A DNA stretch of 35,619 nt from a bacterium (lineage in GTDB: Bacteria > Planctomycetota > J058 > JAJDCP01): assembly GCA_030428695.1 (NCBI GenBank), contig JAUIEM010000041.1, positions 1 through 35,619 on the forward strand, in the 5' to 3' direction. Position 1 is the stretch's first letter, and every line of letters begins with the position of its first letter. The notes below the pieces were generated by a model. The model was not told the origin of the DNA and searched no databases. It was given only the letters and a program-made list of their open reading frames with translations. Shown in pieces: positions 1 through 35,619 of this stretch. A program made the translations under genes and the position numbers.

Positions 1-1
1 G

Positions 2-1441
2 GATGCCCTCGACACCGAGAAGGACATCCTGTTCTGTGACCACCACATGTCGCACGCCGCCGCCGCCTTCCTGCCCTCGCCCTTCGAGGACGCGGCGATC
101 CTGACGACCGACGGCGTCGGCGAGTGGGGCACGACCGCCCTCGGCTACGGCGAGGGCACCGACGTCGTGCTCGAGCAGATGATCAAGTTCCCGCACTCGA
201 TCGGCCTGTTCTACAGCGCCCTGACCAGCTACCTCGGCTTCCGGGTCAACGACGCGGAGTGGAAGGTGATGGGCCTGGCGCCCTACGGCAAGCCGACCTA
301 CGTCGAGCAGTTCCGGCAGATGTTCGACATGAAGCCGGATGGCAGCTTCCGCCTCGACCTCAGCTTCTTCACCCACCACTTCAGCACCAAGCGCATGTAC
401 AGCAAGCGCTGGCAGGAGGTGCTCGGACGCGGGCCGCGGCAACGCGAGGGCGAGCTCGACAGCTTCTATGAAGACTGCGCGCACTCCGGCCAGAAGGTCG
501 TCGAAGAGGTGCTGCTCGGCCTCGCCAAGGGGCTCCACGAGCGCACGAAGAAGAAGAACCTCGTCATCGCCGGGGGCGTCGGGCTCAACTCGGTCGCGAA
601 CTGGAAGATGCTGAAGCAGAGCGGCTTCGAGAACATCTTCATCCAGCCCGCGGCCGGTGACGACGGCTGCGCGATCGGCGCGGCCCTGTACGTCGCGAAC
701 ACGGTCCTCAAGCAGCCCCGCACCTGGACGATGGACCCCTACCTCGGCTCCGACTTCAGCCAGGAGGAGATCGAGCAGGCCCTCAAGGATGTCGGCGCGA
801 GCTTCGAGGTCGTCGCCGACGACGACGCCGCCGCGATCGCCGGCGCGGAGATGGTCGCCGACCGCAAGGTGATCGGCTGGTTCCAGCGCCGCATGGAGTT
901 CGGTCCGCGCGCCCTCGGCAACCGCAGCATCGTCGCCGATCCGCGCGACCTCGAGACCAAGGCGCGGATCAACAGCAAGATCAAGTTCCGCGAGGCCTTC
1001 CGCCCCTTCGCCCCGAGCGTGCTCGCCGAGCACGCCCACGAGTACTTCGACCTCGAAGAGGGCCAGGAGGCGCCCTACATGCTGCTCGTGCCGCAGGTGC
1101 TCGAAGAGAAGCGGGTGGTCATCCCGGCCGTCACCCACGAGGACGGCAGCGGGCGCGTGCAGACCGTGCACAAAGAGCGCTCGCCGATGTGGTACAAGCT
1201 GATCGAGAAGTTCGGCCAGAAGACCGGCGTGCCGGTCGTCGTCAACACGAGCTTCAACGTCCGCGGCGAGCCGATCGTGCGCACGCCCCAGGAGGCCTGG
1301 TCGACCTTCTGCCGCACCGGCATCGACGCCCTGATCATCGGCCGCTGTGTCGTGACCGAGAAGCCCTCGAAGGTCGACTTCGAGGCCGGCATGAAGCGCA
1401 GCGTAGCCCTCGAGAGCAAACCCGTTTTCGGAACGACGTAA
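2..1441 (+). CDS. Carbamoyltransferase (NodU/CmcH family), 5' end missing
   Basis: The reading frame is open from base 2, so the gene starts left of the window; 479 residues are visible. Proteins of this family transfer a carbamoyl group from carbamoyl phosphate to a hydroxyl on a sugar, antibiotic or other natural product, using an N-terminal Kae1/HSP70-like ATPase fold and a C-terminal YrdC-like domain. The family metal-binding signature is at the left edge (HHMSHAAAAF), followed by TTDGVGEWGT, WKVMGLAPYG and the glycine-rich IAGGVGLNSVANWK. The C-terminal half carries RMEFGPRALGNRSIVADPR and VVNTSFNVRGEPIV, both typical of the complete family. Only the extreme N-terminus is lost to the window edge; there is no sign of decay. 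The next gene starts 31 bp downstream and is the small membrane protein that often accompanies this family. The substrate cannot be deduced. Family assignment is very secure. Confidence 0.95.
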   Translation, partial: DALDTEKDILFCDHHMSHAAAAFLPSPFEDAAILTTDGVGEWGTTALGYGEGTDVVLEQMIKFPHSIGLFYSALTSYLGFRVNDAEWKVMGLAPYGKPTYVEQFRQMFDMKPDGSFRLDLSFFTHHFSTKRMYSKRWQEVLGRGPRQREGELDSFYEDCAHSGQKVVEEVLLGLAKGLHERTKKKNLVIAGGVGLNSVANWKMLKQSGFENIFIQPAAGDDGCAIGAALYVANTVLKQPRTWTMDPYLGSDFSQEEIEQALKDVGASFEVVADDDAAAIAGAEMVADRKVIGWFQRRMEFGPRALGNRSIVADPRDLETKARINSKIKFREAFRPFAPSVLAEHAHEYFDLEEGQEAPYMLLVPQVLEEKRVVIPAVTHEDGSGRVQTVHKERSPMWYKLIEKFGQKTGVPVVVNTSFNVRGEPIVRTPQEAWSTFCRTGIDALIIGRCVVTEKPSKVDFEAGMKRSVALESKPVFGTT

Positions 1442-1472
1442 GGGGACGCGCGCAGTCCCGAGGAGAGTCGAC

Positions 1473-1631
1473 ATGGCCAAGCACAGCCTGATGCGTGAGT
1501 TCGTGCACTTCATCAAGACCGAGAAGGTGTACTGGATCGTGCCCCTCGCCATCCTCCTCGTCGTCCTCGGTCTGCTGGCGATCTTCGCGGAGAAGAGCGC
1601 TCTGGCGCCGTTCCTTTATCCGCTGTTCTGA
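1473..1631 (+). CDS. DUF5989-type small membrane protein
   Basis: A 52-residue protein with a basic, amphipathic N-terminus (MAKHSLMREFVHFIKTEK), one strong transmembrane helix at about residues 20-40 (YWIVPLAILLVVLGLLAIF), and a short tail ending FLYPLF. The start is supported by GAGGAGAG at 1460-1467, upstream of ATG 1473. It lies 31 bp after the carbamoyltransferase and is probably cotranscribed. Small proteins of this form (DUF5989, sometimes called SxtI-associated) are recurrent neighbours of NodU/CmcH carbamoyltransferases. Their biochemical role is unknown; tethering or accompanying the enzyme at the membrane is a guess. Assignment rests on the pattern and the neighbour, without a profile search. 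Confidence 0.8.
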   Translation: MAKHSLMREFVHFIKTEKVYWIVPLAILLVVLGLLAIFAEKSALAPFLYPLF

Positions 1632-1770
1632 GCCCGCCGGACCGACTTCCCCGGTGAACGGGAGGGCGGTCGAGGAACAGCATTGACGCGGGCCGCCCGG
1701 TGTGGTGGGATCTCGCTTTCGGGAGCCCACCGCGCACCGGTTCGGGTTCCCCTGCGCCTGTGAGGAACCG

Positions 1771-3057
1771 ATGACCGCCGCCGAGAAGCTGCTCGCCTAT
1801 ATCGACGCCTCCCCCACTCCCTACCACGCCGTCGCCGAAGCCCGCCGCCTGCTCGAGGGCGCGGGCTTCGAGAGCATCGAGCCCCACGAGCCGTGGCTGT
1901 TCGAGCCGGGGGACAAGCGCTTCGTGTGCTTCGACGGGGGCAGCTTCGTCGCCTTCGTGGTCGGCAGCGACACGGTCCACGCGGGCTTCCGCATGATCGG
2001 CGCCCACACCGACTCCCCCAACCTCCGCATCAAGCCGCTGCCCGACCTCGAGGGCGAGGGCTACCGGCGGCTCGGGGTGATGCCCTACGGGGGGCTGCAG
2101 GTCGCGACCTGGGTCGACCGCGACCTCGGCATCGCGGGCCAGGCGACCCACTACGGGCCGGACGGCGAGCTGAAGCACAGCCTGTTCCGCCTCGACCAGC
2201 CCCTGTGTCGGATCGCGACCCTGGCGATCCATCTGAACCGCGACGTCAACGAGAAGGGCCTGGTGCTGAACCAGCAGCGCGAGCTGCCGGCCATTTTCGG
2301 GCTGGAGACCAAGGACGACAGCTCCTTCCAGCACGTCCTGGCGGCGGCCCTCGGCCTCGACAAGGCCGCGGTGCTCGCCTGGGACGCCCAGCTCTACGCC
2401 CTCGAGCCTTCGCGGATCGGTGGCGAAGGCGGCGAGTTCGTGTTCGCCCCGCGCCTCGACAACCTCGCCAGCTGCCACGCGGGCATCCTGGCGCTGCTCG
2501 CGGCGAAGCCCGGGGCGCAGACCCAGCTGCTGGTCTGCTTCGACAACGAGGAGGTCGGCAGCCGCAGCCAGCGCGGGGCGCAGTCGCCGCTGCTCGCCTC
2601 GACGATGCAGCGCATCCTCGCCGCGACCGGCCAGGAGGGCGTGCCGGCCTACGAGCTCGCCAAGGCGCGCTCGCTGCTCGTGTCGGCGGACATGGCCCAC
2701 GCCGGCCATCCGAACTTCGCCGACAAGCACGACAAGCAGCACATGCCGAAGCTCAACCAGGGGCCGGTGATCAAGCTCAACGTCAACATGTCCTACGCGA
2801 CGACCAACCGCACCTCCGCCTACTTCCAGCGCCTGTGCTCCGAGCTCGAGGTGCCCGTGCAGCAGTTCGTCAACCGCAGCGACCTGCGCTGCGGCTCGAC
2901 GATCGGTCCGATCAGCGCCGGGGCGGTCGGGGTCGACACGGTCGACGTCGGCAACGCGATGCTGTCGATGCACTCGGTGCGCGAGATGGCCGGCAGCGCC
3001 GACCACGAGCGCATGGCGAAGGTCCTCACGGCGCACCTGTCGGGCGCCGGCCGGTGA
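1771..3057 (+). CDS. apeB: M18 family aminopeptidase (aspartyl aminopeptidase type)
   Basis: A 428-residue cytosolic dinuclear zinc aminopeptidase that removes N-terminal residues, typically acidic ones, from peptides. The length matches the family (about 430). Metal and catalytic motifs are all present and in order: MIGAHTDSPNLRIKP (His79, Asp81), APRLDNLASC around 2446-2473, FDNEEVGSRSQRGAQSP around 2539-2589, SADMAHAGHPNF around 2686-2721, and HSVREMAGSAD near the C-terminus, whose His is a metal ligand. The open frame extends upstream to 1702, but ATG 1771 with TGAGGA just before it gives the normal family N-terminus (a short leader, then SPTPYHAV). The stop codon overlaps the GTG start of the next gene by 4 nt (GTGA), so the two are probably translationally coupled. 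No unusual substitutions are seen. The gene symbol is by family; substrate preference is not shown. Confidence 0.93.
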   Translation: MTAAEKLLAYIDASPTPYHAVAEARRLLEGAGFESIEPHEPWLFEPGDKRFVCFDGGSFVAFVVGSDTVHAGFRMIGAHTDSPNLRIKPLPDLEGEGYRRLGVMPYGGLQVATWVDRDLGIAGQATHYGPDGELKHSLFRLDQPLCRIATLAIHLNRDVNEKGLVLNQQRELPAIFGLETKDDSSFQHVLAAALGLDKAAVLAWDAQLYALEPSRIGGEGGEFVFAPRLDNLASCHAGILALLAAKPGAQTQLLVCFDNEEVGSRSQRGAQSPLLASTMQRILAATGQEGVPAYELAKARSLLVSADMAHAGHPNFADKHDKQHMPKLNQGPVIKLNVNMSYATTNRTSAYFQRLCSELEVPVQQFVNRSDLRCGSTIGPISAGAVGVDTVDVGNAMLSMHSVREMAGSADHERMAKVLTAHLSGAGR

Positions 3058-4472
3058 TTCCCACCCTCTACATTCCCAGCCAGGAGGTGCTCGCCGCCGA
3101 CCTCGAGGCGGTCGAGGCCGAGCTGGCGGGCGGTCTGCTCGACAGCGCCCGCCGCCAGAACCTGCAGCCGGGGGACTACTTCGCGCGCCGGCAGCGCTGC
3201 CTGCTGCGGCGGGAGATCCTCACCTGGGCCCGCGAGCGTGGCGCCCGGGCCTACCGCATCCAGGCGGTGCCGCTGACCCGCTCCTCGGCGCTGGCCGAGG
3301 CGGTGCGTGCCTATTCTCTGCAGGAAGCGGAACACTTCCTGCGCCTCGAGGCCCGCTTCGAGGACGAGCTCTACACCCTGACGGCCACCCGCACCGCGCC
3401 GGGCCCCGGCGGGGTGATCGCCGAGCTCGAGCAGGACGGCGTGCTGACCTGGCTGATCGGCGATCCCGGGCCGCTGTTCAGCGCCTACGGCTGCGAGCCC
3501 GGGCTCGCGGTCGGCGAGAGCCGCACGCTGCGGGTCGCCACCTTGCGGCCCATCGCCTGCCGCTACGCCGTCGACCCCGCCGAGCGGGCGTGGCTGGAGC
3601 AGCGGCTCGGGCAGCGCTGCGGGCCGGTCTACAGCCAGTACGTCGAGCTGCTGCCCCCCGATGCCTACGGCGCCCGGGCCGCCATCGCGCGGCTCGTCGA
3701 GCAGGCCCACGAGAGCGGGCGCATCGTCTCCCGCGCCCTGCGCCCCGGGGTGGTGTTCGCGGCCCTGCCCGGCACGCTGCTCGACGCGGTCGAGGGCTAC
3801 TTCCTCGGGGAGCAGAAGCTCGAGGGCCGCGAGCTGCTGAAGAGCCTGCGCGGCAGCGAGCCCGACCCGCTCCTGCAGCCGCTGGTCGACGTGCTCGCCG
3901 CCGCGGAGCTCGGCGAGGCGCTGCCGCTCGGCACGACGACCCACGCCAACACCGACGGCGCCGTCGCGGTGCGGGGCGAGGCGGAGCTGGTGATCGAGCC
4001 GGAGGCGCAGCTCTTCCTCGAGTCGCAGCTGCGCGACTCCAGCGAGGTCGGCGAGTGGCTGTTCGGGCTGTCGACCTTCTCGGGCATCTTCAGCGGCGAG
4101 GGCATCCTCGGCTGGCGCGAGGCGCAGCCGCTGCGCAAGGCGCTCGAGGAGCGCGAGGTCTGGGTGGTCGGCCTGCTCGACCGCCACGCCTTCCACACGG
4201 TGCTGCGGGAGAAGCTCTTCGCCCGGGGTTGGAAGTGCGTGCGGCGCGCCGATCCGGAGACCTGGCACGCCGAGGTCGTGCACGCGTGGGTCGACGACGC
4301 CGAGCTGCGCGACTGGGACTTCTCGATCCACCCGGTGCGGGCCTACGTCGAGATCCTGTTCCACGGCCGCGACCTCGAGACCGCGGTCGAGGCCCGGATC
4401 TCGCTGATGCAGGCCGAGCTCGAGCAGCGCCGGGGCTCCGCGCCGGCGGCCGAAGCTTCCGCGCAGGGCTGA
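3054..4472 (+). CDS. Hypothetical protein, 472 aa, coupled to the M18 aminopeptidase
   Basis: I do not recognise this protein. It begins with GTG overlapping the TGA of the aminopeptidase (4-nt overlap), and the frame has the same high third-position GC as its neighbours, so it is a real gene. There is no signal peptide, membrane helix or cysteine motif, so it should be cytosolic. It is acidic, with alternating helical stretches (EQAHESGRIVSRALRPG; LDAVEGYFLGEQKLEG). A segment near residue 300 reads LPLGTTTHANTDGAVAVRGE. The C-terminal 120 residues (REAQPLRKALEEREVWVVGL, then FSIHPVRAYVEILFHGRDL) look like a folded alpha/beta domain. The last residues are low-complexity Ala/Glu and lie in a DNA repeat shared with the convergent neighbour. 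Translational coupling suggests a role alongside peptide breakdown, but no function can be assigned. Confidence 0.8.
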   Translation: MIPTLYIPSQEVLAADLEAVEAELAGGLLDSARRQNLQPGDYFARRQRCLLRREILTWARERGARAYRIQAVPLTRSSALAEAVRAYSLQEAEHFLRLEARFEDELYTLTATRTAPGPGGVIAELEQDGVLTWLIGDPGPLFSAYGCEPGLAVGESRTLRVATLRPIACRYAVDPAERAWLEQRLGQRCGPVYSQYVELLPPDAYGARAAIARLVEQAHESGRIVSRALRPGVVFAALPGTLLDAVEGYFLGEQKLEGRELLKSLRGSEPDPLLQPLVDVLAAAELGEALPLGTTTHANTDGAVAVRGEAELVIEPEAQLFLESQLRDSSEVGEWLFGLSTFSGIFSGEGILGWREAQPLRKALEEREVWVVGLLDRHAFHTVLREKLFARGWKCVRRADPETWHAEVVHAWVDDAELRDWDFSIHPVRAYVEILFHGRDLETAVEARISLMQAELEQRRGSAPAAEASAQG

Positions 4473-4513
4473 GCAGTCGGACCGGGCTCAGCGCCGGCGG
4501 CCGAAGCTCCCGC
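4440..4513. repeat. Direct repeat flanking a hairpin at two convergent stop codons
   Basis: The sequence GCGCCGGCGGCCGAAGCT occurs at 4440-4457 and again at 4491-4508, and the match continues with one mismatch to 23 nt. Between the copies, GCTGAGC (4468-4474) and GCTCAGC (4486-4492) form a perfect 7-bp inverted repeat with an 11-nt loop. The plus-strand stop (TGA 4470-4472) lies in one arm and the minus-strand stop (TCA 4488-4490) in the other. It may act as a bidirectional transcript end, but there is no T-tract on either strand. Confidence 0.5.
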
Positions 4514-5066
4514 CGAGGCCGGCGTCGACCTCTTCGATCTCGTCCGGGCCGATGCCGTCGGCTTCGTAGCTGGCCTCCTGCTCCTCGAGCTCGGCGAGCA
4601 GCCGGTCGGCCTCGGCTTCGCTGACGCGGCCGTACATCATGTTCAGGGCGAGCATCCCGCGCGGCTCCAGCCCGGCCCGCTCGGCGATCTCCATCGCGCG
4701 CTCGTAGCTCGCCAGGCAGATCGGCGTCCAGCGATAGCTCGCGAAGGTCAGGCCCGCGGCGACCGCCGCGCCGACCAGGCAGAGGCCGCCGGCGAGCGCC
4801 GATTCCCCGAAGGCCAGCAGGGCGAAGATGCCGAGGACGATCGTGCCGACGATCAACGCCGCGCGGGCCCAGCCGACCAGCACCGACTTCATGCTCAGCG
4901 GCAGCTCGAGCCCCCGGAAGGAGTCGCCATCCTCGCCGAAGACCGCGTAGGACTTCATCGGGAGCAGCGGGATGTACCATAGGTGGCCGAAGCGGGTCGC
5001 GACATGGAACAGGCCGGGCACCTCGTCGACCTTGCCGTACTGTCTCGAGCCCCAGATGAGAATCAT
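4488..5066 (-). CDS. Hypothetical two-helix membrane protein
   Basis: A 192-residue protein. The N-terminal cytosolic part opens MILIWGSRQYGKVDEVPG and continues GLFHVATRFGHLWYIPLLPMKSY. This looks like the small membrane proteins in which a short soluble head precedes a Trp-Tyr-Ile-Pro turn; I recall similar proteins from planctomycetes but cannot name a family. Two hydrophobic segments follow (about residues 68-88 and 92-112). The acidic C-terminal tail (about residues 118-192) is predicted helical, with AEADRLLAELEEQEASYEADGIGPDEIEEVD, and ends basic. The start ATG 5066 has GGAGA upstream; a TTG ten codons earlier is less likely. It is convergent with the preceding plus-strand gene. Unlike its minus-strand neighbours it lacks paired CxxC motifs. 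Function unknown. Confidence 0.75.
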   Translation of the reverse strand: MILIWGSRQYGKVDEVPGLFHVATRFGHLWYIPLLPMKSYAVFGEDGDSFRGLELPLSMKSVLVGWARAALIVGTIVLGIFALLAFGESALAGGLCLVGAAVAAGLTFASYRWTPICLASYERAMEIAERAGLEPRGMLALNMMYGRVSEAEADRLLAELEEQEASYEADGIGPDEIEEVDAGLGGSFGRRR

Positions 5067-5149
5067 GCGTGCGTCTCCACAGGTTTCCTTCGTCAACTAC
5101 TCCGGTCTAACACCAAAGCGGACGGTTGGGAACACGGAATCCTGCGCAG

Positions 5150-5176
5150 AAACGCAAAGCCCGCACGGGGCGGGCG
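5150..5176 (-). terminator. Intrinsic terminator downstream of the 5209-5664 gene
   Basis: Read on the minus strand, GCCCGC and GCGGGC (5175-5170 and 5164-5159) form a 6-bp GC stem with a 5-nt loop, followed directly by TTTGCGTTT. It lies 33 bp past the stop of the minus-strand gene ending at 5209, in the right orientation. Confidence 0.65.
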
Positions 5177-5208
5177 TTGTGGGGCAGAGACGGGGCGAAG
5201 GATGGCTT

Positions 5209-5664
5209 CTAGAAGAACGCTTCCCAGCGGTTCCCCTCGTAGCGGACGCCGAGGATCAGGGCGAGGAAGAAACAGATGAACGCGCCGCCGAGCGGCCCGT
5301 ACAGCATCAGCGCGTCCTCTTCGAGCACGACCGCCTTCGAGCCGCTCATGAAGATGAAGAGGACGAAGAAGATCGCGCCGAGCATCGCGGGGATCACCGC
5401 GAGCTTCGCGTTGCGCGACTCCATGTTCTTGTAGGTCGCGGCCTGGCTGAGGAAGTCCTCGCTCGGTCGCGTGGAGCGATGCCCGCAGAAGATGCACTCG
5501 AGGGCCTCGGCATCGCTGCTCGGATTGTAATACAGTTCCTGGAGGCAGTCGCGGCAGCGGATCAGCACGCCGCCGACGGCGACCGGCTGGCTGCGCCGCG
5601 ACTGCTGCTTGACGGAGATCTTGGCGCTGGCCTTGTTGCGCCCGGACGGCCGACGTTTCGCCAT
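5209..5664 (-). CDS. Zinc-ribbon membrane protein, 151 aa
   Basis: The basic N-terminus (MAKRRPSGRNKASAK) leads into a four-cysteine zinc ribbon at about residues 37-62: CRDC, then CIFCGH after 19 residues. Two transmembrane helices follow, at about 89-107 (VIPAMLGAIFFVLFIFMSG) and 122-141 (LYGPLGGAFICFFLALILG), with an acidic turn between them. The start ATG 5664 has GAGGA 8 nt upstream. The ribbon presumably sits on the cytoplasmic face, and the layout suggests a small membrane-anchored metal-binding or protein-interaction module. Its own terminator is at 5150-5176, so it appears monocistronic or the end of a short transcript. No named family is recognised. Confidence 0.75.
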   Translation of the reverse strand: MAKRRPSGRNKASAKISVKQQSRRSQPVAVGGVLIRCRDCLQELYYNPSSDAEALECIFCGHRSTRPSEDFLSQAATYKNMESRNAKLAVIPAMLGAIFFVLFIFMSGSKAVVLEEDALMLYGPLGGAFICFFLALILGVRYEGNRWEAFF

Positions 5665-5846
5665 CGTGGGGTCCTCGCTGGTGATGCACCGTGCACGCTA
5701 TCCGTCATCCGTCATCCTTTGGTCACGGTCTGCGGCTTCCGGCGGAATCTGCTCCGGCGAGGGAGGGGTGCGCAAGAACAGACGCCGTCCAGCCTCGCGG
5801 GGGGAAGCGCGGCGACGGCGTCCGGGCGGGTGCAGGAAACGGGGGG

Positions 5847-6164
5847 CTACTTGCCGCGGGCGGCCAGGCTCAGGCGGCCGCTCTTGCGCTTGGCGGGGGC
5901 CTTCTTGCGCAGGGCGAGGCGGCCGCTCTTCTTCGGGGCGGGCGCGGGGGATTCCTCGCGGCTCTTGCGGCGCAGGCTGCTCTTCTTGCGCTTCGGCGCC
6001 ATCTTCTTCAGCCCGCCCTTGACCGGCTGCAGGGTGTCACGGCTCTGGTAGGGGGAGTCGTGCACGAAGCCGCAGCCCCGGCAGCGGAAGCGCTTGCCCT
6101 TGAGGGGCGGCAGCTTCAGCTTCGCCCCGCACTCACAGATCACTTTGCTCAACGGTTGGATCAT
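5847..6164 (-). CDS. Small zinc-ribbon protein with a Lys/Arg/Ser-rich tail
   Basis: A 105-residue protein. Residues 1-35 form a compact zinc ribbon (CECGAKLKLPPLKGKRFRC, then RGCGF), the type that recurs as a small cytosolic module in planctomycete-like genomes. The remaining 65 residues are strongly basic low complexity with two related segments, KKSGRLALRKK and KRKSGRLSLAARGK. Such a tail often binds nucleic acid or membranes; that is inference. The start ATG 6164 has GGAGAGA upstream; an open frame extends further but lacks a ribosome site. It is divergent from the ECF sigma gene across 196 bp. No function is assigned. Confidence 0.7.
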   Translation of the reverse strand: MIQPLSKVICECGAKLKLPPLKGKRFRCRGCGFVHDSPYQSRDTLQPVKGGLKKMAPKRKKSSLRRKSREESPAPAPKKSGRLALRKKAPAKRKSGRLSLAARGK

Positions 6165-6360
6165 CGTCTCTCTCCGCGATCGTCGGTTGGATGCGAAGAT
6201 AGACCTCGTGCGACAGTGAAGTGCCACAGATGTGTCAGGCCGACGATTTTCTTTCCCGCGGCCCTGCATCCGCCCGGCTACGCTGCGCGGAGGGGCGCCG
6301 CGAAGATTCCTGAGTCAGAATCCGCTGCCCGCGCGTCCCTGCGATGAGGAGACGACGCCC

Positions 6361-6852
6361 CTGAACATCACCTGGCACGAGGCAGTCACCGATCCGCAGC
6401 TGCGGGACAGGCTCCTGGCCTGCGCCCGGCAGATCGTCGGGGATTCCAGTGCCGCGGAGGACGCCGTGCAGGAGACCCTGACCTCGGCCCTGAACAGCCG
6501 TCTGCGCGACCCCGGCGCCGCGCGGGGCTGGCTGTTCGCCGTCTGCAGCCGCAAGGCGATCGACCTCTTGCGCCGCCGCCAGCGGCTCGAGCGGGCGCAG
6601 GCGCAGCTTCCCCAGGGTCCGGCTCCGCGCCTGCCCGAGGACCTCGCCCTGGACCGCGAGCGCGACGCGCGTCTGCGCACGGCCCTCGGCTGCCTCGACG
6701 AGCCCTACCGCGAGGCCCTGGAGCTGCGCTATCTGCAGGGGCTGCCGTACCGCGAGCTCGCCGAGCGCCTCGGCACCATCGAGCGCACCGCCCGCACCTG
6801 GGTCGGCCGGGGGCTGGTCAAGCTCCGCGCGAAGCTGGGAGGGAGACGATGA
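6361..6852 (+). CDS. ECF-type RNA polymerase sigma factor
   Basis: A 163-residue sigma-70 family protein with region 2 (about residues 20-70; DSSAAEDAVQETLTSAL, then AARGWLFAVCSRKAIDLLRRR) and region 4 (about 105-160; CLDEPYREALELRYLQGLPY, then ELAERLGTIERTARTWVGRG). It directs RNA polymerase to a dedicated promoter set. In region 4 the recognition helix reads TIERTARTWVGRGLVKLR. There is no ATG or GTG in frame at the expected position. The best start is CTG 6361, 9 nt after GAGGAG (6346-6351), which yields MNITWHEAVTD and a normal length. The frame stays open to 6232, so a longer form is possible. Its stop overlaps the ATG of the next gene by 4 nt, the usual sigma/anti-sigma coupling. The family call is secure; the start is not. 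Confidence 0.88.
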   Translation: MNITWHEAVTDPQLRDRLLACARQIVGDSSAAEDAVQETLTSALNSRLRDPGAARGWLFAVCSRKAIDLLRRRQRLERAQAQLPQGPAPRLPEDLALDRERDARLRTALGCLDEPYREALELRYLQGLPYRELAERLGTIERTARTWVGRGLVKLRAKLGGRR

Positions 6853-8696
6853 GCTGCGCCCCCGAGAAGCTCGGCCTGCTGCTGGCCGGGGCCCTCGAGG
6901 CCGACGAAGAGGAGCGGCTGCTCGCCCATCTCGAGGGCTGCCGCGACTGCGCCATCGAGCTCGCAGCGCTCGGCAGCCTGGAGGACGAGCTCGAGCGCCT
7001 GGCGCCCGCCCCGGCGGCGGCGCCGGGCGCGCGCTGGTGGCTGGTCGCGCTCGCCGCCTGCGTGGCGGCCGCGCTGGTGCTGTCCTGGGCGCTGCGCGCC
7101 GATGGCGACCGGCTGCTGAGCGGCGAGCTGCTCGCCGGCGCGACGGTGCTCGGGCCCGGGGCGCTGCTGCCGCCACACCAGCCCCTCGAAGCGCGCACGC
7201 TCAGCCGGGTGCGGATCGGGGACGTCGACCTCGAGCTCGCCGGCTCCGCACGCATCGAGCTGCGGCCGGCGCGGGAGATCTTTCTGGCGGAGGGCGAGGC
7301 GCGCTGCCTGATGCCCGTCCCCGCCGACACCTTCATCCTCTCCACCGGGCTCGCCGAGCTGTGGGTGTTCGAGGATGGCGAGAGAGCATCGGAGGAAGAG
7401 ATGCGCGACGTGGGAATCAAGCTCGCGGTCGCCGCGACGGTCGTGACCGTGGTGGTCGTGTCCGGGACGGTGATCATGAAGCTCAACGGCGACCGCGCCC
7501 AGCCGGAATGGCGCCTCGACGCCGGCGACACCGCCCAGATCCGGGCCGACGCCGGGCAGCTCGCGGAGCTGCAGGATCGGCTGGTGGCGAGCGAGGACGC
7601 GGTCGTCGAGGCCCGCGCGGCGGCGGACGCGGCCAGCGCCGAGGTCGAGCGGGCGCGGGCTGCCGAGACCGCGGCCGCGGCGCGCTTCGAGGAGCTGCAG
7701 GCAGACTACGCGGCCCTCGAGCAGCGCCTCGCCGCCGCCGAGCAGGCCCTCGCCGCCGCCGGCCAGGCGACGCCGCCGCCGGAGGTCGCCAGCCCCGAGC
7801 CGCAGCCGGAGGACGGTCTGCCCTTCTCGTACGGCGGCTGGGGCGAGCTCGCCGAGCTGCGCGAGGCCGACTGGGAGGACCTGGGCGGGGCGATGCAGGC
7901 GCTGGCCTGGGACCTTCTGCCCGCCTACCTCGAGGGCGTGGCCAGCGGGAACCTCGACCGCCAGCTCGCGATCGAGGTCACGAAGGAGAACGCCAAGCTG
8001 CAGGGCCTCGCCCTCGGCCTGAACGGGAAGCTCCCGACCCATCAGAGCGGCAACGGCGAGTACACCCACCCGATTGTGCTCGCCAACCTGATGGCCGCCC
8101 AGCTCGAGGCGATGCAGCAGCCCCTCGACGCCGCGCAGCTGCGCGCCATCGAGGCGCTCGGCGAACGCTACGACGCCGACCAGGCGCGGCTGAACGCGAG
8201 CTACGACGCGTCGACCCTCACCCTGCAGAAGCCCCTCGACGAGCTCGCGCTCAAGGCGGAGTTCAGCGCGAGCCTCGAGCAGCTGCTCCGGGCCGAGCAG
8301 CGCGCGCTGGTCATCCACCCGGAGTACCACCACGTCTACGGCGTCGACCTGTACTCTCCGGTGCTGATGGCGCCGGTCGAGGATCTCGTCGGCGCGAGCG
8401 ACCTCGACGACCTGCGCGAGGAGCTGATCGACACCGCCGCCGAGCGCTGGAGCATCCCGCGCGCCGACCTCGAAGCCCTGCCGGCGGTCTTCCAGACCTG
8501 GGTCGCCAACCTCGGCCCTCTCGAGCCCGTGCCTGCAAGTCAGAAGCAGTTCTTCACGCTGTCGAACGCGACGCTGGCGGGCGCCGCCCAGCTCCAGGCG
8601 ATGCGCGACCTCGAGCAGCTGCTCGGCCTCGACGAGGAAGCCGCCCGTCCCCTGCGCGACGAGGCCGGCCTGCTCGTGCCGCGGCTGATCGAGTGA
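6849..8696 (+). CDS. zf-HC2 anti-sigma-like protein with two membrane helices and a long C-terminal domain
   Basis: A 615-residue protein, translationally coupled to the ECF sigma factor. Residues 1-50 resemble the zf-HC2 anti-sigma domain: HLEGCRDC supplies His27, Cys31 and Cys34. A first transmembrane helix covers about 63-82. Residues 85-180 form a beta-rich region that resembles a FecR-like domain. A second very hydrophobic segment follows at about 189-210 (IKLAVAATVVTVVVVSGTVI). Then comes a coiled coil (about 230-300, Ala/Glu heptads), a Pro-rich linker, and a 290-residue helical domain (about 320-615) that I do not recognise. Classical anti-sigmas are 150-250 residues, so the extension is unusual. 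It probably holds the sigma factor inactive at the membrane and senses something outside. With two helices, the large C-terminal domain may return to the cytoplasm, unless the first helix spans only partly. Confidence 0.8.
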   Translation: MSCAPEKLGLLLAGALEADEEERLLAHLEGCRDCAIELAALGSLEDELERLAPAPAAAPGARWWLVALAACVAAALVLSWALRADGDRLLSGELLAGATVLGPGALLPPHQPLEARTLSRVRIGDVDLELAGSARIELRPAREIFLAEGEARCLMPVPADTFILSTGLAELWVFEDGERASEEEMRDVGIKLAVAATVVTVVVVSGTVIMKLNGDRAQPEWRLDAGDTAQIRADAGQLAELQDRLVASEDAVVEARAAADAASAEVERARAAETAAAARFEELQADYAALEQRLAAAEQALAAAGQATPPPEVASPEPQPEDGLPFSYGGWGELAELREADWEDLGGAMQALAWDLLPAYLEGVASGNLDRQLAIEVTKENAKLQGLALGLNGKLPTHQSGNGEYTHPIVLANLMAAQLEAMQQPLDAAQLRAIEALGERYDADQARLNASYDASTLTLQKPLDELALKAEFSASLEQLLRAEQRALVIHPEYHHVYGVDLYSPVLMAPVEDLVGASDLDDLREELIDTAAERWSIPRADLEALPAVFQTWVANLGPLEPVPASQKQFFTLSNATLAGAAQLQAMRDLEQLLGLDEEAARPLRDEAGLLVPRLIE

Positions 8697-8708
8697 GGCG
8701 TGTCCGAC

Positions 8709-9440
8709 CTACCACACGGCCCGGGCGATGATCGTCGTCCCGGCCAGGCCGGCGACCCACAGCACGGCCGTACGCAGAAAGCCACCCTCGACCAGCGGGG
8801 CGCAGACGCGCCCGATCAGGATGCCGAAGGCGAGGGCCGGCGTGAGGAGGATCCCCGAGCGCACCTCTGGCCAGGGCAGCTCGCCGCCGAGGGCGCGGGC
8901 GATGAAGTTCAGCACGATGCCGAGGCAGAACACCAGCGCCAGGCTCGCCCGCAGCGTCGGCCCCCGGCGCTCGCGGTACAACAGGGCGAGCGGCGGGCCG
9001 CCGATCGAGGAGATCTGGGCGAAGGTGCCGGAGGCGATGCCAGCGCCGAGCTTGCTCCAGCGGCTCTGGGGGACCTTCCAGCCGCTGCCGATCAGCCCGA
9101 CCGACACCAGCACGAAGACGCCGAGCACCAGGTCGAGGGCGCCGCGGGCGAACACCCACAACAGGGCGAGGCCGAGAAAGGCGCCAGGCACGCGCCCGAT
9201 CAGGATCCACAGGACGCCCCGCAGGTCGGCCTCCCCGCGCTCGCGCCAGAAGATCGCGAAGCCGAGGGGCAGGGCGCAGACCATCTGGGGGATCGGCGCC
9301 AGGCTCGGGTCGATCAGGGCGAGCAACGGGACCGACATCAAGGAGAAGCCGAAGCCGACCGTCGCCTGCAGCCCGGAGGCGAGCGCGGTGATCAGGAAGG
9401 CGAGGGCGAACCACGCCGGAGAGGGCACGAGATGTTCCAT
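8709..9440 (-). CDS. TauE/SafE family membrane permease (sulfite/organosulfur exporter type)
   Basis: A 243-residue polytopic membrane protein with about eight hydrophobic helices. It shows the internal two-fold repeat of the TSUP (TauE/SafE) family: GLQATVGFGFSLMSVPLLAL near the N-terminus and GIASGTFAQISSIGGPPLAL at mid-length. Members export or import small organic anions such as sulfoacetate or sulfite; the substrate here cannot be told. It begins 12 bp after the stop of the membrane protein at 9453-10178 and is probably in the same transcript. It is convergent with the anti-sigma-like gene, leaving only 12 bp between stops and no visible terminator. Confidence 0.85.
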   Translation of the reverse strand: MEHLVPSPAWFALAFLITALASGLQATVGFGFSLMSVPLLALIDPSLAPIPQMVCALPLGFAIFWRERGEADLRGVLWILIGRVPGAFLGLALLWVFARGALDLVLGVFVLVSVGLIGSGWKVPQSRWSKLGAGIASGTFAQISSIGGPPLALLYRERRGPTLRASLALVFCLGIVLNFIARALGGELPWPEVRSGILLTPALAFGILIGRVCAPLVEGGFLRTAVLWVAGLAGTTIIARAVW

Positions 9441-9452
9441 CGTGCCCCGTGC

Positions 9453-10178
9453 TCAGCTCTGGGGGGAGGGTTCGGAGCTCTCGGACAGGGTCGCGAGGCG
9501 CAGTCCGCCGACGCCGATCAGCAGGCCTGCGGCCAGACCGACCGGGATCCAGAGGTAGCCGAGGGGGAAGAGGACGATATGCACGTAGGCGGCGATCAGC
9601 GGCACGCTGACCCCGATGCCGAGGAAGGCGCGACCGCGTGTCCCGCGCCGCTGCCAGTCGAGCTCGTCGGCGACGAAGCCGGGCTTGGCGTTGCCCTCGG
9701 CGGGCGACCCGGGCACCTGCGTCGCCGGTACCAGGCGCGCGACCTCATCGACCAGGTGGTGCAGGCCCGTCTGGAGCTTGTACACGCGCGCCGTGCCGTA
9801 GACCTGCATCAGCAGCGCGCCCAGCCCCGTGACGCCGTGCAACCAGACCGGCACCCAGCCGGCTCCCAGCAGCGCGCCGAGCAGGCCGACGGCGACGAGC
9901 ACCGAGGTCGCGATCAGCACGAGGGTGAGCAGGGGATGGTAGATCGCGTTGAGCCGCGCGATGATCTCGCTGTCGAGGTCGTAGCGGCCGACGTGTTCCT
10001 TGATCAGCTTGGCGACGCCCATGAACAGCGCCATCGCCAGGCTGAACGCGAAGATCGCGCTGACGTTGGCGAACAGGGCGACCAGCATGTGCTGGGGATG
10101 GCGCAGGTAGCCGAGGACCAGCGCGGCGCACAAAAAGAGCGCGTTGCAGATGTTGATCGTCAGGAAGATCCGATGCAT
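9453..10178 (-). CDS. Hypothetical polytopic membrane protein
   Basis: A 241-residue protein with about six hydrophobic segments (near residues 5-24, 30-54, 83-105, 110-130, 185-203 and 207-228). A hydrophilic loop between the fourth and fifth is rich in Pro/Gly/Arg (about 148-182). The N-terminus MHRIFLTINICNALFLCAALVLGYL is a membrane helix. I do not recognise a family. The start ATG is preceded by GGAGGACGCC. A sigma-70-like promoter (TTACAG, 16 bp, TATAGA) lies about 30-55 bp upstream. It is followed at 12 bp by the TauE/SafE permease, which suggests a shared membrane or transport task, but the specific function is unknown. Confidence 0.75.
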   Translation of the reverse strand: MHRIFLTINICNALFLCAALVLGYLRHPQHMLVALFANVSAIFAFSLAMALFMGVAKLIKEHVGRYDLDSEIIARLNAIYHPLLTLVLIATSVLVAVGLLGALLGAGWVPVWLHGVTGLGALLMQVYGTARVYKLQTGLHHLVDEVARLVPATQVPGSPAEGNAKPGFVADELDWQRRGTRGRAFLGIGVSVPLIAAYVHIVLFPLGYLWIPVGLAAGLLIGVGGLRLATLSESSEPSPQS

Positions 10179-10205
10179 GGCGTCCTCCGGCCCTGTGCGC
10201 GCCCT

Positions 10206-10233
10206 TCTATATCACACGCGAGCGGCGCTGTAA
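10206..10233 (-). promoter_or_regulatory. Sigma-70-like promoter for the 10178-8709 transcript
   Basis: On the minus strand, TTACAG (10233-10228), a 16-bp spacer and TATAGA (10211-10206) match the -35 and -10 boxes reasonably, 28 bp before the start codon of the membrane protein. It is notable because the surrounding sequence is GC-rich. Confidence 0.45.
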
Positions 10234-10259
10234 CCCTTTGGCTGGAAGAGGATCAGCCA

Positions 10260-10288
10260 TTGCAAGTGGGCGTGGGGCGATGTACTTT
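10260..10288 (+). promoter_or_regulatory. Possible promoter of the HtrA gene
   Basis: TTGCAA (10260-10265), a 17-bp spacer and TACTTT (10283-10288), with a TG immediately before the -10 box. It lies 31 bp upstream of the HtrA start and is divergent from the promoter at 10206-10233. Confidence 0.4.
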
Positions 10289-10318
10289 CGAAGGTTGGAG
10301 CCGGCGCGCGGAGGTGGG

Positions 10319-11728
10319 ATGCAAGCACGGGTGACGATCGCGATCCTCGCGGCCTTCGGCCTCGGCATCCTGGCCGGCATCTACGCGCCGGCCCTGCGCG
10401 CGGGCGACGAGCGCAGCGACCTGCGTGAGGCGCTCGACGACGAGCTGCCCGAGCTCAAGGACGCGTCCCGCGCGTTCAAGAAGATCGCCCAGCTGATCAG
10501 CCCGAGCATCGTCCACGTCGTCGTGCGCCGCCAGCCGGCGCCGCCCGAGGGCGCGGCCTCGCTGCTCGAGTTCCTGTTCGCTCCCGACGGCGAGCGCGAG
10601 ACGCGGGAGGAGGAGAGCCAGGGGACGGGCGTGTTCGTGCGCGCGGACGGGGTGATCGTCACGAACAACCACGTCGTCGAGGGCGCGAGCTCGATCGCGG
10701 TGACGACCTTCGACGGCAACATGTACCCCGCCGAGGTGATCGGCACCGACCGCAAGACCGACCTCGCCGTCTTGAAGATCTCGGCGCGCGACTGCGCGGC
10801 CGCTCCGCTCGGCGACGAGTCGCAGGTCCAGATCGGCGACTGGGCGGTCGCGTTCGGCAACCCCTTCGGCCTGACCCTGACGGTCACGGCGGGGATCATC
10901 AGCGCGAAGGGCCGCGCCAACGTCGGTCTCGCCGAGTACGAGGACTTCCTGCAGACCGATGCCGCGATCAACCCCGGCAACTCCGGCGGGGCCCTGTGCA
11001 ACATCCAGGGCGAGGTGATCGGCATCAACACCGCGATCCTGTCGAAGAGCGGCGGCTACCAGGGCATCGGCTTCGCGATCCCGATCTCGATGGTGCGCAC
11101 CGTCGTCGATCAGCTCCTCGAGCACGGCAAGGTGATGCGCGGCTGGATCGGCGTCGAGATCGTCGATCTTCCGCCGTGGCAGGGCGATGCCTACGGCGTC
11201 GACGGCTACAGCATCCTCGTCCAGGGGCTCGCCGAAGACGGCCCCGCCCTCGCCGCCGGAATGCGTGTCGGGGACGTGCTGCTCGAGCTCGACGGCGCGC
11301 CGATCGGTGACGTCCAGCAGCTGCGCAACACGATCTCGCTGCTGCCGGTCGGCAGCGAGATCCGCCTGCGGGTGCGGCGCGACGACAGCGACCACATGCT
11401 CAGCGTCGAGGTCGCTTCCCTCGACGACGCGATCAAGCGTCGCCAGACCCCGCTCGGCTTCACGGCCCGCACCCTGACCGAAGAGGACGCCCGGCGCTAC
11501 GGCTTTATCGGCCAGCGCGGCGCGCTGCTGATCAAGGTCGACCCCGACGGCCTGGCGTTCGAGGCCGGGCTGCGCGAGGGCGACCTGGTCCTCGATGTCG
11601 ACGGGCGCGCGATCGCGGACCTCGAAGACCTCGAAGAGACGCTGTCCGAGGCCAACCCCGAAGCCGGCATAGAGATCCGCCTGCAGCGCGGTTTCCGCAC
11701 CTTCGAGACGGTGATCTACAGCCGCTGA
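10319..11728 (+). CDS. HtrA/DegP-type periplasmic serine protease with two PDZ domains
   Basis: A 469-residue envelope protease and chaperone that degrades or refolds misfolded exported proteins. Residues 5-25 form a signal anchor or signal peptide (VTIAILAAFGLGILAGIYAPAL). The trypsin-like domain (about 50-265) has an intact triad: His118 in VTNNHVV, Asp148 in DRKTDLAVLKI, and Ser222 in INPGNSGGAL. PDZ1 spans about 275-365 (GWIGVEI, then EDGPALAAGMRVGDVLLELD). PDZ2 spans about 375-469 (PDGLAFEAGLREGDLVLDVD). The start ATG 10319 follows GGAGGTGG; the longer open frame from 10238 would place coding sequence over a promoter-like match. The gene stands alone, with an upstream promoter candidate and 76 bp before the hydrolase gene. 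It is a complete HtrA by length and motifs. Confidence 0.95.
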   Translation: MQARVTIAILAAFGLGILAGIYAPALRAGDERSDLREALDDELPELKDASRAFKKIAQLISPSIVHVVVRRQPAPPEGAASLLEFLFAPDGERETREEESQGTGVFVRADGVIVTNNHVVEGASSIAVTTFDGNMYPAEVIGTDRKTDLAVLKISARDCAAAPLGDESQVQIGDWAVAFGNPFGLTLTVTAGIISAKGRANVGLAEYEDFLQTDAAINPGNSGGALCNIQGEVIGINTAILSKSGGYQGIGFAIPISMVRTVVDQLLEHGKVMRGWIGVEIVDLPPWQGDAYGVDGYSILVQGLAEDGPALAAGMRVGDVLLELDGAPIGDVQQLRNTISLLPVGSEIRLRVRRDDSDHMLSVEVASLDDAIKRRQTPLGFTARTLTEEDARRYGFIGQRGALLIKVDPDGLAFEAGLREGDLVLDVDGRAIADLEDLEETLSEANPEAGIEIRLQRGFRTFETVIYSR

Positions 11729-11804
11729 GTCCGGCCCCTTCCGCGCTGGCGGGGGCACCGGAGGGTTGGTACACTCGGGGCACCCCCAGTCTTCGGAGGA
11801 GCCC

Positions 11805-12701
11805 GTGAGCATCCGCGAGTTGTGCCTGGTGCTGCTGGTCAGCTGTCTCTCCGCGCAGGAAGCCGACACCACCGCAGCCTTCACGGTCGAGGTCACGGGC
11901 GACGGCCCGTCCGTCCTCTTGATCCCCGGCCTGGCCTGCGGTGGGGACGTGTGGGAGGGCACGGTCGAGCGCCTCTCCGAGGCCTACACCTGCCACGTCT
12001 TCACCCTCGCCGGATTCGCCGGCCAACCGGCGCTCGAGGCCCCGTTTCTGCCGACCATCCGCGACGCGCTGCTCGCCTACATCGAGGAGCACGGGCTCGA
12101 CCGGCCGGCGGTGGTCGGCCACAGCCTCGGGGCCTTCATGGCGCTGTGGCTCGGCTGTACGGCGCCGGACGCGATCGGACCGATCGTCGCGGTCGACGGC
12201 CTGCCCTACTACACCGACCTGGTGTTGCCCGGGGCCGACAGCACCGCGGTCCGGACCCAGGCAGAAGCGACCCGCGACGCCTTCGCGCGGCTGACCCGTG
12301 AGCAGTTCGAGAGCCAGAACGAGCTCGGCCTGCGCTGGATGATCACCGCGCCCGAGGACGCCGCCGAGGTCGCGAAGCGCAGCAACGCTTCCGACCCGAT
12401 CGCGGTCGGCCAGGCGGCCTGCGAGATGATGCAGATCGATCTGCGCTCCGAGCTCGGCCGCCTCGAGTCGCGGGTGCTGCTGTTCGGCGCGACCGGTCTG
12501 GCGACCGATGAGGCGATGCGGGACGAGGTCGAAGCGGCCTACCGGGCGCAGATCTCCGAGGCGCCGGCGCACGAGGTCGTGTTCCACGACAGCGCCCGGC
12601 ACTTCCTGCAGCTCGATGCGCCGGAGTTCTTCTTCGAGCACCTCGAGCGCTTCCTCGCCGGCGAGCTCGGTCCGCCGTCCGACGAGGGCGGTGAAGAGTA
12701 G
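11805..12701 (+). CDS. Secreted alpha/beta hydrolase
   Basis: A 298-residue protein with a signal peptide (MSIRELCLVLLVSCLSAQEADT; cleavage probably near Ala18) and an alpha/beta hydrolase fold. The oxyanion region reads VLLIPGLACGGDVWEG, the nucleophile elbow is VVGHSLGAFMALWL (Ser in GHSLG), and the catalytic His is in HFLQLDAPEFF. The acidic residue is probably in the strand LLFGATG or just after it. It would cleave an ester, amide or similar bond in the periplasm or outside; the substrate is unknown. GTG 11805 follows GGAGGA at 11795-11800. TTGGTACACTCGGGGCA at 11767-11783 fits a -24/-12 sigma-54 promoter loosely (GG and GC 10 bp apart) and also contains an extended -10-like TGGTACACT. 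It lies 2 bp before the kinase gene and is probably cotranscribed with it. Confidence 0.88.
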   Translation: MSIRELCLVLLVSCLSAQEADTTAAFTVEVTGDGPSVLLIPGLACGGDVWEGTVERLSEAYTCHVFTLAGFAGQPALEAPFLPTIRDALLAYIEEHGLDRPAVVGHSLGAFMALWLGCTAPDAIGPIVAVDGLPYYTDLVLPGADSTAVRTQAEATRDAFARLTREQFESQNELGLRWMITAPEDAAEVAKRSNASDPIAVGQAACEMMQIDLRSELGRLESRVLLFGATGLATDEAMRDEVEAAYRAQISEAPAHEVVFHDSARHFLQLDAPEFFFEHLERFLAGELGPPSDEGGEE

Positions 12702-12703
12702 CG

Positions 12704-14032
12704 ATGGAGAAGCTCGAGCGCATAGGCCGCTACACCGTCCTGTGCCGGCTCGGTCGTGGCGGGATGGGCGAGGTCTACCAGGCCCGCGCTCCGGATGGCA
12801 GCACCGTTGCGGTCAAGCTGCTGCGCGCGGCGGAGACCGCCCGGCCCGACGAGCTCGAGCGCTTCGCCCGCGAAGGATCGATCCTCAACGGCCTGCGACA
12901 CCCCTCGCTGGTCTGCGCCCTGTCGGGCATCGAGCTCGATGCCGGGCAGGCCTTCTACGCGATGGAATACGTCGCCGGGCGCGACCTCGCCAAGCTGCTG
13001 CGGGAGCATCCCGACGGCCTCGATCCGGCCCGGGCGGTGGCGATCGCCCTCGAGGTGCTCGAAGCCCTCGCCTACGCTCACGGCGAGGGGGTGGTGCACC
13101 GCGACGTCAAGCCGTCGAACATCCTGCTCGAGGAAGGGGGCCGCGCGCGCCTCGCCGACTTCGGCCTCGCCCGCCTGGCCGGTCTCGGCTCGCTGACCCG
13201 CACCGGCACGCTGCTCGGCACCCCGGAGTACATGTCCCCCGAGCAGGCCGACGGCCTCGAGCCGGACGCGCGCTCGGACATCTACGCCCTCGGCATCGTG
13301 CTGTTCGAGATGTTGAGCGGCGCCGCGCCCTTCCGCGCCGAGCGACCCCTCGCGGTGCTGCGCATGCACCACCGCTCGCCGGTCCCGCCGCTGCCTGAGG
13401 GGCTGCCAGCCGGCCTGGAGGCCGCCGTGCGCCGCGCGCTGCAGAAGGAGCCGGCCGCGCGCTGGTCCTCGGCCCGCGAGCTTGCCGACGCCCTGCGCCG
13501 CATCGAGCTCCCGGAGGAGGCGACGCCGCGCGCGGTGTCCTCGAGCGCGGAGACGCGTCCGATCCCGCTGGGAGGGGGCACGACGACCGTGGTGGGGGAG
13601 TCGGGGTCGGAAACGGGGTCGGAAGCGCAGGCGACTGCGGGCGGGGTCCTCGAGGTCGATGCCGATCCCGACGGAGATCAGGTGCGGGAATCCGAGTCGG
13701 AGTCGTCGAAGATCGGGCACGGGCACGGTTCGGGATCGGCATCGGAAGCTTCCTCCTCCTCCCGCGTCCTCCTGCTGTTGCTCCTCCCGCTCCTCGCCTT
13801 CTTCCTCTGGTGGGCCCCGTGGCGCGCGCCGGCCCCGTCCCCGGAGGTCCCGCCGCCGGCCGCCGACAGCCTGTGGGTGGTGTCCCTGCGCTCGGGGGTG
13901 GCGGACACCGGCTGGCTGGTCAGCCTGGAGGTCGCGCGCGGCGAGCTGGTCCTGCGGCGTGAGGACGGCAGCGAGCAGCGCTACGGCTTCGACGAGATGC
14001 ACGGCTACCGGCGCCTGGACGAGGCTCCCTGA
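12704..14032 (+). CDS. Hanks-type Ser/Thr protein kinase with C-terminal membrane helix
   Basis: A 442-residue receptor-like kinase. The catalytic domain (about 9-270) is complete: Gly-rich loop LGRGGMGEVY (16-25), Lys38 in VAVKLL, HRDVKPSN (132-139), DFGLA (152-156), activation segment with TGTLLGTPEYMSPEQ, and SDIYALGIVLFEM. A disordered Ser/Glu/Gly/His-rich linker follows (about 275-354), part of it encoded by a TCGGGA-type simple repeat also found outside this gene. A single transmembrane helix (355-370) and an extracytoplasmic tail of about 70 residues complete the protein. It should phosphorylate Ser/Thr on cytosolic partners in response to an external or envelope signal. Its stop overlaps by 1 nt the start of an FHA-domain regulator (TGATG), and FHA domains bind phosphothreonine, so that regulator, or a protein it binds, is the obvious target (inference). 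Confidence 0.95.
   Translation: MEKLERIGRYTVLCRLGRGGMGEVYQARAPDGSTVAVKLLRAAETARPDELERFAREGSILNGLRHPSLVCALSGIELDAGQAFYAMEYVAGRDLAKLLREHPDGLDPARAVAIALEVLEALAYAHGEGVVHRDVKPSNILLEEGGRARLADFGLARLAGLGSLTRTGTLLGTPEYMSPEQADGLEPDARSDIYALGIVLFEMLSGAAPFRAERPLAVLRMHHRSPVPPLPEGLPAGLEAAVRRALQKEPAARWSSARELADALRRIELPEEATPRAVSSSAETRPIPLGGGTTTVVGESGSETGSEAQATAGGVLEVDADPDGDQVRESESESSKIGHGHGSGSASEASSSSRVLLLLLLPLLAFFLWWAPWRAPAPSPEVPPPAADSLWVVSLRSGVADTGWLVSLEVARGELVLRREDGSEQRYGFDEMHGYRRLDEAP
13657..13749 (+). repeat. Inverted and dispersed copies of a TCGGGATCGGCATCG element (inside kinase linker)
   Basis: TCGGGATCGGCATCG is at 13730-13744 and its exact reverse complement at 13657-13671, both within the linker-coding part of the kinase gene. 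A third copy, identical over 20 nt to 13730-13749, lies outside genes at 15387-15406. Confidence 0.6.
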
Positions 14033-15333
14033 TGCGCTGGATGCTGCACGTGGTCGAGGGCTACAACCGCGGCCAGCGCTACCTGCTGCCCGAGGGCACG
14101 GTGCTGATCGGCCGCGCCGAGACGGTGGCGGTGCGGCTGCTCGACGAGAGCGTCTCCCGCGAGCACGCGCGCCTCGAGGTCGATGCGGAGGGCGTGACCG
14201 TCCACGATGCGGGCAGCCGCAACGGCACGCGGGTCAACGGCGTGCCCTGCGACGAGGCGACCCTGCTGGCCGGGGACCGGCTCGGCATCGGCGAGCTCGC
14301 GCTCTTGCTCGCCGCGGTGCCCGAGGGCGCGGTCAGTGGCAGCAGCCCGACGGCCGCGGTCTCCGCCGAGCGCGCCGAGCGCCCGGCGGAGGTTCCGCTC
14401 GGGGCCCCGCTCGTCAGCCCCGGCGTCGAGCTGTGGGGCGAGAGCCCGCCGATGCGCGCCCTGTACACCTCGCTCTCGCGGCTCGCGCCGGCGAGCTGCG
14501 CGGTGCTGATCCGGGGCGAGACCGGCAGCGGCAAGGAGCTGGTCGCCCGCGCCCTGCACGCCCTCTCCCCGCGCCGTCGCAAGCCCTTCGTCGCGGTCAA
14601 CTGCGCGAGCCTGGACGGCCCCCTGCTCGAGAGCGAGCTGTTCGGCCACGAGCGCGGCGCCTTCAGCGGCGCGGTCGCCCAGAAGCGCGGGCTGATCGAG
14701 GAGAGCGGGGCCGGCAGCCTGTTCCTCGACGAGATCGGCGAGCTCGGCGCCCAGGCCCAGGCCAAGCTGCTGCGCCTGCTCGAGAACGGGGAGTGGCGCC
14801 GGGTCGGCGGCCTGCGCACCCAGCGCGCCGCCTGCCGCGTCCTCGCCGCCACCCACCGCGATCTCGCCGCGATGGTCCGCGCCGGCGACTTCCGCGAGGA
14901 TCTGCTCTACCGGCTGAGCGTCGTCGAGCTGCTGGTGCCCCCGCTGCGCGCCCGCGCCGACGACGTGATCCTCCTCGCCGAGCGCTTCTTCGCCGCGTCC
15001 TGCGCCGCCGCGGGCCGCCGCCTGCAGCTGTCGGAAGCCGCCCGCGAGGCTCTGCGCGCCCATCCCTGGCCGGGCAACGTGCGCGAGCTGAAGAACGCGG
15101 TCGAGCGCGCCGCCATCCTCGCCGCGGGCCCGGAGGTCGAGCCCGCCGACTTCGGCCTGCGCCCCGCCGACGGCGAGGGCGCCGGCTTCCCGCCGCTGGC
15201 GGAGCTCGAGCGCCGCCACATCCTGCGCGCCCTCGCCGCGGTCGACGGCCATCGCGCCCAGGCCGCCGCGCTCCTCGGCATCGACCGGAAGACCCTGTAC
15301 CGCAAGCTGAAGACCTACGGGGTGGAGCCGTAG
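14032..15333 (+). CDS. FHA domain / sigma-54 interaction AAA+ / Fis-HTH transcriptional activator
   Basis: A 433-residue enhancer-binding protein. An FHA phosphothreonine-binding domain (about 5-95; LIGRAE, SVSREHARLEV, SRNGTRVNG) takes the place of the usual receiver domain. The AAA+ domain (about 132-365) has Walker A GETGSGKE (162-169), the sigma-54 contact loop as GAFSGA (209-214; the canonical motif is GAFTGA), Walker B LFLDEIGEL, and HPWPGNVRELKNAVERA. A Fis-type HTH ends the protein (about 392-430; ALLGIDRKTLYRKLK). Such proteins hydrolyse ATP to open promoters held by sigma-54 polymerase. The start overlaps the kinase stop by 1 nt, so activation by kinase-dependent phosphorylation is the natural reading. 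Downstream, the tandem palindromes at 15476-15512 and the -24/-12 element at 15555-15570 suggest it controls the next gene. The Thr-to-Ser change in GAFSGA is conservative and is found in some active members. Confidence 0.95.
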   Translation: MRWMLHVVEGYNRGQRYLLPEGTVLIGRAETVAVRLLDESVSREHARLEVDAEGVTVHDAGSRNGTRVNGVPCDEATLLAGDRLGIGELALLLAAVPEGAVSGSSPTAAVSAERAERPAEVPLGAPLVSPGVELWGESPPMRALYTSLSRLAPASCAVLIRGETGSGKELVARALHALSPRRRKPFVAVNCASLDGPLLESELFGHERGAFSGAVAQKRGLIEESGAGSLFLDEIGELGAQAQAKLLRLLENGEWRRVGGLRTQRAACRVLAATHRDLAAMVRAGDFREDLLYRLSVVELLVPPLRARADDVILLAERFFAASCAAAGRRLQLSEAAREALRAHPWPGNVRELKNAVERAAILAAGPEVEPADFGLRPADGEGAGFPPLAELERRHILRALAAVDGHRAQAAALLGIDRKTLYRKLKTYGVEP

Positions 15334-15386
15334 GGACCGGCTGCTGACGATATCCCGCCAGGGCCCTCGCCTGACTCCTATCGGGA

Positions 15387-15406
15387 TCGGGATCGGCATC
15401 GGAAGC
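15387..15406 (+). repeat. Intergenic 20-nt copy of a kinase-linker repeat
   Basis: TCGGGATCGGCATCGGAAGC is identical to 13730-13749 inside the upstream kinase gene. A further TCGGGA immediately precedes it at 15381. No gene covers it. Confidence 0.6.
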
Positions 15407-15475
15407 GACCCGAGAGAGCCGCTCCGAGGAGGCCAGATCCTCGACCCGGCTTCCCCACCGCGCGCGACCGGTCCT

Positions 15476-15512
15476 GGGGCACTGTGCCCCACGCACCGGG
15501 GCAGACTGCCCC
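15476..15512. promoter_or_regulatory. Tandem palindromes, candidate enhancer (activator-binding) sites
   Basis: GGGGCACTGTGCCCC (15476-15490) and GGGGCAGACTGCCCC (15498-15512) are two perfect 6-bp dyads with 3-bp centres and the same arms, repeated at exactly 22 bp, about two helical turns. The first extends to 7-bp arms. Their centres lie at about -98 and -76 from the start site predicted by the downstream -24/-12 promoter, within the range of sigma-54 upstream activator sites. The gene ending at 15333 is a Fis-HTH sigma-54 activator. Confidence 0.6.
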
Positions 15513-15525
15513 CGTGCAACGCGAA

Positions 15526-15546
15526 GGCCCCGCTTTGGCGGGGGTT
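15526..15546 (+). terminator. GC-rich hairpin after the FHA activator operon
   Basis: CCCCGC (15528-15533), loop TTTG, GCGGGG (15538-15543), followed by GTT only. It has the shape of an intrinsic terminator for the upstream operon, but the T-tract is poor. It lies between the palindromes and the -24/-12 promoter, so it would insulate that promoter from read-through. Confidence 0.4.
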
Positions 15547-15554
15547 CCCGTCGA

Positions 15555-15570
15555 TGGCATCGACTTTGCT
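15555..15570 (+). promoter_or_regulatory. Candidate sigma-54 (-24/-12) promoter of the large exported protein gene
   Basis: TGGCATCGACTTTGCT places GG (15556-15557) and GC (15568-15569) exactly 10 bp apart. It matches the consensus TGGCAC..TTTGCT at all conserved positions except T for C in the -24 box. The predicted start site is near 15581, 24 bp before the ATG. A TATGAT at 15580-15585 could instead be a sigma-70 -10 box, but no -35 box is visible at the proper distance. Confidence 0.6.
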
Positions 15571-15604
15571 CCTTTGGGGTATGATCGCAAGACGAGGAGT
15601 CCCC

Positions 15605-18600
15605 ATGCATCGTTGCCTGCTTCTGATCCTCAGCCTCGCCGCCTTCGCGCAGGACGGCGAGCGTGTCCTCTACGTCGAGGGCACGCCGCGCTGGGAGTAC
15701 CGTTTCCTGCGCAACTACCTGATCGAAGAGCCCGGGCTCAGGGTCCAGTGCTACCTGGCGAACGCCGACCCCGGCTTCCCGCAGGAGTCCTCTCCGGGCC
15801 TGCCCGCTCTCGGCGGCCTGCCCCGCAGCCTGCCGGAGCTCGCGGCCTACGACACCGTCATCCTCGGCGATGTCCCGGTCCTTGAGCTCGGCGCGCTGGT
15901 GGGCCTCCTGCCGGCCTGGGTCGAGCAGGGCGGCAGCCTGTTGTGCATCGCCGGACCGCTGGCCCTGCCGGAGCACTATCTCTCCGGGGCGCTCGCCGAC
16001 ATCCTCCCGATGACCGAGGCGGAGCGGGTCCGCCGCGAGGAAGCGGACCTGCGCCTCGACGGCCGGGGTGACTGGCCCCTGCCGGAGGCGCCGCCCGGGA
16101 TGGCGGAGGCGTGGGCGCTGACCCCCCGCGATGGCGCGCGCACCCTGCTGACCGTCCGGGACCTGCCCGGAGCGCCGCCGGCGCTGGTCGGCTGGTCCGT
16201 CGGCAAGGGCGCGGTGCTGTTCCAGGGCTTCGCGGAGAGCTGGCGCTGGCGGGAGGCCACGACCGACGCCCTCGACGAGCACTACGCCGCCTGTCTGGCC
16301 TGGCTGCAGCAGAGCCGCGTGGTCACCCGCCCGGTGCGGCTGACCCTGCGCGACGGCAACATCATCGAGGGCCGCCTGGCCGACTTCGCCGACCGCACCT
16401 ACGTGCTGCGGCTCAGCGACGGCCAGGAGCTGCGCTACCGGGAGGCTCAGCTGCGCGCCCTCGAGTTCCTCGACCACGCGCCGGTGGTCGAGGAACCGCG
16501 CCCGCTCAGCGAGGCCGAGCTGCGCGCCGAGCGCGAGCGCTGGCAGCCGTCGACACCCGCGGCGCGCGCCGAGCGGCGCGCAGAGCTGGTCCGGAACCGC
16601 GCCCGGCGTGTCGCCCGGGTCCGCTCGCAGGCCTTCGTGGTTCATGGGGGCAGGCGGGTCGCCACGCTGACGGAGGAGCAGGTCGGCAGCGGCGTGTTCG
16701 TCACCGATCCCCGCAGCGGCGAGCCCGCGCTGTTGACGGCCCGGGCGCTCGCCTTGCCCCACGAGTACGACCCGCGGGCCGCGGCGAAGCTGCTGTACTA
16801 CATCGGGCTCCAAGGCAACTATGAGGCGAAGGTGCGGGTGCAGGTCGAGATGTTCGTCCCTGACGCCGCGAGCCAGGGGCTCTCCAGCATCTGGATGACC
16901 ATTTTCAGCACCGAGGACCTGTCCCTGCGGCGGGCCGTGGCGGGCGAGGTCCTGTACGAAGCTCCGCAGACCGTGTCCTTCAACGTCGACGCCAACCAGC
17001 GACGGGTCGAGGGGGTCCGCGTCGCCCGCGCCTATGACCCCGCGGGCTTCGCCCTGTTCGGCCTCGACCTCGAGCGCGCCTTTCCCGCCAACCAGGAGGG
17101 GCGCGACCGGCTGCGCAGGATCCACGGCAAGAACCTCGACCTGCTGCCGGCCACTGTGTCGTCGCAGAGCCCCGCGGAGTTCGATCCGGTAGTGCTGCTC
17201 GCGGCCACTGTCGAGGATCGCGTCGGCGCCCTGCAGGCACATGTGCAGACGGCCGCCCCCATCAGCCTCGACGAGCGCTTCGCCCCGAGCTTCGTCGGCG
17301 CGCCCCTGTTCGACGACAACGGCCAGCTGTGCGGCCTGGTCACCCATGAGGACGAGGCCGGCCAGACCGCGGGGGCGGCGCTCGGAGTGCTTCTCTACGA
17401 GCTCGACGAGCTCGCGGAGAGGCGCAGCGTCGCCGAGTTCGAGGCCCTGCTCGATCAGCTCGAGAGGGAGCGCGCGCTCCAGGAAACGGATCCCGCGCCT
17501 GTCAGCACGCGCAAGGAGCTGGTCAAGCAACGCGCGAAGTTGATCGCCCGGGTGCGCACGCGCTCGCGGGTGACCCAGGGCGGAAGAATAGTCGCCTATC
17601 TGACGGAGGAACAGACCGGGAGCGGCGTGTTCGTCGACGATCCCCGCAATGGAGAGCTCGCCCTCCTGACCGCGCGCGCCCTGGCCCTGCCCCACGAGTA
17701 CGACCTGGAGGCCGCGGCGAGGGGGCAATACTACCTCGGGCTCGGTGGGGACTACGAGATCGAGGTCGAGGTCGCGGCCGACGTCTACGCTCCCGAGGAC
17801 GAGGGGGAGACCTCGACCTGGATGACCATCTTCAGCACCGAGGACCTGTCCCTGCGTCGGGCCGCGCACGGCGTCGTCGGGTACGGAGAGCCCCAGGTGA
17901 CCACGGTCAACATCGACGCGACGCAGCGCCGCATCGAAGGGGTGCGGCTGGCCCGTCGGGATGATCCGAACGGTCTCTCCCTGTTCGCCGTCGACTTCGA
18001 GCGCGCCTTCCCGCGCAGCGCGGACGGTCGCGCCCGCCTGGCCAGACTGCACGGGCAGATGCTCGAGCTGCGCGCGAGCGGTGTCTCGCTGGGGAATGCC
18101 TGGAGGCAGCTGCCGGTGCTCCTGCTCGGGGTGATCGATGGGCGCATCATCCCCTTCGACGAGGCGCTGCAGGCGGTCGATCCCCTCATCCTCGACGAGC
18201 GTTTCGACCCCTCTCTCGTCGGGGCTCCCCTGTTCAACGAGAACGGCCGCCTGGTCGGCGTCGTCACCCACGAAGGCGCCGGGAGGCAGATCGCCGGAGT
18301 GGAGCCGGGACCCTTCTTCGTCTCCTTCAACGGCTGGGAACGGATCGAGCGCTTCGAGCGCTCGAGGGAGCTCCATGCACGCGACCGGAGGCTACACCTG
18401 GATGCGCTTGCTCTCACCACCGAGCCGCCGGCGGACAAGTTCGAAGAGCGCGAGACCGCCATCGCAGACCGCGAGCAGGCACGCAAGGAGCTGATCAGAG
18501 ACCGCCAGTGGATCGTCGGCCGCGTGCGCGCGCAGGCCTTCGTCACCAAGGAGGGACGGAACATCGCGCAGCTGACCGAACCGGTCGTCGGCAGCGGGGT

Positions 18601-20263
18601 GTTCGTGCGGGCGGATGGCGAGGAGCGGCTGCTGACCGCCCGCCAGCTCGCCCTGCCCCACGAGTACGACCCTGTCGCGGTCGCCAAGCTCGAGTCCTTC
18701 CTCGCCCGCGACGAGGGCTACGCGCTCACGGTCGAGCTCGCCGTGGACGTCTACTGCCCGGACGCGTCCGACGAGGGCGCCACCAGCGTCTGGATGACCC
18801 TCTTCGAGAGCGCCGACTCCTCCCTGCGACTCCATGCCCGGGGCGCTGTCGAGTACGAGCTGGTCCGGGACGTCGCGTTCACCGGTCCCCTGGGCCGCGA
18901 GCGTCGAGCCTACGGGGTGTGGGTCGCCCGCCCCGACAGCCCGGACAACTGGGCCCTGCTCGACCTGAACTTCGACCGCGCCTTTCCGGACGACGAGGGG
19001 GGCCGCGCGAAGCTCCGGCGGATCCACGACAGGGCGCTCCCCTTCGCGTACCAGGAGCTCAGTGACACCGCGCCCGCGCTGGAGCTGGACGACAACGTCG
19101 TGGTGATCGGTGTCAGCCGGAATGGGCGCATCATCCCCTACGATGAGGAGCTGATCGCGGTCGACCCGCTCGTCCTCGACGAGCCCCACGACGCCTTCTT
19201 CCTCGGCGGCCCCCTCTTCGACGACGCGGGTCGGCTCGTCGGCCTGCTCACCCACGATATGCAGGGCGCGATGGCCGGCACGCCGGTGTTCGCCGTCGAC
19301 GGGATGCTGCAGCGGACGCCCGCGTCCCCGACGAGGGTCTGGCGCTCCTACGAGGCCCCTCCGCTCGCCCTGGCGCGTTTCCACGCGGACCATCAGCACT
19401 ACCTGCTCGCCCGGGACGTCCTCGCGCCGTTGCTCGACCTGCCGCCCGACGAGGAGAACGGTGTCGACATCGCCTTCGATGCCCGCCAGCTGTTCGACGA
19501 GCTCGCCCCTTTCATCGCCCTGCACGACGAGTCGGCGATGGTCGTGATCGACGGCGGTCCCTTCCCGATGGGCAGCGACGACCCGAGCGCGCCCGCCAGC
19601 GGTCCGGCCCACACCGTCGTGCTGCCCGCCTTCGCGATCGACCGGCGCGAGGTCAGCATCGGCGAGTATCTGCGCTTCCTGCGCGATCCATCGGTCCGCG
19701 CGGGGGCCTACGACCATCCGGACAACCCGCTCCCCGGGCAGCATCTGCCGATCGCCTGGCGCAGCGTGACGGAATACAACGGCGCGCTCAGCGAGCCGGT
19801 CCACGGCCTGAGCTACTACAGCGCCTGGGCGTACGCGCGCTGGTGCGGGAAGCGCCTGCCGACGGAGCAGGAGTGGGAAAAGGCCGCCTCCTGGGGACCC
19901 GACTTCGCCCCTACCGACAAACGGGCCTTCCCCTGGGGCGGCGAGTGGATGGAGGAGCGCTGCCAGGGCAAACGCGAGGAGGGTCCGCTTCCGGTGGGCT
20001 CCCACAAAGACGGCGCGAGCGCCTGGGGTGTCCTGCAGCTCGCCGGCAACGTCGCGGAATGGACCACGGGCGCCTACCAGGCCTACCCCGGCTCGGCCTA
20101 CGAGGACGAGGACTTCGGCTCCGGCCTACGGGTGGTCCGGGGCGGCTCCTACCTGTCGCCGGACTCCGGCGCCTTCCGCACCACCGACCGCGTCGGCCTC
20201 TTCCCCAGCGAGCGCTACGAGGGCGTCGGCTTCCGCTGCGTCCGGGATCTGTACGAGCGCTGA
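15605..20263 (+). CDS. Large exported protein: GATase-like region, three trypsin-fold pseudo-protease repeats, SUMF1 domain
   Basis: A 1552-residue protein with a signal peptide (MHRCLLLILSLAAFA). About 20-225 resembles class I glutamine-amidotransferase-like domains (VLYVEGTPRWEYRFLRNYL, YDTVILGDVPV, WVEQGGSLLCIAGP). About 240-290 is a small beta module (LRDGNIIEGRLADFADRTYV). Three repeats of roughly 260-300 residues begin near 322, 634 and 958. Each has GSGVFV, LLTAR.LALPHEYD and a C-terminal GAPLF or GGPLF followed by G.L.G..TH, the skeleton of a trypsin-like domain. The catalytic His and the GNSGGP serine are replaced (FVGAPLF, LVGAPLF, FLGGPLF), so protease activity is unlikely. About 1312-1552 is a SUMF1/FGE-sulfatase domain (MVVIDGGPFPMGSD, KRLPTEQEWEKAA, GNVAEWT, RGGSYL, GVGFRCV). 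The pair of active cysteines of true FGE is absent after RGGSYL. ATG 15605 follows CGAGGAG. A non-catalytic surface or scaffold role is inferred. Confidence 0.88.
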   Translation: MHRCLLLILSLAAFAQDGERVLYVEGTPRWEYRFLRNYLIEEPGLRVQCYLANADPGFPQESSPGLPALGGLPRSLPELAAYDTVILGDVPVLELGALVGLLPAWVEQGGSLLCIAGPLALPEHYLSGALADILPMTEAERVRREEADLRLDGRGDWPLPEAPPGMAEAWALTPRDGARTLLTVRDLPGAPPALVGWSVGKGAVLFQGFAESWRWREATTDALDEHYAACLAWLQQSRVVTRPVRLTLRDGNIIEGRLADFADRTYVLRLSDGQELRYREAQLRALEFLDHAPVVEEPRPLSEAELRAERERWQPSTPAARAERRAELVRNRARRVARVRSQAFVVHGGRRVATLTEEQVGSGVFVTDPRSGEPALLTARALALPHEYDPRAAAKLLYYIGLQGNYEAKVRVQVEMFVPDAASQGLSSIWMTIFSTEDLSLRRAVAGEVLYEAPQTVSFNVDANQRRVEGVRVARAYDPAGFALFGLDLERAFPANQEGRDRLRRIHGKNLDLLPATVSSQSPAEFDPVVLLAATVEDRVGALQAHVQTAAPISLDERFAPSFVGAPLFDDNGQLCGLVTHEDEAGQTAGAALGVLLYELDELAERRSVAEFEALLDQLERERALQETDPAPVSTRKELVKQRAKLIARVRTRSRVTQGGRIVAYLTEEQTGSGVFVDDPRNGELALLTARALALPHEYDLEAAARGQYYLGLGGDYEIEVEVAADVYAPEDEGETSTWMTIFSTEDLSLRRAAHGVVGYGEPQVTTVNIDATQRRIEGVRLARRDDPNGLSLFAVDFERAFPRSADGRARLARLHGQMLELRASGVSLGNAWRQLPVLLLGVIDGRIIPFDEALQAVDPLILDERFDPSLVGAPLFNENGRLVGVVTHEGAGRQIAGVEPGPFFVSFNGWERIERFERSRELHARDRRLHLDALALTTEPPADKFEERETAIADREQARKELIRDRQWIVGRVRAQAFVTKEGRNIAQLTEPVVGSGVFVRADGEERLLTARQLALPHEYDPVAVAKLESFLARDEGYALTVELAVDVYCPDASDEGATSVWMTLFESADSSLRLHARGAVEYELVRDVAFTGPLGRERRAYGVWVARPDSPDNWALLDLNFDRAFPDDEGGRAKLRRIHDRALPFAYQELSDTAPALELDDNVVVIGVSRNGRIIPYDEELIAVDPLVLDEPHDAFFLGGPLFDDAGRLVGLLTHDMQGAMAGTPVFAVDGMLQRTPASPTRVWRSYEAPPLALARFHADHQHYLLARDVLAPLLDLPPDEENGVDIAFDARQLFDELAPFIALHDESAMVVIDGGPFPMGSDDPSAPASGPAHTVVLPAFAIDRREVSIGEYLRFLRDPSVRAGAYDHPDNPLPGQHLPIAWRSVTEYNGALSEPVHGLSYYSAWAYARWCGKRLPTEQEWEKAASWGPDFAPTDKRAFPWGGEWMEERCQGKREEGPLPVGSHKDGASAWGVLQLAGNVAEWTTGAYQAYPGSAYEDEDFGSGLRVVRGGSYLSPDSGAFRTTDRVGLFPSERYEGVGFRCVRDLYER

Positions 20264-20269
20264 GCTTGT

Positions 20270-20404
20270 GAGTTCTGTCCCGGAGGGGGCGTCGGTTCGC
20301 GCCCAGCAAAGGGAGGGGTGAACCCCTCCCCCTACCTCGGTGTGTACGTTCTTTCTGGAGGTAGGGACGGGGTTTCCCCCGCCCGCCGGACCGGGAGAGA
20401 ACTT
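20270..20404. repeat. Palindromic element, copy A
   Basis: A 135-bp unit bounded by GAGTTCTGTCCCGG (20270-20283) and CCGGGAGAGAACTT (20391-20404), which are inverted repeats at 12 of 14 positions. Inside are two hairpin-like segments: GGGAGGGGTGAACCCCTCCCC (about 20311-20331) and a GGTAGGGACGGGGTTTCCCCC stretch. It is the first of two tandem, diverged copies downstream of the large exported protein gene. Confidence 0.7.
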
Positions 20405-20405
20405 G

Positions 20406-20573
20406 TTGACCTCAGCGCAAGTTCTGTCCCGGAGGAGGGCGTCGGTTCCCGACCTACGACGGGAGGGGGTGAACCCCTCCCCTACATGTTTGTCCTGCGA
20501 CTGCTCGAAAACTCTGTAGGGGCGGGGTTTACCCCCGCCCGCCGGACCGGGAGAGAACTTACGCTGAGGTCAA
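20406..20573. repeat. Palindromic MITE-like element, copy B, with 27-bp terminal inverted repeats
   Basis: The ends at 20406-20432 and 20547-20573 are inverted repeats matching at 25 of 27 positions (TTGACCTCAGCGCAAGTTCT... against ...AGAACTTACGCTGAGGTCAA). The 168-bp unit has the same internal order as copy A: a GGGAGGGGGTGAACCCCTCCC hairpin, then a TGTAGGGGCGGGGTTTACCCCC segment. It carries no open reading frame of note. It looks like a non-autonomous miniature element or a complex REP sequence. The 341-bp gap 20264-20604 is almost wholly made of copies A and B. Confidence 0.75.
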
Positions 20574-20604
20574 TATCTGGTCACTTTCACTTCACAAGAC
20601 CGCC

Positions 20605-22125
20605 CTACTCGACCGCGATCGTACGCGTCACCGCGTTGGCGCCCGGACCGCTGACCGTCAGCTCCAGGGCACCCGCCTCGAGCCCGGTCAGCGCGAAGGC
20701 GACCGCGCCGTCCTCAGCGCTGGTCGCCGTCGCGTACAGGCCGCCGCGCTGCCACACGCAGACGGTGAGGCCCGCGGCGCCGACCTCGACCTCGAGAAGC
20801 TCCGCGTCCTGGGTCAGGCGTGCGGGAGCGGAGACCGCCGGCGTGACCGGGCGCCCCGCCCGCATCGGCAGGGTCGGATCGCCGAGCAGGTTGATCTCGC
20901 TGAGCACCCAGTGGTAGCCGACCTCGACCGCCGCGTCCTCGGCGAGCTCGGCCTGGGCGGCGGCGAAGGCCTCGCCGGTCGTCAGGTCGGCCTCGACGCC
21001 GTGGCACCAGAAGCGGGTGAGGAAGCGGGTCGTGCCGTCCTGGGTGCGGCCGTCCCGCGGATCGCCGCCGCCGCCGAGGAAGACCGGCACGCCCTCGCGG
21101 GCGGGAGCGACGGCGACGACAGCGCCGGCCTTCGGGGCGCGCAGCATCGACTCGGTGATCGAGGGATCCTTCGGGCCGTCGAACTGGCCCGTGAAACAGG
21201 ACACCGTCGTCATCACCAGGTAGGCGTCCTCGTTCTCGAGCCGCGCGACGCTGGCGGCGTTGGCCGGCCGGTGGCGCTCGAGCACCCACAGGTCGAGCAG
21301 GCCGTGGCCGTGCATGTGCATCTTCCCGGCGCTCTTCTCGTTGATGTGCGCGACCCAGTTCGCCGGTGACAGCGCGTGATCGCCGCGGCGCTCGCGGTCC
21401 CAGGGGGTGACGTCGGTGAAGTAGCGGGCGATGCTGCCGCTCCAGACCTCGGCGAGGTTCCGGTCCCACAGCATGTCGGCCTTGTAGTTCGCCTGGGGCA
21501 CCGCGCAGGTGTAGGTGAAGCTCTCGGCGAAGGCGTCCTCGGGGTAGGCGCTCTCGTAGGCGATCGCCTTGTCGGTGTAGGCGGCGACGTCCTCGACGCT
21601 GCGCACGGGGATGCGGCCGATGCAGGCGCCGCGCTCGTTGACGTAGGAGAGCGCCGGGCGGTCGTTCCGCCAGTCACCGTAGATGCCGTCCCCGTTCGCG
21701 TCCCAGTCCCCCTCGCCGATGAACCAGACGTCGCTCGGGATGTCGTCGTAGCGCAGGCTGCGCCCGAGCCGGTGGCGGGTGTCGCGGTCGGGCACCGGGC
21801 TGCCGTCCGGGCCGCTGTCGCCGCCGAGGATCACCCAGCGCGTGCCGCGCTCGGCGATCGCCTGGCGGATGTAGGCCCGCATCCGGGTCTGCACGTCGCC
21901 CTCCTCGGAGGCGGCGGCGATCGCCTCGACGGTGACGATGCTCGTCGGCTTGCCGCAGCGGGTCTTCCACTCCGCGAACGGCTGCCAGGCCTCGGCGAGC
22001 TCGGCGGAGGTGACGAGCAGCACCGTCGCCGAGAGCTCTTCGCCCGTGTCCGGCGACCAGGCCGTCGGGACCTCGGCGAGGCAGAGGGAGAGAGGGAGGA
22101 GGAGGAGGATCGGGAAGCGCGGCAT
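20605..22125 (-). CDS. Secreted C25-family (gingipain-like) cysteine peptidase
   Basis: A 506-residue protein with a signal peptide (MPRFPILLLLPLSLCLAEV). The peptidase fold occupies about 35-430. The catalytic His is in HMHGHGLLDLW (about 21300-21325) and the catalytic Cys in TTVSCFTGQFDGP (about 21180-21220), in the order and spacing of gingipain-type caspase-fold peptidases. Family landmarks include WVILGGDSGPDGSP and EINLLGDPTLPMRAG before the C-terminus. A beta-sandwich domain follows (about 430-506; ELLEVEVGAAGLTVCVWQRGG, ALELTVSGPG). There is no Por-type sorting domain. The start ATG 22125 has CAGGAG upstream. It is presumably exported and degrades protein outside the cell or matures envelope proteins. 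A second, divergent paralogue lies at 29380-30939. Both catalytic residues are present. Confidence 0.88.
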   Translation of the reverse strand: MPRFPILLLLPLSLCLAEVPTAWSPDTGEELSATVLLVTSAELAEAWQPFAEWKTRCGKPTSIVTVEAIAAASEEGDVQTRMRAYIRQAIAERGTRWVILGGDSGPDGSPVPDRDTRHRLGRSLRYDDIPSDVWFIGEGDWDANGDGIYGDWRNDRPALSYVNERGACIGRIPVRSVEDVAAYTDKAIAYESAYPEDAFAESFTYTCAVPQANYKADMLWDRNLAEVWSGSIARYFTDVTPWDRERRGDHALSPANWVAHINEKSAGKMHMHGHGLLDLWVLERHRPANAASVARLENEDAYLVMTTVSCFTGQFDGPKDPSITESMLRAPKAGAVVAVAPAREGVPVFLGGGGDPRDGRTQDGTTRFLTRFWCHGVEADLTTGEAFAAAQAELAEDAAVEVGYHWVLSEINLLGDPTLPMRAGRPVTPAVSAPARLTQDAELLEVEVGAAGLTVCVWQRGGLYATATSAEDGAVAFALTGLEAGALELTVSGPGANAVTRTIAVE

Positions 22126-22179
22126 CGAGAGCACTCCTGGTAGGCTACTCCCCGGCTGGCGCCGGCGACCAGCGACCTG

Positions 22180-22300
22180 GGAGAAGCCTCTTCCTCCCCG
22201 CCCATCCGCGCAAGCGCGGGATCGCGGGCGAGCCTTCTCCTGGCGAGAGAATCCAACTTCGCTGCGCTCGTGCATTCTCTCACGGCGCGCGAGGATGATC
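22180..22300. repeat. Nested inverted repeats between the HELLH protein and C25 peptidase genes
   Basis: GGAGAAGCCTC (22180-22190) pairs with GAGCCTTCTCC (22230-22240) at 10 of 11 positions. Between them CCGCG-CAAG-CGCGG forms an inner hairpin. A little further, GAGAGAAT and ATTCTCTC form another dyad around a 22-nt loop (about 22245-22282). This gap of 191 bp contains no gene. It may be a read-through attenuator, a transcript end or a degenerate palindromic element; there is no T-tract. Confidence 0.4.
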
Positions 22301-22316
22301 GAAGGTTCGCGGATGC

Positions 22317-23912
22317 TCAGCGCTCGTGCAACGCCGCGAGCACCTCCGCGAGCTCCCGCCGCTCCCCCGCTTCCTCCAGCGCCGCCTGCGCCCCGGCCGC
22401 GAGTGCGCGCGCCTCGGTCAGCAGCTCCTCCCGCAGACCCTCCGTGGCGTACGGCCCGCGCGCCGCCTCGAGCAGCCCGAACAGGGCGGCGCGCCGGTCC
22501 TGGGCGGCGCGCAGCAGGCCGAGCAGGCGCCGCAGCAGGGCGGGACGCTCGGCCCGGTCGGGCAGGCGGCCGAGCTCCTCGCACCAGCTCCAGGCAGCGG
22601 GCGGCGGCGGGCCCGCGAGACGCCGGAAGGCCGCCTCGAGGGGCCGCAGGTCCTTGCTGAGGTAGCACTGGCGGGCGGTGGCGAGGCCCTCGGCGCCCTG
22701 CTCGGCGTAGAGCAGCCCCTGGGCGACCCGCCACATCGCGCACAGCGCGTCGTACGACTCGACCGGCTGCGCGGCGTCCGCCTCGAGCAGCTCGGCGAGC
22801 GCCGGGTGGGCGAGCAGCTCGAGGGTGTAGACGGTCGTCGCGCCCTCTTCCCAGCTCGAGCGCCGCTCGATGGTCGGCCGGTCGGCTGGCTCGATCGGCG
22901 TCGCGCACAGGTTCGAGGCGCCGTGCAGGAGCTCGTGCACCGTGTCGGACAGCGCGCGCCGCCACCACTGCTGGATCCAGTGCAGGAACACCGGGTTGCG
23001 CACCAGCCGCACCCGGCAGTGGCCCGCGACGCCGCCGGACAGGCGCGCGACGACGATCACCACCGCGCGCAGCCAGGCGCGCACCTCCTCGGCCCGGCCG
23101 CCGAGGTCGAACAGCTCCGGCAGCGCCACGGCCAGCGCCTCGCGCAGCCGCCCGAGCAGCGCCCGGCGCTCGGCCAGCCAGGCGCGGTGGTCGGCGCTGG
23201 TCGGGTCGTAGGGCACGCCGGGCGCGATCAGCAGCCCGTCCGGGTCCTCGCGGGGGGCCTCGAAGCAGCCCTCCAGAGAAACCTCCGCCGGCGCGATCCC
23301 CGGCGCGGGCAGGCGCCGCCCGTGGCCGACCGAGACCAGCCCCTCGCACAGGGCCTCGGCGACCTCCCGCTCGGGGGCCGGGCCGTCGACGCCGTGCCAG
23401 AGGCGGAAGGCCCGCGCCGGCCACCACATCGCGAAGATGCCGGCGGCGACCGTGCGCGTCCCCCGGCCCTCGGCGATGTGCCGCCGCAGGCTGACGCGCA
23501 GGACCGGATCGTCGACCGCCGCGGCGACCTGCGCCTCCGACCAGGGCGCCGGAGGATCCTCGTCGAGCTTCGGCCCCGGCGCCAGCGTGCGCAGGGCCTC
23601 GCGCAGGTTGTAGGCGTCCCCGCGCCCGGCGTGCAGGGCGGCGAGCACCTCGTGCAGGGCCTCGGGGCCGGTCTCCCCCAGCCGCGCGATCAGCGGCGCG
23701 AGGTCGCCCATCGCGGCGCCGAGGCGCGCGACGCGGTCGGCCGCGTCCGGCAGCCGGACCGCGAGCGGGCGGCCGGTGTGCAGCGGGTCGAGGATGTCGC
23801 AGACCGCGCAGCGCCACAGCTCCTCGGCCAGGGCGCGGCGGGGCCAGCCGCAGCGCGGGCAAAGGCAGGCGCAGCCGGGGGCGCCGGTGCAGAGCGGGCA
23901 GGCTTCGGGCAC
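22317..23912 (-). CDS. Zinc-ribbon protein with HELLH metallopeptidase-like motif
   Basis: A 531-residue protein I cannot place in a named family. The N-terminus (1-40) holds four CxxC-type pairs (CPLC, CACLC, CPRC, CAVC), consistent with a double zinc ribbon. The central part is helical and rich in Ala/Leu/Arg. At residues 326-330 is HELLH within DTVHELLHGASN, and 25 residues later WEEGATTVYTLELLAHP supplies Glu355/Glu356. The pattern HExxH plus a downstream Glu in an EG..T.Y helix is that of gluzincin zinc peptidases. The last 150 residues are helical (LRRLLGLLRAAQDRRAALF, then LTEARALAAGAQAALEEAGERREL). No signal peptide or membrane segment is seen, so it should be cytosolic. GTG 23912 follows GGAGGAAG. 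Peptidase function is inferred from the motif alone. Confidence 0.75.
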   Translation of the reverse strand: MPEACPLCTGAPGCACLCPRCGWPRRALAEELWRCAVCDILDPLHTGRPLAVRLPDAADRVARLGAAMGDLAPLIARLGETGPEALHEVLAALHAGRGDAYNLREALRTLAPGPKLDEDPPAPWSEAQVAAAVDDPVLRVSLRRHIAEGRGTRTVAAGIFAMWWPARAFRLWHGVDGPAPEREVAEALCEGLVSVGHGRRLPAPGIAPAEVSLEGCFEAPREDPDGLLIAPGVPYDPTSADHRAWLAERRALLGRLREALAVALPELFDLGGRAEEVRAWLRAVVIVVARLSGGVAGHCRVRLVRNPVFLHWIQQWWRRALSDTVHELLHGASNLCATPIEPADRPTIERRSSWEEGATTVYTLELLAHPALAELLEADAAQPVESYDALCAMWRVAQGLLYAEQGAEGLATARQCYLSKDLRPLEAAFRRLAGPPPPAAWSWCEELGRLPDRAERPALLRRLLGLLRAAQDRRAALFGLLEAARGPYATEGLREELLTEARALAAGAQAALEEAGERRELAEVLAALHER

Positions 23913-23991
23913 GCTTCCTCCGGCGGGTTCGCTCGGTCCTTCATCGAGTGTTGTCGCGCGGGCGGAAATTTCCAGCGGGAACTTCCTTTGT

Positions 23992-24185
23992 ACCCGGCTG
24001 ATTCACCGGGATTTCGTCGCGAGGGGCCGGAGGCCGCTTGAGATCGGGCGCTTCGAGCCTTCGAGCAGCGGAGCCGTTCTTCATGGCTGGCACACCGTCC
24101 CCAGGTGAGCAGCGCAGAAGGCTCGAAGTGCCCGAGATCTGCGGCATCCGGGTCCGCAGCAGGAATCCCGGTGAATCAGACGGGT
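23992..24185. repeat. Long imperfect inverted repeat (194 bp), palindromic element
   Basis: The left arm 23992-24062 and right arm 24117-24185 are inverted repeats. The outer ends share CTGATTCACCGGGATT exactly (23998-24013, complement at 24164-24179). The inner ends share CTTCGAGCCTTC (24051-24062, complement at 24117-24128), with a diverged centre in each arm. The 54-bp middle contains no gene. The element fills most of the 331-bp gap between divergent genes and differs in sequence from the elements at 20270-20573. Confidence 0.7.
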
Positions 24186-24243
24186 TGTAGTCGGTTTCCG
24201 GTCCTGGTAGGGTGTGCCCCTCCCCCAACGACCCGAGGAAGCG

Positions 24244-24846
24244 ATGCTCAGAGCGCTGAAACACGGGCTCGCGCGCATCTTCCTCCTGTTCACGCGCTGG
24301 CGGTTCGAAGGCGAGATCCCGAGCTTCCCGCGCTACGTCCTGATCGCGGCGCCCCACACGACCAACTGGGACCTCGTCCACATGCTCGCGCTCGGCTGGC
24401 TCAAGGACATTCGCGTCCACTGGATGGGCAAGCACACGCTGTTCAAGCCGCCCTGGGGCTGGTTCATGCGCTGGCTGGGGGGCCTGCCGATCGACCGGCG
24501 GGCGCCGGGGAACATGGTCGAGCAGGCCGCCGACAAGCTGCGCGCCGCCGACCGTATGGTGCTGGTCGTGCCGCCGGAGGGGACGCGCAGCAAGCGCCCC
24601 TACTGGAAGTCGGGCTTCTACTTCATCGCGAAGCTCGCCGCGGTGCCGGTGGTGATGGGCTTCCTCGACTACAGCCGCCGGGTCGGCGGCCTCGGCCCGC
24701 GCATGGAGCCGACGGACGACGTCGTCGCCGACATGGACGTCGTGCGCGGCTTCTACCACGCCGGCATGGCCCGCCACCCGGACAAGTTCACGGTGCCGCG
24801 GCTGCGGGCCGAGGAGCCGGTTGTCGAGGAGACGGGCGGGGCCTGA
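24244..24846 (+). CDS. PlsC-type lysophospholipid acyltransferase
   Basis: A 200-residue acyltransferase of the family that moves an acyl chain to the sn-2 position of lysophosphatidic acid or related acceptors. The HX4D box is APHTTNWDLVHM (His about 38, Asp about 43). The second substrate motif is KHTLFKPPWGWFMRWLGG followed by GLPIDRR, and the EGTR box is VPPEGTRSK. The protein is short and lacks a long N-terminal membrane helix, like the small soluble-looking members (the proteobacterial and planctomycete 'acyltransferase' group) rather than plain PlsC. ATG 24244 follows GAGGAAGC; the open frame from 24214 has no ribosome site. It is convergent with the lipoprotein gene, with 2 bp between stops. 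The exact acceptor lipid is not shown. Confidence 0.9.
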   Translation: MLRALKHGLARIFLLFTRWRFEGEIPSFPRYVLIAAPHTTNWDLVHMLALGWLKDIRVHWMGKHTLFKPPWGWFMRWLGGLPIDRRAPGNMVEQAADKLRAADRMVLVVPPEGTRSKRPYWKSGFYFIAKLAAVPVVMGFLDYSRRVGGLGPRMEPTDDVVADMDVVRGFYHAGMARHPDKFTVPRLRAEEPVVEETGGA

Positions 24847-24848
24847 GC

Positions 24849-25319
24849 TCACTCCGCGGCGCGGATGCGCTCGACGAGGTCCTTCGCCAGGTCGTTGGGG
24901 ACGGCGAAGCTCAGGACATAGTGGGCGAGCTTCCAGTCTCCGGCTCGCCAGACCAGCACGCCGCTGCCGCGCACGCGGCCGTAGCTCGCGTTGTCGAGCA
25001 CCTCATCGAACCAGGCCGTCGAGCCGTCCGAGGACAGCGCGACGTGGCGCTCGACGGCGTCGTAGGTCCAGCCGCGGCCCTCGTCGAAGAAGGGCTCGGC
25101 GTAGGCGCGGAGCTCCTCGACCGTCCAGCGTTCGCCCGGGTCGGTGCCGATGAAGACGCCGTCAGGGGCGAAGAGCGAGAAGTAGGTCGCGCCGTCTGCC
25201 TCGGAGGCGGCCCGGTGGAAGCGCTCGAGCAGCCGGTCTGCGGCGGCCCGCCGCACCGGCCGGTCGGGCAGGGCGCAGGCGGGGAGCAGCACCAGGCAGG
25301 CGAGCAGCAGGCGGGTCAT
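24849..25319 (-). CDS. Lipoprotein with NTF2/SnoaL-like domain
   Basis: A 156-residue lipoprotein. The signal peptide ends in a lipobox (LVLLPAC, Cys15). The rest is a single NTF2-like alpha+beta cone (ADRLLERFHRAASEADGATYFSLFAPDGVFIGTD, in two parts; WTVEELRAYAEPFFDEGRGW; SGVLVWRAGDWKLAHYVLSFAVP). It is of the SnoaL_3/DUF4440 type and usually binds a small ligand. Its ATG overlaps the TGA of the coiled-coil protein gene by 4 nt (ATGA), so the two are translationally coupled. Enzymatic function is unknown; many such domains are non-enzymatic. It is the last gene of the kinase operon as I read it. Confidence 0.85.
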   Translation of the reverse strand: MTRLLLACLVLLPACALPDRPVRRAAADRLLERFHRAASEADGATYFSLFAPDGVFIGTDPGERWTVEELRAYAEPFFDEGRGWTYDAVERHVALSSDGSTAWFDEVLDNASYGRVRGSGVLVWRAGDWKLAHYVLSFAVPNDLAKDLVERIRAAE

Positions 25320-27604
25320 GCGGAGGATGAGGAGGAAGAGCGGGGATCGCCGGACTCGCGGATGGTCTTCTTCTTCTTCTTCCGCGCCTGCTTGACCGCC
25401 TTGGGCACGACCGTGTCGCGGATGTACTCGAGCACCTGCTGGATCTTCTGGTCGAACATCTCCTTGAAGGCCGGCGAGTTCAGGATCTCCCGCAGGCCGG
25501 GAACCTCCTCGCTGTCCTGCAGGCCGCCGCTGGCGACGTGCTCGGCGAGGGCCGCGGAGAAGTCCGGATGCTCGAAGAGCTCTTCGGGGGCCTCGAGGAA
25601 GCCGTTGACGCGCTCGCGCAGCGCCTTGACCTCGCGCACCAGCGTGATGAACTTCGAGTCGTAGCCGAGCGCCGCCATGTGCCGGGTCGTGCCCATGACC
25701 GCCGACTGCGAGCCGCTGTTGCCCGCGCCGGCCTTCTCGAGCTGCTCGAGGCGCCGCTTGAGGTCGACGGTGCTCAGCTGGACGCGGGCTGCGAGCTGGG
25801 TGTCGACCTTCTCGAGGAGCGCGCTCTCGAGCTCTTCGAGCGGAGGCTGCGCGCCGGCCGCGCCGCTCTTCTCGAGCCGGCCGCGCAGCTCGGCGAGCTC
25901 GGTCAGGTCGGCCTCGAGCTTGAGCAGCCGGGCCTCGACCAGCCCGGCCTGGGCCTCGTGGACCGCCTCGAGCTCGGCGATCCGGGCGCGCAGGCCGCCC
26001 TGGGCCGCGACGGCGTCCTCGAGGGCCTCGGCGCGTTGCGTGAGGCCGGCGAGCTCGCCCTCGACCGCGAGGGTCGCGAGCTTCGCGTCGAAGGCGCTGC
26101 GGGCCTCGGCGAGCTCGGCCCGCGCCTCGGCGCCGATGCGCTCGAGGGCGTCGTGGGTCGCGCTCGCGCGCGCCTCGAGATCTTCCCGCAGGCGATCGAG
26201 CTTGCCCGGAAGAGCATCCTCGATGCCGCTGATCCGCGCCGCGAGCTGCGCGTCGGAGGTGCTGTGGGTCTCGGCGCTCGCTTCGAGGGTCGCGAGGGCG
26301 GATGACGCGGTCTCGAGCTCGGCGGCGAGGGCGTCGATCAATTGCTGGGCCGCTTCTGGGAGCTTGCCCGCGCTGCTGTCGACGGTGCGCTCGAGCGCCT
26401 CGAGCCGCCCCTCCAGGGCCCCGAGCCGGCCCGGTCCCGCCCCGTCCGCGGCATCTTCCAGGCGGCTCACGCGCTTCTGCAGGGAGGAGAGATCGCCCGC
26501 GTCCGCTTCCCCCGCGCCATCGCGGGCTTCGAGGGCGGCGACGCGCTCCGCCAGCCCGGTGAGATCGCCCGTGTCGGATCTCCCATCGCGTGCCTCGAGG
26601 GCGGCGAGGCGCTCCTCGAGCCCGGAGAGGTCGCCCGCGTCGGCTTCCCCGGCGCCGCCGTCGCGTGCCTCGAGGGCGGCGACCCGCTCTTCGAGCCCGG
26701 AGAGGTCGCCCGCGTCGGCTTCCCCGGCGCCGCCGTCGCGTGCCTCGAGGGCGGCGAGGCGTTCTTCCAGCGACTCGAGGTCGGCCTCGTCGTCCGCGAC
26801 GCCGTCGCGTGCCTCGAGGGCGGTGATGCGCTCCTCGAAGGCGAGGAGGGCGTCGCCCTGCTCCTCGAGCGTCGCGATCGCGGCCTCGGTCCGCTCGACC
26901 TGGGCCGCGAGGACCGCGCCGCGCGCGCCGTCGTCCTCGCCCATGGCGCCGAGGCCGTGCACCTGCTCGACCTCTTCGAGCCGCTCCTGCAGCGCGGCGA
27001 TGCGCTCCTGCAGCGCGGAGAAGACCGCGCCGTCGATGTCGGGCAGGACCTCGACGTCGTCGAGCTCGTCGTCGTCGAGCTCGACCTCGTCGAGCGCGTC
27101 CTCGTCCTCGTCCACTTCCTCGGGCTCGTCGACCGCCGCCGGGGCATCAGCCTCGTCCGGCGTCGCCGCCTCGACCGCCTCGGCGACCGCGCCGCCGCTC
27201 TTGATCAGCTCGGTGCGCAGACTGTCGAGCTCGGCGCCGAGCGCGAGGGTGCTCTTCTGCAGGTCGCCGATCGCCGCGAGCGTGGCTTCGGGCACCTCGC
27301 CCGCCGCCCGCTTGCGCTTGGCGGCCTTCTCGAGGATCTCGACCCGGCGGAAGATCTGCTTCAGCATCTTCTTCGCCCAGTCGTTGAGGACCTTCATCTG
27401 GTCCCAGACCTGGTCGAAGCGCGTGGTCTCTTCGTCCCCGAGCTCTTTGATCTGCTGCGCGAGGGTGCGCACCGCCTGCTTGGCCAGACGCTCGTTGCGC
27501 TCGACCCGCTCGGCGAGGAGGTCGACGCTCAGGGGCTCCCCCTGGCAATCCGGACATTCCTGCTCGGTGTCCGCATACGCAGCTCCGCATCGGCTGCAGA
27601 TCAC
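25316..27604 (-). CDS. Zinc-ribbon / long coiled-coil protein with tandem 25-residue repeats
   Basis: A 762-residue protein. Residues 3-20 form a zinc ribbon (CSRCGAAYADTEQECPDC). About 35-105 is helical with basic residues (QMKVLNDWAKKMLKQIFRR), followed by a very acidic segment (about 145-195, Asp/Glu-rich). From about 195 to 640 the chain is almost continuous heptad coiled coil, including near-identical 25-residue units with the core LEERLAALEARDGGAGEADAG. The C-terminal 100 residues are better conserved in character (GYDSKFITLVREVKALRERV, then LEAPEELFEHPDFSAALAEH) and end with KKKKK and poly-Ser. No membrane helix is present. GTG 27604 follows GGGGAGGCGG. It is coupled to the lipoprotein downstream and lies 145 bp after a Ser/Thr kinase. 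A cytosolic scaffold, probably dimeric or trimeric, is the safest reading. Confidence 0.82.
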   Translation of the reverse strand: MICSRCGAAYADTEQECPDCQGEPLSVDLLAERVERNERLAKQAVRTLAQQIKELGDEETTRFDQVWDQMKVLNDWAKKMLKQIFRRVEILEKAAKRKRAAGEVPEATLAAIGDLQKSTLALGAELDSLRTELIKSGGAVAEAVEAATPDEADAPAAVDEPEEVDEDEDALDEVELDDDELDDVEVLPDIDGAVFSALQERIAALQERLEEVEQVHGLGAMGEDDGARGAVLAAQVERTEAAIATLEEQGDALLAFEERITALEARDGVADDEADLESLEERLAALEARDGGAGEADAGDLSGLEERVAALEARDGGAGEADAGDLSGLEERLAALEARDGRSDTGDLTGLAERVAALEARDGAGEADAGDLSSLQKRVSRLEDAADGAGPGRLGALEGRLEALERTVDSSAGKLPEAAQQLIDALAAELETASSALATLEASAETHSTSDAQLAARISGIEDALPGKLDRLREDLEARASATHDALERIGAEARAELAEARSAFDAKLATLAVEGELAGLTQRAEALEDAVAAQGGLRARIAELEAVHEAQAGLVEARLLKLEADLTELAELRGRLEKSGAAGAQPPLEELESALLEKVDTQLAARVQLSTVDLKRRLEQLEKAGAGNSGSQSAVMGTTRHMAALGYDSKFITLVREVKALRERVNGFLEAPEELFEHPDFSAALAEHVASGGLQDSEEVPGLREILNSPAFKEMFDQKIQQVLEYIRDTVVPKAVKQARKKKKKTIRESGDPRSSSSSSA
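26586..26810 (-). repeat. 75-bp in-frame tandem repeat
   Basis: Units start at 26586, 26661 and 26736 (each beginning TCGCGTGCCTCGAGGGCGG on the plus strand). The first two are nearly identical over 75 bp; the third diverges after about 50 bp. More divergent partial units extend on both sides. They encode the 25-residue coiled-coil repeat of the overlapping gene, so copy number can change without a frameshift. Confidence 0.85.
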
Positions 27605-27749
27605 GTAGGCCGCCTCCCCGTGGCTTGAGACGGGAGAGGATACGCGTGCGACGGGGTCGCGGTCAAGGCGACGGGGGTCGCGGCGCTCCCGCGGGGCCTC
27701 CGCGCCCGCCTCGTCTCACACTGCACCACGCCCGCCTGGTCGAACGGGC

Positions 27750-29267
27750 TCATCCCGGCTCTTCCTCCGCCTCGCGCACCCGCTCCCAGTCGAGCCCCTC
27801 GATCGCCGGCAGGCTGAGGCGCCAGCGCCGGGCGAAGTACTTGAGCAGGCGTTGCTCCCGCCCGTCGAGCTTGCCGTCGACCTTGGCCATGCGCACGAGG
27901 TCGGTGAACAGCATCGCCCGCACCGAGGGCCGGTCGATGCGGTCGGCGATCGGACCGAGGGGGTAGGGGCGGATGTCCTCCTTGCGCAGCTTGCAGCGCA
28001 GCTCGCGGCCGAGCCGGGACATCAGCTCGAGCTCGCGGCGCTCGGCGAAGCGGTCGGCGCTGAGCATCGTCGCGAGGGCCTGGATGTAGGCGCGGCGCTC
28101 GTTCTCGGTCATGTCCGCGGGCGCCAGCCGCCCGGTGCGCCGGCGCCCGCGCAGCGCGTCGAGCGCGGCGCACAGCTCCTGGCCGTCCTGGATGCGGGCG
28201 GCCGGGTCCTTCTGCAGGAGGCGCGTGACCAGCGCGGCCATCGGCGGGGACAGGTCGGGGCGCTGCGCGCGGATGTACGGGACCTCCCCCATCAGATGCT
28301 GGCGCATGAACTTCGGGACGGTCGGTCCCGGGAAGGGCTTCTCGCCGGTCAGCATCTCGTACATCACGCAGCCGAGGGAGTAGAGGTCGGAGCGGTGGTC
28401 TTCCTTGCGCCCGTCGTCCCACTGCTCCGGGGACATGTAGGCCGGGGTCCCCATCAGCCAGCCGCTCAGGGTCAGCACCTTGCTCTCGTCGGCGCCGCGG
28501 GCGAGGCCGAAGTCGGCGATGCGCACCGAGCCGTCCTCGGCGAGGAGCAGGTTGTCCGGCTTGATGTCGCGGTGCACGATGCCCTTCTGCCAGGCCTTGT
28601 ACAGGCCGAGGCCGGTCTGCCGGGCGATGCGCGCGACCTCTTCCTCGAACAGCCGCTCCTCCTGCTCGATGCGGTCCTTGACCGAGCCGCCCGGCACGAA
28701 GCCCATCACGATGCACAACAGCCCGCCGTCCCGGAAGATCGCGTGGATCGGCACGAAGCTCCCGCTGTCGAGGCTCGCCAGGGTGCGCGCCTCGCGCTTG
28801 AAGCGCTCGATGCGGTTCTGGTCGCGGGTCATCGCCGGAGGCAGCACCTTGATCGCGACGTGGCGCTCGAGGTCGAGCTGGGTCGCGAGGAACACCGCCC
28901 CCATCCCGCCCTGGCCGAGCTTGCGCTCGATGCGGAAGCCCTGCAGCACGCGGCCGACCAGGCCCTCGAAGGGGTCGGGCCCCCGGACGGCCGGGGCGCT
29001 GCCCGAGCCGAGGTCGATGGTCGCGTCCTTGGGGCCGACCCGTGTGTCGATGGTGTCAGAGCCGGGGCGCGCGCCCTCGAGGGCGACCGCGCGGGCCTGC
29101 TCGAGCTCTTCGAGGCTGGCGACGGTCGCGGCCCGCAGCTGGGCGGTCGGGGCGCTGTCGATCCAGGCCTGCAGCGCGGCGTACTTCTCCTCGAACGCGA
29201 CCTGCACCAGCCGGGCCGAGGCTTCCCCGGTCAGGCCCAACAACGTCATCGCTTCCGTGCGGTCCAT
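27750..29267 (-). CDS. Cytosolic Hanks-type Ser/Thr kinase with C-terminal TerB-like domain
   Basis: A 505-residue protein. The first 60 residues are helical (LLGLTGEASARLVQVAFEEK, ALQAWIDSAPTAQLRAATV) and resemble a short degenerate J-domain-like module; a Pro/Gly linker follows. The kinase domain (about 105-370) is complete: LGQGGMGAVF (117-126), Lys140 in HVAIKVLPP, HRDIKPDNLLL (232-242), DFGLA (252-256), GTPAYMSPEQW, and SDLYSLGCVMYEM. About 395-500 looks like a TerB (tellurite-resistance-type) helical domain: RAYIQALATMLSADRFAERR, then LFTDLVRMAKVDGKLDGREQ, with the typical acidic DGK.D.RE turn. There is no membrane helix. ATG 29267 follows GGAAGGGG. The zinc-ribbon coiled-coil protein and lipoprotein genes lie downstream on the same strand. 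It is divergent from the C25 peptidase gene. Confidence 0.93.
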   Translation of the reverse strand: MDRTEAMTLLGLTGEASARLVQVAFEEKYAALQAWIDSAPTAQLRAATVASLEELEQARAVALEGARPGSDTIDTRVGPKDATIDLGSGSAPAVRGPDPFEGLVGRVLQGFRIERKLGQGGMGAVFLATQLDLERHVAIKVLPPAMTRDQNRIERFKREARTLASLDSGSFVPIHAIFRDGGLLCIVMGFVPGGSVKDRIEQEERLFEEEVARIARQTGLGLYKAWQKGIVHRDIKPDNLLLAEDGSVRIADFGLARGADESKVLTLSGWLMGTPAYMSPEQWDDGRKEDHRSDLYSLGCVMYEMLTGEKPFPGPTVPKFMRQHLMGEVPYIRAQRPDLSPPMAALVTRLLQKDPAARIQDGQELCAALDALRGRRRTGRLAPADMTENERRAYIQALATMLSADRFAERRELELMSRLGRELRCKLRKEDIRPYPLGPIADRIDRPSVRAMLFTDLVRMAKVDGKLDGREQRLLKYFARRWRLSLPAIEGLDWERVREAEEEPG

Positions 29268-29379
29268 CCCCTTCCGTCCCCGCGCCGCGTGCGCGACACA
29301 CCAGTATGGGACGCAGAGGCGATCGCGGCAACTCCGGATATGGTAGACTTCCGCTCGCCGCCTACCGGGAGGAAGCTCC

Positions 29380-30939
29380 ATGCGCCGCATCACCTGTGCG
29401 CTCGTCCTGTTCACCAGCCTCGCCGCCGCCCAGACCATCGAGAGGCTCGACGGCCGCACGCCGCGCGTCGACTACCTCGTCGTCGCGCCGGAGGCCTGGG
29501 CCGCCACCCTCGCGCCGCTGCTCGAGGCGCGCGAAGAGCGCGGGCTGCTGCCCGGCTTCGCCAGCCTCGAGGCGATCGATGCGACCTTCCCCGGCGCCGA
29601 CCGCGCCGCGCGCATCCAGGCGCTGGTGCGGCACGCCGCCGAGAGCTGGAAGCGCGCGCCGCGCTTCCTCCTGTTGGCCGGCGATGTCCACGATGCCCGC
29701 GGCCGGCCGCTGCTGCCGACCTTCACCGTGCCCGCGCCGACCATCGGCACCTGCGCGAGCGATCATCCCTACGCCTGCATCGACGACGACCTGGTGCCGG
29801 ACCTCGCCGTCGGCCGCTTCCCCGCCTCGACCGAGGAAGAGCTCGCCGGCATGGTCGCCCGCACCCTCGCCTACGAGCGCGAGGTCGCGGTCGGCGCCTG
29901 GCGCAAGCGCTTCAGCTTCGTCGCCGGCGAGGGCGGCTTCGGGCCGGCCCTCGACCAGCTGCTCGAGAACGTCTTCCAGCAGGTCGTCGAGCAGATCCCC
30001 GACGCCTACGAGGTGCAGCTGACCTACAAGAACCCGCGCTCGCCGTACTGCTATCCGCTCGCGCGCTTCAGCGAGCGGGTGGTCGAGCAGCTCAACGAGG
30101 GGCCGCTGTTCCTGACCTACGTCGGCCACGGCCACCAGCGCTCCTTCGACCGGGACATCCTGCGCATCGCCGACGTCGGTGGCGTCGAGGCCGCGACCGC
30201 GCCGATCGTCGTCGTCATCGCCTGCTCGACCGGCCACTACGACGACCCCGAGGACTGCATCGGCGAGGCCCTGCTCAAGCGCGAGCGCGGTCCCGTCGCC
30301 TTCATCGGCTCCTCGCGGGTGTCGCAGCCGTATCCGAACGGGCTGCTCGGGCTCGGCATGGTGTCGATCCTGTTCGAAGACCGGGAGCTGACCCTCGGCG
30401 AGCTCCTGATGCGCGCCAAGGGGCTGGTGCTCGCGGATCCGGACAACCCGCTGCGCGGGCAGATCGACATGATGGCGGGCTTCTTCCTCAAGCCCGAGGA
30501 GATCAAGGAACAGCGTGCCGAGCAGCTCGCCCTCTACAACCTGCTCGGCGACCCGGCCCTGCTGCCCGCCTACCCGGATGCAGAGTGCAGCCTCGAGGCG
30601 CCGGAGAAAGCCGCGCCCGGCGCGACCATCGAGGTGTCCGGGAAGGTGCCGGGGCGGCGGGACGGCGCGGTCGTGGTCCGGCTCGAGGTGCCGCGCGCTT
30701 CCTTCGTCGAGGAGCTCGAGCCCCTCGACGGGGCGGACGACGAGGCGGTGCGCCTGCGCAACTACGCCCGCGCCAACGACAAGACGCTGGTCGCGGTCGA
30801 GGCGGAGGTGGTGGACGGGCGCTTCGAGGTCTCGCTGACGGTGCCGGAGACGGCGGAGGAAGAGCTCGTGCTCACGGCCTGGTTCGAGGGCGCGGACAGC
30901 GTCGCCCTCGGCTCCGTGCGGCTGGCGGTGGAAGAGTAG
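29380..30939 (+). CDS. Secreted C25-family (gingipain-like) cysteine peptidase, second copy
   Basis: A 519-residue protein with a signal peptide (MRRITCALVLFTSLAAAQTI). The peptidase domain covers about 30-400: FLLLAGDVHDARGRPLLPTF, DDLVPDLAVGRFPAST, the catalytic His in LTYVGHGHQRSF, the catalytic Cys in VVVIACSTGHYDDPEDCIGE, then LYNLLGDPALLPAYPD. A C-terminal Ig-like beta domain follows (about 405-519; PGATIEVSGKVPGRRDGAVV). Domain order is the same as in the paralogue at 20605-22125, but the two are clearly diverged (GHGHQ against GHGLL; ACSTGHYD against SCFTGQFD). ATG 29380 follows GGAGGAAG. TGGTAGACT at 29341-29349 could be an extended -10 promoter element. It is convergent with the beta-barrel-like gene, 6 bp between stops. 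Confidence 0.9.
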   Translation: MRRITCALVLFTSLAAAQTIERLDGRTPRVDYLVVAPEAWAATLAPLLEAREERGLLPGFASLEAIDATFPGADRAARIQALVRHAAESWKRAPRFLLLAGDVHDARGRPLLPTFTVPAPTIGTCASDHPYACIDDDLVPDLAVGRFPASTEEELAGMVARTLAYEREVAVGAWRKRFSFVAGEGGFGPALDQLLENVFQQVVEQIPDAYEVQLTYKNPRSPYCYPLARFSERVVEQLNEGPLFLTYVGHGHQRSFDRDILRIADVGGVEAATAPIVVVIACSTGHYDDPEDCIGEALLKRERGPVAFIGSSRVSQPYPNGLLGLGMVSILFEDRELTLGELLMRAKGLVLADPDNPLRGQIDMMAGFFLKPEEIKEQRAEQLALYNLLGDPALLPAYPDAECSLEAPEKAAPGATIEVSGKVPGRRDGAVVVRLEVPRASFVEELEPLDGADDEAVRLRNYARANDKTLVAVEAEVVDGRFEVSLTVPETAEEELVLTAWFEGADSVALGSVRLAVEE

Positions 30940-30945
30940 GACCGC

Positions 30946-31794
30946 TCAGAACTGCAGGCCGACCGCCACCCCGACCCCCTGGAGCAGCAGGTCGAACTCG
31001 CCGCCCGGCTCGTTCTTCGGGTCGTACTTCCCCTGGCGCACCCCGAGCTCGTAGAACACCCCGACATCGAGCGGACCGACCAGCCGCACCCGGACGCCGG
31101 TCGCGAAGTCGTAGGTCGTGTACTCGACCGAGTCGAAGTAGATCGTGCCGAAGCTCGCCTCGGCCCACAAGAGCACCCGCTCGCCGATCGCCAGGCGCAG
31201 GTCGGTGCCGACGAAGGGGCTGCCGATGTGTAGATCTCCGTTGACCTTGCCGTCGAACTCCGTCGGGTCGAAGTCGATCGGCGCCGCGTTGACCTCGCCC
31301 TCGAGGGTCAGGTCGACGTGGTTGTACTCCAGCCCGCCGCGGATCAGCCAGTCGAAGCGCACCGGCAGCTCGTAGCCGAGGGCGAGCAGCCGGTGGGCGT
31401 AGCTGAGCTGCACGCGGTCGATCGCGATCTCGGTGCGCCCCTCGGTGTCGGCGAGGAACTCCTGGCCGCCGATCACGAAGTTCTCGTCGAGGCTCGCCGA
31501 GCCCTCGTAGCGGTCGAAGCGCAGGTAGCGCAGGCGTAGCTCGCTGTTGTTCCCCGGCCGCACGTCGAGCTTCGCGCCGTAGGCGAAGGAGGGCTCGAGC
31601 TCGAGGTCGCTGCTCAGGTCGAGGTCGTCGCCGGGGATCAGGGTCGAGTCGACGTCCTCGCCGTCGATGCGGACCGTGCCGTCCTGCACCAGGGCGTACT
31701 GGGCCTGCGCCTCGAGGCGGACGGTGAAATCCTCGGCCGGCGGACCGCTGTAGCAGCCGGCGAGGACGAGCAGGAACAGGGACAGGCGGCGCAT
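30946..31794 (-). CDS. Putative outer-membrane beta-barrel lipoprotein
   Basis: A 282-residue protein with a lipoprotein signal (MRRLSLFLLVLAGCYSG; lipobox LAGC, Cys14). The mature part alternates short amphipathic strands with polar loops: LDLSSDLELEPSFAYGAKLD, SELRLRYLRFDRYEG, IDRVQLSYAHRLLALGYELP, RVLLWAEASFGTIYFDS, LDVGVFYELGVRQG. The C-terminus is VGVAVGLQF, and the terminal Phe is the usual barrel-assembly signal. I count about 10-12 candidate strands. The combination of a lipobox and a barrel is unusual but known. Function is probably structural or a channel; no specific family is recognised. ATG 31794 follows GGAGGA. Upstream there is no intact gene for about 450 bp. Confidence 0.75.
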   Translation of the reverse strand: MRRLSLFLLVLAGCYSGPPAEDFTVRLEAQAQYALVQDGTVRIDGEDVDSTLIPGDDLDLSSDLELEPSFAYGAKLDVRPGNNSELRLRYLRFDRYEGSASLDENFVIGGQEFLADTEGRTEIAIDRVQLSYAHRLLALGYELPVRFDWLIRGGLEYNHVDLTLEGEVNAAPIDFDPTEFDGKVNGDLHIGSPFVGTDLRLAIGERVLLWAEASFGTIYFDSVEYTTYDFATGVRVRLVGPLDVGVFYELGVRQGKYDPKNEPGGEFDLLLQGVGVAVGLQF

Positions 31795-31895
31795 GGCTTC
31801 CTCCTTCGTCGCTTCCGCCTGTTCTCCGGGGACGGGAGGGGGACTGGCCGCGGTTTCTCGGGAAAATCCTCCGCGGTCCTTCCAGAGCTGGAGGT

Positions 31896-32135
31896 TCACC
31901 GCCCGCAGGGCTCGCTGCATCGCGGGGGGAGAAGTCGGCGGGGTCCTGCGCGTCGAGGGCCTCGTGCACCTTGTCTTCGTTGAGCAACCCGGCGAGCGCG
32001 GGCACGCGCGCGGTGTCGTCCGCTTCCCATGAACAGCACCGCGACGAGCGCGCTGGTCGAGCTCGCCCACGCGAGCGCGGAGAGCGAGCGGGGGCACCAT
32101 CCCGTCAGGCCGAGCGCGTAGCGTGGGCCCGCCAT
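31896..32135 (-). pseudogene. Possible frameshifted small gene
   Basis: On the minus strand an ATG at 32135, preceded by GGGGAG, opens a frame (MAGPRYALGLTGWCPRSLSA) with high third-position GC and a hydrophobic stretch. At about 32025 the GC-rich third position moves to another frame, which reads EADDTARVPALAGLLNEDKV and then HEALDAQDPADFSP. At about 31925, next to a run of six G (31924-31929), it moves again to a frame reading MQRALRAVNLQLWKDRGG. This looks like one small gene broken by two frame changes, or by sequencing errors (one lies at a homopolymer). No family is recognised. The rest of 31795-32247 shows nothing but the promoter at 32150-32177. Confidence 0.25.
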
Positions 32136-32149
32136 CCTCCGGCTCCCCG

Positions 32150-32177
32150 TTGTGCAACCGCGTGGAGCCTGTATCAT
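32150..32177 (+). promoter_or_regulatory. Sigma-70-like promoter for the 32248-34469 operon
   Basis: TTGTGC (32150-32155), a 16-bp spacer and TATCAT (32172-32177). A start site near 32184 would leave a leader of about 64 nt before ATG 32248, in agreement with that start choice over the upstream ATG codons at 32176 and 32194. Confidence 0.45.
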
Positions 32178-32247
32178 GGCGGAATTCGACCCGATGCACC
32201 AGCCGCTCACGATCCGTCGCACGGTCGTCGTCCTCGAGGAGCTGAGG

Positions 32248-32625
32248 ATGTCCGTCAACCGCTTCCTCGTCCGATCCTTTCGCGTCACCCTCGCCCAGAA
32301 CGTCACCGGACCGGGCCTCGACACCCAGGTCGGCGCGACGATCAGCTGCTACGCCGAGGACAAGAAGGAGGGCGAGCTCGTCATCGCCTTCGTGCGACCG
32401 GGCTTCGAGCTGCCGAGCAATCACACCCGGGCCGACGGCACCGTCGGCTTCGTGTTCGTACCCGCGGCCGACTTCAGCTGGTACTTCGAGGTGCTGAACA
32501 GCGCCGCCCGGCTGCGGGCGCGGATCTCCTCCCGCGACCCGGCGACGAACCAGCTCGAGACCCTGATCAAGCGCGATGGAGCGGCCGAGCGCCTGACCCG
32601 CCGCACCGAGCTCGACAGCCAGTGA
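32248..32625 (+). CDS. Hypothetical protein, 125 aa, upstream of the channel fusion
   Basis: A soluble, probably beta-rich protein with no signal peptide or membrane helix. It opens MSVNRFLVRSFRVTLAQNVT, continues LDTQVGATISCYAEDKKEGE and GTVGFVFVPAADFSWYFEVL, and ends in a charged helix. ATG 32248 follows GAGGA by 7 nt; earlier ATG codons at 32176 and 32194 overlap or crowd the promoter. The stop lies 14 bp before the start of the TAXI/ion-channel gene, whose ribosome site AAGGAGAGG begins inside the gap, so the two are almost certainly cotranscribed. No family is recognised. A regulatory or accessory role for the channel protein is possible but unsupported beyond position. Confidence 0.65.
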   Translation: MSVNRFLVRSFRVTLAQNVTGPGLDTQVGATISCYAEDKKEGELVIAFVRPGFELPSNHTRADGTVGFVFVPAADFSWYFEVLNSAARLRARISSRDPATNQLETLIKRDGAAERLTRRTELDSQ

Positions 32626-32639
32626 AGGAGAGGACGCCG

Positions 32640-34469
32640 ATGGGCCCACGATCGATCATCCCCTGTCTCCTCGCCTGTCTGGCGCTGCACGCCGCCGGCT
32701 CCGAGCTGACCCTGAGCAGCGGCCCCGCGGGGGGCGTCTACGACTCCCTCGGCAGCGCCCTCGAGGCGCTCGTCCAGCGCTACGGCCGCCGCTCGATGGT
32801 GCGGAGCCAGCCGAGCTCGGGCTCGGTCGACAACGTCCAGCGTGTCGGTGCCGGCGAGGCGGAGCTCGGGCTGGTGCAGTGCGACCTCCTGCACGATGCC
32901 TTCCAGGGCTACGGCGTCTTCGCCCGCGCCTACCCCGAGCTGCGGGTCATCGCCCTGCTCGGCGCCGAGGCCCTGCACATCGTCGCTCGCCGCGAGCTCG
33001 GCCTGACCTCCATCGACCAGCTCAAGGGCCTGCGGGTGGCCCTCGGCCCGCCCGGCAGCGGCAGCGCGGCGACCGGCTGGCGCGCGCTCGAGGCCCACGG
33101 CATCGGGGCGGACGACATCCGCGTCGCCAAGCTGTCCCGGGCCGAAGCGGTCCGCGCCTTCGTCGCCGGCGAGCTCGATGTCGTCGTGATGGTCGGCGCG
33201 GTGCCCTTCACCCCGGTGCGGGAGGCGCTCGCGGTCGGCAACCTGGTGCCCCTCGATCCCCAGCGCGTCGCCGAGGCGGTCGACGCCGGCGTGCAGCTGC
33301 GGCCGCACACGATCGATCTGGCGGTCTACGGTGACAGCGGCGCGGTCGCCACCCTGGCGGTCGACACCGCCCTGATCTGCGGGCCGACCGTATCGGACGA
33401 CGCGGCCTTCGAGCTCGCCGCGCTGATCTTCGCCGAGGACGAGCCGCTCGCGGGGGTGCATCCCTCCCTCGCCGGCAACACGCCCGCCCGCACCTTCGAC
33501 GACGCGCCGATCCAGATCGCCGACGGGGCGATGCGCTTCCTCGACGAGGCCGGCGCGGTGCCGCATCCGACCGAGGTCTACACCGGCATGTACCTGTACT
33601 CGGTGACCGAGCTCGACCTCGCGTCCGGCTCCTTTCTGGTCAGCGGCTACATCTGGTTCCGCTGGAAGGGGCCCTTCCTCGGCGATGAGACCTTCGACTT
33701 CTCGTTCGTCAACGCGACCATCGAGAGCATCGACGACATGAAGGTGCGCCAGTACCGCGGCTGGCGGCGGCAGAGCCGGTACTTCACCGCCCGCTTCCGC
33801 ACCGGCTTCCTGATGTACGACTACCCCTTCGACACGCAGGTGCTGCCGATGATCGTCGAGCACCGCTGGATGGGGAGCAAGTCGCTGGTGTTCGTGCCGG
33901 ACACCGAGGCCGAGCTCCACGGCAGCCCGCTCGCGTCCTTCGTCGGCGAGCGGGTCCAGATCGGCGACTGGAACATCGTCGACGTCACCCACCGGGAGAC
34001 GACGAAGAAGTTCGAGACCGACTTCGGCGCGCTGCGGAAGGACCTCTGGGATCTGCGCTCCTCGCGCTACGAGTTCCTCGTCACCATCGAGCGCGAGACG
34101 GTGCCGTACCTGGTCAAGGTGGTCTTCCCGCTGATGGTCATCGTGTTGATGGCCTTCTGCGTGTTCTTCATTCACCCGAAGGAGCTGCTCGCCCAGGCGG
34201 GCATGAGCATCGTCGCACTCCTGACCTGCGTCGCGTTCCACACCTTCCAGTCCGACTCCCTGCCAGACGTCGGCTACCTCGTCACCGCCGACAAGTTCTT
34301 CCTGCTCTCCTACGTCGTCATCCTGTCGTCGCTGGTCGGGGTGGTATGGATCCACCGCGTCTACAGCCGCGGCGACGTCGCGGGAGCGCGGAAGCTCGCC
34401 GCGCGCTTCCGGCGCATCTTCCTGCCGCTGTTCCTGGTGCCTCTGGCCTACCTGCTGCTGTTCGGCTGA
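32640..34469 (+). CDS. TAXI-family periplasmic binding domain fused to a pentameric ligand-gated ion channel
   Basis: A 609-residue protein. The signal peptide is 1-20. Residues 22-300 match the TAXI (TRAP-associated extracytoplasmic immunogenic) solute-binding fold: LTLSSGPAGGVYDSLGSALE, SSGSVDNVQRVGAGEAELGL, LRVALGPPGSGS, AFVAGELDVVVMVG. Residues 311-486 match the beta-sandwich ligand-binding domain of pentameric ligand-gated (Cys-loop/Pro-loop) channels: MYLYSVTELDLASGSFLVSG, WFRWKGP, and the Pro-loop YPFDTQVLPMIVEH (395-408). Four helices follow in the canonical M1-M4 layout: 489-511 (with the M1 proline in VVFPLMV), 519-537 (AFHTFQSDSLP at its end), 549-572 and 592-608, with a short M3-M4 loop as in other bacterial members. 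It should form a pentameric inner-membrane channel whose gating is coupled to a solute captured by the extra domain. No TRAP permease genes are nearby. Both halves are clear in one uninterrupted frame. Confidence 0.9.
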   Translation: MGPRSIIPCLLACLALHAAGSELTLSSGPAGGVYDSLGSALEALVQRYGRRSMVRSQPSSGSVDNVQRVGAGEAELGLVQCDLLHDAFQGYGVFARAYPELRVIALLGAEALHIVARRELGLTSIDQLKGLRVALGPPGSGSAATGWRALEAHGIGADDIRVAKLSRAEAVRAFVAGELDVVVMVGAVPFTPVREALAVGNLVPLDPQRVAEAVDAGVQLRPHTIDLAVYGDSGAVATLAVDTALICGPTVSDDAAFELAALIFAEDEPLAGVHPSLAGNTPARTFDDAPIQIADGAMRFLDEAGAVPHPTEVYTGMYLYSVTELDLASGSFLVSGYIWFRWKGPFLGDETFDFSFVNATIESIDDMKVRQYRGWRRQSRYFTARFRTGFLMYDYPFDTQVLPMIVEHRWMGSKSLVFVPDTEAELHGSPLASFVGERVQIGDWNIVDVTHRETTKKFETDFGALRKDLWDLRSSRYEFLVTIERETVPYLVKVVFPLMVIVLMAFCVFFIHPKELLAQAGMSIVALLTCVAFHTFQSDSLPDVGYLVTADKFFLLSYVVILSSLVGVVWIHRVYSRGDVAGARKLAARFRRIFLPLFLVPLAYLLLFG

Positions 34470-34592
34470 GCGTCCGCGCAGAAGCGCTGCATCGCCGCGA
34501 CCGTGCCGCGTCCGAAGCGACGCTGGCAGTGCCGCGTCCAGGGGTAGCCCAGTCTTCCGGGGAGGGCGACGCCGGTCTCCGCGCGCCCGGGT

Positions 34593-34616
34593 TGACACGA
34601 GGCGTCGCATGTGTCA
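34593..34616. promoter_or_regulatory. Inverted repeat upstream of the ClpS-like gene
   Basis: TGACAC (34593-34598) and GTGTCA (34611-34616) are perfect 6-bp inverted arms 12 bp apart, 15 bp before ATG 34632. The left arm overlaps TTGACA (34592-34597), which could be a -35 box, but no -10 box is found at the proper distance. An operator is possible. Confidence 0.35.
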
Positions 34617-34631
34617 CCACCGAAGGAGGAC

Positions 34632-35021
34632 ATGGTTTCCGTCGTGCGTTCTCATCCGGCCGCCTGCCGGCGCACACGGATGTCCGATCGAGGGGCGATG
34701 CGCGAGAGAGCCTGGGTCGCGGCGAGCAGCGTCCGGGTCCCGCAGATCCGGAAGCGCACCCACACACGGCACGCGCCGCTGTACAAGGTCTTCGTCCACC
34801 ACGACGACGTCACGCCGATGGACTTCGTCGTCGATGTCGTGATGGCGTACTTCGGCCTCCCCCACGGCCGCGCGGTCGAGGTCGCGACCGAGGCGCACTT
34901 CCAGGAGGTCGCGTACGTGATCTCCCTGACCTTCGAGCAGGCCGAGTTTCGCGTCGGTCAGGCCCACGCCCGGGCGCGGGCGGCCGGGTATCCCCTCACG
35001 TTCACCTACGAGCCCGCCTGA
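34632..35021 (+). CDS. ClpS-like ATP-dependent protease adaptor
   Basis: A 129-residue protein. Its last 80 residues follow ClpS throughout: PLYKVFVHHDDVTPMDFVVD, then VVMAYFGLPHGRAVEVATEA, then HFQEVAYVISLTFEQAEFRV, then HARARAAGYPLTFTYEP. ClpS delivers N-degron substrates to ClpAP. The DD.TPM core and the pocket His (AHFQ) are kept. The Asn usually before DD is His here, a pocket Met near position 62 of E. coli ClpS is Ala, and the Gly after the His region (HYQG) is Glu. Such changes may alter or abolish N-degron recognition. The N-terminus is uncertain. ATG 34632 has AAGGAGG close by (spacing short), and ATG 34698 with GAGGGGC would give a 107-residue form that starts nearer the conserved domain. 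No clpA/clpC gene is in the window. Confidence 0.8.
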   Translation: MVSVVRSHPAACRRTRMSDRGAMRERAWVAASSVRVPQIRKRTHTRHAPLYKVFVHHDDVTPMDFVVDVVMAYFGLPHGRAVEVATEAHFQEVAYVISLTFEQAEFRVGQAHARARAAGYPLTFTYEPA

Positions 35022-35085
35022 AGTCGACGCGCGCGATCGCGCTGGTCGATCACGAGGTCGATCCTCGAGGCGGACCCCGACCAAC

Positions 35086-35120
35086 AAATGGAAACGGCCC
35101 GAACGCCAGGGCGTTCGGGC
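35086..35120 (-). terminator. Intrinsic terminator of the Gly-rich protein gene
   Basis: GCCCGAACGCC (35097-35107) and GGCGTTCGGGC (35110-35120) form a perfect 11-bp stem. On the minus strand it is followed by CGTTTCCATTTGTTGG, a T-rich tail, 34 bp past the stop at 35154. Confidence 0.75.
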
Positions 35121-35153
35121 ACGCGTGGGGGCGTTACGCGCGCGGTCGTTTCG

Positions 35154-35619
35154 TCAGGGCATGTCGACGTTGTTGTAGCCGGCGCTGACGACGCCCGAGG
35201 CGTTGTCGACCTGGCCAGAGCCGATGTCGACGCTCGAGCCGTCACCGGTAATGAAGTTCGAGGTGTACAGGTGGGTCCCCGCACCGTCGACGTCGAGACC
35301 GCAGACACCGAAGCCGGTGAAGGCGCCGGTCACGAGGCTGCTGGCCGAGCCGGCGCCGAGCTGACCGAGGACCAGGTTGATCACGCTGGTCAGGAACCCG
35401 TTGATCCCGCCGTTCTGGCCGCCGGAGAAGAGGGAGGACAGCGCGCCGGAGATCCCGTTGGTGACGGTGCTGCCGCCGGTGATCAGGTTGAGCACGGTGT
35501 TGAGCAGGGTGTTGCTGCTGCCGCCGGTGCTGTTCCCGCCGAGGAGCATGGTCAGGATCCCGCCGACCGTGGCGCCAGCGCCGGTGCTCGGGAAGATGCT
35601 GCCGAGGCCGCCGTTGCCG
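35154..35619 (-). CDS. Gly/Ser/Asn-rich hydrophobic protein, N-terminus missing
   Basis: The frame is open to the right edge, so only the C-terminal 154 residues are seen. The composition is Gly, Ser, Asn, Thr, Leu and Val with very few charges. Hydrophobic segments (LLNTVLNLITGG; GFLTSVINLVLGQLG) alternate with Gly/Asn turns (GGNSTGGSSN; SGGQNGGING), giving a loose repeat of roughly 30 residues. The C-terminus (GVCGLDVDGAGTHLYTSNFI, then GDGSSVDIGSGQVDNASGVV) is more beta-like and carries the only Cys. This resembles secreted, self-associating surface or matrix proteins, but no family is recognised and no export signal is visible in the fragment. A strong terminator follows. Confidence 0.6.
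   Translation of the reverse strand, partial: GNGGLGSIFPSTGAGATVGGILTMLLGGNSTGGSSNTLLNTVLNLITGGSTVTNGISGALSSLFSGGQNGGINGFLTSVINLVLGQLGAGSASSLVTGAFTGFGVCGLDVDGAGTHLYTSNFITGDGSSVDIGSGQVDNASGVVSAGYNNVDMP

Follow-up and report, generated by a model that had tools for sequence, protein, structure and literature searches.

Ser/Thr kinases and sigma-54 activators are numerous in planctomycetes, and to our knowledge the outputs that these control are mostly open. The locus described here, part of a 35,619-nucleotide stretch of DNA (the window) from a planctomycete-like bacterium, raises the question of whether a membrane kinase, an FHA-domain activator and a giant exported protein that are encoded side by side belong to one regulatory unit. 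We examined the genes and the gap between them, their counterparts in other genomes, and a small domain that is common to kinase tails and exported proteins.

The operon, the gap and the giant gene

The sequence-only reading had seen the hydrolase, kinase and FHA-AAA+-Fis genes as one packed run, and the gene calls agree, with a 2-bp gap between hydrolase and kinase and a 1-bp overlap between kinase and activator (Table 1). Gene calls, the signal-peptide rule and promoter weights were home-made. The kinase catalytic domain (residues 10-255) carries the motifs VAVK, HRDVKPSN and DFG, so that the catalytic Lys, HRD and DFG are all in place, and a single predicted transmembrane helix (hydrophobicity call, about residues 355-373) is followed by a C-terminal tail. 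The activator chain consists of FHA, Sigma54_activat, AAA lid and HTH_8 domains in Pfam, the last being a Fis-type HTH. The loop expected to contact sigma-54 is GAFSGA, as in its nearest protein (P0004, 73% identical), and GAFTGA in nine relatives; the Ser variant of this loop can work. All 9 relatives tested encode sigma-54. The hydrolase had been counted as a member of the circuit, but it has no match at the loci of 20 expanded relatives and is outside the recurring module.

Table 1. Positions of genes, domains and intergenic elements in the window
Feature	Position	Strand	Basis or remark
Alpha/beta hydrolase, predicted exported	11805..12701	+	Opens packed run; Pfam and gene call
Hanks-type Ser/Thr kinase, 442 aa	12704..14032	+	Pfam Pkinase 2.5e-46
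Kinase tail, about 50-aa small-barrel-type domain, weak match	13859..14029 (residues 386-442)	+	Tail profile
FHA-AAA+(sigma-54)-HTH_8 enhancer-binding activator, 433 aa, GAFSGA loop	14032..15333	+	Pfam
Upstream dyad 1, GGGGCACTGTGCCCC	15476..15490		Start 79 bp upstream of -24 element
Upstream dyad 2, GGGGCAGACTGCCCC	15498..15512		Start 57 bp upstream of -24 element; 22 bp from dyad 1
Hairpin CCCCGC-TTTG-GCGGGG, between dyads and promoter	15528..15543	+	Read from sequence
-24/-12 (sigma-54) promoter match, TGGCATCGACTTTGCT	15555..15570	+	Pattern search and shuffles
Ribosome-binding-site-like GAGGAG, 5 bp upstream of ATG 15605	15594..15599	+	Read from sequence
Large predicted exported protein, 1552 aa, signal-peptide-like start	15605..20263	+	Gene call
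Small-barrel domain of giant	16328..16474 (residues 242-290)	+	Kinase-tail profile E 9.9e-8; exported-domain profile E 3.1e-9
Three repeats of giant (322-632, 633-945, 957-1290)	16568..19474	+	42-53% identical; trypsin-like motifs
FGE/SUMF1-type domain of giant	19532..20245	+	Pfam 2e-46

The paired palindromes and the promoter match claimed for the 271-bp gap before the large gene are both exact. GGGGCA-N3-TGCCCC without mismatch occurs just twice in the window, as the two dyads of Table 1, while with up to 2 mismatches there are 5 copies against a shuffle mean of 4.28, which is chance level. Two same-arm 6-3-6 palindromes appeared in 1 of 5000 dinucleotide shuffles of the gap, and the sigma-54 pattern in 0 of 5000. 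The whole window holds two such same-arm pairs, the second at 27050-27094 within a gene call; shuffling the window 200 times produced 7 pairs altogether. The sigma-54 promoter consensus is TGGCAY-N5-TTGCW, and TGGCATCGACTTTGCT matches it in full. No second -24/-12 match with 0-1 mismatch occurs in the window, although one match at that stringency also turns up in 41 of 100 shuffled windows. The TGGCATCGACTTTGCT site scores highest among 21 window sites of at least 17.5, and it alone among them lies outside called genes and at most 300 bp upstream of a same-strand gene. From its position, transcription of the 15605 gene would start near 15581.

The giant begins with a signal-peptide-like start and an N-terminal region (about residues 19-235) in which a GATase-like match below threshold was the only one, and continues with the barrel, three repeats and an FGE/SUMF1-type end (residues 1310-1547). 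The earlier label of pseudo-protease is less secure. Similarity to proteases is weak: Trypsin_2 gave a single Pfam match for the whole giant (4.3e-8). Taken singly, repeat 3 reached 7.5e-5, which is under the curated cut-off, while no Trypsin_2 match in Pfam was obtained for repeat 1 or repeat 2. A profile of the repeats missed the HtrA encoded in the window (E 23), and the fold model has a low confidence (pLDDT 39). In all three repeats, the catalytic His and Ser are replaced where these distant sequences could be aligned to the window HtrA. The SUMF1 label is borne out by a strong Pfam match, with EgtB and SUMF2 as the best solved relatives. The stretch GGSYLSPDSGA of this domain, which we take to correspond to the positions of the catalytic cysteine pair of FGE, is free of cysteine, as is the aligned stretch of SUMF2, so that the active-site pair is absent. 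Judged by its sequence, the giant is a lineage-specific multidomain protein, predicted to be exported. As none of the candidates scored was a full-length relative, we examined the gene arrangement in its place.

Recurrence of the pair and of promoter-like sites

The co-occurrence of kinase and FHA activator recurs in planctomycete genomes. Of 24 FHA activator loci, 15 have a kinase no more than 1.2 kb away, as against 0 of 16 non-FHA loci (Fisher 3.6e-5), the loci being best hits that are not independent because many come from a single genome, G047, which supplies seven of the FHA loci. In addition, L122 and L191 share a 1 kb overlap. FHA was assigned by Pfam in 18 of the 24 loci and, in L124, L125, L126, L138, L192 and L194, by alignment to the FHA part of the window activator. 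By Pfam, the activator of L132 has FHA without GAF, those of L128, L130 and L131 are FHA-GAF proteins, and those of L196, L197 and L127 lack FHA; 13 control activators, all without FHA, comprise 12 response regulators and 1 of PAS type. In L136 and L137, from two genomes, the order activator-repeat-promoter-exported gene is kept.

The -24/-12 sites were counted 25-140 bp upstream of called starts at the 24 FHA loci, with the window left out. The correct spacing gave 20 hits and six wrong spacings gave 1, 5, 2, 3, 3 and 2, whereas random stretches gave 5 hits at the correct spacing and 2, 0, 3, 4, 7 and 7 at the wrong ones. Counted by gene, sites precede 20/206 genes at FHA loci and 5/180 in random stretches (p 0.006), an excess that is weaker at stricter score thresholds (p 0.03, 0.004 and 0.07 at 18, 18.5 and 19). 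Compared with non-FHA activator loci (14/168 genes), there is no difference (p 0.72). Among the site-bearing genes at FHA loci 13/20 look exported, against 56/206 of all genes there. The expectation that such a site precedes the effector elsewhere is thus upheld insofar as sites recur before signal-peptide genes, but they are equally common at non-FHA loci. A strong site at 14381 of L126, a locus without gene calls, stands outside every count. Dyads start at -79 from the -24 element in the window, L122 and L123 (0, 0 and 3 of 500 shuffles, respectively), and those of L122 and L123 have the size of the window dyads but different letters. By our own rule, no dyads were found at 10 of 14 sites, and those at 1 further site were non-significant.

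A small barrel in kinase tails and exported proteins

The outer end of the paired kinases is a domain of about 50 residues related to a domain of the neighbouring exported proteins, the kinase-tail and exported-domain profiles matching each other at 96.9% in hhalign (E 1.8e-10). This resemblance is new and went unnoticed in the sequence-only reading. Both profiles were built without window sequences, after the loci had been inspected. With the kinase-tail profile the match is clear in the giant (E 1e-7) and weak in the window kinase, whose tail scored E 0.005 against a profile made from the tails of 9 kinases at other loci, a score that 0 of 2000 shuffles reached; against the exported-domain-only profile, 207 of 2000 shuffles did as well. 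A Pfam scan gave no match for the small tail domain of this kinase.

All 11 tailed-kinase loci have an activator, with a gap of at most 147 bp in 10 and of 3.1 kb in L123. A barrel protein lies within 1.7 kb at 8 of the 11, counting L296, where its start is lost at the contig end; at L119, L128 and L132 no barrel neighbour was found. A site of at least 18 (of 21) stands upstream of 5/7 neighbouring barrel genes with a visible start. In 6 genomes (54.6 Mb), the nine top hits for the domain are kinases, all adjoining activators, and the next 11 hits (E below 1e-3) all fall outside called kinase genes. Among 392 genomes, 15 new barrel-profile matches included a single kinase, that of L296 (tail E 1.2e-10), which has a barrel protein (E 6.6e-11) and an FHA activator as neighbours. 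The activator of L296, the one locus obtained prospectively, reads as several fragments. Considering that the 15 matches also include 2 HtrA proteases and 4 internal stretches, the profile is not highly specific. Barrel pairs within a locus were no closer than cross-locus pairs (1613 of 10000 permutations). The barrel was also found in exported proteins distant from activators, where 15 of 20 loci were examined, one of them (L266) having the domain without a called gene. One of 12 barrel genes classed as far from activators, L275, adjoins an FHA-GAF activator and a tail-less kinase.

A candidate envelope switch and its alternatives

We consider it fairly likely that the kinase/FHA/sigma-54 module serves exported proteins as an envelope switch operated by Ser/Thr phosphorylation. 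The membrane Hanks kinase would sense conditions outside the cytoplasm with its small C-terminal barrel, and its phosphorylation would act via the FHA domain of the adjacent activator, which would then bind the dyad pair that starts at -79 and -57 and drive the sigma-54 promoter of the exported-protein gene. The output would be the 1552-aa giant in the window and other exported proteins, often with a small barrel, at related loci. As the same barrel is often present in kinase tail and product, both may recognise one ligand or each other. Compared with the chain proposed earlier, from kinase through FHA activator to a secreted scaffold, the pairing and the sites before signal-peptide genes recur. 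The hydrolase does not carry over, the sites are as common at non-FHA loci, and the similarity behind the pseudo-protease label is weak.

The operon and the giant gene could be mere neighbours, with the activator serving promoters elsewhere and a different activator working at the -24/-12 site of the giant. The equal richness of non-FHA activator loci in sigma-54-like sites is in line with this, as are such sites before 3/12 barrel genes chosen outside the first set. We regard it as rather unlikely, however, as paired dyads, promoter and spacing all fall within a single activator-target gap and a similar neighbourhood with signal-peptide genes recurs, including the order kept in L136 and L137. 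Quite improbable, in our judgement, is that the dyads belong to the upstream operon as its terminators or as DNA hairpins. Their perfect, G+C-rich stems do follow the last gene of that operon, for which the third hairpin at 15528-15543 is a possible weak terminator, but the dyads have no following T-run, their two copies repeat each other at 22 bp, and the dyads of L122 and L123 share their size and the -79 position.

The barrel itself may be a generic exported module from the common stock of these genomes, without a signalling role, an alternative that we take seriously while placing it somewhat short of probable. Its presence in exported proteins distant from activators, the lack of extra likeness within loci and the weak SH3/Tudor-like fold matches all suit this alternative. 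Against it, the barrel kinases adjoin activators, both among the top hits in 6 genomes and in the one new case from 392, and in a single 12.3-Mb genome a barrel neighbour accompanies 4/5 tailed-kinase loci. The envelope switch can also be extended to a closed receptor-product loop, in which the exported barrel product, or its ligand, might feed back on the barrel-tailed kinase and outputs might be swapped between lineages; this we put forward only tentatively. The same tentativeness applies to its outputs, which would be a giant pseudo-enzyme, TPR, secretin-like and WD40 proteins, with Ser/Thr phosphorylation replacing a two-component pair. If true, such a loop would be a plug-in envelope-sensing circuit. 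If kinase, FHA activator, dyads and exported target form a fixed unit, kinases could be assigned to their outputs by a direct rule, and the common barrel offers a concrete and testable idea of what barrel-tailed kinases sense.

The sequence-only reading knew of no described system with this gene order and effector. Jelsbak et al. (2005) reportedly dealt with FHA-domain enhancer-binding proteins of Myxococcus xanthus, and by that title FHA is joined to a sigma-54 activator there as well, so the parts have a precedent. What sets the planctomycete loci apart is a fixed pairing of the activator gene with that of a membrane kinase, the tail of which matches a domain found in exported neighbours; probably the parts are known and the wiring of a kinase/FHA/sigma-54 unit with a barrel common to tail and exported neighbour is new. 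In type VI secretion, the Hanks kinase PpkA acts on the FHA protein Fha and sigma-54 activators are encoded alongside the export system, but FHA protein and activator are separate there and one chain here (PMC10482370). No type VI gene was named in 30 Pfam-scanned segments of the 35.6-kb window, which cover a subset of genes and partly antisense frames. Sigma-54 has been described as controlling the bacterial exterior by Francke et al. 2011 (PMC3162934). Promoters of surface functions are the point of likeness, and neither FHA nor Planctomycet appears as a word in the main text of that paper. Planctomycete Ser/Thr kinases share the kinase-TM-periplasmic layout and place SUMF1 domains on the periplasmic side, according to a study whose main text lacks the word 'transcription'; the window kinase differs in that its tail domain has no Pfam match (PMC11032199). 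A likeness in arrangement is described in Rhodopirellula baltica, where a putative regulator, RB11766, adjoins the giant gene RB11769 and the authors suggest its possible regulation by RB11766 (PMC2754498).

Gene order and the promoter gap before the large gene

The hydrolase, kinase, activator and large exported protein are encoded on one strand of the window, whose G+C content is 71%. In the gap before the large gene, two exact 15-bp dyads stand 22 bp apart and are accompanied by a full -24/-12 match, and GAGGAG is found shortly 5' of the start codon. The sequence-only reading had placed paired palindromes and a -24/-12 match before the exported protein; both are present, and shuffles of the 271-bp gap almost never yield them (1/5000 for a same-arm dyad pair, 0/5000 for the promoter pattern). 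This -24/-12 site also outscores the 20 other sites in the window scoring at least 17.5, none of which is placed in this way.

Genes of the window and their positions
Feature	Position	Strand and remarks
Alpha/beta hydrolase, exported	11805-12701	Same strand as kinase, activator and large gene
Ser/Thr kinase, membrane	12704-14032	Same strand
FHA-AAA+-Fis activator	14032-15333	Same strand
1552-aa exported protein	15605-20263	Same strand; 271 bp after activator gene
ECF sigma factor, zf-HC2 anti-sigma-type protein, HtrA protease with PDZ domains	6235-8696 and 10319-11728	+
Exported-looking Peptidase_C25 protein	20605-22125	-
Second Ser/Thr kinase	27750-29267	-
Exported-looking Peptidase_C25 protein	29380-30939	+
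NMT1-like domain fused to channel-type transmembrane region	32640-34469	+

Fourteen promoters were searched for paired 6-N3-6 dyads, with significance taken from 500 shuffles each. The pairs were equalled in 0/500 shuffles for the window and for planctomycete locus L122, and in 3/500 for locus L123. The first dyad begins 79 bp upstream of the -24 element in each of these promoters, and the second starts at -57 (window), -47 (L122) and -56 (L123); L122 has a third at -24. The pair in locus L121 was not significant (56/500). The letters of the dyads differ from locus to locus, and ten of the 14 promoters had no paired dyads. Differing letters would be expected if each activator had its own site. 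Loci L136 and L137, from two genomes, have in common a different repeated element, which lies ahead of a -24/-12-like site and the gene of an exported LVIVD-repeat protein; the kinases of both loci are without the tail domain.

The large protein has a signal-peptide-like N-terminus, a 48% match to a planctomycete protein over residues 19-148, a small domain at residues 242-290, three repeats that are 42-53% identical to one another, and an FGE/SUMF1-type domain. For this protein, earlier described as a pseudo-protease, the likeness of the repeats to trypsin-like proteases is weak, and the catalytic His and Ser are missing where aligned. The FGE domain has no cysteine at the position that we take to be that of the active pair. 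Because of these absences, the enzyme-like parts of the protein look non-catalytic.

Recurrence of the kinase-activator pair and of sigma-54-like sites

Loci were drawn from planctomycete genomes reached via activator similarity, comprising 20 loci, 20 more activator loci and 20 other stretches, mostly from the same genomes, of which 19 were used. Once the activators had been checked with Pfam, the sample comprised 24 loci with an FHA activator, 16 with a non-FHA activator and 19 random stretches. The activator had a kinase within 1.2 kb at 15/24 FHA loci versus 0/16 non-FHA loci (Fisher 3.6e-5). Of the proposed co-occurrence, the kinase-FHA activator pair recurs, but the large protein had no relative among the candidates scored, apart from the FGE match.

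Promoters were counted with a home-made gene caller, taking sites 25-140 bp before gene starts and leaving the window out of the FHA set. A -24/-12 site preceded 20/206 genes at FHA loci, 14/168 at non-FHA loci and 5/180 in random stretches, so that FHA loci exceeded random stretches (p 0.006; 0.03, 0.004 and 0.07 at thresholds 18, 18.5 and 19) and were not richer than non-FHA loci (p 0.72). Matches at FHA loci numbered 20 for the correct spacing versus 1, 5, 2, 3, 3 and 2 for six wrong spacings, and in random stretches 5 versus 2, 0, 3, 4, 7 and 7. Exported-looking products accounted for 13/20 site-bearing genes versus 56/206 of all genes at FHA loci (p 0.0002). Since FHA and non-FHA loci are alike in these sites and kinases lay within 1.2 kb at FHA loci only, the kinase link is what sets FHA activators apart, and sigma-54 sites gather at activator loci generally.

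A small domain in kinase tails and exported proteins

Exported genes at several activator loci encode a domain of about 50 aa, here called the barrel, soon after the signal peptide, and the paired membrane kinases carry a related C-terminal domain beyond the membrane helix; the two profiles align with an hhalign probability of 96.9% (E 1.8e-10). The kinase-tail profile, built from nine tails, none from the window, and searched among 681 proteins, gave E 9.9e-8 for the large protein of the window and E 0.005 for the window's own kinase, and 0/2000 shuffles of that kinase's tail scored as high. The exported-domain profile matched the large protein at E 3.1e-9, but with it the window's kinase tail did not stand out from its shuffles (207/2000 as high). 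One match was to a protein of a random stretch (L211).

Searched against six whole genomes (54.6 Mb), the kinase-tail profile ranked its own nine source kinases first, and 0/11 further matches with E <1e-3 fell inside a called kinase gene; these were mostly exported proteins, several distant from activators. Across 392 genomes, 24 matches had an E value no higher than 1e-5, and 15 of these were new. One of the new matches was a kinase and two were HtrA proteases; judged by eye, eight more lay close to an exported-looking start, and the other four were internal. The sole new kinase (locus L296) follows an FHA activator, and the adjacent protein has the barrel as its visible N-terminus (E 1.2e-10 for the tail, 6.6e-11 for the neighbour); it is a prospective success of the profile, though a single one. 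In the HtrA proteins (loci L284 and L293), the profile matches protease strands at 25-29 bits, which may reflect chance, convergence or a real link to trypsin-type barrels.

Among the 11 tailed-kinase loci, 10 have the activator within 147 bp of the kinase, L123 has it at a distance of 3.1 kb, and eight have a barrel neighbour within 1.7 kb. A site scoring at least 18 precedes 5/7 barrel neighbours with a visible start; L121 scores 17 and L120 has none. With the window excluded, such a site precedes 7/18 barrel genes versus 3/98 signal-peptide-like control genes, and 3/12 barrel genes chosen as far from activators, one of which (L275) is in fact beside an FHA activator. There (5221-12732 of L275), an FHA-GAF activator and a large tailless kinase flank the barrel-bearing exported gene, a further variant of the kinase-activator-exported-protein unit. 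Barrel-bearing exported genes in L261, L263 and L274 have good -24/-12 sites and no activator match near, which may mean that sigma-54 serves a wider range of exported barrel proteins. One 12.3-Mb planctomycete genome (G047; L119-L122, L191-L193) has at least seven FHA-type activators, five with tailed kinases.

Proposed switch and neighboring genes

We suggest that the kinase tail would read a condition outside the cytoplasm, the FHA activator would receive the kinase signal, the dyads would be activator binding sites, and the exported protein would be the output. We consider such a switch, acting at a sigma-54 promoter, fairly probable, its layout being supported by sequence and statistics and every biochemical step being one that we infer. 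Product feedback, or a common ligand, acting through the barrel is attractive because tail and output have that domain in common; as same-locus barrel pairs are not more alike than other pairs, it stays a minority reading that we regard as rather unlikely. The lack of an excess of sigma-54 sites at FHA over non-FHA loci lowers our confidence in both the switch and the feedback.

All single parts of the switch are already known: Hanks kinases, FHA activators, sigma-54 control of the cell exterior and kinase-FHA control of type VI secretion. FHA activators are reportedly known from Myxococcus. A fixed unit with a domain common to kinase and output was not found in the open-licence literature searched. 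The sigma-54 control is described in PMC3162934, and type VI secretion under kinase-FHA control in PMC10482370.

Just upstream of the kinase operon, the ECF, zf-HC2 and HtrA genes appear to form a second envelope-stress-like set. The second kinase of the window is absent from the tail-profile matches, and two Peptidase_C25 proteins are also encoded. In a further gene, an NMT1-like solute-binding domain (Pfam NMT1_3) is fused to a transmembrane region of the neurotransmitter-gated-channel type (Neur_chan_memb), and the product may be a bacterial ligand-gated channel to which a binding protein has been joined.
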